Of a stretch of 64,000 bases of DNA, positions 1 to 64,000 are shown one piece after another. The first letter of the stretch is position 1. Each line of letters starts with the position of its first letter. Both the position numbers and the translations under genes were made by a program. The notes under the pieces are model-generated. The model saw only the letters and a list, made by a program, of their open reading frames with translations, was not told where the DNA came from and searched no databases. The stretch comes from Polytrichum commune (lineage: Eukaryota > Streptophyta > Polytrichopsida > Polytrichales > Polytrichaceae): assembly GCA_950295325.1 (NCBI GenBank), contig OX485807.1, forward strand, positions 27,997,666-28,061,665, in the 5' to 3' direction.

Positions 1-723
1 CTAGGAGTTATGGCCATTTGAGTGGGGCGCTGTCCCGGGACAGCGCCCTGGTACAGCAGTGCCTGGGAGTGATTCCCGGGACTGCAAAGGTTCAAACAGG
101 CATAACTTCCTCAAGACTTGCCCGAATGGGGCAAGTGAGGAGTCCATCGGCATCTACGTGAATCGTAGATGAAGATGGAGTGGTTGGTTGTTATGATCAG
201 ACATCATACAAGGAAGTTATGATGGTCTGAAGCTGCTGGGGGGGGTTCTAGGCCCAGCAGCTAAAGGAAAATGTCCACTTGGCCCCAACTCTTGGTAGAG
301 AGACAAGAGGTTGGTTGACGGTGGGGTAGGGGCCCCGCGTGAAGTCCTAGAGGCTTATATGGGTGAGGTGGTGTGGCCTCACCCACCCGAGGCCGAACGG
401 CAAGGCCTCCATGGGCATTGGCCTATTGTGAGGCCATAGTTGCCTAGTATGGTTCGGGTTGTTGTAGTGTTGCTCCGGCAATGCGATGATCAACATAGGA
501 TTGGACTTCCATGGATGGAAGTCCACATTGGGGAAATGGGTTACCGATTAAGGGGTGAGTCCCGAAAGCAAAGTAGGAGGGTTGGTTCCCTCCTATGAAC
601 TATTGGTCCGGGGTAAGAGGAGCTAATCATTGGCATGGCGGAATGCGAATGGTTAGCGCTCGTAACCTTTGCTAGAAACGAAAATTGGCAAGATTGTTAA
701 GGGACCTAGCAAGGGTTGCGACA
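1..723 (+). repeat. Left LTR of gypsy element (5' end outside window)
   Basis: The sequence matches 7132-7854 with few differences and ends in the same GGGTTGCGACA. It contains a perfect 24-bp palindrome at 25-48 centred on CCCGGG, which is retained in the right LTR. Confidence 0.9.
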
Positions 724-1785
724 GTTTACCACACTAGTTAGTTGCGGAGCAATCTTTCATTATCCATGCCCTTTAGATTGGCATTGGTCCTAGCTGCTTG
801 GCGGGACTCCATAGTCAGCTGAGGGGGGGCATGTCGAGGTGTGTTGTTTATGTGTGACTTTGCTATGTTTTAGTGTTGTTTGTTAGTGGTGGTTGGTACT
901 CGAGCTGCAGTGACACACGATCGCTATTTACACGACAATACCTTTGTTGGAAGACTCTCGGGCCAAGCTGTTAGAAAACTGACATTATGTTTGACAACAC
1001 CTTGGAGATCCCATTTTTGTGGATGCCGCGAGCCTTGGTTCTTATTTGCACTAGCCTCGGCGGATTCGGACAAACCTCGCACTGTAATTTACTTTAGCTG
1101 TAGCATTTTCTGCAATGCCTCTACCTTTTGATCACAAGGTAAATGACATCTTGGATCCAAACCGGACCTCTTTGCTAGTTGTTTGAGATGATTTACTCCC
1201 GTTGGCATTGGTCAACAAAGCGGGGGCACCATAGAGGGCCTTCCCCACTTTTATGACAATTCTACAATCATTCGCATCCGTGATCGGGGGCCGGGTATGG
1301 TGTGGGATGCTCACACCAAAATCCACACCGAACCATTGACTAACGAACGGGAGCGTGCCATGGGATTCCGCACTGGCACCACCACAGCTCTTGGCCTTTT
1401 TGAGGGCCAACAACGCTTCGTGTTGGGCCGAGCCATGGATCTTCATACCATGGTGTGGACTATTGGTTTATGCCTTGCATTGTAACGTCATCATGTTGAC
1501 CAGTTTTGGTCTCTAGGGGCAGAGGACTCTAGTCATGGGGCACATCGGTCCACATCCATAGAAAAGGGAATTGAGGTCATGGTTGGAAAAGTCGAACGAA
1601 TTTTTCGATTCGAACAACAAGTGATGGAAGAGCTTCGAGCTTAACGGGTTTATACTACTTTGGCTTCTAAACCTCCGGTGGTGGCTTTATCATCACATAT
1701 TAGTGGTGATGAAGAGGAGATGGACTATATTGCTAGTATTGAAGTTGGGGGCATGGTTAATGCTCCTTTAAGTAGCAATTAGAGT
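724..1785 (+). other. Degenerate 5' internal region of gypsy element (gag/protease position)
   Basis: No reading frame longer than about 100 codons shows a recognisable gag or protease. Around 1630-1785 a short frame reads toward the start of pol, with stop codons at 1642 and 1780. This is where gag and protease should lie, but the sequence has decayed beyond recognition by eye. Confidence 0.5.
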
Positions 1786-2558
1786 TTGTGTCATCAATTA
1801 GGTGGCTCCCCTTTGGTGGAGAGGGAGACCACAAAGTTTGATGATTGGCTATTGGAATTAGGCCCTCATCTTACTGGTGCTAAGGCACAGAAAATACGAG
1901 CGTTTATTCGCTCGTACCATAGGTATTTTACTTTTAGCCTTCAAGATATTGAAGATTATAAAGGAAAACTCATCCACATTCAGTTGGAGGACGACTGTCT
2001 CATTTTTCGGAGACCTTATAGGCTCAGTGTTTCCGAGTGGATTGGCGTTCAGGCTCATTGCCAATTGGTAGCAATGCTAATTAAACTTTCCAACGGAGAG
2101 TATGCTTGTGGTACGGTTATGCCATCGAAGAAGAATATCTTTGGCAACTGGATGGAGAAGCGGATGTGTGGGAATTACCGTCCAGTTCATCGGTATCCCA
2201 TGCCAATCCTGGAGGAGTTGCTCAATGCCATCGGATTTTCTCGGATCCTTATCACCCTAAACTTGAGATCCAACTATCACCAGCTTCCATTACTTGCGGG
2301 AGATCGAGTAAAAACCGCGTTATGGGGAGTTGATCATGATGGGAAAGATCAACTGTATCATTGGAAATTTCTTCAATTTGGCCTCAAGAATGCACCTGTT
2401 GAGTTCAGAGGATAATGGACCAAATTCTCTCTGGCTTGTCTTTTATTCGGTGTTACATTGATGACGTGATCATTTTTAGCAAAACACTACAAAAGCATGT
2501 AAAGCATATGCAAGCCGTTTTTAAGCGGTTGTGTGAGCCCAAAATTGATGCCCACATT
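1786..2558 (+). pseudogene. Ty3/gypsy reverse transcriptase, 5' part, frameshifted
   Basis: The frame 1786-2415 encodes the start of a gypsy-type reverse transcriptase: an entry region, a CGNYRPVHRYPMPILEELL block, the NLRSNYHQLPL region in place of the usual catalytic D-x-x-S-G-Y motif (the Asp is replaced), and FGLKNAPVEF. At about 2412 the frame is lost. The adjacent frame continues IMDQILSG and then the YIDD active-site box at 2454-2465, followed by IIFS. A one-base deletion explains this. Homology breaks off near 2558, where an insertion begins. The protein cannot be made intact. Confidence 0.85.
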
Positions 2559-3850
2559 GGTTGTTAACACTTGTAAAATATTACAAATGGTGTTTTAGTG
2601 ATTTATGATTATTCACAAAAATATAAAAAGAGTGAAGCTTGAATAAAACTTAGTTTGAAGCATTAGGCTTTTGTGGAGTGGATTTAAGTAGGAGAAGGAC
2701 AAACCTTGGTAAAGTGTGGTAGGTAGAAAGCCAAGGTTAGTTAAATGTTTGAATTATGATCCTTGTTGATCATTTGAGGGAGAAAGGCTTAGGAGATAGG
2801 ATAAGAGCCTACAAAGTAGGAGGAAATCTCAAGGGTTTATCGTGAGCCTTGAGGGTGCTCACCCCCTCAAACTTACTATATAATCCCCCATTCTTCTCTC
2901 ATTCATCCTCTCTTTCCTTCGTGCTCCTTGGCACTCCACGTGTTATAAGTGTGGGAAACAAGATAGGAGCACGTGTGTGTGCATGGATGTAAGGTTAGGA
3001 GTCAAGGCTAGTTGGCCTTGAAGAGGGCTTGACCTCTTGTTAGTAATAGTTGGGCGTGAATGATTTAAAGTTCAATTTATGGCTTTGTTTGAATACTTGG
3101 ATTTACATTGATTAGCCTTATACTTATGCGGATGTGCAAAGTCTCTTATTGGAGCATTTAGTTTTGTTGGACTTCATATGAATTTTTGAGAGCCAAAAAA
3201 CCGAGACTGTGTCCAAACTTCCAAAAACTAGTGAAAAAATGTAGGTTCAAAGGGAACAGCGTAGAATTGCGACCATATACTCTGTGGCAGTAGAAATATT
3301 ATTGCATATTCATGTAGAGGATTTCATTACCTATCCATGGATACCAAGAACTCATTTTTTGGACTTCATATGAATTTTTGAGAGCCAAAAAACCGAGACT
3401 ATGTCCAAACTTCCAAAAACTAGTGAAAAAATGTAGGTTCAAAGGGAACAGCGTAGAATTACGACCATATACTTTGTGGCAGTAGAAATATTATTGCATA
3501 TTCATGTAGAGGACTTCATTACCTATCCATGGATACCAAGAACTCATTTTTTGGACTTCATATGAATTTTTGAGAGCCAAAAAACCGAGACTATGTCCAA
3601 ACTTCCAAACTTCGAGATTAAGGAGTGTAAGAAGACATAGTATAGACTTGGCTAAGTTGCGTATATTCCAACGATAGATTGGAATCATACATTGTGTTAC
3701 AAAGAGAGAAATCTCTACATGTCATTATAAACTTCTCCATTCGGGCTAGGACGAAATTGAAGGGTGGAGGCTTTTTGGTGACAGGTTGCGGTGGTGGAAA
3801 TTGCCCTAGCACCATGGCAAGTGTAAGTTTTTCCATGACGGATGACCATA
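2559..3850. repeat. Insertion within gypsy pol, with 192-bp tandem repeats
   Basis: This 1.3-kb block separates two pieces of pol that would otherwise be contiguous. It starts near TGTTAACACTTG and contains a TATA-like CTATATAATCC near 2876, so it may derive from another LTR. A 192-bp unit starting TTGGACTTCATATG occurs at 3167, 3359 and 3551; the third copy is cut after about 60 bases. No gene is visible. Confidence 0.7.
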
Positions 3851-4172
3851 TCTAGGTCATATGATTATTCCAAGAGGTCTTGGAGTGCAACAAGCTGAGG
3901 TGGACGCATTGCAGAAAATCTCGGCACCGGTCGATGTGCCGAGACTTCATGCTTTCTTGGGCTTGGCGAATTACTATCGTCGATTCGTCAAGAACTTTAG
4001 CTTGATCGCCAAGCCTTTCATCATTTTCACAAGCAATGACCAACCTTGGACTTAGAATCGTGAGCAGCAGCAGACGTTTGAGACATTGAAACATAAATTG
4101 GGTGCGGCTCCAGTGCTTCGACGTCCGGATGTCTCCAAATTCTTCTAGTTGCATACGGATGTGAGCCCCAAA
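3851..4172 (+). pseudogene. Ty3/gypsy RT thumb / connection to RNase H
   Basis: The frame from about 3852 reads LGHMIIPRGLGVQQAEVDAL, then FLGLANYYRRFVKNFS and AKPF, the conserved block after the YxDD box in gypsy polymerases. It resumes the pol piece ending near 2558. A stop lies in the PWT region (4053) and another at 4147. The start of RNase H (LHTDVS) is reached at about 4150-4165 before the second insertion. Confidence 0.85.
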
Positions 4173-5628
4173 GGACTGCCCACCTATCTCTTAAACCTTT
4201 AAAAATGCTAAAACTTAGTTTGGTGTTGTGTGGTGTAGTTAAAAAAGATATAAGGGCTTAGAATTGTATTAGTTTCGTGTGTTGGGAGTCTTGAGGATTT
4301 AGTCGTATTAATGATTATACATGGGTTGTTTAGGGGGAGAGATGCAAACGAGGGGATTAGTCTAATTACTATGGGGGTTAAATGGGTGTGAAGCGTTTAA
4401 GTTCAACACTACTGTTCATTTTAGATAGGGGTTAGGTTGGTTTTAGGAGGGGGTTGTGTTGCTTAAGGGGGGCTGGTTCCCTTGGGAAGGGATGAGGACC
4501 GTGATTTCCAACTTGGGCCAGGGGCCTGGAATGCTCGGGGGGCAGGCCCCTTCACTCTCTCTCTGGAGTTTGGTGTGTGGTGCGGTCTACTGTGTACGGG
4601 AAGGGGGCTGACTACTTTGGCATGGGGCATTCAAAGTTTTTTCGGTCCTAGACCGGGGACGCTTCCGGTGAGCATTCGGTGGTAATAGGCCGAGCCTGGG
4701 CTCGCAAAAACTTGGGCGGCAGAGCTCAAGGGATGACGGATACCACTGCTCAGCCACCAAAATTGGATCACCCAGGAGGGGGGACTCAAATGAATGCTCT
4801 GTTCTACACTAATCGGCTGCCGCTCAACAAGGCAGGAAACCAAGGGTCAGTAATGCAGGGAGAAGAATCGGTGCAGAACTGGCTTACAGATGCCGAGTGT
4901 CTTGTAGATCTAGGCATTAATGGTAAGCTAATGTTGTGAGGTTCAAAAATCTTGGGTGAATGCTGGACTCGGGAGAAGTACAAGGAGAAGGAGGTCGAGG
5001 ACGCCGCCGCTAGAATGGAACAGGGGGCAGCAGCATTCAATCTCGGATGAGGGCTGCAGCCCAGGGGATGTCCCGATGAAGGTTGCCGCTGAGAATGCAA
5101 GCTCGGGATAAGGCAATTGCGGGAGGTTGGCGATTTCAGGGAAGGTGGACAGCCCGAAGGCAACCTGCCAACACGTGGCAGAGACGAGGGACGGCCAACA
5201 GAGACTGCCGAAGGAATAACAGGGAGGTACCCGTGATCAAGGCTGGGCTCTAGAGAGCTACTTTGGGGGACAGAAGTAGTTTTTTTGAGTAAATCAGGGG
5301 GTGGGTGTTGCAAGGGATTTAAGTTGTAAGGCACAAAACCAACCAGGGGGGGTTAGTGAAGGATTAGGGTAGGCCAATAGGTGATTAGTGAGTGTGTAAC
5401 CCAGATTAGCTGGGGCTAAACCATTGTGGTTGGAGGCCTTGAGGAAGTAAGTGTTCTTCAACACTTATGATCCCATGTTTGGAATAAATTAATGCGTGCA
5501 AAATTTACATTGACATGATATTGGAGACACAAATCCACGGTTGATTGGGTCAATTCATCACATGTGATTTCTATGCTCCCACCTGGATTACAACGCTTAA
5601 GGGTGGGGATTTAGGCCTCACAACAGAC
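4173..5628. other. Second insertion within gypsy pol
   Basis: RNase H homology stops near 4172 and restarts near 5628 (TDMSSLGLGAVL). The 1.45 kb between begins TGCCCACC and ends CTCACAACA, compatible with a solo LTR with TG...CA ends, but I could not confirm a target-site duplication. Short frames at 4482-4685, 4679-4939 and 4804-5334 match nothing I know. Confidence 0.5.
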
Positions 5629-6210
5629 ATGAGTTCATTGGGTTTGGGAGCAGTTCTCATTTAGAATGATGACTTTGACTTGGAGTATGTTGTTGCTTAC
5701 GCTTTGCGAAGCAATAACACGGCGGAGGCCAATTATTCATCCTACGATGGAGAAACATTACAGGCGGTGTGGGCTATTACCCATTTCCGGCCATATCTTT
5801 ATGGTCAACGCTTTACTTTGGTGACTGACCATTAGTCCTAACGGTGGCTCATGGAGTTGAATAAGTTTACTGGCAAATTTGCCATATGGGCTTTGTTGCT
5901 CCAGGAGTATGACTTTAAGGTGGTACACTGTGCTAGGATTACCAATATGGATGCAGATGGATTCTCATGTATTCCAAGTCCTTCGGATGAGGACTTGACC
6001 GGGGCTAGGTGGCATGAAGATTATGATCCAGAAGCGGTTCTAAGTTGGCACACAGCTGCTTACCTCACTTTATTTTTTGGTGCGGCTGTTGAGGTTCCGA
6101 TAGCAACAGCTTTGATGGCTTCCATGAGCAATCAGACACCCAATTGCTACCAACCTCACATGAACCTCCAACAAAGAAGCGAAAAATTCCGAAAAGAAAG
6201 TACCTCCTAA
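5629..6210 (+). pseudogene. Ty3/gypsy RNase H remnant
   Basis: Readable pieces include LGLGAVLI, then [19 protein letters not shown] and [16 protein letters not shown] with LVTDH, and from 5851 a frame with WALLLQEYDFKVVHCARITNMDADGFS. These follow the gypsy RNase H order up to the N-x-x-A-D box. In-frame stops at 5662 and 5833 break it. The usual integrase (HHCC, DDE) does not follow; after about 6100 no family homology is visible. Confidence 0.8.
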
Positions 6211-6387
6211 ATCCTAAACCCTCGCTGTATTTTTTGGGGAGTAATACATTGGCTGAGGGCTAAGATTATTCTAAAATGTCGCCTCAATTTCCAATTTCTA
6301 AGCATGTGTCATTTCAATTTCTAACATGTCAATTGATGTGTGATATTTTTTCTTTCTCAAGTTTTGACGTGTACTCATTCTTGAGGG

Positions 6388-6738
6388 CCTCAAATGAGGC
6401 CCTCAAGAATGAGGACAACATAGGAAGTGGCCCCTAAACCCATAATGTCTGGGGAGACACGTGCATGGTGGGTTTTTGGCAGGTATAACCCCCCCCCACC
6501 CCCCGTCTAGAGGTAGTGGAGCGGGCCCTTCCGGTTGAGGCCACGTTTTTGTCTTGTGAAAACTTGTAGAACTTTTTTTTCTTTCACAAGTTTTTACAAG
6601 ACAAAAACGTGGCTCCACTACCTCTAGACAGGGGGGGTTATAACCGCCAAAAACCCGCCATGCACATGTCTTTCCAAATATTATGGGTTTAGGGGCCACT
6701 TCCTATGTTGTCCTCATTCTTGAGGGCCTCATTTGAGG
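6388..6738. mobile_element. Foldback (MITE-like) element in gypsy internal region
   Basis: The two ends, CCTCAAATGAGG and CCTCATTTGAGG, begin long inverted arms covering almost the whole 351 bp, with a short T-rich centre near 6570. Arms share blocks such as GGAAGTGGCCCCTAAACCCA and its complement, and AGGTAGTGGAGC / GCTCCACTACCT. Nothing is encoded. It inserted after the gypsy element, between the RNase H remnant and the right LTR. Confidence 0.85.
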
Positions 6739-6881
6739 TCCTTCCAGTTGTTTTTTTGGCATTTTCAGGGTATGTTTTTGATGATGTCTTGTTTCTCACT
6801 GGTTTAGGGTGGTTTTGGTGCAGATTTCAAGAAAATTGGACAGCAAAATACCCATGGTCTTAACAGGACCCTGAAGGGGAT

Positions 6882-7854
6882 TGTCGCGCACCTCTCCATG
6901 AGGAATGCCCGAAACACCATGGGCACAAGGGGGACCCCGGAGTGACACCCAGGACTTGTGGCGCCGTTGGTGAGAGGGCCCAAGTGATCCTAGTGTGGGT
7001 GAGGGCCCCGGGCGTTGGGAACGCCTCCCACCCACGAAGACTAGGAGGCACAAGGGTAAGGCCATGAGTTATGCATAGCTCATGGCGTGGTGATTCTAGA
7101 AAGCTCAAGAACACCTCAATCGGAGGTGTGAGCTAGGAGTTATGGCCATTTGAGTGGGGCGCTGTCCCGGGACAGCGCCCTGGTACAGCAGTGCCTGGGG
7201 GTGATTCCCGGGACTGCCAAGGTTCAAACAGGCATAACTTCCTCAATACTTGCCCGAATGGGGCAAGTGAGGAGTCCATCGGCATCTACGTGAAGCGTAG
7301 ATGAAGATGGAGTGGTTGGTTGTTATGATCAGACATCATACAAGGAAGTTATGATGGTCTGAAGCTGCTGGGGGGTTCTAGGCCCAGCAGCTAAAGGAAA
7401 ATGTCCACTTGGCCCCAACTCTTGGTAGAGAGACAAGAGGTTGGTTGACGGTGGGGTAGGGGCCCCGCGTGAAGTCCTAGAGGCTTATATGGGTGAGGTG
7501 GTGTGGCCTCACCCACCCGAGGCCGAACGGCAAGGCCTCCATGGGCATTGGCCCATTGTGAGGCCATAGTTGCCTAGTATGGTTCGGGTTGTTGTAGTGT
7601 TGCTCCGGCAATGCGATGATCAACATGGGATTGGACTTCCATGGATGGAAGTCCACATCTAGGAATGGGTTACGGATTAAGGGGTGAGTCCCGAAAGCAA
7701 ACTAGGAGGGTTGGTTCCTTCCTATGAACTATAAGGTCCGGGGTAGGAGGAGCTAATCATTGGCATGGCGGAATGCGAATGGTTAGCGTTCGTAACCTTT
7801 GCTAGAATTGAAAATTGGCAAGATTGTCAAGGGGGGCTAGCAAGGGTTGCGACA
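6882..7854 (+). repeat. Right LTR of gypsy element, 973 bp
   Basis: It begins TGTCGCGCACC and ends GGTTGCGACA, giving a 6-bp terminal inverted repeat (TGTCGC/GCGACA) with the usual TG...CA ends. The 24-bp palindrome recurs at 7157-7180. The flanking bases after it are GGATG, the expected target-site duplication if the left flank outside the window matches. Confidence 0.9.
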
Positions 7855-10314
7855 GGATGGTACATTTGACAAAGTTCGATGTATCATCTGCTTTAAAATA
7901 AATGCCAGAGACAAAATATTGGATGCAAAAGATGAAAACCTGAAAAAACATCAAGGATGGAAGAGAGCCCTCAACGACTTACCTTCTTTGAAGGTGAAGA
8001 AGGGTGAATGGTATTGGGACCAGAATTCCGTCCACAAGCGTGCTGAGAAGACATTTGCAACACTGCCTGTTAATGATATTGGAACCCTAGTTACAGCTGG
8101 GGCTTCTCCACAACGCAAGGAAATGCAAATGGCAGTCATCTTCCATTTGTTATAATTTGGAAGACCTATGACAGAATATCCACTCATGAAGAAGCTGTTA
8201 CAATTCTTGGGCGTTCCTAAGGTCAAAATCCTTCCTTTCCTTTCAGTTCCAGTTGCTCATGTTATTAATTTTGTTTTGAAATATCGTGTTGGTTAGTAAT
8301 GACACTTGAGTGTATGTGCAGGTTCTATTGAAGCATTGAACCGAGGAATTGGGTTGGGAAATGACTGAGATTTTGTTTAACGTTGTGCAAGCAAGGACAA
8401 AAGAAGTAGTAAGTACAGCCCCTTACTTCTCTATCACTTGCGATGAAGTCACAACACTGGACAACCAATCTTGGATTAGCATGCATGTTTATACAATTCA
8501 AGATTGGGAAAGAATGCCAATGATGTTGTGCTTGCAGCGTGTGACTGAGGGTAGTGGTGCCGATAATATAACCAAGATGATTTTTGGTGCACTCACTAAT
8601 GAAGGTGGGTTGATCCCACATTAGATTTGAGACCGATTCATGGCATTTGGGGCAGATGGTGCATCGGTTTTACAAGAAAAGAGGAATGGTGTTACTAACA
8701 AGCTGCAGGTTTTTTATGCACCACACATGCAATGCATGCATTGTGGCACATCGAAGCAACCTTGCAGTGCAATGTCTATCAGATCTGGAGATGGTGGCTA
8801 GGATTGAAACCCTACTAGCTGCTTTGTACAAGTATTTTAGTAAGTCCCCAAAACGTCATTTGGAGCTCCAAAAACTTGTTGAATTGCTTGAGTCTAAAGG
8901 CAGAAAATTTCTTCAAAATGTAAAAATGAGGTGGATTTCAATGTTGAGTCCATTAAAACGTGTTTTGTCGGAGTACCGCACCCTTTTGGTGAAGATGTAC
9001 TTTGATCATCTTGTAAAACCAACAATCCCGGCAGCCAAGGTTATTTATGAATTCATGGCTGATATCAAGTCTATACTGACCTTGGCTGCAGTACTACCTC
9101 TTCTAGAGGTTGTGAAAGCCTTGGTTGTCTTTGCACAATCTCCCAGTGTATATGTTTGTGATTTCACAAGGGCATTGAGCCTTTGTATCTTAAATGTGAA
9201 TGACTTGTATTGCACAAACAATGCATTCATTTCAAATGCATTTTTATGCTTCAAAAAGATATGTGACCTTTCGCATGAGAGCATCCGCCTAAGGTGGCAT
9301 CCAGATGTGAATGATTGTATTGAGCACTTGGTTTTTGAGGCCCATTTGTCAACTTCAGCCGGTTCCCACCTCAATGCAATTTGTGTTGATTATGTCACAC
9401 ACTTGAGGAGTTTTGTAACAAAAGAATTATTTGATAGAACGATATTGGAGGTGAAGGTCGAGGTTGCAGGTATGTGTTTATTTTAAGTTTTGTTTTTGTT
9501 TATGTTTTTGTATTTTTTGATTATATCAAGGTTTTGCATCCATGAGCATGGATCTAATGTGTTGGTTTTTTTATTGTAGATGTTGCAGCCATGATGGTGA
9601 TGGAATTGGGAAGTAGGTTTCCCCCTAGTGAGATAATGGATGCACTGTCCATTGTATATCCTCAATTTTGGCTTGAGCCAGGGCATGAGGACAAACTCAT
9701 AGGGTACATGAACACTTTGAAGCAAACATATGCTCACACCAAGGATTTCTTTAGCCCTACACATATTTGTGATACATGTCCAGCTGTGTTTAGTGCTATG
9801 GCACTTGATAGGCAGTTGCATTGGTTTGCTGTGGCTATGGCGAATAATTCTCCTCATGCAATGAGGGCCATGAACACCCACATTCATCCCTTAACCAAAC
9901 TATGGTGTGCATTGGCACAATCTGGTCCTTTGAAAGGTATGTTTCCCGAGTTCTTTAAGCTCGCAGAAATTGCGATGATTCAAGTAAGGGGTTATATTTT
10001 GAAAATATGTTATTTCATTAAACTTTCTCATGTTTTTTGTATTCATGTTTTTTAATGCAAGTTGGTTTCTTACTGACTTTGTCTCTTCGCATCCATTTTG
10101 TAGGTTCTTGGGAGCGTAGAAGACGAAAGAACATTTTCCAATGTTTCTTTCTTGAAAAAACAAATTGCGCAACCGGTTAACTAAACATTTACCTCTTGCT
10201 ACAATAATGTTTGCACAAAAACATTACACATTGACATCATTCCCGTACAAGGATGTCGTTTCAAATTGGAGAGCTTGCAAGCCAAAGCGCGGCCGATATG
10301 CACTTGGTGTTTGA
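7855..10314 (+). pseudogene. hAT-like transposase gene, interrupted and mutated
   Basis: The first readable part (7855-8221) has a C-x2-C segment typical of an N-terminal zinc finger (VRCIICF). The second (8322-8745) includes ITCDEVTTLDNQSWISMHVY and AFGADGASVLQEKRNGV. The third (8745-9469) includes HRSNLAVQCLSDLEMV and KMRWISML. Fragments at 9580-9983 and 10104-10314 give the C-terminal dimerisation block (VLGSVEDERTFSNVSFLKKQ). Introns 8222-8321, 9470-9579 and 9984-10103 have GT-AG ends and join matching protein segments. Stops near 8152, 8337 and 8622, plus a frameshift near 8745, make it non-functional. The 5' end is missing at the gypsy LTR junction, so the LTR element probably inserted into it. 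Confidence 0.8.
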
Positions 10315-10770
10315 TTTGCATAGAATGAGACATTTAGGGGGTTTTTCCCACTTCTTCATAACTATTTAGAGTACAAGGATTTTATTTAACTTCTACTTTT
10401 AAGAGCCTAGATCTCATACGGCTTATTGGCGATGCATGCCATTGTAAATAAAGAAGTGGTTTCCTCCTAAATTTTTTGTGACGTAATTTGTGGGATGTAA
10501 TTTCGCATATCTATTGTTGCATTTCTTTGTTCCAATAGTGGCCTTCCAATATTTTTTATTTTTCACTTAGCTAAACTTCCAAAAGGCATCACAACAAGTA
10601 TCGCATTTGCATTTCTCTACTGTCCATTTTAGATAGCGGCAATTTCATTCTACCACACATTTCATCGCAATATTTAAAATTCCTTACATGTTCACATAGC
10701 CGAAACTGCAATGTGAAAAACCATTATAATAGCCATTTCATCCCCCAGTAAAAAGTGGAAAAAAATTCGT
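10315..10770. other. Gene-free stretch after the hAT pseudogene
   Basis: AT-rich sequence without a readable gene; it probably holds the 3' flank of the hAT element. I found no terminal inverted repeat. Bases 10744-10770 (A-rich, ending AAATTCGT) recur at about 11815-11841 beside the next LTR copy. Confidence 0.5.
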
Positions 10771-10860
10771 TGGTCGCAATCCTTGCTGGCCCCCTTAACA
10801 ATCTTGACCATTTTCATTTCTAGCAAGGATTACGAGCGCTAACCTTTCGCATTCCGCCAT
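10771..10860 (-). repeat. Truncated LTR end (gypsy family, reverse orientation)
   Basis: About 90 bp match the last part of the gypsy LTR in reverse complement (TCGCAATCCTTGCTGG, then the CCTTTCGCATTCCGCCATG block). A nearly complete reverse LTR begins seven bases further on. Confidence 0.7.
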
Positions 10861-10866
10861 GTGAAT

Positions 10867-11811
10867 TGTCGCAACCCTTGCTAGTCCCCTTAAAAATCTT
10901 GCCAATTTCCATTTCTAGCAAAGGTTACGAATGCTAATCCTTCACATACCGCCATGCTAATGGTTAGCTCCTCCTACCCCGGACCTTATAGTTCATAGGA
11001 GGGGAACCAACCCTCCTACTTTGCTTACAGGATTCACCCCCTTAATCGGTAACCAATCCTTAGATGTGGACTTCCATTCATGGAAGTCCCATCTTATATT
11101 GATCATCGCATTGCCGGAGCAACACTACAACAACCCAAAGCATACTAGGCAACTATGGCCTCACAAGGGCCAAAGCCCATGGAGGCCGTGCCGTTCGGCC
11201 TCAAGTGGGTGAGGCCACACCACCTCACCCATATAAGCCTTTAGGACTCTACACAAGACCCCTACCCCACCGTCTAGAGACCTCTTGTCTCTCCACCAAG
11301 AGTTGGGGCCAAGTAGACATTTTCCCTTAGCCGCTGGGCCTAGAAGCCCCCAGCAGCTTCATACCATCATAACTTCCTTGTATGATGTCAAATGCTAACA
11401 AACAACCACTCCATCTTCATCTACGCTTCACGTAGATGGCGATGGACTCCTCACTTGCCCCATTCAGACACGTATTGAGGAAGTTATGCCTGTTTGAACC
11501 TTAGTAGTCCCGGGAATCACACCTGGGACAGCGCCCCACTCAAATTGCCATAACTCCTAGCTCACACCTCCGATTGAGGTGTTCTTGAGCATTCTAGAAT
11601 CACCACGCCATGAGCTACGCAAAGCTCTTGGCTTTACCCTCATGCCTCCTAGTCTCCATGGGTGGGAGGCGTTTCCAACGCCCGGGGCCCTCATCCACAC
11701 TAGGATCACTTGGGCCCTCTCACCAACGGCGCCACAAGTCCCGGGTGTCACTCCGGGGTCCCCCTTCTGCCCATGGTGTTTCAGGCACTCCTCATGGAGA
11801 GGTGCGCGACA
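10867..11811 (-). repeat. Complete LTR copy, reverse orientation, 945 bp
   Basis: It begins TGTCGCAACCC and ends GGTGCGCGACA on the + strand, exactly the reverse complement of the LTR ends at 6882-7854. Internal blocks match throughout with scattered differences and loss of part of the palindrome. The flanks (TGAAT, CCTCC) do not form a target-site duplication. Confidence 0.85.
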
Positions 11812-11842
11812 CCTCCCAATAAAAAATGAAAAAAAATTCGTT

Positions 11843-12812
11843 GGTTGCAACCCTTGCTAGCCCCCTTAACAATATTGACCATTTTCATTTCTAGCAAGGA
11901 TTACGAGCGGTAACCTTTCGCATTTTGCCATGCGAATGGTTAACTCCCCATACCGCGGACCTTAGTTCATAGGAGTGGAACCAACCCTCCTACTTTGCTT
12001 TCGGGACTCACCCCTTAATCGGAAACCAATTCTTAGATGGGGACTTCCATCTATGAAAGTCCCATCTTATGTTGTTCATCACGTTGCCGGAGCAACACTA
12101 TAACAACCCGAACCATACTAGGCAACTATGGCCTCACATTGGGCCAATGCCCATGGAGGCCATGCCATTCAACCTCGGGTGGGTTCTACCACACCACCTT
12201 ATCCATATAAGCCTCTAGGACTTTTGGCAAGGCCCCTACCTCACTGTCAAGAAACCTTTTGTCTCTCTACCAAGAGTTGGGGCCAAGTAGACATTTATCC
12301 TTAGCCGTTGGGGCTAGAAGCCCCCAACAACTTCAAAACACCATAACTTCCTTGTATGATCTTAGATGATAACATCCAACCACTGCATCCTCATCTACGG
12401 TTCAAGCAGATGCTGATGGACTCCTCACTTACCCCATTCAAGCAAGTATTGAGAAAGTTATGCGTGTCCAAACCTTGACAGTCCTGAGAGCCACTCCCAG
12501 GCCACTGCTGCAGCAGAGCGCTGTCCCGGGACAGCGCCCCACTCCAATTGCCATATCTCCTAGCTCACACCTCCGATTGAGGTGTTCTTGAGCATTCTAG
12601 AATCAACACGCCATAAGCTACACATAGCCAATGGCCTTATCCTCATGACTCCTTGTCTCTGTGGGTGGGAGGCGTTCCCAACGCCGGGGCCCTCACCCAT
12701 ACTAGAATCACTTGGGCCCTCTCAACAACGGCGCCACAAGTCCCGGGTGTCACTCCGGGTCCCCCTTGTGCCCATGGTGTTTCGGGCACTCCTCATGGAG
12801 AGGTGCGCGATA
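11843..12812 (-). repeat. Second LTR copy, reverse orientation
   Basis: A further reverse-complement copy of the same LTR of about 970 bp, ending GGTGCGCGATA. It retains most of the palindrome around 12517-12538. It is more diverged than the 6882-7854 copy. It forms a tandem LTR pair with 10867-11811, with no internal region left between them. Confidence 0.8.
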
Positions 12813-14097
12813 GGGGGGGAGAGGTTGAACCAGGTGGACTAGCTGACTAGACCGCTAGTCCGCCCGATGTGGCAAGGCTATTAGAGTAATGAGTACAATA
12901 GATGTATGTTGATTGCTTTAGAGAATTCAATAGATAATTTCATAATCAAACCATTGCTATGTATTTGAAGCTCAAGTAATTTGGAGCTATCATGGTACAA
13001 ACCAATCTCTTCACACCAAATGTTTTTTTTTTAAGTATTCCTACAAGTAAATATGCCAAATGCAAGCAAATACACCACAACCCCAACTTTGATTTTACAT
13101 AAACATTGAGAAATATGCTCACATATAATAGATAAAGGGCTCAATTGATGTAGGAATTGATATAGAATTTAATGTAGAAATTGAATGCTTAAATCAATCT
13201 GCAATACATGTAGCAGAAGCCATACATGTGAAAAATAGGGAGAAAGCATATTCAGAGTGAAGAAAGGGAAGGAGAGTAAAGAGGGAAACATCCACCCATT
13301 GAGTGGCTCCCACTTGTGACTCATCCAACACACTCTATAGCTTGGCAATGGATTGACACCGATTTAGCTTCTATCCATGGCATGTACGAGTGTGTTCGTT
13401 ACCTTGCCCAAGCCATCACCACATAATGGACATAGCCTAATAGTCATCGAGTAATTCGACCTTAAGTGTACATTTTTTGCTATGCACCCACTTCTCACAG
13501 GATATGAAAGATGCAATTAGTGTGAGATGATTGACATGTCCAAATTGTGGCCGTAGGTACAATCCTCTGAGTTTTGGAGCTCACAAGAATAACTTATGCA
13601 TTATCAAAATGAATATTCTTAAGCTTGTCAAATGGACATTCAAGTCCCTCCAATTATGTTTGACTATTGAACTTAGAATGACTAGCTTAGCAAATTTTGA
13701 GCTAGTAAGGTATGGTTTTACATTAGGGCGTAAATTTGTCTTAAGAGACTTAGAGTCTAAAACACTCATTAATGAACTTTACTTTCGGACTTAAGATTGG
13801 ACCCATACACGAAGATTGATTTCTCAAACTAGGAAGAGTATATTCTAATGACGAGATGTAAAGGGAAAGTGATGCCACTTTGACACCGCTTCAATTTCTC
13901 ATACTTTGGACCCAAACCCTAGTGTAAACCACTTGGATCCAATTTTTTGCTCTTAACAAATAGGATCACTTAATTTTAGAGTTTCTTTGGTCTTGAAGGA
14001 TAGCATACCTTAGTGCCTTGGTAGCTTGAAACTAAAACGAGGGAGAGAAATGCAAAGCCCGTCACTGCCCGTCAATCCGGAGGGAGGGGCTTCGGAA
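12813..14097. other. Gene-free stretch upstream of RPL15
   Basis: AT-rich sequence with no readable gene. Bases about 13486-13690 are a member of a dispersed repeat also seen near 23925-24125 and 43365-43510 (shared pattern: TCTCAYAGGATAYGAA, then a TCCAAAT block and an ATCTTATTCATTATCAA-like block). Confidence 0.5.
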
Positions 14098-14103
14098 TTA
14101 GGG

Positions 14104-14112
14104 TTAGGGTTT
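14104..14112 (+). promoter_or_regulatory. Telo-box upstream of RPL15
   Basis: TTAGGGTTT, preceded by another TTAGGG, lies 120 bp before the RPL15 start codon. Telo-boxes are a known feature of plant promoters for ribosomal protein and translation genes. Confidence 0.6.
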
Positions 14113-14231
14113 GGGCTGAGGGTTGGGTGCAGCAGTTTATGTGCTGGGAGGGAGAAGTAAGGTCTCTCTTTTGCGATCGCCATCGCCAGGCCCAAGCTCC
14201 ATACGGCCGCAACACCCTCTCCCTTAGCGCC

Positions 14232-14846
14232 ATGGGTGCCTACAAGTATGTTGAGGAGCTATGGCGCAAGAAGCAGTCCGATGTGCTGCGTTTCTTGTTG
14301 CGTGTGCGCTGCTGGGAGTACAGGCAGCTACCCGGCATCGTCCGCATCACTCGTCCCACTCGTCCTGACAAAGCCCGTCGCCTCGGTTACAAGGCGAAGC
14401 AAGGATACGTGGTGTACCGCATCCGAGTTCGCCGTGGAGGCAGGAAGAGGCCTGTGGCAAAGGGAATTGTGTACGGAAAGCCCAAGAACCAGGGTATCAC
14501 ACAGCTCAAGTTCCAGCGTAACTTGCGATCGGTAGCTGAGGAGCGCGCAGGACGCAAGCTCGGAGGACTTAGGGTTCTGAACTCGTACTGGATCAACCAG
14601 GACTCGACCTATAAGTACTTCGAGATTATCTTGGTCGACCCTGCCCATACTGTTATCCGCAAGGACCCCAGGATCAACTGGATTGTGAATCCTGTGCACA
14701 AGCACCGTGAGTTGCGAGGACTTACCTCCGCAGGCAAGAAGTACCGTGGTCTTCGCGGCAGAGGCCATCTGTACACGAAGGCTCGCCCCTCAATTCGCGC
14801 TACTTGGAAGCGCAACAACACTCTGTCTCTCAAGCGCTACCGATGA
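14232..14846 (+). CDS. RPL15: 60S ribosomal protein L15 (eL15)
   Basis: A 204-residue protein beginning [17 protein letters not shown] and ending NTLSLKRYR, the full normal length of eL15, a core rRNA-binding protein of the large cytosolic subunit. Conserved blocks seen include [34 protein letters not shown], the [15 protein letters not shown] segment and [19 protein letters not shown]. The chosen ATG sits in a strong context (GCGCCATGG). The frame is open further upstream to 14127, but that extension has no family counterpart. The gene has no intron. A telo-box and a GGCCCA element lie upstream, as expected for a ribosomal protein promoter. The frame is intact, so the gene is probably functional. 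Confidence 0.98.
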
Positions 14847-16200
14847 GTGTCATTTCAATATTGGAGGAGTCAGTTCCGGGATTTCCTCCTAAGGGTCAGT
14901 ATTTGTTTCTCATACGAGGATTTGCTGTCATACTTCTTCCGGGCACTTTTTCTCTTCACATTTCACATGTGAGTTAAGGTGTAATGTGCTTTTCACATAT
15001 ATGTCAATGCCTTTGATTGCACCAATCTCTCATTAATGTCTTTATGCTACATGTGTTTGTCTCAAATCCCTGCATGTTTTAGGTTATCTCCCAGGGAGAT
15101 CAGGAGCATTTAGGGATTTATCGAGGTCGTTATTGTCCCTCTTGAGGCCTGATTATCAGGTTTGTTCGAACATTCTTTGAGCTTTCGCCCTAGTATCAGA
15201 TTCGAGAATTAGGGTGGACTGGAGCCAGTAATGGAATCTGCATTCGCAACATTCTCTTCGTGCTTCAATGAAGTTCCTGCACTTGCGAGTTATATCTGCA
15301 AGGACAGGAAAGCATGCCTTTTTCTAAGCCCGTGTTCTCTGTATGCAATAGATGACAATGAGCAACGTCCATAAGACTCCAGGTGGCGGTCTTCAGTATG
15401 CAATGTTTTTAACACAGTAACATGGAATTGTGGGATGACTTGGCATAAAACCCAGACCTTAATTGTCAACTAGTGTATGATTTCAATACCCTAGCATTCA
15501 ACTGTCTGTGATCATGCTTAGACAGGAGGTAGTATCACCTGTATGCATACGGCTGTCTGTGTAGCAATCGTGATCTCAACCATTTCTAGGTTCTTAACCT
15601 TAGAGGAGTAAAATCATCAACTGTCTATGAAGATTTTCATTGTTGTGGGCCGAAATATTTATGTTTCAAATACAGTATGAGGTAAGTGAACTCTGATTTT
15701 TTTTTTCTCAGAATTTTCAAGCAGTACTAGACCTTTGTTTCAGATGAAGATTAGGTTAGGAAAGGGAGTTCAGCCAATTGTTAATCAATAATTGCCAGAA
15801 TATGTTCATTTTCTTCTATTCTCTTTATATCATAAAGAAGGGTTTCGTTTTTAATAGACTGTAGTCCGAGGGTCCGATACAAATGATGTGCTTGGATGTA
15901 ATTGTGTTTAGATATGCGTTGCAGTGGCAGCACATGTGCATCAATGGGTTTTGCTTCGTTATTAGGTAGACAGGTCAGCATATACGTACAAAAGAATTCT
16001 ATCTTACAATGCCGATGTCCAGAGTTTGTATTTGAACATACTCATGGAAATCTCTTTGTCCACCTTCATTCGGACCACTGAAGGCGTTTATTAGAACTCA
16101 CCATGCGATTCATTGGTCCCAAGTTCCTGTCGTCAAGCACGAACTTGGAACTAATATCACACTTTAAGAGGAACTCCAGAAAAGCACTTGGTGCCGCACT
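14847..16200. other. RPL15 3' flank and gene-free stretch
   Basis: The first few hundred bases probably hold the RPL15 3' UTR. The rest shows no readable gene, only short chance frames. Confidence 0.5.
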
Positions 16201-16204
16201 TCAT

Positions 16205-16440
16205 ACCGCACTAAACACTTGGTGCATTCGAGTAACCTTGCCCTAATGGAGCTGCAGAGTTTTGAAACATCCAACCCATTTTGTTAGCCTCCATCTAGTA
16301 TAATACTTTATCAACGCCGCACTGAGCACTTGGTGCATTCGAGTAGTTTTGCAGAGATTTGAAATATATAACTTACTGTGTCAGCCTCGATCTAGTCCAA
16401 TATATCGTCAGCGCCGCACTAGGCACTTGGTGCTTCAAGA
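16205..16440. repeat. Short tandem repeat, about 100-115-bp unit
   Basis: The motif CGCACTNNRCACTTGGTGC recurs near 16207, 16318 and 16413. It is followed in the first two copies by ATTCGAGTA and a similar downstream stretch (TTTGAAA..., then AGCCTC.ATCTAGT). Two full units and a partial third are present. Confidence 0.7.
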
Positions 16441-17247
16441 GGAGTTGTCACCCAGGTTCTCCACCTGCAACATGAGTGCTGAAAGTTTTGGCTGCCAAGT
16501 AGGGGCAGTCACATGCAACTTCGAAGTGATCACATGCAAATTAAAGGTCACGTGTGTGTTTTCGAAAAAGGCCGTGTCCTGTTATGCATTTAGACATGGG
16601 AATGAGATTACATTAGTGAAGTTTTCAAATTGCAGATTTTCTGGAATTATCCCACTGTAGATTTCAGATCGAAATTTTCAATCTCAAATCTTAAGGCTTT
16701 TGTCACTTGGAGAATGAGTGTTACAATTTACAGTCGCAATCTCTTTCACATGATATTTAAAAGTACAAGTTTATCGTTTTATTATACAACAGTAAACCCC
16801 TTTCATATGGTCGTTTGTGACCAACACTATTTACAACAACACTGATAAAACCATTTGAAACAAATAAAATTAAAAGTTACATATTAAATTACAAACATTG
16901 ATCATTTTTCCATCTTTCCACGTCTTTCGACACAAATACTATGTCGAGAGATATATACAATATTCTAGCTCTGATCTTCCCTTCCATAGTCTGCAGAAAG
17001 TCAAAATATTCTGAGATCTAAACTCTTCTGAAAAACTGTGGTCTTCACCAGGAGCTGCCATACTTGTACACATGAATGATGTTGATTACCTCCAATTGCA
17101 TGACTGGTGGAAGGGTGATAGCTAAACGCTACACAAATTACACAGGTGGTTGAAAATAGCGAATGATTGGTTTCTGTGGAGAAGAGCTATTGAACATTCA
17201 ATGTTATGAATTGGAGACACAAGATGGTCCAGAAGCTAAGTAACATG
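16441..17247. other. Gene-free stretch downstream of the DnaJ gene
   Basis: No readable gene on either strand. The last part probably contains the 3' UTR of the minus-strand DnaJ-ferredoxin gene, whose stop codon is at 17248-17250. Confidence 0.5.
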
Positions 17248-20200
17248 TCATTTTACAGCAGCCTTCTTTTGAGAATCAGTTTCACTCTCTGATTCAGATC
17301 GTGCAGCTAGGATGCGCATGCGCTGACGGTCCACACCTTGCCTTGAATACTCTCGCCAACGCCGGGATGCTGCAGCTGTTTTTGCAGCTCGCTCCCGGGT
17401 CCCTAAGTCATCTGACATCAAGAGCAATGTACTCAGTCGGTTGTTAATAAACATACAACAGTACTTAAGATGCTACTCTCATGTCATGTAGAGAAACTAA
17501 GGGCCACTTTTACACTAGGGCCAAGGACAATAACCATGAAATTGTGAGGGCCCTTGAAATTCATCTGAACATATCATGGAAAAGTGAAATTGAATTTGTA
17601 TGGACAAAATAGCGCAACCGGTCTCTTGACTGAATCCTATTTCATGTGGGGCTTTCCAAAAACTAAGTTGTAATAAACCAAGGGTTGTAACTTGTGAAAT
17701 TTTAAAGTGTCAAGGACTCCCAATCTTGTGTTAGACCCACCTCATATTTGAGGTGGGCTTGATGCAAAATCCATAGCCCATGAAACATTATCCATTTCAT
17801 GCCATGTACGACTCCACGTAGGTTTTTCATCCATTCAAACTTCCTTGATCCCTTAGGCACTCAACCTCTAGTGTAAAGTGGACTGAGGTGGGACAGACTT
17901 GGCCTTTTCCACCACTGCGATTTTAAATTTCAATGGTCACAGGCACTCAAGCTCAAATGTAAAGTGACCCTGACTCAAAGATCAACATACCCACCCAATA
18001 CAAACATTAATAGAACATTCATGAAACATTCCACCCCTCGTAGTCAAAAAACAATGGACTTCCAACCAAGGCATTGGAAAATGTACCTGGCCTGTAATCT
18101 TCATCGCCTCCTGGTTGCCTCCACATACCTTGCCACCATGCACCAGTGGAGCTGTTGCCTTTCTCCTTCATCATCCGAATGCGCGCACGATCCTACAAAG
18201 TCATAAATATAATAAGGTAGGAAACTCTAAAGCAGTCAGTGCTTACATTGTTTCAGTTCTTTTGCAATTCAAGCTCCATCAGTATTTTGGAATAGGGAGC
18301 ACAAATTGACCCACTTAAGAGAAATCCTTGCAATCTCAATGTCATTGCAAACCATGTTAGTAGTGCATAGCCATTGTTGTCACATCCTCACAGACTACTC
18401 AGTGTGAACTGAAAATTGTAATCCTTTGATTTTTAAAGGTCACTCACTCATCAACTGACTTTACCTGAAGTAAACACCAGTAGCCGATTGCCACTCTTAA
18501 ACTGTGTACAGCTGTAAATTGTGGAACATGTGTTGCTATGGCAGCCTCTACATATAAGGTGCTTGTTAACCTTTTATCCAGGGCAGAGTTGCACATATTT
18601 CCAAGTTAAAAGACTTGCAGGAAATTCTATAAAAACCACATGAGGTAGTGGTGATCCAGTAATTATTCATTGTGACTTTACAAGCACATCATGTCATGAT
18701 GAGGGTGAACGCCAGCATACCAAAGCCTTCGCTTGACGCTTCTCCCATCTCCAGCTTGCCTACAAAGCTCATCTTTAATGTCAGCGCCACAAGCAACTCA
18801 TAACGCAGCCTCATATCTAAATATGTTTTCATCAATCCATATCAAGCTACTTAAGGTACACGCTATTAGCTGGCACTCTGGCTGACCTGATTTGACTTAA
18901 ATAGGTCAGATCATGTTGTCCAATTCCCATGGCCTTTAAAACCACAAGCACCACTTCTGGACAACATTGAAATGGTGCAATAACATCACTATCCCACAAT
19001 AGTTTATTGCTTGCATAAAATCAGAAAAGTCATCACATCAGGTATTGGAGTTTGAATTCGATATTGTACCTGAGCGAAGACGTCAGGAGATTGGTAACCC
19101 ATACCTGACAGCATCATGCCTACCTGAAGGACATCAAGAATAAAATTCCCAAAGGAATTACACTTTCATGACCCCAGAAAGTACTCTTAAGTGACTGAAA
19201 AATCATTGAGCAGAAACAGGACCATAGAAACTTCAAAGTTGATCAACAGCAGAATAAATGTACTTTGAAATTAGACATTTGTTTGTAGGGCCCATTGTAG
19301 GACACTGAAATTCAGTAGTCCATGCACTTGACATGAAGCCTCATCAATACAGAGAGCGGTTTGAAAATAGCTATCTGACTAGGCTTCAAAGGTAAGGTTT
19401 GTGGTGCATACATTTACTCGCTCAACTCTTCTCATCTCGTCCTCCAGTAGAGTCAGTTGTGCAGCTGTAACCCAATGAATGCAATCTACAGGGCTGCAAT
19501 AGTGCTGATAAGAGTGTGATATACATAGAAAAACCCAAAGGAAATTTCCTAGGTTGCACAAGATTCTGAAACAATTGCATCATTCTCTCTTGATCATATT
19601 CCACTTCCCCAAAGTATTTATCTCAATCAATCTCATTAATTGGACAACCCTTCAACTTAGTGTCACATAGTCATAATACACTCTGTTCATAACACAAGCA
19701 AAAAGCACTCGAGGTTCTTCAGGAGTTTGAGATCATGTAAATGGATAGCCTTAACACAAGTTTTGAGCTTTACCATGTCTCAATTGCCTCTTGTGCTGAC
19801 CGTACATCTCCCAGTTGGCAAAATACACGTGCTCTTCCATATTCTTCCTCAATTTCAAATGTGTCAGGGGCTGTGTTAGCACAGTTCTTGCAACCTGCAG
19901 CCAATAATTAACATAATAAATGAGTTTCTGTTTATATTATTGAAACCTAGCCTCTTCACCCTGCCATCTGAAACCATTAGACCTATGTGACACATCAATC
20001 ATTCAAAGGTTTATCACATGGTCAAGGACATTCTGTTTGCCCATCGTCTGAGAAGCTCACAAAAAATTTGAACACAGGATAGAGTGAGAAATCTCCAACT
20101 TCTATACACCAAAATTGGCATTCCTAAAGTCACCTAGACTAGGTCAGATGACTAGTTGATCATGTTGATATCCTACTTTCACCATAATCTCAGGAAAAAC

Positions 20201-22332
20201 CCATAACCAAATGATTCCCTAGTGCCTCTATCCAAATCGATCGATCTGCTTCAATCCATGACCAACCAATACATGGCTAGGCTCAGATACCAATTGCACC
20301 ACCCTTTTCTACAAAGAAATAATACAGTGATTCCACACACGACACAAGGATTAGGAGCTCTTGAACTAGGTGCCTTAAAAATTGTATCCCAGCTTAACAA
20401 CAATATTAATTGTGATATACCTTAGTGGTAGAGATTTCATTGATTGGTTGATTGTTCGATGACGAAGGATGACTAGCCATTCTTAGCGCATGAGCAGATG
20501 GTGACTGGAGTCGGGCAACTCCACAGGATGAAATTGTGTACAAGGGTCAAAGCCCACAAATGATTTGTGCAGGGGAGTTAGACAACTTGCAATGGAAGAT
20601 CTTCGTGTTGGATTTAGACAGCTCCAACTACATGATATGGATTGGAGTTAACATGGATGGGTGATGTAGATTGGAGTTGTCTAGTTCCAACTTAATCCAT
20701 CTATCCACACTAGGGAGGCAATTATATAAAGACTGGAGCTCTTACCAATGCACGTGAATTCATCGACAAAACAATGATCGCGCTCTTGATTTGAGTTTAA
20801 GAAAGGATTTGCAGACGTCAGAGCATAACCGTTAATTTCATCATAGACCAATCGTTGTTCAGGATCACTGAGCACCTGCCACCTCACCCTTACACAGATA
20901 AGTAGAGCACAACAGCTAATGCTAATCCACTGAAGAGGTGATTTAAATAACATATGCATAATGCATGTCGTCAAATCTCAAGAAGATTCTTAAATTGCAT
21001 CAATATTACAGAAACCATGAGAGAAAAAAGGTAAGACCAACACCTCGTAGATTTCATTTACAAACATGCAGAAGTCAGTCGAATCTGGATTATTGCCGCT
21101 TAAATCAGGGTGACACGCCTTCATGCACGAATAGTAAGCCTTCTTGATCTCCTCCGGTGTTGCATCAGGTGTCTGTTGCAAAAGGAGAGTAGTAGTTGAA
21201 TAATGAGCCTAGTAAACACAGCAAATATCCAGGCAATTGAAGGATCCATATATTGCTATGCCAATGTGCTGCCAACTTCGCATAACCATTTGCAGCCCTC
21301 ATTGACTACAGAAAGAAGGAAATGACCTTTGTAGGGCCGGGGAAATGAGGGCCACTTTACATTAGACCTTGAGAGCATCTGCGACCAAGGAAGTTTGATA
21401 GAATGAAAACCCTACATGGAGTCCAACGTGGCACGAAATGGATAATTTTTCATGTTCTACCAGATTTTGTGTCAAGCCCACCTCAAAGAAGTGGGTCTAG
21501 CACAAAAGCGGGACATCATGACACTTCAAAATCTCACAATCCTTGAGTTATTGTAACTTAGAAGGGACCACATGAATAAGTTGATGATGAAAGAACACTC
21601 GATTGAGAGCCTGGTCGAGTATGTCTTTACACTACACTTCAAGGCCTGTGATTACACAAAAGTCAATTTCAAATTCCACGGTAGTAGGGCCTCCGGATGA
21701 GTTTCAAGGGCCCTCACAACTTCATGTTCACGGCCCTTGGATATAGTGTAAAGTGGCCCTGAGAAGCTATGCTCACTCGAACCCGCCCACTCGACACTTT
21801 GTCCGACAAAAACATGTTCAGTTGACATGGTCACTCAATACTTTGTATGAACAAAAATAAGTCCAGTGAGCATTGAAAAAGTGTTGAAAAGACTTCGTGG
21901 TCACTTGACACTTTGATGCCAATTGAATGCCCTTTCTCATCCTAAACCAGCGCTAAAATCATGACTTCTGGTAAAGTTGCAACCAGACTTAATTAGGACC
22001 CTAAGTTCAGGTCAAAAAAAGTTCCAAGGGAACAAAAGCTTAAGAGTGCGTACCAGGCCAAGCACAGAATAAAAATCTTCAGCAATGGAGTCCCCATTCA
22101 GATCCACATCACCATCTCCACCCAAGCTTGCACGCACGATTTGGCTCTGTGAGCTTCTTCTACTACCCAGTCCTTGCTCGCCCTTCGCACTGAACAAATT
22201 GTGAAGACTTTGTGGCCCCAGATGTTTCAGAGCTGCGATGTGGATGTAATGGCGCTCACATTTGGGAGTGGGTGCCTTACAAGTGATGACGGAGGATGAT
22301 GGCATGGGCTGTAACAGGGTTGCCTGTGCCAT
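17248..22332 (-). CDS. DJC76: Chloroplast DnaJ protein with 4Fe-4S ferredoxin domain (DJC76-like), nine exons
   Basis: Exons in transcript order are 22332-22054, 21172-21044, 20875-20746, 19894-19774, 19493-19412, 19123-19070, 18759-18721, 18192-18087 and 17411-17248. All junctions are GT-AG and phases agree, giving 367 residues. Residues 1 to about 75 look like a plastid transit peptide. The J domain covers about 86-153 (DFYSVLGL, then AYYSCMKACHPDLSG with HPD at 114-116, then SDPEQRLVYDEING). A bacterial-type ferredoxin motif follows: Cys178, Cys181 and Cys184 in CIGCKNC, and Cys220 in ETCPVDCIHW, enough to bind one 4Fe-4S cluster. Next come LLEDEMRRVERVN, a WEKRQAK block and a basic, Ser/Glu-rich tail. 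This layout matches plant DnaJ-Fer co-chaperones of the plastid Hsp70 system. Two MITEs sit in introns 1 and 8. Exon boundaries are inferred by eye. Confidence 0.93.
17501..17970. mobile_element. MITE, GGGCCACTT family, copy 1 (in DJC76 intron 8)
   Basis: It starts GGGCCACTTTTACACTA and ends near GTAAAGTGACCC. The flanking triplets are TAA and TGA, so the duplication is imperfect. The middle holds the family palindrome (GACCCACCTCATATTTGAGGTGGG). It lies wholly inside the last intron of the minus-strand DnaJ gene. Confidence 0.75.
21349..21759. mobile_element. MITE, GGGCCACTT family, copy 2 (in DJC76 intron 1)
   Basis: Ends GGGCCACTTTACA and TGTAAAGTGGCCC are inverted repeats, flanked on both sides by TGA, a perfect 3-bp target duplication. 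The inner palindrome around AAGCCCACCTC...GTGGGTCT is present. Length 411 bp, no coding capacity. Confidence 0.85.
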
Positions 22333-23565
22333 GATTCTCGAAATGTCGACAACTTTGATAATAGTGAAAAGTGACCTAAGTCAATCCCAAAACCCGTAAT
22401 GATCTTGAAACCTGCAGAGTTTGTACAAGGCTTTAAGTTATACTATATCTCTAAGCGATGTGATGGGTGGGTTGTTGATGTTGATTAAGGGTTTCAATAA
22501 CATCACCGGCTTCTATGCAAAATTCTGTGAAAAGAACCGCTTCGAAAGGTGAGATAGGCAGGCGATTTGGGGCCAAGAATTGCAAGAAGTGGTAGACAAT
22601 GTCTCCTTTTCCTGCAGCTGAAGCAAAACACAAAATTGGCACTCCTACTCCCAAGAATCCGCCCAAGTCTTCAAGAACTCTCTAAACTTCCGAGACGACC
22701 CTTCTACTTCAAAAGCGCAAACCATAGACGACAAAGCGGAAGGCTAACATGTAGCTATGCTCTTCATCATCATCATCCGTGCAATGAACTACGCAAGGCT
22801 ATGCATGCATTCTTGGAGTCAAAAACTCGTCCCCTTCTCTTCCCTTCCCTTCCCTTCTCTCAAATTGGCGCCCAATACCTCCTGCCTGCTAAACCAAATT
22901 TGACCCTGCCTTCCTGCTTCACAAAGTCCACGTGCTGCCGGGAAACCTTGTACACAGGAGGACGGAACTCTTTTCTTCAATCGCACGCAAGCAGGCAGGC
23001 AGGAAGGAAGGAAGCAAGTCGGCAATCCGAAGAAGGCGAAGCGATGGTGATGGTTGCAGATTCCATCACGCCAACAATCGTTAGCGGGAGGACTCTCCGG
23101 ACTCCGAGTGATTGAGTGTCGAGTCAGGATTGTTGCAGCCAAAAAGTGGACTCCATGGCGATAGGTGGAATGAAGATCCCAGATGTGCCTGCTGCATCTG
23201 GAAGGCTGAGATTCTCAAGACAAACCAAAAAGGTCTGAACAGCACCAATTCCGGATGTTTAAGTTTAAGCTTGTTGTCTTCAGCTCATCGCTCCTCCAAG
23301 CTTTTCTTTCTCTCCTTCCTCCATTGCAACACACTTTAACCCCACCACTTGTCTTTCTATCCTAACCTTTTAACTTTCAAACTTCTCCTGTGTCTCTTAT
23401 TAATCTCTCCTATCACCGATCACATCGATCTCTCCTGCAAAAATATCTTCAATTTCGTTGACAACTCACCGTAGTAAATCTGACGACCGCTGTAAGTTAG
23501 AGTGATCTGCAACAGTTCCCCCACTTCTATGAATCCAACACGAAATTAACTAAGTAAGATATGCA
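22333..23565. other. Upstream region of the DnaJ gene, no further gene seen
   Basis: Contains a plus-strand frame at 22567-23115 without family resemblance and pyrimidine/purine simple tracts (CCCTTCCCTTCCCTT near 22840, AGGCAGGCAGGAAGGAAGG near 22992). Probably the DnaJ promoter and 5' UTR on the minus strand plus unrelated DNA. Confidence 0.4.
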
Positions 23566-23841
23566 GGTGTTATTCGTAATCGGACACATATATTCGAGTG
23601 GTGTGTGGTTAGGTGAGGATCAATGAATAAACACCTTGAAGACATATGTTTACAAGAGATTGGACAACATCTTCAAGTTTTATTAACTACTCCATACTTA
23701 ACATTGAACACAAATTGGGAGCACCCATGCATTCAGTTAAGTAATCAACAAACAAGCACTTCTGATAACCATAATTAAATTAGAAGATGTTGGTTTTTGG
23801 TAGAAGTCCGGAAACATATAAATAACACACTTAATAACACC
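23566..23841. repeat. Dispersed TIR element, copy 1
   Basis: Begins GGTGTTATTCG and ends AATAACACC, a short inverted repeat. The interior matches 25006-25371 in order (AATCGGACAC, GACATATGTT, AAATTGGGAG, CACTTCTGAT). A related end (CCGAATAACACC) occurs near 43593-43604. No target duplication was found. Confidence 0.5.
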
Positions 23842-24329
23842 CACATACCTTAGCAGGCCCCTCACATACAACTTCCTCTTTGTAGGTAAGGCAAATGGGT
23901 CCTAAATAGTTACTTTTTCCGACTAGCCCACTTCTCATAGGATATGAACACGTGATTAGCACAAAATGGTTAGCATATCCAAATCAAGGTTGCAATTACT
24001 TTCTCCATAGTTTTCGAAGCCCATATGAATATCTTACTCATTATCAAGTGAAGATTCATGTGCTCACTAAGTGGTCATATAGGTCCCCCCAATCATGTTG
24101 ATCATCGAACCTAGAATGCTTATCCTATTTTGAACACGTAGTCCAATCTCTTTTAAACACATGTCTTTTAGGTGTCCATTGTTGGAGCCACACCTAATCA
24201 CATACCACTCAAATATAGGTGCATGTGTAAGATATCGACACATGTAAGATGTTGCACTTTTCAGGTTGTGCATGGAAGTTTGATGCATTGTGGAGGAACT
24301 TTGCAATATGGGCCACCATGGTAATGAAC

Positions 24330-24716
24330 GGGGAGAACTGATCGCTAGTTACAGATGAACAAATTGAGTTTGAGAAATAATCAGCTGAAATTCAAGATAT
24401 CAGGGAAAATAACCATCATTTTAGAGAAAACTAAAAAATATACCTCAACGCTCAGCTTTAGGGGGGCAAACCGAAAGATCACACAACATCAGTGATCGGG
24501 GAGATTTTTGGGCATGAACGGTTGAGATCCTAATGTTTGAAAGTGCAACCGGTTACATGTTGACATCCTCCGGTTTTCCTTTATTAAGTTAGGGTATATT
24601 CTATAGATTCCTCTAAAATGATCGGTAATTTTCCTGTCAACCAGTTATTTCTCAAACTCAACCGGTTCATCTGTAACTAACTAGGATTTTGATCGATTAT
24701 GCCCAAAAATCTCCCC
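24330..24716. mobile_element. MITE cluster, GGGGAGA family
   Basis: The outer ends are GGGGAGAACTG and AAAATCTCCCC. A second left end (GGGGAGATTTTTGGGC) at 24498 begins another copy in the opposite sense, so the 387 bp are two copies head to head or nested. The shared core is CAAATTGAGTTTGAGAAATAA and its complement. Other copies lie at 38514-38704 and from about 50291. Confidence 0.7.
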
Positions 24717-25005
24717 AGTCACTGCACCATGGCACTTGGATTTGTGCAGCCACATGATCATACAGTGATTAATGTGTAGCTTATGCTATGTCATGGCAGC
24801 CACACATGAGTTGTTTGTTGTTGTGTGCCTGAGTGTGCCGGTGCAAGGTCGGCATGTGGAATGACAAGGTTGGCGCATGTGGTACCCATGCTTATAAATC
24901 ACGAATTGGTGAATATGATGTGTATCTTTGTTTTTGTACATAACGAATTGGATGGTCTTTCCCTACATGCATCTAATTGTGATAGTGAATATATGAATAT
25001 CTGCA

Positions 25006-25371
25006 GGTGTTATTCGGTTTACTTTTCTTAATCGGACACTTATAATTGATTATTTTGTGGCTCAGTGGTGAGGATCAAATAACAAACACCATATAGACAT
25101 ATGTTAAAAAGGATTAGACTACGTCTTCGAATTTTGTTAGCTACTTACTCCACACTCAATAGTGAACTAAATTGGGAGGACCTATGTATTGAGCTAAGGA
25201 ATCCATAATCACACACTTCTGATTATCCTAACTAAATTAGGGGAGTTCTAGATTCCAATCCAGTTTTTGCTAATGGTTCATCGTAGATTTGTGAATGCAA
25301 CACAAGTTTTTGTTGTGTGAATCGAATTAGTAGTAGCTGGAGAACATGAAAAACAAACAGAACACCACCCA
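25006..25371. repeat. Dispersed TIR element, copy 2
   Basis: Begins GGTGTTATTCGGTTTAC and ends around GAACACCACCCAC. It is collinear with 23566-23841, with many substitutions. Confidence 0.45.
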
Positions 25372-25606
25372 CATACCTTACAAGTAACCCTTAAACAATA
25401 TCTGGTCCGGACCCACAAGTTCAGTTATCATGTGACATAAAAGTTTGGAAAAAGTTTAGATTTTTGGCTTGGGGGTTCCACGTTAGGTTAAATAATGTCT
25501 CTATAAAAGGGAAGAGATATTTCAGGTAGATAAATTTAAGGTGAGAGCTTGCATCAACAAGCAGCGAAGTACCCGCGGCCTTCATATGTCCGCCGCCGAT
25601 CTCGCC

Positions 25607-25680
25607 GCCTTGTTAGCTCAGTTGGTTAGAGCGTCGTGCTAATAACGCGAAGGTCACAGGTTCGAAACCTGTACAGGGCA
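25607..25680 (+). tRNA. tRNA-Ile(AAU): tRNA-Ile, anticodon AAU
   Basis: A 74-nt cloverleaf. The acceptor stem GCCTTGT pairs with ACAGGGC, with a discriminator A. The D arm is GCTC-AGTTGGTTA-GAGC. The anticodon arm TCGTG-CTAATAA-CGCGA carries anticodon AAT after the usual T33. The T arm is ACAGG-TTCGAAA-CCTGT. A and B boxes are intact. A run of five T follows at once (25681-25685), a Pol III terminator. No intron and no CCA encoded, as expected for a nuclear tRNA gene. Confidence 0.97.
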
Positions 25681-25685
25681 TTTTT
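25681..25685 (+). terminator. Pol III terminator of tRNA-Ile
   Basis: TTTTT directly follows the tRNA discriminator base. Confidence 0.8.
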
Positions 25686-26717
25686 GTTATCTGCAATTCC
25701 ATTTTTCAATTGAAAGTCGCCGGTGCATAGGAGGAGAATGTTTCGTCTTTGTGTTGAAGAATGCCTTTCTTTGCATGGGCCTGGACCTTGCTTCTACGCC
25801 GATTTTGATTCTAAAGTCCCACTTTCAAGGCTGGGGTCTACTCTAAGATCTAGAGCAACTGGAGGCAACCATTGACATTTGTCTCTCCCTAGTAACTGAT
25901 TTTCGTTTAGGTCAAATATCTTCCGGCAAGTAGACACGCAGCCAAGCAAATAATTTCACTACACACTCGTAAGTTACTGGTCCCCTGATGTCTCAGCGCA
26001 ACCCATCCATCAGGTAAGCCTTTAATTATGTCTCGAGCTGGAAAGCAGTAATAAACTCTGCAATTCAGATGGATCTGTTGATTTGAGTGACAATTTGAAA
26101 GCTATCTCAGAGAAGTAGACCAGTTTTATTGATGTGACCAAGAGACTGTTCACAAGTGTATGGTGCATGATTGACAAAGCAGGAAATGTCTGTAGAATGC
26201 ACTAGTATGGCATTTAACATACGATCTTCAAACTGGAATGCTGGCACTATCAAGAGGCATACATAGCATAGTTTCTGACCTGTAGTATACCGGTCCAGAC
26301 ACTCAACTTGTCTGAGCGTTCAACACTTAACCCTAAATTCCTTCCCACAAATCCATGTGACAAAGCATCCTCAAATCTGCAGGTCAGTTCTTGGCATAGG
26401 CATAGGCAAAAATTGCAGAGCTCATTTTTTAAGTGTAACAAGAACGATGTCTAAATAGGTTTCTTTTATCCCAATTTCCAGAGTTCAATATGTCCCCCCT
26501 CCAAGTCAGAGCTGCATCCTGATTTGACAGTAATTGTCTGCTTTCCGCAAGCACAAACAGCATGCTTCACAGGCAATAGTGCAACAGGTCATAGAGAAAA
26601 TTTGATTGCACCATCTCATATACGTATCTCAAGCATGTGTGCATGCCAAAAATGAGAGCCAATATATTACAACTCACCAGGTAGAACTGGTACAAAGAAC
26701 TAACTAAGAGATCATCT
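25686..26717. other. Gene-free stretch between tRNA-Ile and Pescadillo
   Basis: No readable gene. The right part should include the 3' UTR of the minus-strand Pescadillo gene. Confidence 0.5.
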
Positions 26718-28499
26718 TCACTTTTTCATGCCTTCAGACAGTTTTCTCTTCCTCTCTTTGAGGGTATCAACCTTCTCCTTCTTCTTGGCCAGTCCCATTT
26801 TGGCGGCATCATAGAGACCCCGTGTTTTCCTTGGCATCATCATCCGAGCCCTTTGCAATTCCTCATCCACTACTGGAGCATCAGATGATTTGTTGATGTT
26901 GTCAACAACAGCAGCAGCTTGTACCTTGTTTTCCAATGATGCAGAGTATGAGATACCCGCAATTTCTTTACTCAAATCTTCCGCAAACACCTTCTCTACC
27001 ATAGACACATCTGAAGCTCCTTCGGATTTCGACATGTCCTTTGTACCACTAACATCTGCAGGTGCTTTCTCAAAGGTTGGTAAAATGTTAGATGCATTTG
27101 CTTGCATCCGCTTCAAAGACTCGGCATACTCAGGCATGTACCCTTCGGCCTCATGGTCTACGAATGGGGATAAGTGAGGAGGGCATATCTTACCCACTAG
27201 GTATGCATCGGTCGGCAATATTAGTCTATTGTTAACACAATCAAACACCCACTGCGGCTGCACATAATCCCTTGACAGGAATTTGTGGCCTTGTGTGGGC
27301 CTGTCCACAATTTGATGAGTGATGCCCTCGTCTGCCTCATCAAAAGGCGCACCATCTCCATCCCAAGAAACTTTACCTCCAAAAGCTCGAATAACAAACA
27401 GCAAAGCCTCCCTTGGCACCTCCCTTCCTAAATAGAATTTGTAGGACTTAAACAACGAGTCCTCATCACCAGCTTCTTCCGTCGCGGTTTCCATAGGTTT
27501 CTCTGTGGCATTACCGGCCTCCCTCTCGATCGCGGAGAGCCGGCTGTGAAGAGACGCAAGCCTTGCTTGCGACTCCGCGGACCGGTCCTCCTCATTAACC
27601 TCAGCCATCTCAGCATCCGCTGCCACTTCTCCATTCTGTGGCTCCTCTGTAGCAGGCGGCGGTGCGGAGGCAAGTCCTTTCATAATTCCAAAGAGCTCCG
27701 CCGCAGCTTTCTCAAGCTTCTCATCAAGTACAGGTGGATACCGTAACCCTAGCTCATGGTAAAGCTTGAAATTCACGAAACCAACTAACGTTTCATAAAA
27801 CTCAAGGAAAGTCATCATAACACGGAAATCCACATCGGCAGGTAGAACCTGGCTTGTAGAATGTGGAGTCAGCCATGTGATCTTTTGCCCTCCAACAACA
27901 GCCTGGTAGTACACTCCCTTAACAGAAATGAAGGATTTGAGTAAACAACGAGACCGGATTACATACGCCTGCCACTCTAAGGACAGCTGACGTGCTGTGC
28001 GGATGTGTTCCACGCTAATCTTATGTGCATTGTCAGCGGGAAGAGTGGCAAACAAATGTAGCATAGTGAGAGAGTCATCTAGGTCACGAAGAGCATCAAC
28101 GAAGGAGGGATACCTCTCCTTCACCAAATGGTCTAACCTCCACACAGGCCGGTTCTTCAAAAGCCGCTCCGCCAAGTCCGGGTTCTTCTTCGCTCTCGCC
28201 TTTACAATCTTCTTCTCGTACGCTTTCAGCTCCCTGCTCTTGTTAAGCAGAGGTTCGTGTGCCAGAAAGGCGATGTCCTTCACATGGTAGTATGTCTTAT
28301 TGTGCCCTTCTGACTTCTTCTTCGGCTCACGAGGGTAAATCCCCTTCAAGATACACAAACGGCGAAACTCCGGAAGCTTAATTTGCAGGCGATTCAGCGC
28401 CTTGTTACGCGTGATGTACTTGGCCACATTGCCCTCCTTCCTCCTCTTTGGCCCCAGGTACTGCTTCGACTTGGACTTCTCTTTCGTTGGCCTCGTCAT
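26718..28499 (-). CDS. PES: Pescadillo homolog (ribosome biogenesis, PeBoW complex)
   Basis: An uninterrupted 593-residue frame. The N-terminal Pescadillo domain is clear (RRKEGNVAKYITRNKAL, FRRLCILKGIYPREPKKK, YYHVKDIAFLAHEPLL, ERYPSFVDALRDLDDSLTM). A variable acidic linker of about residues 275-345 follows. The BRCT domain at about 345-447 includes FYLGREVPREAL, AFGGKVSWDG and QPQWVFDCVNNRLILPT, and PPHLSPFVDHEAEGYMPEYA comes just after it. The tail is Lys/Arg-rich, suiting nucleolar targeting. Pescadillo works with BOP1 and WDR12 in 27S pre-rRNA processing and 60S assembly. The ATG at 28497-28499 starts MTRPTKEKSKSKQ; the frame continues six codons upstream only to a GTG. The gene is intronless here. 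A telo-box (28649-28657) lies 150 bp upstream. Confidence 0.97.
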   Translation of the reverse strand: MTRPTKEKSKSKQYLGPKRRKEGNVAKYITRNKALNRLQIKLPEFRRLCILKGIYPREPKKKSEGHNKTYYHVKDIAFLAHEPLLNKSRELKAYEKKIVKARAKKNPDLAERLLKNRPVWRLDHLVKERYPSFVDALRDLDDSLTMLHLFATLPADNAHKISVEHIRTARQLSLEWQAYVIRSRCLLKSFISVKGVYYQAVVGGQKITWLTPHSTSQVLPADVDFRVMMTFLEFYETLVGFVNFKLYHELGLRYPPVLDEKLEKAAAELFGIMKGLASAPPPATEEPQNGEVAADAEMAEVNEEDRSAESQARLASLHSRLSAIEREAGNATEKPMETATEEAGDEDSLFKSYKFYLGREVPREALLFVIRAFGGKVSWDGDGAPFDEADEGITHQIVDRPTQGHKFLSRDYVQPQWVFDCVNNRLILPTDAYLVGKICPPHLSPFVDHEAEGYMPEYAESLKRMQANASNILPTFEKAPADVSGTKDMSKSEGASDVSMVEKVFAEDLSKEIAGISYSASLENKVQAAAVVDNINKSSDAPVVDEELQRARMMMPRKTRGLYDAAKMGLAKKKEKVDTLKERKRKLSEGMKK

Positions 28500-28648
28500 C
28501 CTTAACAAAATCCCCACTAAGTTCTATGACACTCTAAGTTAAATCTCAGATGTCAAAAACATGTGATCCGAGTGCCTCCGAGATTGCACCGCAGTGGAGC
28601 GAGGGTTTGGAGGTGCGAGACGGCCACAATGGAACAGGGGACCGGGGT

Positions 28649-28657
28649 TTAGGGTTT
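28649..28657 (-). promoter_or_regulatory. Telo-box upstream of Pescadillo
   Basis: AAACCCTAA on the coding strand of PES, 150 bp before its ATG, inside a run of TTTAGGG-like repeats. RPL15 in this window has the same motif at a similar distance. Confidence 0.5.
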
Positions 28658-28819
28658 TAGGTTTTAGGGCAGATGGGACCTAAACCTATTCCAGCTGAGT
28701 CCAGGGTTTTGGTTGCCAATGGCAAAACAAAAGAGCCCCCGCCTTCCTTGGCAAGCTGTGTTCACACTGCACTAGTTGTGCACTGTCTGGCTACTTGTCA
28801 TGTACAAAACGTTGTTACT

Positions 28820-29350
28820 TATAGCCCACTCACACTTACTCATACGGACCACCAGTGAACAATTCCTACTAGTAGGGGCCAGTTTTTAGAGTTGATTTAT
28901 TAACCAGAGAGAGCCACCGGTTGCAACCGGATAACATTATCCAACCCAATACTCTTAACTCCGGCGCGGAGTTCGATGCGGCTCCGATGCGGCTCCGGGG
29001 AGGTTCGGATGCCAGCTCCGGTGGGTTTGGGTGGGTTGGGGCAAAAATTGCCCCCTATTTTTTTGATTGGGTGGGGCCTTACTTGATCTCATAAGGGGCC
29101 TCCCAGAGTAATTTGGGGCCGTAGAACCCAAATTTAGCAAAAAAAAACCAAAAAAAGTCATCAAGGGGCCAAAACGGGGAGGGCCAGAAAAATGGACCCA
29201 CCGGAGCTGGCATCCGAACCTCCCCGGAGCCGCATCGGAGCCGCATCGAACTCCGCGCCGGAGTTAAGAGTATTGGGTTAGGTAATGTTAGGGGTTGCAA
29301 CCAGTGTTATTCACTAGTGGCCCACACTAGTAAGTGTGGGTGGGCTATTA
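28820..29350. mobile_element. Large foldback element with GC-rich arms
   Basis: The outer arms (TATAGCCCACTCACACTTACT and the complement of AGTAAGTGTGGGTGGGCTAT) are imperfect inverted repeats. Inside, GGTTGCAACC occurs at both 28919-28928 and 29293-29302. A much better conserved pair of 83-bp arms follows at 28944-29026 and 29196-29278, containing GGCTCCGATGCGGCTCCGG and its complement. The loop is about 170 bp. No coding sequence. It lies just upstream of Pescadillo. Confidence 0.8.
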
Positions 29351-30385
29351 GTTATGGTTTCATGTTTTTTTGACACAAATTCGGTATTGCAACGAAGGTT
29401 GGATGTATGTGGCCCTACTTATTGTGGGCACACATACTCCAAGGACAATTTTGACCATTGGATCCTAGTAATGTAGTCCAAAAAGGGAAGGGGGGGGGAG
29501 AGAGATCTTTTAGAGTGGGTCAAGCAAGGGTTGTTTGTCATCCAAATTTTGTGTTTAGTTAGGACTAAGTATGCAAGATATTCGATGAGTATGATTGTTT
29601 TTCACTTGGGTGTATTTTTGAAGTGTTCTAGTGTTTGCATTGAGTGTTCGTGGATGGCCCCTCTTGCGCCCGTTGTAATGGTGATGAGGGGGTTTACCTC
29701 TTACCTTTAACTTTGAGTGTTGGTATGAGTGGGTTATATTTGTTGTTGTTTATTCTTCCAATGATTGTGGCGGGGAATTAATTGTGATAGTAGATAAATT
29801 CAATGAATTGTATGGTATTTGTTAGCGATGGTGTAGTTGGGAGGTTGGCTATGGTTTGGGGTTGCCCAATGCACAAAGGAAGAATGGCCTCAACCTAGCC
29901 ATACATGCGCATTTAAGTAGCCGTTTAAGGGTTGTTAAATCTTGAGACTTGGAGTTCCCATACTTTAAACCCAAGCACAAAAAGGTGCCCTCTCATTAGC
30001 TCTCACATAGTTTGAAACGTGGGATAAGTCATTTACCAAATCACAACTTGCGATATAACCCACTTTAACATGTCAATCAAGTTCTTTACCACAAACTACA
30101 ACTTCACATTTACTCTATATCTCATACTTTACAACATGCCTTTGTGGTTGCCCTCCCTTCATTTCAAACATGCGGGTCATGCACTTTAGCCTTCTCTTGC
30201 TTTCAAACACAAGTTCACACTCTGTACCACATCATTACTTCCCAAAGTCCCCACTTTAGTATGTTGATCAAGCAATTTACCAATTACAACTTCACATTCA
30301 ATAAAGTCCAAACCAATGGTTGACATTCAAAATCCTAACACATTTCAAATCCTCAGTTACCTCACCTTCTAATGCTCCTCTCTTA
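29351..30385. other. Gene-free stretch
   Basis: No readable gene. A loosely conserved direct duplication pairs about 30055-30115 with 30245-30300 (CCACTTTA..ATGT..ATCAAG, then ACAACTTCACATT). Confidence 0.4.
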
Positions 30386-30963
30386 GGGCCACTTCACACA
30401 CAAGGCTGAAGGCCCTTGACCATGGCAATGTAAGAGCTCTCATTGGTCGAAAAGGCGGAGACCGTCCAAGTTCACTTCACACTAGGAGGTGAAGGCCTAA
30501 AGGCCCAAAGAAAAGTTTGTGGATGAAAAGTCTACATGGAGTCCTACATGGCTAGTTGTGGATAAGGGTGCATGGTCTACCGGAATTTGCGTCAGACCCA
30601 CCTCCAAGAGATGGGCTTGACGCAAATTCCGGGAGACCATGACTTTTTTAATATTTTTTCCAACAGGACAAATTTCAGGACAAATTGCATGGCAGATTCC
30701 AGGACAAACAAACACCACCAAGTAGTTATCTTAAATTAATAAACTTGGAGACATATTACATTAAACCAAATCCTCCCCTCTTTTTCCACCAACAAAATAT
30801 GCAATGGTCCCGCAACATGGTTCATTCTCACTTCACACTATGCTTGAGGGCCAAAGACTACATAAAATGGCTTTCCCAACACCCATGGTATGGCCTTTGG
30901 ATGAGAGTCAAGGGTCCTCACCATTACAAGGTCACGGCTCTTGGCTCATGTGTGAAGTGGCCC
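30386..30963. mobile_element. MITE, GGGCCACTT family, copy 3
   Basis: The inverted ends are GGGCCACTTCACACACAAGG and the complement of CTCATGTGTGAAGTGGCCC. It is flanked by TTA on both sides (30383-30385, 30964-30966). The central palindrome is GGAATTTGCGTCAGACCCA...TGGGCTTGACGCAAATTCC. Length 578 bp. Confidence 0.88.
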
Positions 30964-31160
30964 TTATGAACTAGACCATCAACACACAAAATATAATAAT
31001 ACCTCTTGGCCCAAAAAAACAAAATTGCTGTGAATTTAATCTAAATAGAAATGGCTCATAGGGCACTTTCTCTCGTCTGGAAGTCAGAGAGTTGAAGAGC
31101 AAGTCAGCTATTCAGCCGTGCCTGTGTCATATCATTGCCATCAGATTTCATGTTTCGAAA

Positions 31161-31223
31161 GTTGCCGAGGGATCGAACCCTCGTCCGATTGGGTCCAGAT
31201 GGACTAGCCACTGAGCCGACATC
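31161..31223 (-). repeat. Degenerate tRNA-like sequence
   Basis: On the minus strand it has an A-box-like CGGCTCAGTGGCTAG, a good T arm with B box (CGAGG-GTTCGAT-C-CCTCG) and an acceptor stem pairing at six of seven positions. It is only 63 nt and I cannot form a proper anticodon arm. It is a tRNA pseudogene or SINE head. Confidence 0.55.
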
Positions 31224-31427
31224 TCGTTCATGATCAACATAGCCTGTTATTTATAAATAGATCTGTTAGGTTGGCGGCACTCTGCGGCCGCGACAGCGGC
31301 AGGGCTTCGCATTGCTGTCCAAATTAGAATGCTCTACTTACTTACAGGAGAGCGTGACTAATGTCACAGCCATCTTTCTTCTTTCCTCGGACTCCGCACA
31401 AGCTTCAGTGAATTGGCAGGGGAGGTA

Positions 31428-32230
31428 ATGTCGCATCCAGTGTGGGTGACTCGGCTTGGCCTGGGTGCTGCAACGTATACATTTCTCCTCTCTTTTCTTG
31501 TCACAATAACCGATTCACTTAGCTGGGGTCATGTGCAACTTGATGGTAACTTAGTGGAATCATTTTGGAGTGAGCTTTGTGCTGTGAAAACTGGGTTTGG
31601 GGTTGGTTTCTGGGGCTTTGGAAGATGTCGAGTGGATGAGGACCCCCCCCCCCCGGCCTTTTGTCCATGTCACCATAATGATGTGCAGAGTGAGTGTAAT
31701 GAGACTCCGGACTTGAGGAGGTGTGTACAGTTTGTTGCTAGATTGTGGACGGGGGGAATAAGTTAGAGGAGTGTTTTCTGTTACATTTGTAGTTCATGTG
31801 TTTTGGGTTAAGTTGAGCTTGACATGCGACAAGAAGCTCCTGTAACCCTATTCTCTGTTGAAGCTCTTCAATTGCTTTTGCAGTGAAGAAGTTGAAGCAT
31901 TATGTTTATAGATGCTTAACCCCTTCTAATGGCGGCAGCAACATGAGGGGGCAGCTCGGGTGTCCATTGTTTGACTAACAAGCCTGCTGTTGAATAGGGT
32001 ATTAACACAAGACCATCCACGATTCATCTCCATTGCACATTGGGAATTATAGGTTGGTTTGAAGAATGTGTGTTTGGGTTCTTTGCAGGTTGCTTGTGTT
32101 GGGGGTGACGACGTATGACATTCAAAGGTCTATTGAGGCGAACCAAACACCTCCAACTGAGGAACAAGTTGCTGCATTAGCTGCTAAGATTGAGGAATCA
32201 AGGCAGTCGACCCCAAAGACACCCAGCTGA
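31428..32230 (+). CDS. Small membrane protein gene, two exons (uncharacterised)
   Basis: Exon 1 is 31428-31720 and exon 2 is 32089-32230. The donor GAG|GTGTGT and acceptor TTTGCAG|G agree in phase, giving 144 residues. The start MSHPVWVTRLGLGAATY leads into one hydrophobic helix (about residues 15-30, YTFLLSFLVTI). A Cys/Pro/Asp-rich middle follows (DEDPPPPAFCPCHHND). The second exon reads VLGVTTYDIQRSIEANQTPPT and ends in a helical Ala/Glu-rich stretch. Separate exons with in-frame, protein-like composition support a real gene. I do not recognise the family and the model rests on the splice signals alone. It lies about 1 kb upstream of the CGR-like gene on the same strand. Confidence 0.5.
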
Positions 32231-33237
32231 AGGATCATCGAAATTTCCTCAAGTTTCACATCCATTGTAGAGAATTGTAATTGTGATTGTAGTCATCATG
32301 GTATGTAATTAGTCCTTTCATATCGTTGCGAGGCGGGTCACCATATCTCCAGGGCTAGGGATAGATTATCGTGTTTCTTACCAGGACCCTACATCAAGTA
32401 CCAATTGTCACCTTTGAAGGAAGTGAACGGGATGTCAGTGCCAAAGGATTGGCAACAATTCACAGGATACAGTGCTCATCAACAACTTCGAGTAGTCACA
32501 CATTCCTAATCCGAACCTGATTGATACGAAGAGGTGAGTCTAGCTACTTGAGACTTGCAATGTGAACCACATATTTTACTCGGAGAAACTTGCTATGCTC
32601 AGACATGGTGCTTGGAGAGGGTCATGTATAGCTCAGATGTTATATTAAATCCAAGATTCAATGTTTGAGTTTCCAGACTTCTGAACTCTTACCACAACTC
32701 TTCTTCCAAGTATACTTTGAATTATACAAACATGAAGCCTTTCGATTGGTAGTTGATGTTTGTGATAGCCACCAAGGTGACCGGAGTTCAATATTCCTAC
32801 CATGTAAGGCATTGGCTGTTTTGCTTCTAGTATAAGCAAGGTCTGCACATTCCAAGCTATAGCCTACTCAGCTATAAAGGGGGTTTCTAGTTAAACTACA
32901 TATGTAAGTAACCATGTGGGAACCTCAAGGTTCATCTTTGGGGGAAGATGAGGACACAATATGTCCTGAAAATGATAATATTTGCCTTTCTAACGGGAGA
33001 CAGCACTTGGTCAGTAATGGTATCGAATGAAAGGACCCACCAATTTTATGCTAATCCTCAAAGATTAGAGCTGTTCGTCTCCATACTTTGAGTTTTACAT
33101 CAAAGGTTCTCCTCCATCATGAGCATCACATACTTTCCTGATTACAGATGTTGAAGCTTGCAATGCACCTATTACTCAATTAAGTTACCTTTTTGTGGGA
33201 ATTTGCAGGCAATTTGCAGGCAATTTGGAGAAGAAAT
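32231..33237. other. Spacer between the small membrane gene and the CGR-like gene
   Basis: No readable gene; probably the 3' UTR of the first gene and the promoter and 5' UTR of the second. Confidence 0.5.
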
Positions 33238-35729
33238 ATGGCAGGGGCGATGACACGCCGTCAGGGGTTGCCGGTGAAGCGTCTTCCTGAGACTGCGACA
33301 TTCAGCACCAACACAACAGTTCCCCCCAAGTCACGGTTTTCCCCTGTGGTTTTATTCTCCGTACTATTGGTGGTATGCCTCTTCCCTTCTTTTTCTATAC
33401 TTCTAAGTTCTGAGATGTGACATTGAAATATACTGGAAAGAGTTTCATTTCCCAGACATGTCTGGGTGGTTAAGGTGCTGTCATGTGCATAACATATGTC
33501 TTTAAATGGTGAATGAAAACTATGAACATCTAGAAGTTTACAAAGTGTCCGAGCCAATTTGCCTACCAGAGATTTTTCCCTGCAGGCCCAATGAGTATTA
33601 AATGAGTATTGCAGCTACATTGGTCGTAGGTTATTGGGATAATTTCATTGCCTAGTTGCTAAACTTCTGTTCGCTTTGAGTACAAGCTGAAATGAAGAAA
33701 TCAAGGGAATGGTTTGTTCTTACTGTGGAATACTTTCTGTGGGGTGTGTAGGGTGCTATTGTAGTGATTGGTTATTCCATTGGAGAATCAGGTGACTGAA
33801 TCCTCTTTTTTGATTAATTTCAATCCTCACATCCTCTTTCCATGGCACTACATATTTTCCCTAGAATGTTGCCCTGTGAGTAGTGAGGAATTATTGATTC
33901 CACTTTGAAAGTCCCTTCTCCAAATAGTTATATTCTGTTGTAACATGGTATTCTCAGTTTTGCACTTATCATTTCATTGGTGAAGGTTTTCTGTGTCATG
34001 TGATGTAACCTATGAAAGTCAGGAGCAGAATACACTTTCAGTGATTGTGGTGAAGTTTGTCATTGATATTCATGTTGTATTGGTGGTGATTGAAGTATAT
34101 CAGAGGACACAGCACAAAGAGTCGGCCATTGGACAAGGTTCACTAAGGTCGATTGATGATGATGTAGATGATGCACCTGTTATTGCTTGGGATGGTAGGT
34201 TTTGATGCCCATCACCTTCATCAAGGACTCAGGAGATGCAAATATATATTATTACACACGATAATTGTGACTTTTAATCATCATTGCACTTCTAGCTCTA
34301 AATTGGGAATATGTTAATGATGTCGTACATTGAGTACTTATAGTATGTTGGGGATGCAGGTGACGTGGCGTCCTCACAACCTGAATGTACAGCAGGTGTT
34401 TGTGGGGCAATTGATGTCCTTCAAGACATGTATGGAAAGACCATGCACAGATTACTACACATTGGGCCTGGGACTTGCGGGGTTATTTCGAAGCTTCTTA
34501 AGGAGAGCAACTCCGAAGTATGGGGTGTCCAGCCATTTAAAATGAAGGAGCCTGTTCACAAAATATGCCATGACCTGCTACGGAAAGGTCTCATCCGTGT
34601 CGCAGAAATTAACCGACCCCTACCATATCGATCTCGCTCTTTCTCCTTCGTTCTTGTAACCGACACTCTGGATATGATGAAGAAGCGGGACCTAAATGTG
34701 ACCCTGCCAGAGCTTTCACGGCTATCAGCACATGACCTTGTTGTTGTTATTGGTGAGTGACACCTAATATCCTACAAGTTACAAAGGAATATAATAATAA
34801 CTGTATTGGTGCGTAGTTGGTAATTTTCCTATTATTTTGTTTAGCATGTGACATTTTATGTTCTTCCTCTATCTATTTCTGTTCATTATTATGTAGTCAT
34901 TTGAATTCTATTCCATATTTCAGTAAAATTAACAATGTTATCAGGGTTGGTGGAATATTTGTTGTACAGAAGCAGTAAATGTAGAGCTGAAGCATGTAGG
35001 TTTCCATGTCCATAATTGGTTTGGAGCAGATAATATTTGTAAACCATGCATTTGTTTTTCTTGATAGCTGTTATTGTGTACTCTGACCTGACCCTGCTTT
35101 CATGTATTCATCCAGATAAGAGCAGGCCAGCACGAGTTGAAAATAAAGCAATAGTTGGACAACTTTTGAAACCTGTAAGCGAAGTGTTACTTGATAGCTC
35201 TTGCCTTTTACCCAGATTGAAGCGGCAAGAAAATAGATTCCTGGTCTAATTTTCTATGGGAATGGGGAAATTTTAAGTTTGTGTTTTCTGATGAAGCCTC
35301 TCATATATTAACATGTCCTTTCATTTTAGATGCCTTTCTAATACTATTCCTACTATTATTAAACGGGTCTTGCTTTGTCGATGGGCTGGAGTATGGTTGT
35401 GTAGGTCATTTGAATCTGAATTTGTTATGTGTTCCCGGGTTAGTTTCAAAGTAGATGGTGGTCCACTGGCTTAATTTTCTTTTAGCATCCATTTTCTTGC
35501 CTCTTTTTCTTTTGTGCAGGCAAAACATCGTACAAAGGATTGGTGGCTGCAGCAGTTCCATGCTGCAGGATTGAAGGAGGATGAAGAAAAGAGCACACAC
35601 TTTAATGCTGCCATGCTTGAGAATGGAAACAAAACCAGCTATCATATATTCCACTTGATTGTTCCTTCCTTCAGCATTGCAAGGTATTTTGACCTTCACC
35701 TCAACATGAGGGTAACCAGCGTTCACTAG
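33238..35729 (+). CDS. CGR2/CGR3: CGR2/CGR3-like Golgi methyltransferase-fold protein (pectin methylation)
   Basis: Exons 33238-33372, 33752-33791, about 34096-34194, 34360-34752, 35116-35174 and 35520-35729 join in phase to about 311 residues. The short basic N terminus (MTRRQGLPVKR) precedes a single membrane anchor split between exons 1 and 2 (FSPVVLFSVLLV / GAIVVIGYSIG), making a type II Golgi protein. The lumenal domain has the SAM-binding-like loop LLHIGPGTCG (about 123-132), then EVWGVQPF, GLIRVAEINRPLPYRSRSFSFVLVTDTLD, and the family C terminus DWWLQQF...SYHIFHL. CGR2 and CGR3 of Arabidopsis are needed for homogalacturonan methylesterification. Exon 3's start is uncertain (34096 or 34120). 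It codes for an acidic spacer longer than I recall in Arabidopsis CGR3. The frame is otherwise intact. Confidence 0.88.
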
Positions 35730-37768
35730 ACAACCCAGTGTGATAAAAGATTAGGGTCACATTAAATGTTTGAAAGTAAATATTAGAACAGTATTAGAGA
35801 AATTTAGGGTAATGGAAATTCATTCTGAGAATATATCAGGTATATTTCAAGCTTACTTCATAGCCCCCCTGAAAGTACCTTTACCTGAGGTGGTTCATAT
35901 CCCTACAAGGAAGTGGACCCCTGGTGCTTCCACATCCTGTTAAGTCACTCCAGTTTTAAACATGCGATAATCCCCTCTGGATACTCTTTTATGACTGGAG
36001 CCTAGTGTTCATCATTGAAGAGTAGGAGAGACAAAGTGCAAACATAACTAAATTAATCTAGTCTTACTGGTTTTGTCCAATGTCCTTCATAAAATATATG
36101 TTATTGAATAACTAAGCATTGTCAGTAAGATATTTCTGCTGTTTTTCTCTATGTTGAAATATAACCTTAGGTTACTCAATAAAACCCAACCTTTTGACCT
36201 GGGACAAGGTTTAGTATATCAAGAAAGCATAAATGAGTTGATTTTGATGGCTATCAGGCAGACGCCTTCATCAACAATGCTGAAAGGCTCTCAAGCTCTC
36301 GACAACTCAAGCGGTTGAAGTAATGTTAGACTGATACCCTTGACATTCATGGGTCTGGTAGGTGTAAATGAATGTCAATGTGTTGCCTTTAGTGATGATC
36401 CTTAGTTTCATTTACAGTAGCTTCTTCAGCAGACTTGTAATTGGTTTGGTATGACCCAAAATGTATCATCTACCAGAATAACTGTTGCATGTTCTGGTCA
36501 ATCAACATACATGTTGTACAGTAAACTCATTTAACAAGAGTATGCATGTTCTCTTATATTGGATCTATGTATTATGGTTCAGCCCTATGCAATTCAAAAT
36601 GTTTGGTTCTGGGTTCAGGGTTTAGGGTCTAGGAAAGCAGAATTGTTTTTATATTGACATGTGCTAACTTTCATATTGATTATCAAAGCATAGTTGTTTA
36701 ATTTTACTGAAACTACTGAACTGTAAAATGCAAATCTTGTTCTCAAAGGCATCTATTGGATTTCCTGAAGAGGGAGAATAAGAGTTTTTGTGGGGCGCAA
36801 TGAAAAATAAAATAAAATAAATTGCAGATATTTTATTTAGCCTCAATACTGTGTGTCAACTATTGAGAAGGTGTAAATGCAGGATGTCATCATAAGATTG
36901 AAAAGTGTACCAAATGTCACCAAATTATCACAACAGTGTGTGGTCCTTTACAATTGATGCTCTGTGCATTAAATCCAATAAATGCATCGAAATGTAAATT
37001 ATTGGTCCACATCCTGTGTGGGATGGTTGCATACCAGCATATTCCTTAACTTCCACCCCAAATTTTGTAATTAAATTTATGGTAAGTACACCTATAAAGG
37101 CCCTCTTAATCATGTCGTTGGAATCATTGGATTATCTTCATATTTGCCGGTTCTCACTGGTATTTGACACAGATTTTCAACACATCTTAACCCCTAAGTG
37201 CCTATGGACCATCTTTGGTCTCTCCTTCATACACAGCCACTTTGAGGGTAGCTCCAATGTGGTTGAGAATTTTGTTTCATAGGGTGAAAGCTTGAGATTT
37301 TATTAAGCCCACCTCATCACAATGAATCCAGTTGTTTTTTGTAATGATTTGTCAAAATTAGACACACCACATTTTGCAGTATAGCGGGGAGTGTAGCTAA
37401 TAACAAAGTACATTGACACAAATGATGATTTTTGGACACTTATGATAGTATTCTTTCTTTGCAACTTTTCATGATGCGTTATTCTTATGTATAGCCAATA
37501 ATTCTACTGAAAAAAATCTAACCTATATTTACGAGATTTTCCAAATGACGACCCTCTTATAATGTCCTAATAAATATAGTGAGCTTACTCTAAGCGCGAA
37601 GCGCATGGATTTGTGTACCAATCATGTGTGAACAATGAAGCATTTTTCTCCTAGATAGAAAACATACTTTTTTTTATGAAGTTCTTCAATTGCTCAAAAG
37701 TCATGTTAATTTTAGACAAGTATCTATGAGGGTTGCTTTTGGGTAAGAGTCCCAATTAGGCATACTTA
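35730..37768. other. Gene-free stretch after the CGR-like gene
   Basis: No readable gene on either strand; the start probably holds the CGR 3' UTR. Confidence 0.5.
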
Positions 37769-38192
37769 GGGTGAGTTTCCATGTGGACTGCTCACCCACT
37801 AGATTTTCAATGATAGTGGGTCGGAGGTGTTTGCATGTAGTTAAGTTGAAGCCGCCATCCAACCACATTCTGACAGTTTGCTAGAATGTGGAGGGCCATG
37901 AACATGGGCCGCTAGACTTCCATACGTCCACTAGAGAATCTTTAATCTACAAGTGCCAGTCACCAAAGGATTAAGCATGGTTACAAACTCAAGAAAACCA
38001 ATGTTGGTCTAGAACTCCATCCTTGATAACCAGGAGGAGGAGGTTGGCATGTGGGCCTGGACTTGAGAAGATAGGAGTAGCTAGTTGGCACATACGAACC
38101 CTACCCCACCATATTTCCCTCTACATTTGGGCAGGCTTGTCCTTATTCACACTAGAATCTAGTGGGCGAGTGGCCTACATGGAAACTCACCC
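37769..38192. mobile_element. MITE, GGGTGAG family
   Basis: The ends GGGTGAGTTTCCATGTGGAC and the complement of TGGCCTACATGGAAACTCACCC are inverted repeats. They are followed inward by CACCCACTAGATT and AATCTAGTGGGCG. TTA flanks both sides (37766-37768, 38193-38195). 424 bp, non-coding. Confidence 0.85.
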
Positions 38193-38513
38193 TTACCATA
38201 CACATACCGAATCCCGTTATCATAATGATAAGCTAAATTGGATCTCTAGTGTTAATTCCAATATCAAATCGACTTTCAAAATCGAAATTCAAAATTGTAT
38301 ATAATCCATAATGGTGTCACCAAATGGATGAAAGTATGCTGCTAAGCGAATACATTTATGGCCCATGCCTAAACTGTTGAGACTCAGGAATGGTTGACAT
38401 CTGAGAAGCTTTCCAAAGAAGCATTTGTTTTTGTTGTTTGTCCCTATTCCCTTGTCCTTACCCCAAATATTTTAAGATTGAAAAAAGAACAACATGCCTA
38501 TAGATCAATGGAT

Positions 38514-38704
38514 GGGGAGAACCGACCACTAAGTTAGTTTCAAATGAACCGATCAAGTTTGACAAATAACCGGTTGAAAGTTACGCATCATTTTAGAGGA
38601 ATCTATGGGACTATATCTCAAATGGAAATCGAAAGATCATAACATGTAACTGGTTGGATTTGGAAACATTAGGATTTTGACTAATTATGCCCCAAAATCT
38701 CCCC
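38514..38704. mobile_element. MITE, GGGGAGA family, single copy
   Basis: A 191-bp element from GGGGAGAACCG to CCCCAAAATCTCCCC. Its core is TCAAGTTTGACAAATAACCGG and ATCATTTTAGAGGAATCTAT, matching 24498-24716 in reverse complement. No clear target duplication. Confidence 0.75.
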
Positions 38705-38770
38705 AAAGACTACTACATATACATCAATCATTTGAGATTTTGAATTGTAAGGATTTTCATTCCTATCTTA

Positions 38771-39164
38771 GGGTCGGTTTACATGGAGTCCCAAGTCCTA
38801 AGTCCCAACTCACTTTAGGTCGATCCATGCAATCTAGGCCGTTGAGAGCATGGAAGTTGGGACTTACCACTTCACACGGGATCCCAGGTTGTAAGTGGGT
38901 ATGGCATGGATGCCTACATGGCAACACTTTTGGAGGTGAGGATTGGGTATTGTGTTGAGAGTTGGGTCCAACAAAAAGCCAGTCTCAACTTTCAACACAA
39001 GTCCCATGAATATTTTTTCATAAGATAATCAAGATCTGGCTTTAATGATAATTAGCCATATTTTAATGGTTTCTTGAGGCTCAAAAGTTGGGACTTGGCC
39101 TCCATGTTGGGACTTGCTAACAATGAGTGGGACTTGGGACTTGGGACCCCATATGAAGCAGCCC
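38771..39164. mobile_element. MITE, GGGTCGG family
   Basis: The ends GGGTCGGTTTACATGGAGTC and the complement of GACCCCATATGAAGCAGCCC are imperfect inverted repeats. They are followed inward by repeated CCCAAGTCC/GGACTTGGG blocks. TTA flanks both sides (38768-38770, 39165-39167). 394 bp, non-coding. Confidence 0.8.
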
Positions 39165-40933
39165 TTACATGCAATCATGTCCTCAACATAACATTACTCA
39201 ATGGTGTGGGCCCTCGAAACACAACACTGGGATGTTGAGAGCTCAGGTTGAATATGAGTCTCCGTGGACAACTTTTTGAGCATCCAAGAGTTATATTATG
39301 AGGGCCCACATAACGAGAGTTGGACACTAAGTAATATTATGAATCCAAGTTGCCATTAGTTGGTTGTGTTTGATGTGTCAAAACAAGGTAATGATCTCTT
39401 CCTTAACCCCATAATGCTCACATATCCCCAAATGGCACTCTTTGATTTTGATTTTGATTTAAATGTATACATTCAATGTAGTTCTGTTAGATGTCTCTTT
39501 CGTAACTTTCTTACTTAAAGTGGAGATTTCATGATAGACTTCTACATGCAAAAGAGTTATAGTTTGGAACATCTTCATAGATTGTAGGCGTATGGTTGAT
39601 GACTTTGACAAAGGTTGTATGTGATGTCATTATCTTAAGAATCTTGACATCAAGTTATTTTAAATTGAAATTACGATGCTTGTAAAGCTTGTTGAAGAAG
39701 AAGAACTCCAATCTCCGTAGGAGGCCATAGTGAATAGAGTGTCTGTTCGTAAAATATCCTTGGCCACGTCCTAAAGGACAATGGCGTTAGATGTGAAACT
39801 ACTTCACCCTTTGCAGGGAGTAGACACTACATTTAATCAAGAGTCATTAATAGTAACTAATAGCATGTAAATGTCATTAGTAGAAATCACTCAAGAACGT
39901 AGTACCGTTTAGAGAGTATGGTATAGTAGAAATTCATTTTATGGCAGATTTTGGAGGTTTGTGACAGGTTGTCGGTTCTCTAGTCTTCATTTAATATACA
40001 CCAGTATAGAATGTGCATATTGTGTGGCGATTATGTTGATTCGTTTGAATGTACTCTTGATTTTCATAACATGGAGTTTAAGTTTTGTTTCTAAATTTTC
40101 ATTGATGGGATGTGTGTTGTGGCTCTTGCACTTGCAACTATAATTGTATAGATGCGGTGTAAAAAAGATCATCCATAACTTTGTTGAGCTTGTTTGCAAA
40201 CACTTTGTTGCTCTTCTTGAGCCGCAATTATAACCAATTTCTTGACATAAAGTTTTAGAATACCTAAGTATAACATAACCTACAAGTCATAAAGTGATAG
40301 AACTCTCTTTCATGTTCACCTCTCTCATGGGATAGGGATTACTCGTGACTACATAAGCTCATCCATTGGGAAAAAAATGCATAAATTTATCTCATAGCCT
40401 TTAAATGTCCATATTTAGAATATTTGACTTCAGAAATGGCATCAAAAACCTCAAATTACTTTAACCATGCTCTAGTTGTAATGAATTAGCCCTCAACCTT
40501 GTAGGGGACTTGTTTTTCCTATAGTCCTTTCTTCTATGATGAATGAGTTTACATAGATGCCAAGTTCATTTCTCATGTACCCAAATGTTACAATTATGAG
40601 AGCCACATATTCAATAATAATGTTAAGCATTGGCATAATGAATGTAAATGGGATATACCAATTTTTGGCCGATTATAAGTTACATGTTGTTAAGAGATAT
40701 CACTTAGTTTTGCGCTATGGGTATTTGTGGGTGTCAAAATTTTAAATAACCGACTATTATTGATAACCGCCAAGTAGACACTTTCAAAATAATTTTATTA
40801 TTGAATGACCTTGAGATAGCCTTCTAGTTGTGTAGACACAATTTTCAATAATAGACATATCTTATCAATAATAGACACTTATCAATAATATCTTATCTAA
40901 GAATCCAATTGGTGTTTAATATGACAAGCATTA
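39165..40933. other. Gene-free stretch
   Basis: AT-rich, no readable gene. The short motif TCAATAATAGACA occurs twice near 40850-40880. Confidence 0.45.
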
Positions 40934-41555
40934 GGGCCACTTCACACACGAGCCAAGAGCCATGACCATGAAATAGTGAGGGCCAAAAAGAAAATGTCTA
41001 AAGGCTGTCCATGACCAATAATCTCATGCCACCTGGTGATATTTGGCTCATTGCATTTGGCTCGACACTAAGGGCCACCTCACACATGAGCCAAGAGCCG
41101 TGACTATTAAGTTCCGGGAGCCCAAAAGAAAGTGTCCAAAGGCCGTCCCAAGACACCTCCAAAATCATGTAGTGTGGTCACGGATCCTCAAGTGTAGTGT
41201 GAAAGCAGATGTGACATGGCCCTCAACCATTCGTGCAGGTCCTCACACATGATAAAATAGAATAAATCAACGGTTATGAGCGTTCGGAGTCCCATGGTCT
41301 CCTGGTTTTGTGTTAAGCCTACCTCCAAGAGGTGGTTTTTGAAAATAGTCCAAGTGACCATGAAACACGACCCATTGGATGCCATGTAAGTAGGAATCCA
41401 TGTAGACTCTACAGCCACCTTGCATTCACTTGTATACTCCATTGGTCCCTCAAGCATAGTGTGAAGTGAACTTGGACCGGCTCCGCCTTTTCAACAAATG
41501 AGAGTGCTTGAAGTGTAATGGTCCAGGGCTCTCAGTCTTGTATGTGAAGTCGCCC
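40934..41555. mobile_element. MITE, GGGCCACTT family, copy 4
   Basis: The ends GGGCCACTTCACACACGAGC and the complement of TATGTGAAGTCGCCC are inverted, with TTA on both sides (40931-40933, 41556-41558). A second left-end-like sequence (GGGCCACCTCACACATGAGC) starts near 41072, so the 622 bp may include a nested or duplicated copy. The family palindrome is present near 41310-41340. Confidence 0.83.
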
Positions 41556-42532
41556 TTAGTTGCATTATGTTCAAGGATTTATTTTAAGAGGATTATGTAT
41601 AGTTCAATAACTCAAAATTGAATAGAAAGAATAAAACCAAATAATGATTGAATATTTGACAACCAAGATTGGGAAAACTATCAACTATTGATTATATATT
41701 ACCTTCATAAACATGGTTACAAAATAAGTGTTTGATGAACAAAGTCCATAATTGAACTTATTGAGTTCTCCATAATTTTCACAAGTTGGAACGGTGATTA
41801 GTATAAGGACTTGATAACCGTTCAACATTAGATCATGCTTCTTAATGATGCAAGTAAGATCAACTTCTATATAGCTTAAGAATGCTATTGTATGAGCCGT
41901 GAGTAGCAAGGTTCGAAACCTTGAATCGAACCCTAACTTCTTTTAAGAACTGAGCTCCCTTTTGAGCTTTGTTTTGGGTCCAAACCCATGAGAATTTTCC
42001 TTCAAATCAATGCATGGTCATGCCAATTAGCGGTTTGAATATATTTTGGGGTTGGAATATCCCATGCCCTTGACTTGTAGCCTCAAACGCTCGTCTAAAA
42101 ACCAAGTTGGGTCTAATTCGAAACTCTTAACTAATAAGTTCACTTGGTTTCATTGGACCCTTGTCTTCGGACTCCCGGACCACCTAAAGCGACCATTGGG
42201 TTTTAACTTATGTTGCTCGAAGTTGAAGACAAAGTAGGAAGTCCCAAAATAAATACTAGTATAAAACAAGCACCCAATATGAATATTGGATGGGCAATCT
42301 TAACTCGGAATGCAAACTTGATGATATTATTCTAAAGACCAAGACAACAACCCATTGACTCACATGAACGAAAACGCAATGGTCAACACTCTTCACTTTT
42401 AAGGAGAAGGGAAGTTGGCATTTGATAACCATATATTGATCATGAAAAGCTCGACTTTATCCAAATCACATAATTGTCCAAAACTCATAGTTGTAATTGC
42501 ACTGGCCTCCTCGAGGACTCATTAATCACTCA

Positions 42533-43182
42533 TTTATAAGGCAGTGACGGTGAATGTGTCATGGAAAAATCTCAGCGGAGATTGACAAAAGTTGTCCTCA
42601 CTGTGGCCCGCAATCGGTGGAACCATTGGAGCATAGGTTCTTCAATTGTCCATTTGTTCAACAAGGGCAAGCGGTATGTTACTAACATCATGTGGCAACT
42701 CTTTGCCAAAAGAGGCAACCTTGGTCCCTGGAAATCCTTTTTAATGATGCAATGTCTCTTTGATAAACCTTTGTGCAAGGCACTGAAACGATTCAATTTA
42801 GTTGGTTCTTCCTGAGGAATGATCTTCCGTGGATTATTTGGCACCAATGGAACGATCCAGTTTTTAATTCTCTTCAATGGCCCATTGAGAAAACACATCA
42901 AGTTATTTGGGACCCCTTGATAGGATTATGGTAGAATTGAGTGGCAACAAACTCTCACGGACTTGAAAAGGCCCTTGATGTTGCTTACCAAGATGTCCTT
43001 AACGAATTTGATGCGATTTGCGACCCGGACTAACTTAGTAGTCACGTGAAAGGTTAGGCCCAAGATGAGCATTATTTGTTGATTTCCCCTCAGACTTTGT
43101 TGGTTTTCCCAATGTGGTTGTTTTCTTTTTCATTTTCTTGCAATAGAATTTTCAATTGTGCCAAAAAAAAACCAAAAAAAAA
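42533..43182 (+). mobile_element. 5'-truncated L1-type LINE fragment with zf-RVT remnant
   Basis: It is flanked by a 17-bp duplication (42516-42532 and 43183-43199, one mismatch) and ends in an A-rich tail (about 43163-43182). From 42593 a frame reads CPHCGPQSVEPLEHRFFNCP, the zinc-binding motif that follows the RT of plant L1-type LINEs. It continues with W-rich sequence (LPWIIWHQWNDPVFN) and is broken by stops. It is a dead, 5'-truncated insertion and unrelated to the larger LINE at 52 kb. Confidence 0.85.
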
Positions 43183-43199
43183 GACTCACTAATCACTCA

Positions 43200-45615
43200 C
43201 ATTCTAGTGGGTTTTTTTTTTTCTTACAACAAACAACATGTGATCTCTTGTGGGGATGTCCAAATTAGTCCCACTTTGTGTTTCTTTAACATGCCAAATG
43301 ATGGAGGTACAACCATATTCAATTGTTTTGTATAAGGTAGATGGGTCTTACATGGCTGTTTTTTTTCCGATTAGTCCTCTTCTCCTAGGATACGAAGCAT
43401 GTGATTACCTAGTACAAGATTGTTATCAAATCCAAACTGAGGCCATTGTCACTTTCAACATAATTTCTGGAACTCATATGAATATCTTATTCATTTTCAA
43501 TCCGATTTTTGTCGATGCTTCATTATAAGCTCGCTATTGCAAGACAAGTTTTCTTCGAGGAGATCTCATCGGTAGAAGGCGGGGGAAAACTAACCGAATA
43601 ACACCCACACGCCTTTTCCGTCATCAATGAGATTGATGACGGGAGTAGCCTAAGTTAGACCTACTCAAGTGTGTCTCACTTACACCGGCTTCTCAAATTT
43701 CACTTGCAAACAAAATCTGCAACACAAGTGATCTGCACTGAGGCCCATGCTTTTATGACACCAATTGGCTCCTCTGAACTGTGCAGGCTAGGGTAATAAG
43801 TTAAAGTAAATGCATGCGGTGATTCTAACAACGTACCGTTCCTCCACAGTTGCTTCATTGACTAAAACCCTTGTACAGTACATCCACAGTTCCCACAAAT
43901 GACAATATTTAAATCCCAGTTTGGAGTCGGAGAGTGTAGTGTAACTTGAATACTAGGTACTGCCCCCTATTCAGTACTTCTTACCCCCAGCCGATGATGT
44001 CTCCTATTAGGTTTTCGAGTTATTTTTGTAGACTTAATTTTGTTCTTTTCATTCATAACATAAAATACAATAAAAGTAACGTCCTTATCCAGGTACCGGC
44101 ATGAATGTGAACATGTTAGTTGTATGTTGATCACGGTTGATCGTGATGCGACACAGGGTGGTATGCCTCCGTTTGGGGGGTGGGTGGTTTTGGTCCTTTC
44201 AATCATATGAGCATTGTAATTAGCAAATTAGGTTACTTGCAGTTTGTGGGCTTGTTGGCAGTGCAAAGAGGATTCCAATGTATCGCCACGCGATGTGTTT
44301 GGACACTATAAGAATAAGTTATTAGCTTTCAAAGTGTCGATTACATTTGTGTTTAAAACTAACAGTAGATTTTCATGTTTGAAGCATGTTCATTTTGCAT
44401 GAGAGAACATAGGGGTCTTGTATTTTTAGTAAGGGTTATTATTGGGTGTAATTGCTATTTTCAGTCTTGGAGGTATCGAGAGAAGATTAGGCATTTGAAA
44501 TAGAAGCAGTATGGAGAATTATCGGGCTACTATGGTCATGATTCTTCATGATGAACTAATATTTAAGTATATCGAATAAATCGTTTCCAAAAATATCAAA
44601 ATATGAGAGTATTGTTTCTATTGTTGATGCATGCACATTGCAAAACAAAACACCTATTTGGGGAAAGAATATTAGAAGCATATCATATGAAGTTTGATTG
44701 ATTATATATACACTTTCATAGGCAATGTGGTCAAAACATCACTCATGTTGCTCACAATAACAATGTTCACATGTAACCAAATTGTGTTAACAACAAGAGA
44801 TACCGTTCACATCTAAGGCTACTTCATGTCAATTCTTTCATAGATATGCCGATAGAACTACACATACACAATTCCATCATGTCCATAAATCCAAGAATAG
44901 ATCTAGAGTTACTTAATACCTAGTTGACATTCTGGAAAAATTAGGTACTTCGAGTGATCCAAATGTATGTGTCAACTATCTCGTCAAAATTGGATCCAAG
45001 AGCCATAAAATTCACAAAAAATTATATCACATGTCAACTCCTTACATAACTTATAAGTCATAATATATTCAAACCCATTGTGGTCATTTATTTATGTTGC
45101 CCATCTAAGTCACACCCCACTTTTTACATGAGATCGATGCTTCTTGAATAATGCAAGGTAGTATGCATATGGTAGACACTTTGAGCATCAGGCAATGAGG
45201 TGGCTTGTAATAACATACATTTTCACACATCAAGAATTCCAATAAGATTGAAAAACACTTATGAAGGCGTTAATTGATTGAGGGATGGTTGTTCTCCATT
45301 AAGGGACCACAAATAGATGCCAGACTTGGGTCAATGAAGTTTGCCAACATTGGTCAATTCTACCTTACCTTGATCATGGTCCATGTTTGGAATCGAAGTT
45401 AGATACTCCGAGAGTGCAACACCTCAATTGACATGCCACTCTTGGTCTAAATGCCTTATCTGAAATCCATTTTAGTATAAAGATGGCAAAACCATGACCC
45501 AACCTATGTTATAACCCATCCTCATTTATCTGCTCACGGTGTGCTACGTTGTGGACTTGCCATGTGCGCATATAACTAAATTACGTCACCATGTGCCTCC
45601 ACTGCACCAAATATG
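43200..45615. other. Gene-free AT-rich stretch
   Basis: No readable gene. Contains a copy of the dispersed repeat at about 43365-43510 and a TIR-like end CCGAATAACACC near 43593. Confidence 0.45.
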
Positions 45616-45808
45616 ATATTTAGTGTTACTTACCATTCGGATTTACACGGTGCTATATCTTTTTACTATTGAAATTTTTTTACCAAGTAAAGTTGTCAAT
45701 GTTCTATAATGTTCAAACTACCAATTTAACATTTGTTGGTAAAATATGAGATGTATAGTAAATAGACATAGCATCGCGCAATTCCAAATAGTAAGTCACA
45801 CTAAATAT
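45616..45808. mobile_element. Small inverted-repeat element
   Basis: The left arm ATATTTAGTGTTACTTACC and the right arm, complement of GTAAGTCACACTAAATAT, pair over about 60-70 bp with mismatches across 193 bp. MITE-like, non-coding; no clear target duplication. Confidence 0.6.
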
Positions 45809-47839
45809 AATATTTAGTGTAGTATTTGTTTTTGAGGAAAAAACACAACGTATTATTCATGTCCATTATACACCCTTACTTTTAGGTGTCCAAAATAGGT
45901 CACAAACCAAAATAGGTGTGCACCTTAAATGCCATAAAAAGTGGCATCAATGACTTGGAGACTAGACATTCAATAGATGCCCCACATTGAATGCATAACA
46001 TATTCCAATTCAACGACTTAATTGGTAGAGCTAATTAAGGTAATATTGTATTGGCATGATGGCGACCGTGTAGCTTTGGAAGCCGGATGGAAGCGGTCAT
46101 TGATGTGCTTCATAAGAACCATTAAGTTAAAGTCATAACATGCCCGAGACTTGAGAGTGTCACATTTGAGAGTTATGAGCCAACGGCTCATGGTTGGTAG
46201 GAATCAAGTTAACCCTTAAATGTCGCCAAGGGCCCAAAGGGACTTTGGAGATGAATAAAATGACATTTTGTTGTTGTAAATTTCATTCTCTCTTTTTTCT
46301 TCTTAGAAAAGTAACTAGGTTAGTGAAATGGCTTATATTTCTAGTGAGGTTCTTTGATTAGGTAATTATTTTGAAATAGGGAAAATATATGATAAAGTGC
46401 ATGAAGGAATACAAGATACGGTTCTATACATTATCTAATTTTTAGTCCCGATTTTGGCCTATGGTTATATTTTTGTCCATCCTTCAACCTATGATGTACG
46501 TACCTCTCATACATAGTTTTCTTGTATATATTTATGAATATGCCAACCATGATGTTATACATTAATTTATGACATGCCAAGGTGTTAAATTTAGATTCCA
46601 ACTGTATGATTGTAATCCTTATTTGCTTTGCAACAACATTGTTTTTGTGTGAGCAACATTTGAGCTTTGAAAGTCACACATCTTTAGTCATGTTACTTTT
46701 AAGAAACACCTAGTAACCTCTTAAGAATTAACCCACAAGAGACAAGGAGTGCATGTTGGACAATTTCAACTAGTATCATAACATGGTGTTTATAAAGGTA
46801 TGTTGAGAATCGTCACAAAAAGAATAATTGTGAGGCCCTATTGATTGATCTCATTCATACGGTTATAAAAAGTTAACAAATAATTAAATAAATCAACCTC
46901 CCAAGTCAAATTTGGGAATATATACTTGAAGCATTCACCATAACCATAAGTATACATGTTTTGACAAAATTCTTGAAGTGATTGGCTAAATTCACAAACA
47001 CCATACGTTCTTCAAATGTCATGTGAGATGTGAACACTTCACGAGGCACAAAGGATGATTGTTTAATAAAATTTGTGATTGAACATTTAGAGATGATAGG
47101 CATTTTCATTGCCTACATTGCAGGGGGCTTGAGGCACTTAAAATATACCTAGCTTGCGCAAGATCTACTATGCTCTTTGGTTAAGTTCAACACTTAAGTG
47201 TGCCAAAAATGATTAAAGTCTATTTGGGGATTTTCTAATATGATATTACAAATGCTATGAATAGTTACATTAAAATATTCTTTTAGATATTGGGCTACAA
47301 AATTATCACAACTTGAACATGCTTGCAATTTTGGTTGATTATTTATGAATTTAATCCAAACATAGAGTATCCATTTGCAATTGAGGGTCTATTTTGAGAT
47401 GTTTGAGTTTTCAACCCCTACAATGACCCCAAGTTCTTTGCGTCTTGGTGGCAAAATACTCTAGACCGCCACCTCATCACATCATCAGGTCCCCCTCACC
47501 TTGACAATTGTAAAGTGTCATTAAGAGCTAAACGAGGACGCAAATTTTCTTGCATGTGTATGTTGCTTGTTGTAAGTGTTAACCAACTTTGGTGATTTGG
47601 GCAACACCCCATACCAGCATGCCTCAAAAATTATATCTAAATTCAATATGGGACAGAATCATCATCCAATTGATGAATTTTGACCACCTCTAGGTTGAAC
47701 ATGGTAGTTAGATGTGGTTTTCGTGACTTGTTATGTAGCACAAAGCATCACGTGACACTCCATTTAGATGCGACCCAACAATTGATATGGATCAATGATG
47801 CATAGTATGGGGTCACACTTTTCACACTTATAACTAATA
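45809..47839. other. Gene-free AT-rich stretch
   Basis: No readable gene or strong repeat seen on either strand. Confidence 0.5.
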
Positions 47840-47851
47840 TGTTCAGTCTAG
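47840..47851. repeat. Target-site duplication, left copy
   Basis: TGTTCAGTCTAG, repeated exactly at 49525-49536 after the LINE tail. Confidence 0.9.
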
Positions 47852-47853
47852 AC

Positions 47854-49075
47854 CTACTCAACACACAAATTAAACACCCCACTCTCCATAATAGTCACCC
47901 AGACCAAACCACACTCAACTCCATGGTAAAAATCCTTCAAGACCGTACACAACCAATCACACTATACAAAGTCAGAGCACACGTCAACATTGACGGTAAT
48001 GAAAAAGCGGATAAACTAACAAAAGACGGGTTAGAATTAGAACACATAATTGCCATCCACCCATACGAACATGCCCACGCCACCCCGTACTATTATCAAA
48101 AGGACGTCTGGGCCTCGATGGCAGATGTCCCAGACAAAGGCCCAGTAAGATTCTTAGAAGAAAAAAATTAAAATATATGATAGGGAAACCAATATAGCAA
48201 TCATGGCCACACAAACCCCCAACACGTGTAAATGGACAGAAAATATAGACATTGACAAAGAACTGTCCAACGAATTCTGGACAAATCCCTTAATCACAGA
48301 CAAACAAAAATCATGCTTTATTAAATTCCGCACAGGAACATACATGGGTGATGCTAGAAAACAATTGTTCTTCGGTCACCAGAGGTACCCCTCTATCACG
48401 TGCCCTATATGCAATTCAAATGATCCAGACACTTGGCTACATGTACTACTGAAATGTAACCAACAACATATACACTCACTACGAATTAAAAGACATAACA
48501 AAGCAGTCGGAGAAATTAGGAAGCTCCTAATCTCGTCCGAAAAATCCCGATGTTTTACTCTCATGAATGCCGGTACCTTCAATAATAATCCCCAAGAAAA
48601 TACTGTCCCCAATTGGCTACTCTCCTGCACATGTAACACACAAAGATGTCATTGCAACGCAAGATTTCGACCTGATATACTCTGCGTTAAAGGATTACCA
48701 TATCAAAATGACCCTCCCATTGACATTGACCCTAACCTCACCATACAATTTATTGAATTCACATATTGTAACGACAAATTCTCCCCAGAAGCAATAGAAG
48801 CAAAAAACAACAAATACAAACCATTGATTGATAGTATCGCTTCCAGAGGATGGAAAATCGAACCACTTATTGTCATCACAGCTGGGGCCCGAGCTACGGC
48901 CCACATCCCATCTGTGAAAATACTAGAAGAAAATCTCAAAATACCCATGGTTACTATCAAAAATACCTTTAAAAATATTAATACCATTGCAATACAATAT
49001 GCCATGTCCATCCTCCTCCATAAGAGGAGAATTGAAAACCACCAACCGCTCCCCCAAAACTTAGACCCTCCATAA
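47854..49075 (+). pseudogene. LINE ORF2 C terminus: RNase H end, CCHC finger, restriction-like endonuclease
   Basis: The frame 47839-48171 gives the end of RNase H (HVNIDGNEKADKLTKDG). A small indel near 48168 shifts it, and 48203-49075 continues to the natural stop. A CCHC finger lies at 48401-48457 (CPIC, x9, H, x4, C). A PD-(D/E)XK-type core follows: RPDIL at 48668-48682 with the Asp at 48674, IEFTY with the Glu at 48755, and KNNKY at about 48800-48815, then WKIEPLIVITAGARA. CCHC followed by RPD...E-x-T...KxxKY is the arrangement of the restriction-like endonuclease of R2-type LINEs. In the longer copy the same protein continues past 64000. Confidence 0.75.
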
Positions 49076-49215
49076 AACCCAAAAACTTATATAATATTTA
49101 ATATCTATTTACAGCTCAGAATGAGGGATTGATGCCGGTTGGTTGGTACAAATTTCATGCCTTTTATTCACTTGCAGCACCAAGTCACGTCTTACATTTT
49201 AAACGATCATACGGA

Positions 49216-49274
49216 CTCGACTAGAATCGAACCCGGAACGTCTTAACTCAAACATCCTCCCACAACCAACCGAG
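49216..49274 (-). other. tRNA-like A/B-box sequence in LINE 3' UTR (antisense)
   Basis: The minus strand has CTCGGTTGGTTGTGGGAGG (A-box-like), then TTAAGACGTTCCGGGTTCGA with a good B box. It ends in CGAG, which pairs with the 5' CTCG. Plant SINE heads look like this. At 59 nt it is too short for a tRNA. Confidence 0.45.
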
Positions 49275-49481
49275 GAATCATGACTTGGTGTTCACTCTCA
49301 TTACGAAAACACTAATTATACTTAAAAGGCATGCACCCCCGTGGGCCATGATCGGCCCATGTTATTTGTTTCTCGGTTACTATAGTGTCCATCCTCGAAA
49401 GAGGAGAGTAGTTTTGTCCCAGCTTCCCCATGTCCTGTGGGCATCGGGTTGTTGGCATTACGAACGGACACTCTATTCACG

Positions 49482-49524
49482 CCGGCCCCTAAAAGGGACC
49501 GGAGTTTCTATCTATCTATCTATC
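49482..49524 (+). other. LINE 3' stem-loop and (CTAT)n tail
   Basis: CCGGCCCC-TAAAA-GGGACCGG (49482-49502) forms a hairpin with one mismatch. Six bases later a CTAT/TCTA repeat of about four units runs to the target duplication. Terminal hairpins followed by microsatellite tails are used by several LINE groups for template recognition. Confidence 0.7.
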
Positions 49525-49536
49525 TGTTCAGTCTAG
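49525..49536. repeat. Target-site duplication, right copy
   Basis: TGTTCAGTCTAG, identical to 47840-47851. Confidence 0.9.
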
Positions 49537-50290
49537 TTGCCCCAACTCAAGAACTTAAACTTTGCGACGGTTGGATCTTCTCAAATCATGTCAAAACAAG
49601 ATATTCCTTTTCCCACTATTTTCATTTTGGGTTTGGTTTTCACATACAAATGGTTGACGTCATTTTTCTTACGAAGTGAAGAAATTTAAAAATACATTAA
49701 AATGTTGGTGATAGTGGGCTCAAATGCCCTCAACGTCAAAAGCCATGTGAAATTTCCAATTTCATGGGAATGCACCTAGGGATAATTAAGGGTTAAGGAT
49801 CAACGCAAGCCACCATCATACATTGTTAACACCCATGTATGTTATATAACCATTTTGCCTATAAAGATAACCTAAGCAAGCTAGCATACCCAAAATAAGA
49901 ATAGAACCAACTTAACTACATTGATATCTGCAATTAGGTTGCGCTTGCAAACATGTTCCATCTTTACCCCTGCAAATCACCTTGGGTCAAAAATAGGTAT
50001 CAAAAACCTCTATAAATTTGTTCATTTATCCATATAACAACCATAATTAAGCAAAACATCATTTTGGATAATGTGATAATAAGTACTCAAAATAGTAGCA
50101 TGACGGTAAATCAACTTTGAGACAACCTAATCGCACATATCAATGTAGATTGAACCTTAATGCATATGAAATCAACCCAACAAGTAGCGTGGCTCCTTGT
50201 ATTCTTGTCGCAATGGTTGCAATGTATCTTTGTTGAAAGGATGGTCCCATGCGGATCTCCACAATGTTACGAGTCTTCTTCACCTATGCC
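49537..50290. other. Gene-free stretch between the two LINE copies
   Basis: No readable gene seen. Confidence 0.5.
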
Positions 50291-50422
50291 CGGAGAGAAC
50301 CGGCAGTTAGTATCAGATGAACCGGTTGAGTTTGAGAAATAACCAGTTGAAGTTGGAGACTTCGGGAGAATGACTGATCATTTTAGAGGAGTGTATAGAA
50401 TACACCTCAAATGAATTCGGAA
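50291..50422. mobile_element. Truncated GGGGAGA-family MITE
   Basis: Starts GGAGAGAACCGG, then CCGGTTGAGTTTGAGAAATA and ATCATTTTAGAGGAGTGTAT as in the other copies. It lacks the right end. Confidence 0.6.
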
Positions 50423-50439
50423 GTGTGGAGGGAAGTGAA

Positions 50440-52886
50440 GTACAATTGGAGGAGCTGATGCGGGGCTGAAGAAACGGGGAGGGACTGTTGCGTAATGGGA
50501 GGTGTTAGGTCACAGATCTAAACAACTCTATGTGAGACCGGGAGGAGTGACGCCCAAATCGTGATCCACATTTTAGAGTGTTAGATCTAAAACCCAAATC
50601 TCATTGAAGTGTTGTAGATGTTTCAAAATGGATTAGAACTGAAGCATGCTGGGATCCATGAGTGTGTGCATAGTTGGTGTGTAGAAGCTAACGGCGAAGC
50701 AGCAACACATCTAGGAGATCCAGGGTAACCAACACACCCTTACGCGGCAAGTCCCAAACTGCCTACAACAAATCATAACCAACACATTACGCATGCGGAG
50801 ATAGCTGCCGGAGCAGATTTGCCTACACCGAAAAAAGAATAGAGCACGCCGAAACCAGATTTGACTCAAACCCATCCCTTGCTCATTTATGTTCATTTAT
50901 GTTTAAAACCTCACAAATCGTGCAGGGAAGTCACAACATAAAGTCGCACCGGAGCAGAACTGCCTACACCGAACGGAATCCGAACACGCCGAAACCAGAT
51001 TTGTCTCAAACCCACACCTTACTCATTTTCGTTTGCTCTTTGCTTATTCTCACGAATCTTGTGTGAAAGTTACACCATAGAGTCTATCAGATTATCAGTA
51101 ACCCCACCTTAGAAGAGAACCCAATCCCACCTTAAAGGACTAAAATCTCAGGCTGCCCTTTCCAAAACTCACGAACCACATAAAAAGGCTTCATCGTAAA
51201 AGGTTCCGAAAACTCAATATCTCCGAATCCTCGAATCCCCCAAAACCTCACCTTAAATAACCGTAACCACACCCTAAGATCTTAGAACCCCCGACTCCCC
51301 TGGATTGAAATTCACGTAGCTGGCAAGAAAGCCTGACCGTAGAAGTCTCTGATCTTAGAGTCCCCAAATTTTAGATCTCCAACCTTAGGATCCCTGAAAA
51401 CTCAAAAGACTCCGAAATCTCATCTAGAGTGGTCGTAATCTCAGCTTAAAAAGTCCAGAAACTCCAAAAATTATCTTAGAGTTCATAAACTCCCGTACTA
51501 AAGCCTCAAAATCCCTGCAATCTCATATCAGAGTCCTAAAGTCTACAAAATATCAGCTTAAAGGTCCCGAAACACCCTGAGACGGATCAGTAGAATATTA
51601 AAAAGCACCAGAAACCCAAAAACCCCTTAAAAACCCCTAAACACTTCATCTTAATAAAACCCCAGAATTTCACCTTAGAACCTCAAAATCTCTATAACTT
51701 CATAACAGAGTTTTAGAGGCCCCGAAATCTCTCGAACCAGATCAGTAGTAGTAGAGAGCACCGAATTCCAGAATCCCCAAATTCCCACCTCAGAGAGATC
51801 TCATCCTCATTGTAAAATAGAAAAATCACCAACTGATCCTGCTAAAACTCACAAACCCAGCAAGAAAGCCTCGAAGTAGAGCTTCAGTAATCCTAAAAGC
51901 CTATGAATACCAGAGTCGCTGTAGACAAAAACTCTGAAACCTTAGAACCTCCGAAATTTAAAGTCTCCGAACCCCAGAATCTCAGAAACCTCAGAGCGAT
52001 TGCACCCACATCGTAGAGTACAAAAATCACCAACTGACTCTACTAAACTCACAAACCCAGCAAGAGAGTCTCGAAGTAGAGATTCAGAAATCCTAAAGGC
52101 GTATGAATATCAAAGTCTTTGTAATTCAAAAACTCTGAAACCTCTAGAACCTCCGAAGCCCCAGAGTCTCCGAACCCAGAGTCTTCGAAACCTCAAAGTC
52201 TCAGAACCTCAGAAGTCCTCGAAACCTCAGAGTAATTTCACCCTGATCCTGCTAAACTCACAAACCCAGCAAGAAAGTCTCAAAGTAAAGCTTTAGAAAT
52301 ACTCACAGATTACGAATATCATAGCTTCTGTAACTCTAAAAATCTGAAACCTTAGAACCCCCGAAACCTCAGAGTCTCAGAACCCCAGAGTCTCCAAAAA
52401 CTACAGAGTCTTCGAAACCTGAAAAGTTTCTGAACCTCACAGCTTCCAAATCTGAAAAATCTATGAGGGTACGTAAATTATAACTATGAGTATACGTAAT
52501 CTCATAACCTTATGATCCCTGTAATTACACAATAGTGCATTAGAGTCTACAAAATATCACTTCAGAGCCTCCGAAACCAGAAATCAGAAAGGTCCCGGAG
52601 CCACCAGTAAAACCAGAACCTCACACACCTAGTTTGTTAGAATTTCCTCACCTAAGAATCCCCAACACAGCAGAAGGCTCCGAACCTAACCTCAGTAGTC
52701 CCCGAAGTCTCATCATAAAAACCCCCTAACACAAGGCATAAGAGTCCTATAAACCTAGAAAACTTTGAAAAAGCACCGCACCTGTCTACGTATGTAGACT
52801 GCTGGAGTCTAACCCATTCAGAGCCGGTACTACGTAGAGCACAGAGGCATCACCAACTAACCAAGAAGGAGCTGCTACCTACCGCG
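50440..52886 (+). promoter_or_regulatory. Probable 5' UTR of the large LINE, with tandem monomers
   Basis: A region of about 2.4 kb without an ORF, rich in CTCAGAGTCTCCGAA-like phrases. Two units of about 140 bp lie near 50807-51090 (GCCGGAGCAGA..TGCCTACACCGAA..., ACGCCGAAACCAGATTTG). Three units of about 200-209 bp start at 51835, 52036 and 52245 (GAYYCTRCTAAA.CTCACAAA, CCCAGCAAGARAG). Tandem promoter monomers are known in some LINE 5' UTRs. The exact 5' end of the element was not found. Confidence 0.55.
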
Positions 52887-54644
52887 ATGGCTTCACCCTC
52901 ATCATTCCGTACCGCCTTTGGGGATGATGACAATATGGAGGTGGACACACCTTCACAAAACCTCATGCGGCTCCTAGCGGAGAAGGCAAAGGAGAATCAA
53001 GCTGCGAAGGAAATAGGCACCAAGAGGACCCGGGAGAAGACAACACCGAACAAGTCTCTACACCAAACTCCACAACGACGCCCACAAGCCACACAGGTAA
53101 ATTCCATTTTCCCGGAACAAAGGTTCCGTCAAAATTTTTGGTATGGTTTCACTAACATGGAGAAATTGGCTATGGAAGAGGGGTTGGAAGAGCTCTTTGA
53201 TGGTGAATCCATTGAAGATAGGGTACTTAGGGGTGTACCAAGGAAGGAAGCGGAAGAGATGGAGGGGGTCACAATATCCTTCCCAAGGATATCCCAAATC
53301 TATTACCCAGGTAAGAGGGAGGATGGTGTCCTTGGACAACACCTCAACCTAACACAAATTCCATATGATATCCCAATCAATCCCAATACATGTCTCTCTT
53401 TGGACTTCCATGTTGCTATTGAATTTCAACTACCCAACACCCCTCTCCTCCATAACCATGTGAAAGAACTAGTAAGGAAAAGACTTAAGTTGATGCAAAT
53501 ACCACTTGGTACTAACCTTATTGAGCCCATATCTATTATGTGCATGAGTGTCAAGAGAGGTGGAGAGAAAGGAGTTTGGGCGGGTATTGCCAAACTCCAC
53601 CTTCTCCACCCCGAAATTGATGGTGTGGCCTTGTTGAAAGGACTTAGACCATTCATACTACAATTGGACCCCAAATCAACCCAATGTACTCTTGGAAAGG
53701 TATGTAAGACTTACCACTCCATAGCTAGGAACAACAACCTCTCAATCAAAATCACTAGTGAAACTTTGATTGATGTCTCTTCACACATGCTCTTCAAAGA
53801 TGTTCTAGAGAATAGCTTTAGGAGAGGTTATGAATTTGAGATTGTAGAGGTGCAAAAAGACACTTCTAACAACCATGCTTACATTGTTGCACCGACCCCC
53901 GCACAAGCCAAGAAAATTCAAGAACTCCAAGTTGCAACACACTATGAAATTTTGGAAGGACAAGTGAAGAAAGGGCCTTCTCTCACCTTGGAGCAAAAAC
54001 AAAAGAAAGAAGCTCTAACTCTCACCCTCTACAACCTTCCCATCTTGATGAGCATTGATGACACATCTCTTGAAATTTGCAAGATAATTGGAACCAAGAA
54101 TGTTGTCTCCATTTGGTTCCATAAGCAAGATGGAATTAGACACAATGGTAGTGCAAATGTTGAATGCCTCAACCCCTTTGTATACAAAAAATTTGTAGGA
54201 AAAGAGAAAAAAATTGGTGTTTATCATGTGGAAATCACTCCACACCGTAGAAGTCTTGATGGTATTGACAAACCCTCCAAAGATTTGTTGATCAAGTTTG
54301 GATTTGAGGATACTAACACTTGCTTGGTGAACACCATTGAAGCAATCCAAAACCAAAACCAAAGGGAGAAGAATGCCACCAAAAGCGAAGTTTTTTCCAT
54401 CATGAAGGAGGCCATTGAAGAAGGCAACAAGAAACTTAAGCTTGAACTACACGAAGAGATGAAGGTCTTGAAGGATGACATAGTCAAAGAGGCCCACAAC
54501 TATGTAGATGACATCAACGAAAAATTGAAGAAGCAAATGTTGGACATCCAAAGCACATTAACCATGGCACTTAACGGGATGCAACAAATTACTGGGTTGG
54601 TAAATCCAAATCTTATGATCAAAGACCTGCCAAATGTGGATTGA
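52887..54644 (+). CDS. LINE ORF1 protein, 585 aa
   Basis: An intact frame starting MASPSSFRTAFGDDDNMEVD in a good context (ACCGCGATGG). The N terminus is acidic then basic (KRTREKTTPNKSLHQTPQRRP). Two globular stretches follow, about 155-350 and about 370-475. The second (ALTLTLYNLPI...GTKNVVSIWFHK...SANVECLNPFVYKKFVG) has the alternating pattern of an RRM-like fold, but I see no firm RNP motif. Residues about 505-560 form a likely coiled coil (EEGNKKLKLELHEEMKVLKDD), as in ORF1 proteins that trimerise and coat LINE RNA. No CCHC knuckle is present. Base use is normal, with plenty of G, unlike ORF2 directly downstream. Its stop overlaps the start of the ORF2 frame (TTGA). Role as nucleic-acid chaperone is inferred from position. 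Confidence 0.75.
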   Translation: MASPSSFRTAFGDDDNMEVDTPSQNLMRLLAEKAKENQAAKEIGTKRTREKTTPNKSLHQTPQRRPQATQVNSIFPEQRFRQNFWYGFTNMEKLAMEEGLEELFDGESIEDRVLRGVPRKEAEEMEGVTISFPRISQIYYPGKREDGVLGQHLNLTQIPYDIPINPNTCLSLDFHVAIEFQLPNTPLLHNHVKELVRKRLKLMQIPLGTNLIEPISIMCMSVKRGGEKGVWAGIAKLHLLHPEIDGVALLKGLRPFILQLDPKSTQCTLGKVCKTYHSIARNNNLSIKITSETLIDVSSHMLFKDVLENSFRRGYEFEIVEVQKDTSNNHAYIVAPTPAQAKKIQELQVATHYEILEGQVKKGPSLTLEQKQKKEALTLTLYNLPILMSIDDTSLEICKIIGTKNVVSIWFHKQDGIRHNGSANVECLNPFVYKKFVGKEKKIGVYHVEITPHRRSLDGIDKPSKDLLIKFGFEDTNTCLVNTIEAIQNQNQREKNATKSEVFSIMKEAIEEGNKKLKLELHEEMKVLKDDIVKEAHNYVDDINEKLKKQMLDIQSTLTMALNGMQQITGLVNPNLMIKDLPNVD

Positions 54645-57600
54645 CCACAAATCGCCGGATAAAACAAAAGTATTTACTTCAATACTATCTTATATACATA
54701 CACATATGTAGACATAGTATTAAACATAGTATTACACATAGTATTCTATATACTATTTCACCTAGAATAAATACTAGATACCATCGTACTACTCATAGTA
54801 TCCCACAATGTCCAAAATACCATATGAAATACAAGTTATCTACTTTATACAAAAACAAACTCCATACTCGAGCAAAATTCCATACTCAAGCAAAACACCA
54901 TACTCAAGCAAAATACCATACTCAAGCAAAATACCATACCCAAGCAAAATACCATACAAAATACCATACAAAAAAAAATATCATACTCAAGCAAAAAACC
55001 ATACTCAAGCAAAATGCCATACTCAAGCAAAATGCCATACTCAAACAAAATACTATACTCAAGCAAAATACTATACTCAAGCAAAATACCATACCCAAAA
55101 AATACCGTACTCAAGCAAAATACCATACTCAAACAAAATGCCACACCCAAGCAACACATCATACTCAAACAAAATACCATACTCAAGCAAAATGCCATGC
55201 TCAAGAAAAATGTTATACTCGAGCAAAATACCACACTCAAGCAAAATACAACACCCAAACAAAACATTATACTCAAACAAAATACAAATACCATACAATT
55301 AATCCAAAATACACATACTCCCTACTCAAACAAATAAAAAGCATAACACCCGCCAAAACTAACCCTTTCACTATAAACAAAAACATGATCATAAAAAACC
55401 AAAGAATAAATAAGACTAAAACCCGACCATACCCAAACATCATACACACGCCTACAACAAAGTCCGTACTCTATAATAAAAGATACCATCATACTAGCCA
55501 TGATACCATACGACGGCCAAAATACCATATGAAATATAAATACAATCACTTTACTTTACACATGCACAAAGACAGAACTCAAACGAAACAATATACACAC
55601 CCAAAATACAAACCCCACACAAAATACATATTACACCCAAAATATAATCCCCACCAAACATATAAACTCCACCAAAAATACAAACCCCACCCAACATACA
55701 AAACACAACCCATACCTAATAAACTACCGTTCTCAACACCAAACTACCACTCAAATTACAAATACCCAAAAAATAAAATGGCCTCGGCCTACCGGCCTCG
55801 CCATAAAACTAAATACAAAAATAACTTTACACAATATTGGGGAACTAACCTAACTACAAGCAAACATACAAAATTACAATCCATACCTAAACAACTAAAA
55901 AACATTATACCCACCCCACCCATCACCCCCCCTATAACAAAATACACACCAAACAAATACCACAAATCAAACAAGAACAAACCAAAGATACCTTCATCAT
56001 GCATCCAAATCAAAGATACCTTCACCATACCAACAAACAAACTTCATCTTACATCCAAACCACATCTAAAATATAAGTTGCATCCTAAACAAAGGACGTA
56101 CTCAAAACTAAATCCCTCCCTCACACCTAAACAATCAAATAACATAATACACAACCCGGACTCCGTTAAATACTCAAAATTCATACCACATCCAAGGCAC
56201 CTCCTTCATCCAAGACACGGATCCCATCCAAAATACATAAACTACCCAAAATACATATCTCATCCAAAACATAACCCACATTATGAACTAGGAACCTACC
56301 CTAACCTAATCAATTACCCTCCACCCAATCAACTAAGAAATACAACATCCCCCCCACAACAACATACCCACCCAAAACAAAAACCACCACGGCCCCACCC
56401 AATATACTACCCTCACATAAGATATAGTCCCCACTTAAAGCACAATCTCCATCCAAGAAACAAGCTACACCCAAATTACAAAGTCCACCTAAAACACAAA
56501 CTTCATCCAAAAACCAAACTATCCCCAAACCACAAACACCCCCAACTTCACCCACAATACATACCTCATCCAAAACATAGACTCCATCTAAGACACATCT
56601 CTCATCCAAATAATAAACTTCATCCGAAATATAGAATACACTCAAAAGTTAAACTCTACCTAAAAAACAAAGTGCATCCACAACAATGCCCAAAACATAA
56701 TACCCACCCAAAGCAAGAAAACCAACCTAACCTAGAGCCCCATCCACTATCTAAAATACATCCCAACCTAAGCTCAAAAAGCACACCATACCCTAGCTCC
56801 AAACCCAACCTCCACTTGAAAAACAAATTATGTCAAAACTACGAAATGACCGTGACCTACCAACTTCACCACAAACCAAACCCTATCACAACCAAATGGA
56901 AACCAAGCACAACTACAAAACACGTACTCCAAGACAACTCCCATACACACCTAACAACTAAATACAACACCCACCAAAACCACAAACCATTCCCCAAAAA
57001 CCACCCCTACCCAAAACTAAATATACATATTAAACAAAAATTCAACCCGAAAAACAAAGCAACCTCAACATACCAACCTCACCTCTCAACAAATACCAAA
57101 GCACACCTACAAAACAAATGCTCCAAAAATAAACCCTACCCTAGATTCGAACACCATAACAAAATCAAACACCTATTAAGCCCTCATATAAAATACCAAC
57201 CCCACCGAAAAAACACAATGGCCTCGGCCTACCGGCCTCGCCACACAAAGAATAACAAATACCACTTCATAAATAATTGGAAACCTAACTCAATAACAAG
57301 CCATAAATCTACAAATAATACGAAACCACACTTCTCACCCATACAAATAGAAAAAACCATACCCGCTATACCTAACCTATTTTCCACAACCAAATGTACA
57401 ATCATAATATATCTAAAAACAAACATGAAAAACCCCAAAATAATTCACTTCCACGGATACTACTTCATTAACAAACTAGAATTACTAAAATGCGGAGACA
57501 TAGAATCCAACCCCGGACCAATGCCTAACATCCTACATACGCATCCTGCAACACACAAAAAGAGAGCCAAGATATACTTCATTCCAAACACTATCAAACT

Positions 57601-58783
57601 ACAACCCGAATACCAACACATAGCAAATACATTTGCTCCCATACTAAGAAATACACACCCTCTACACCATCAAGCAATAATTACCCACCCACATCTACAC
57701 CAATACATCCAAACACAAAGGCAATCACCACCAACCCATATGCTATATGCTATAGTCATCACCATCCACCCCTCAATAGACACATGCAATAGTATACTAG
57801 CCCAACCCCAAAACTACCACTTTAACGACATATGGACCAACACACTAATTATTAGACTATCTAACCTCACCAACCCCCCCGAAAGACACATACTGACACC
57901 GCACCCCTACACAATATTCATAGAAAACAATCAACATATAATACTCCCCCAAAACTCAATACACACCAAAATATACGATTTCATCCACAACCAAGCCACC
58001 ACACCCACACCAATCACCCTCAAGAAAGAATTCCCCTTCCTTCCAAACCAGTTAATAACCGAAACACTTAGATGTTTAGAAAATATAAGCGAATACTCAC
58101 ACCCACCCCCACTCCCGGCCGCTCCCACACCAATCACAAAAATGAACTCTAACACCGAGCACGAAACAAACATAATAACTTGGAATGCGTCATCGCTCAA
58201 CACATCACTACCAAACTTACAAGACTTAATCAACAACTCTCTAAATAACACAGCAATCATTCATATCCAAGAAACCAAACTCACTGCAAACAAATTTACT
58301 AAATATATACAAAACTTATTTCCGGAATTCAAACTCACTTTCAACAACACACACGCACTCACGAGGTGCATCCAACAAAGAATGCCCTATACCCCCGGAA
58401 GAGGTGGCCTACTCACACTTATCCATCACAAATATGCATTCCCGGGAAATGTCACCAAAATTCCCACTCCAGCAAACATCTCCCCGTACCTACAAGTAAT
58501 AAAAATAAACAACCACCCACTAACACCTTGGCTAATTATACACATGTATATGCCTACGCACCCAGAAGACACATGTCTTATCCCACACCTTAAGAATGAA
58601 ATCACTAAACACATCACTACACACCCCAATCACATATACACACTGTGCGGTGACTTTAACAGAGATATTGCACTTAGGGGCAGACAAAATAACAACACTA
58701 CTACCCCCCTCACAAGAAGAGGACTTCCAATGGAAAAATTTTACCACATCTCTCGACTTAGAATATATCACTACCAACACTAG
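54641..58783 (+). CDS. LINE ORF2, first frame: repeat region, 2A motif and start of APE endonuclease
   Basis: 1380 codons open from 54641, overlapping the ORF1 stop by four bases. No ATG lies at the frame's start; the first in-frame ATG is near 54821. Codons about 65-220 are encoded by 18-bp repeats (hexapeptide HTQAKY). Longer Lys/His/Pro-rich repeats (KLHPKY-like) follow to about codon 830. MASAYRPRH occurs at codons 380 and 860. A 2A motif LLKCGDIESNPGP ends at codon 960. The APE domain starts near codon 1177 (NIITWNASSL), with catalytic Glu in IQETK (58271), GRGGLLTLIHHKY and CGDFNRD (58649-58660). At the six-C run near 58704 the frame leaves the domain. The remaining APE motifs are in the next frame. 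The tail after 58704 is not genuine protein. Confidence 0.8.
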   Translation: MTTNRRIKQKYLLQYYLIYIHICRHSIKHSITHSILYTISPRINTRYHRTTHSIPQCPKYHMKYKLSTLYKNKLHTRAKFHTQAKHHTQAKYHTQAKYHTQAKYHTKYHTKKNIILKQKTILKQNAILKQNAILKQNTILKQNTILKQNTIPKKYRTQAKYHTQTKCHTQATHHTQTKYHTQAKCHAQEKCYTRAKYHTQAKYNTQTKHYTQTKYKYHTINPKYTYSLLKQIKSITPAKTNPFTINKNMIIKNQRINKTKTRPYPNIIHTPTTKSVLYNKRYHHTSHDTIRRPKYHMKYKYNHFTLHMHKDRTQTKQYTHPKYKPHTKYILHPKYNPHQTYKLHQKYKPHPTYKTQPIPNKLPFSTPNYHSNYKYPKNKMASAYRPRHKTKYKNNFTQYWGTNLTTSKHTKLQSIPKQLKNIIPTPPITPPITKYTPNKYHKSNKNKPKIPSSCIQIKDTFTIPTNKLHLTSKPHLKYKLHPKQRTYSKLNPSLTPKQSNNIIHNPDSVKYSKFIPHPRHLLHPRHGSHPKYINYPKYISHPKHNPHYELGTYPNLINYPPPNQLRNTTSPPQQHTHPKQKPPRPHPIYYPHIRYSPHLKHNLHPRNKLHPNYKVHLKHKLHPKTKLSPNHKHPQLHPQYIPHPKHRLHLRHISHPNNKLHPKYRIHSKVKLYLKNKVHPQQCPKHNTHPKQENQPNLEPHPLSKIHPNLSSKSTPYPSSKPNLHLKNKLCQNYEMTVTYQLHHKPNPITTKWKPSTTTKHVLQDNSHTHLTTKYNTHQNHKPFPKNHPYPKLNIHIKQKFNPKNKATSTYQPHLSTNTKAHLQNKCSKNKPYPRFEHHNKIKHLLSPHIKYQPHRKNTMASAYRPRHTKNNKYHFINNWKPNSITSHKSTNNTKPHFSPIQIEKTIPAIPNLFSTTKCTIIIYLKTNMKNPKIIHFHGYYFINKLELLKCGDIESNPGPMPNILHTHPATHKKRAKIYFIPNTIKLQPEYQHIANTFAPILRNTHPLHHQAIITHPHLHQYIQTQRQSPPTHMLYAIVITIHPSIDTCNSILAQPQNYHFNDIWTNTLIIRLSNLTNPPERHILTPHPYTIFIENNQHIILPQNSIHTKIYDFIHNQATTPTPITLKKEFPFLPNQLITETLRCLENISEYSHPPPLPAAPTPITKMNSNTEHETNIITWNASSLNTSLPNLQDLINNSLNNTAIIHIQETKLTANKFTKYIQNLFPEFKLTFNNTHALTRCIQQRMPYTPGRGGLLTLIHHKYAFPGNVTKIPTPANISPYLQVIKINNHPLTPWLIIHMYMPTHPEDTCLIPHLKNEITKHITTHPNHIYTLCGDFNRDIALRGRQNNNTTTPLTRRGLPMEKFYHISRLRIYHYQH
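54846..55300 (+). repeat. 18-bp coding tandem repeat array
   Basis: About two dozen units of CCATACTCAAGCAAAATA with substitutions and a few 6-9-bp length changes, all keeping the main frame. Because the unit is a multiple of three with no stops, all three forward frames and a reverse frame stay open here. Confidence 0.95.
55778..55806 (+). repeat. GC-rich repeat module, copy 1 (MASAYRPRH)
   Basis: ATGGCCTCGGCCTACCGGCC followed by TCGCCA stands out in A/C-rich sequence. It is in frame with ORF2 at codon 380 and identical to the copy at 57218. Confidence 0.85.
57218..57246 (+). repeat. GC-rich repeat module, copy 2 (MASAYRPRH)
   Basis: Identical to 55778 over at least 26 bases, exactly 1440 bp (480 codons) downstream and in frame. 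It is followed by a similarly spaced weak match at protein level (K..F...W..N..TS). Confidence 0.85.
57470..57520 (+). other. 2A ribosome-skipping peptide within LINE ORF2
   Basis: Codons 944-960 read NKLELLKCGDIESNPGP, in frame with the upstream region and the downstream endonuclease. It has every residue of the D-x-E-x-N-P-G-P consensus with the usual leucine-rich lead. Skipping would fall between GGA (57515-57517) and CCA (57518-57520), with ATG next. It would release the repeat-rich N-terminal protein from the enzymatic part. Confidence 0.9.
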
Positions 58784-58960
58784 TATCTCCAGACAAGGTG
58801 GCTACAACTACACATCAACAAGCCTAATAGATGGTTTCTACATTCACTCCCTTGACAACAGCAAATTTACCTCCACTACAAATACAAACATGAATCTAAA
58901 TTCAGATCACTACCCAGTCACATTACACATCCCACACAACACACTTATAGCTAGACCTCC
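58166..58960 (+). other. APE-type endonuclease domain of LINE ORF2 (split by frameshift)
   Basis: In order: TWNASSL (Asn at 58184), IQETK (Glu at 58271), GGLLTLIHH, HMYMPTHP, GDFN (58649-58660), then after the frameshift YNYTSTSLIDGFYIH and NSDHYPVTL (SDH at 58902-58910). These are the catalytic and structural motifs of apurinic/apyrimidinic-type LINE endonucleases, which nick target DNA to prime reverse transcription. Confidence 0.9.
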
Positions 58961-61900
58961 GCCCTCTACAAACACCACACCAACTAGGATACTGAACCCG
59001 ATACCACCGGAAAACCTAGAAAACTTTAACATAACATTCTTCGAAGAAAACTCCACCCAACTTAAACAACTTATCACATTATTAGAAGACAACCAACACT
59101 TAACACCTGATCAATGGCAAAATGCGTGCACATCATTAGAATACATTATAAACAAAATCTCAGAAACAATTGAAAAAACCTACAAAGCATACCCTCTACC
59201 CAACCTCACAAACAGAACATCAAAACAATGTGGTTTTTTACAACGCAAACTAGCTAGAGAATGGAAAAGACACCTCAACACATATCACCTCATCAGGAAA
59301 ACCATTTACATTGTACAAAATAATCCAAGCTGGCAAGTACACCCCATCCTAAATGATATCCAAAACCACCAACACGTCAACATCCCGCACCCACCTACTA
59401 CAACAACATCTCTTGTCGAATAGATTGACACCATAGCAACTATCGCAAAAATGGCAAATAAAGAAGCCAGGAAAATTACCACAAAATACACCAGAGACTG
59501 CATCCTAAAAGCCGTATCAAAATACCGTGAAATGTATGAAAAAAACCCCCAAAAAATAAATCGGAAAGTCTTCAAGAACACTGAAACCTCACCTCTTGAC
59601 TCCATCATTGATAGACAAAACAACATATTAACCAACCCTGAAGACATTGCTTCAGACATTTACGCACAACAATCCATCAGTAACCGCCCAACAGTCCCCA
59701 CATGTCACCATCAAAATACACATCCAATTCACTGTACATGTGGAGTAAGGCAATACCCTTGGTACGACTTAGATGGATACACAATCGACAGACGAGGAGA
59801 ACCCCAAATCCCCTTGCACACATACCTTGATAAAGAAACATACGACTTCTATCTTAAAAACCTAAGTAATAATAAAGTCTCAGGTCCAGACAAAATACCC
59901 AACTCAATTCTAAAAAATATGCCTCCACGCTTTCACAAAATGTTGTTTCTATTCTTCAAACACTGCTATAAATAAAAACAAATCCCAACATCATGGAAAA
60001 CTAGCCTAACAGTTTTACTATATAAAAAAGGTAACCCATCACAACTAACAAATCACAGACCTATTGCACTAGCTAACACTATATATAAATTATACACAAG
60101 CACACTAACCTCTATGCTATTAGCATACGGAGAAAGATACAAAATACTACACGATAGCCAAGAAGAGTTCAGAGCAGAAAGAAGCACCTCCAGACAAATC
60201 CAAATACTAATTGCAGCATTTGAAGACGCCAGACTCACAAACCAAGATATATACATTCTTTATATTGACTTCAAAAATGCCTTTGGCTTCATTGACCACG
60301 CCAGACTATTAGCCATAATGAAAGACCTGGGTTATCCCAATGACTCCATAAACCTCATAGGAAACATATACTCACAATCATCAACCATATTTCCCGGCGA
60401 ACACTTCGGGAAAACTCTACCAATCCACATCCAAAGAGGTACAATACAAGGCGATACCCTTAGCCCATATCTATTTATCATATTCTTGGAACCCCTACTT
60501 AGATGGCTGCAACAAGGAAATAATGGATATACCTTCGGTACGTCCATAGTGAAAATCTCATCAGCAGCATATGCAGACGATCTTGCAGCAATAGCCAACA
60601 AACTAGAAGCATTACAAACACAATTAAATAAACTAGACAAATTCTGTGAATGGGCAGGAATGGACCTAGGTATACCAAAATGTGCAGTGACTGGATACCC
60701 AAACAAATCCAAACTTAACCCCACAACCTTCAAGGCCCTAATCCAATCCACTAACATAAACTATAGAAACCAACCTATACCAGTCCTAAACCAACATGAA
60801 TCCTATACATACCTAGGAATAAATCTTGCACCATCACTCAAATGGAAAACACAAATAAATATCACCACAGCTAAAGTAATCAAACAATGTCAAGCCCTCG
60901 TAGCTTGCCCAGCTACTATGAAACAAAAAATCAACATGGCAGACACAGTCATACGTGCTGGAATAGCATATAGTTTTTATGCAGTACCATATTCCATACC
61001 AGCCATAAAAAAACTAGACAAAAAAATCATCGCACTCCATAAAACAATATGCGGAATACCTAAATGCACATCTAATATTGCCACGCAACTCCTCCACAAC
61101 CTATTTGGAATTGAAGCATTTTCATTACAAAATGCCTATCTAAGGTGCATCGGAGAACAATTACAAAATGCCCTCAATGACAAAGGGAGAATTGGAAGAA
61201 TATATACCGGTCTAGTACAATTCATACTCGCCACACATGGGGGCTCTCAAGAAATCACTCGCATTAAATACCACCACTGTGTTAGATCACCCATCACTAG
61301 AACATTGTTCCTGCTAAAACATAAAGCCGGAGTCCATCTAAAAAACACAATAAATAACTTTCTACTAACCCCATCCTCACTTGAAACTGCATGGATGCAA
61401 GAAGCACAAATGCTATATGGCCTAAACCCCAACACCTCACTTAAACTACTACACAAATTACTTATATATAATATAATCACACTAGACCAAATTACCTTGC
61501 CTAATGGTACCACTCTGATGAACAAGGACGAATTCAAAATCTACCACTCCACTCCTTCTAAACTTATCCAAAGCGCACTTAACATAGCTAATGAACTATT
61601 CTGCCACCCCCCCTGCAATCAATGCCCCCTACCCTGCCAACAACACCACCCACCAAGATCCCTAAAAAACAAATATATAATAAGAAATCACAACATCCTA
61701 CCTCACACACCGACCGCCCCCGTACACCCCCCTAACCCCCCCATCCCCCATCTACCTCCTTCCCCCAACAACATGCTTAAAGGCCCCAGACAATTCCCCA
61801 TACACAAAATACTCGATCACAAACAAAAACAAACTAACGACCACAATGGAATAAAAAGAACAGTTACGTCATATATGTGTCAATGGACCACAACAAATAA

Positions 61901-62978
61901 CAACACATATAATAAATGGCGAACCCAAAGGGACCTATACCCCTACTGTGAAGCCAACATATGCAACCACAACTCAAACCTGCTTATCCAATATTACACA
62001 GAAAGACAACACAATCATTTTTCAAACATCATTAACGCTTACTTCACCACGGAACAACACCGAGACACAAGATACGTCACACCATCCACAATAATTCCAC
62101 TAGCACATATCTCTATTAGTGAATGCAACCCAGAAAATGACATTGAAACAAATTCTGATACTATCCAAACACAATTCGATGTCGCCCACATATACGAAGA
62201 CAATGGAAGGCATCTCATCACCATCCCGAAAGCTAGACTAACATGGCTATAGAAACAATACCAATTGGCAAAAAATACCACACATGGTCTAGAACCATCT
62301 ACCCAATCATTCGAAACTGAAATTGTTTGGCTATACCAAAGATACAAATACCGTATCCCAAAAAACGACCCACTCAAAAGAGCCCAATATACAATACCAA
62401 CTCAAATACTGGATCTACTAATTACAACATTCAATATTACCCACTCATACTTTTCATCCCCAGTTACATGTCCTACACAATTCACCCAATTCTACTCACC
62501 CTTCTCACGAGACATAATATTCGGATCCTTAGGAAAATTGTTTGACTATAAATGGCAAGGAATTGGATACGCACATCCTCACACATCAACAGACCTACAA
62601 CAAGCCATTCACTGGGCACGCATGGCGGCCCAAAATGACCCTTACACAATCATTATAATTATATCCCCAGACACTGACTGGTACCAAAACTCAAACCCAC
62701 ACATAGGCCCATTCCCAGACACACATGTCATTGCCCATTTTGCTGCTGACACAATCACATACGAAGAACCAACAATACCCCCCGAATTCAATACTACAAG
62801 GAAAGAACCATCTACCATGCAAATATTCTGTATCCATCACCAAAATAATAACATAGGTACCTACGAACAAATGAAGCTAATACACGACACAACAAATAAC
62901 CTCCAAATATTACAAAGCCACACTCAAATTGCACCACCCACCCCTCCGAACATCACCGTTAACCCTAGTAAAAAATGA
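58704..62978 (+). pseudogene. LINE ORF2, second frame: reverse transcriptase and downstream, with premature stops
   Basis: One frame runs from the frameshift near 58704 with stops at 59421-59423, 59973-59975, 62250-62252 and 62976-62978. RT motifs: SGPDKIPN near 59882, RPIALANTIYKLY near 60058, YIDFKNAF with catalytic Asp at 60267, RGTIQGDTLSPYLF near 60435, YADD at 60570-60581, GMDLGIPKCAV near 60660, and YTYLGINL. A Cys-rich CHPPCNQCPLPC lies near 61602, followed by a Pro-rich stretch. Near 62242-62315 the neighbouring frame looks more protein-like, so two small indels rather than a simple stop may lie there. Few lesions over 4 kb suggest a fairly young copy. Confidence 0.9.
62394..62850 (+). 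other. Possible Dam/DIRS-like methyltransferase fold between RT and RNase H
   Basis: The segment YFSSPVTCPTQFTQFYSP, then IIFGSLGKLFDYKW, GIGYAHPHT (62562-62585) and QQAIHWARMAAQNDPYTIIII resembles the layout of phage Dam-like N6-adenine methyltransferases and the related domain of DIRS-type retroelements. There an (N/D)PP(Y/W) box sits where AHPH stands here. The catalytic box is not canonical, so activity is doubtful. This is a call by eye and could be wrong. Confidence 0.35.
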
Positions 62979-64000
62979 GCTAAAACAAACTACCCAAACA
63001 TATCCCTATACAATAATAACCCCACCCCACAACTCCCAAACTACCAAACCAACTTACCACTAAAATTCCACCCCCAATTTAGCTACTACATAGATGGATC
63101 CTTTATAAAACCCAAAGAAATTGCCCCTAGAATATGGAGAAGAGAAAGAGCTAGATACGGTATCTATAGCCCCAAAGGCTTAAATATCGCCAAAAGACTC
63201 CATGGGCATCAAAATATACTACGTGCAGAAATGATGGCTATACACAAAACACTAAGAATCATCAATACACAATTCCCTAATGAACCCGCATTTATATTCA
63301 CAGACAGTCTAAACGTACTATATCTACTCAACAAACAAATTAAACACCCCACTCTCCATAATAATCACCCAGACCAAACCACACTCAACTCCATGGTAAA
63401 AATCCTCCAAGACCGTACACAGCCTATCACATTATATAAAGTCAGAGCACACGTCAACATTGACGGTAATGAAAAAGCGGATAAACTAGCAAAAGACGGG
63501 TTAGAATTAGAACACAGAATCGCCATACACCCATACGAACATGCCCACGCCACCCCATACTATTATCAAAAGGACGTCTGGGCCTCAATGGAAGAAGTCC
63601 CAGACAAAGGCCCAGTAAGATTCTTAGAAGAACAAATTAAAAAATATGACAGGGAAACCAATATAGCAGTCATGGCCACACAAACCCCCAACACGTGTAA
63701 ATGGACAGAAAATATAGACATTGACAAAGAACTGTCCAACGAATTCTGGACAAATCCCTTAATCATAGACAAACAAAAATCATGCCTTATTAAATTCCGC
63801 ACAGGAACATACATGGGTAATGCTAGAAAACAAATGTTTTTCGGTCACCAGAGGTACCCCTCTATCACGTGTCCCATATGCAATTCAAACGATCCAGACA
63901 CTTGGCTACATGTACTGCTGAAATGTAACCAACAACATATACACTCACTACGAGTTAAAAGACATAACAAAGCAGTTGGAGAAATTAGGAAGCTCCTAAT
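62979..64000 (+). CDS. LINE ORF2, third open part: RNase H and CCHC finger (continues past window)
   Basis: The same frame as upstream, open to the window end. RNase H has all four acidic residues: YIDGSF (Asp 63093), AEMMAI (Glu 63228), FTDSLN (Asp 63303) and NEKADKLA (Asp 63480). The CCHC finger at 63870-63926 matches 48401-48457 of the truncated copy, which shows that a restriction-like endonuclease follows. Over the shared 676 bases the two copies differ by only a few percent. Confidence 0.88.

Follow-up and report, generated by a model that had tools for sequence, protein, structure and literature searches.

Does a single LINE of a land plant carry two different kinds of endonuclease? 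The question is raised by a stretch of 64,000 nucleotides of Polytrichum commune (contig OX485807.1, hereafter the window), for which an earlier note, made from the letters alone, had proposed a Dualen-like LINE with both an APE and a restriction-like endonuclease (RLE). Both nucleases do lie in the same element, which supports that proposal, and we put at roughly 0.85 the probability that it belongs to the Dualen/RandI group of non-LTR retrotransposons, as a family with many copies and recent activity. The dual-nuclease type itself is known; the land plant is a new host group and the element a new variant, because the relevant sections of two papers list Dualen/RandI for green algae only (PMC4438587) and, where plant LINEs are concerned, name L1 and RTE (PMC9033089). 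Sequence or model shows the succession of domains in a single frame and an R2-type fold of the RLE, as well as target-site duplications, unrelated flanks and a tail of (CTAT)n. The features of the window are as follows.

47840-47851, + strand: 5' target-site duplication TGTTCAGTCTAG of the truncated copy (12 bp; second copy directly after the tail)
47852-49524, + strand: 5'-truncated copy with the RNase H end, complete CCHC and RLE (48158-49072), 3' UTR and (CTAT)n tail
50401-50416, + strand: 5' target-site duplication TACACCTCAAATGAAT of the full-length copy (16 bp; second copy at 65016-65031, beyond the window end)
50417-64000, + strand: full-length LINE copy, continuing to 65015 on the same contig, with a (CTAT)n tail at its end
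51504-52577, + strand: degenerate direct repeats of the 5' region, many about 200 bp apart
52719-54644, + strand: ORF1 open frame of 641 aa, sharing 26-37% identity with the ORF1s of other copies
54816-55337, + strand: 18-bp tandem repeat array, close to where the ORF2 open frame starts
57494-57520, + strand: 2A/StopGo motif GDIESNPGP, 216 codons upstream of APE
58169-58919, + strand: APE endonuclease, first to last motif (N 58169-58186, E 58259-58279, Y-x-P 58544-58561, GDFN 58646-58666, SDH 58902-58919)
59976-62249, + strand: RT and downstream linker (RVT_1 1.3e-27; YADD at 60570-60581), with in-frame stops immediately either side
62253-62975, + strand: PCIF1-like domain (PF12237, E 5.7e-13), with AHPH at the NPPF position
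63084-63491, + strand: RNase H (D 63084, E 63222, D 63294, D 63465; PF00075 match 2.7e-12)
63870-64000, + strand: CCHC finger of the C-terminal RLE, with the PD-(D/E)XK core at 64137-64295, past the window end

The 16-bp duplication sets the bounds of the full-length copy at 50417-65015 (+), which corrects the start at 52887 given in the earlier note. The YADD of the RT, the four acidic residues of RNase H and the CCHC finger that the note had ascribed to this copy were all located, and the APE motifs it had reported near 58166-58960 are likewise in place, but not in one frame, since the frame shifts between 58667 and 58799. With this frame change and four stops, at 59421 (TAG), 59973 (TAA), 62250 (TAG) and 62976 (TGA), the long copy of the window is dead. 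A 521-codon frame from 62979, running past 64000, contains RNase H and the whole RLE (RPD 64137, EFTY 64224, NKYKPL 64278), so extension of the contig places the second nuclease in the same copy, as had been expected. The truncated copy, said to overlap the long one at high identity, is 94% and 96% identical to it over two 300-nt blocks, and the module claimed for it is present (CPIC...H...C 48401-48457, RPD 48668-48676, EFTY 48755-48766, NKYKPL 48809-48826). A Pfam scan of the 641-aa ORF1 of the window copy gave no match over cut-off.

Comparison of the 3' ends of eight copies revealed a (CTAT)n tail in seven, with unrelated flanks; in the eighth, c5_33, no such tail occurs within the approximately 500 bases of 3' sequence examined. 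Target-site duplications of 11-16 bp accompany the seven tailed copies, with a second 12-bp match tying in c5_35 and c2_42; the shorter duplications could singly arise by chance, the 16-bp one hardly. No sign of a fixed insertion target was found in the flanks of these seven copies, and the differing flanks rule out site-specific insertion. Read from the sequence, the pattern fits target-primed reverse transcription with relaxed specificity. R2 retrotransposons are specific for 28S rDNA and are not known to have APE or RNase H; their RT also belongs to another clade than that of the plant family.

The C-terminal RLE combines a CCHC finger with a PD-(D/E)XK fold in which D, E and K are present, and the fold matches the R2 RLE (comparison structures PDB 9nl3, 9nl2, 9dou and 8gh6), bearing out the match predicted for the C terminus. 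Values of dN/dS were calculated for eight chosen pairs of 28 possible, covering the PCIF1-like domain and the RLE; those of the RLE are 0.06-0.13 in six subfamily pairs, two of them with dS about 1.5, and the RLE is thus under purifying selection. Might it nevertheless be a DNA-binding or structural module, with APE alone cutting as in ordinary APE LINEs? Insertion sites without a common sequence, as in many APE-type LINEs, would suit such a role, and catalytic activity is not visible in sequence; against it stand the selection on an R2-like fold and the RPD, E and K of the catalytic site, conserved in the plant and several algal relatives (P0251 and P0269 deviate at RPD). We consider a purely structural RLE unlikely, while giving the idea real weight.

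The RT tree (73 rows, 453 columns, LG+C20+F+G4; no Chlamydomonas Dualen sequence and no I or CR1 references by name) has one clade, supported at 100/99 and presuming a root outside it, that unites five elements of the host with six Haematococcus lacustris proteins and 29 others. R2 (three PDB sequences), fungal and tick elements and plant L1 fall outside it, the last represented by named Ipomoea and Paspalum proteins and seven host loci, which we take to be L1, the label being our own. The expectation that the RT would not join an APE-only clade is borne out for plant L1, in a tree with the references just described. The deep order between groups is weakly supported and several outside rows are long, so we do not claim a 'midpoint' position for the element. 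Of the 58 clade proteins, 37 combine APE with the RLE core, as do 21 of the 28 named Haematococcus proteins (among P0252-P0291); 13 clade proteins are without the RLE core, six of which also lack RNase H, as expected of truncated frames. Plant L1 elements resemble the family in APE, RT and host group and differ in RT clade, and the named plant controls have no RLE core.

The Haematococcus protein P0255 has 2A, APE, RT, PCIF1-like domain, RNase H and RLE in the plant order, and differs in a weak PHD match and in a Josephin cysteine protease placed after 2A and before APE. Horizontal transfer from a green alga, rather than descent, would account for lists that name green algae alone (PMC4438587, in part) and not plants (PMC9033089, in part). 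The Haematococcus RTs, however, lie on a separate sub-branch, at a deep divergence from the plant family, which has two subfamilies in the host and many closer relatives in other data, and we judge transfer improbable. Much less plausible still is the reading that APE is the sole nuclease of this LINE and that a zinc finger at the C terminus was taken for an RLE: 22 of 34 controls, APE LINEs included, are indeed reached by the untrimmed RLE profile, but the RT clade, the R2-like fold and the conserved RLE core rule this out. An APE LINE assembled beside, or nested within, an R2-like LINE is suggested by the several frames of the window copy and is practically dismissed, since six loci have five domains in one uninterrupted frame, the RLE accompanies nearly all sampled PCIF1-like pieces and relatives from other sources show the identical domain order.

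These copies come from the same genome (407.8 Mb), where at least 150 of 1916 candidates scored with the PCIF1-like piece and at least 129 of 5675 with the RLE. SAM_LFY, the domain of LEAFY, which marks land plants and their near relatives, matches this genome at four places (best 7.1e-33) and none of 14 control genomes, the three named ones among which are prokaryotes. In all six loci with the longest open frames among the matches listed (2924, 2663, 2625 in three, and 2372 codons), family profiles find APE, RT, PCIF1-like domain, RNase H and RLE core in a single frame, and single-frame copies rule out nested or misassembled elements. Pfam recognises Exo_endo_phos_2 (9.7e-8), RVT_1 (1.4e-32) and RNase_H (1.3e-14) in the 2372-codon frame, with PCIF1_WW at 3e-6, below the curated cut-off. 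Twenty further loci were chosen by the PCIF1 piece; it is present in all 20, and the RLE in 19. Differences among the three 2625-codon ORF2s amount to 30-51 of 7875 bases, and the family has therefore moved recently. ORF1 of the window copy (52719-54644) is 37% identical to that of c5_35 (L018:2103-4343), the PCIF1-like pieces 92%; the 5' ends of copies differ, and swapping of ORF1 or 5' ends between them is possible. The sense strand of ORF2 (54575-64000 in the window) is G-poor and A- and C-rich: in three ORF2s (L017/L018, L023/L024, L010) G makes up 11% of all bases and 6-7% of those at third codon positions, compared to 20-21% in the two ORF1s measured.

Between RT and RNase H lies a stretch resembling PCIF1/CAPAM, the cap adenosine methyltransferase (PDB 6irx, 6irv). 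In the window copy PF12237 reaches 49.3 bits against a cut-off of 31.1; an intact copy gives 40.7 bits and the divergent subfamily L010 27.4, below cut-off, while phmmer against the PDB returns PCIF1 at 0.0028. An iterated family profile finds the domain in 53 of 58 clade proteins and one of 34 controls (P0321), and in all 52 clade proteins that carry both RT and RNase H it sits between them. The likeness to PCIF1 includes a shared block FASPL...D-x-x-FG(S/A)...W-x-G (FASPL...D-x-FGS in the enzyme comparison). The differences are its place inside a LINE protein and the catalytic motif NPPF, which was seen in none of 24 aligned rows and none of 37 other rows scanned for its letters: five of six aligned host rows have AHPH and one AFPT, and aligned relatives NPEY, AHPG, WNVP or other. 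For the core, six subfamily pairs have a dN/dS of 0.04-0.10 and two pairs near saturation 0.23-0.26, with a looser C-terminal part (0.12-0.24, the same six pairs). It is probable that the domain recognises the cap at the 5' end of the element RNA but does not methylate it, given the altered catalytic motif, and its presence suggests that the clade took over part of the host mRNA cap machinery.

Upstream of APE, G-D-I-x-x-N-P-G-P occurs in 11 of 12 loci inspected and is absent from L015. The 2A core (D/G/C/N)(V/I)ExNPGP is present in the window and c5_35 group (GDIE[SP]NPGP) and in L013 (GDIE[LI]NPGP); across loci the glutamate position is E, K, H or Q. PMC12846837 reports that 2A with H at this position is >95% active and that E-to-Q retains 56% or 26%. 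The spacing to APE is 201-217 codons in four frames measured, each with a single in-frame motif; L012 (2287, 2749) and L013 (495, 1296) have two motifs in one open frame, and c5_33 has a second in a different frame. In L013 the stretch after each 2A resembles a repeated cassette. Haematococcus relatives such as P0255 have LLLAAGD(I/V)ExNPGP upstream of the Josephin domain, and the motif is found in 17 of 58 clade proteins, many of which start late. A natural 2A in a plant element, at which the ribosome may skip, contrasts with the near absence of such sequences from plant viruses described in part of PMC12846837; a section of PMC4981915 records that trypanosomes, among other species, have non-LTR retrotransposons with 2A.

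A peptidase family was found in none of the ORF1 or ORF2 pieces scanned, and the stretch from 2A to APE does not align to the algal Josephin region (hhalign probability 0.1%, six versus 19 sequences), so that a degenerate protease of this type was rejected there. Relatives of the same clade carry differing cysteine proteases (P0241 Ulp1 with weak OTU, P0242 OTU, P0255 Josephin), and some are annotated with PHD fingers. Dualen, reportedly described in Chlamydomonas reinhardtii by Kojima and Fujiwara in 2005, has a cysteine protease. The plant family differs from Dualen/RandI in its land-plant host and in that no such protease was found; it shares APE and RLE (encoded by Dualen according to part of PMC4640811) with RT and RNase H, and a non-A 3' repeat, (CTAT)n compared to the (ATT)n or (CTATTT)n given for RandI in an excerpt of PMC3747384 and the (A)n tail of plant L1 in one of PMC9033089. 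The PCIF1-like domain and 2A of the plant family are both also found in the Haematococcus relatives.

Taken as a machine, the dual-nuclease element encodes ORF1 followed by an ORF2 of leader, 2A, about 200 aa without known match, APE, RT, PCIF1-like domain, RNase H and CCHC/RLE, and skipping at the 2A would set the leader free from the enzyme. The first nick is most likely made by APE, given insertion without site specificity; the second strand would be cut by the other of the two nucleases, the RLE most likely acting on that strand or on a DNA junction, and RNase H would clear the RNA. This division of labour, drawn from sequence features, is a guess that we would not back at even odds. A wider scheme, in which the PCIF1-like domain is an unrecognised hallmark of the whole dual-nuclease clade, a former cap-methyltransferase now serving to bind caps and to keep hold of the 5' end of the element's own RNA so that full-length templates are preferred, and APE cuts first and the RLE second, is speculative and would seem a long shot. 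In part of PMC4640811 dual-nuclease LINEs are read as a sign that RLE gave way to APE as LINEs evolved, and a passage of PMC6895275 calls the second half of LINE integration poorly understood; a recently active land-plant family with many copies and some intact frames offers a second system for asking which nuclease cuts where.

Elsewhere in the window, long uninterrupted coding frames mark a ribosomal L15e gene (14025-14846, +, 4.3e-91) and a Pescadillo gene (26718-28523, -, 8.9e-111). Inverted repeats with short loops at 28932-29290 and 6384-6742 (95 nt at 98% and 112 nt at 92%) are MITE- or hairpin-like, a 192-bp tandem repeat with about 97% identity occupies 3163-3609, and a repeat family with direct and inverted copies at 1-729, 6882-7835 and 10739-12765 is 83-98% alike in most pieces.
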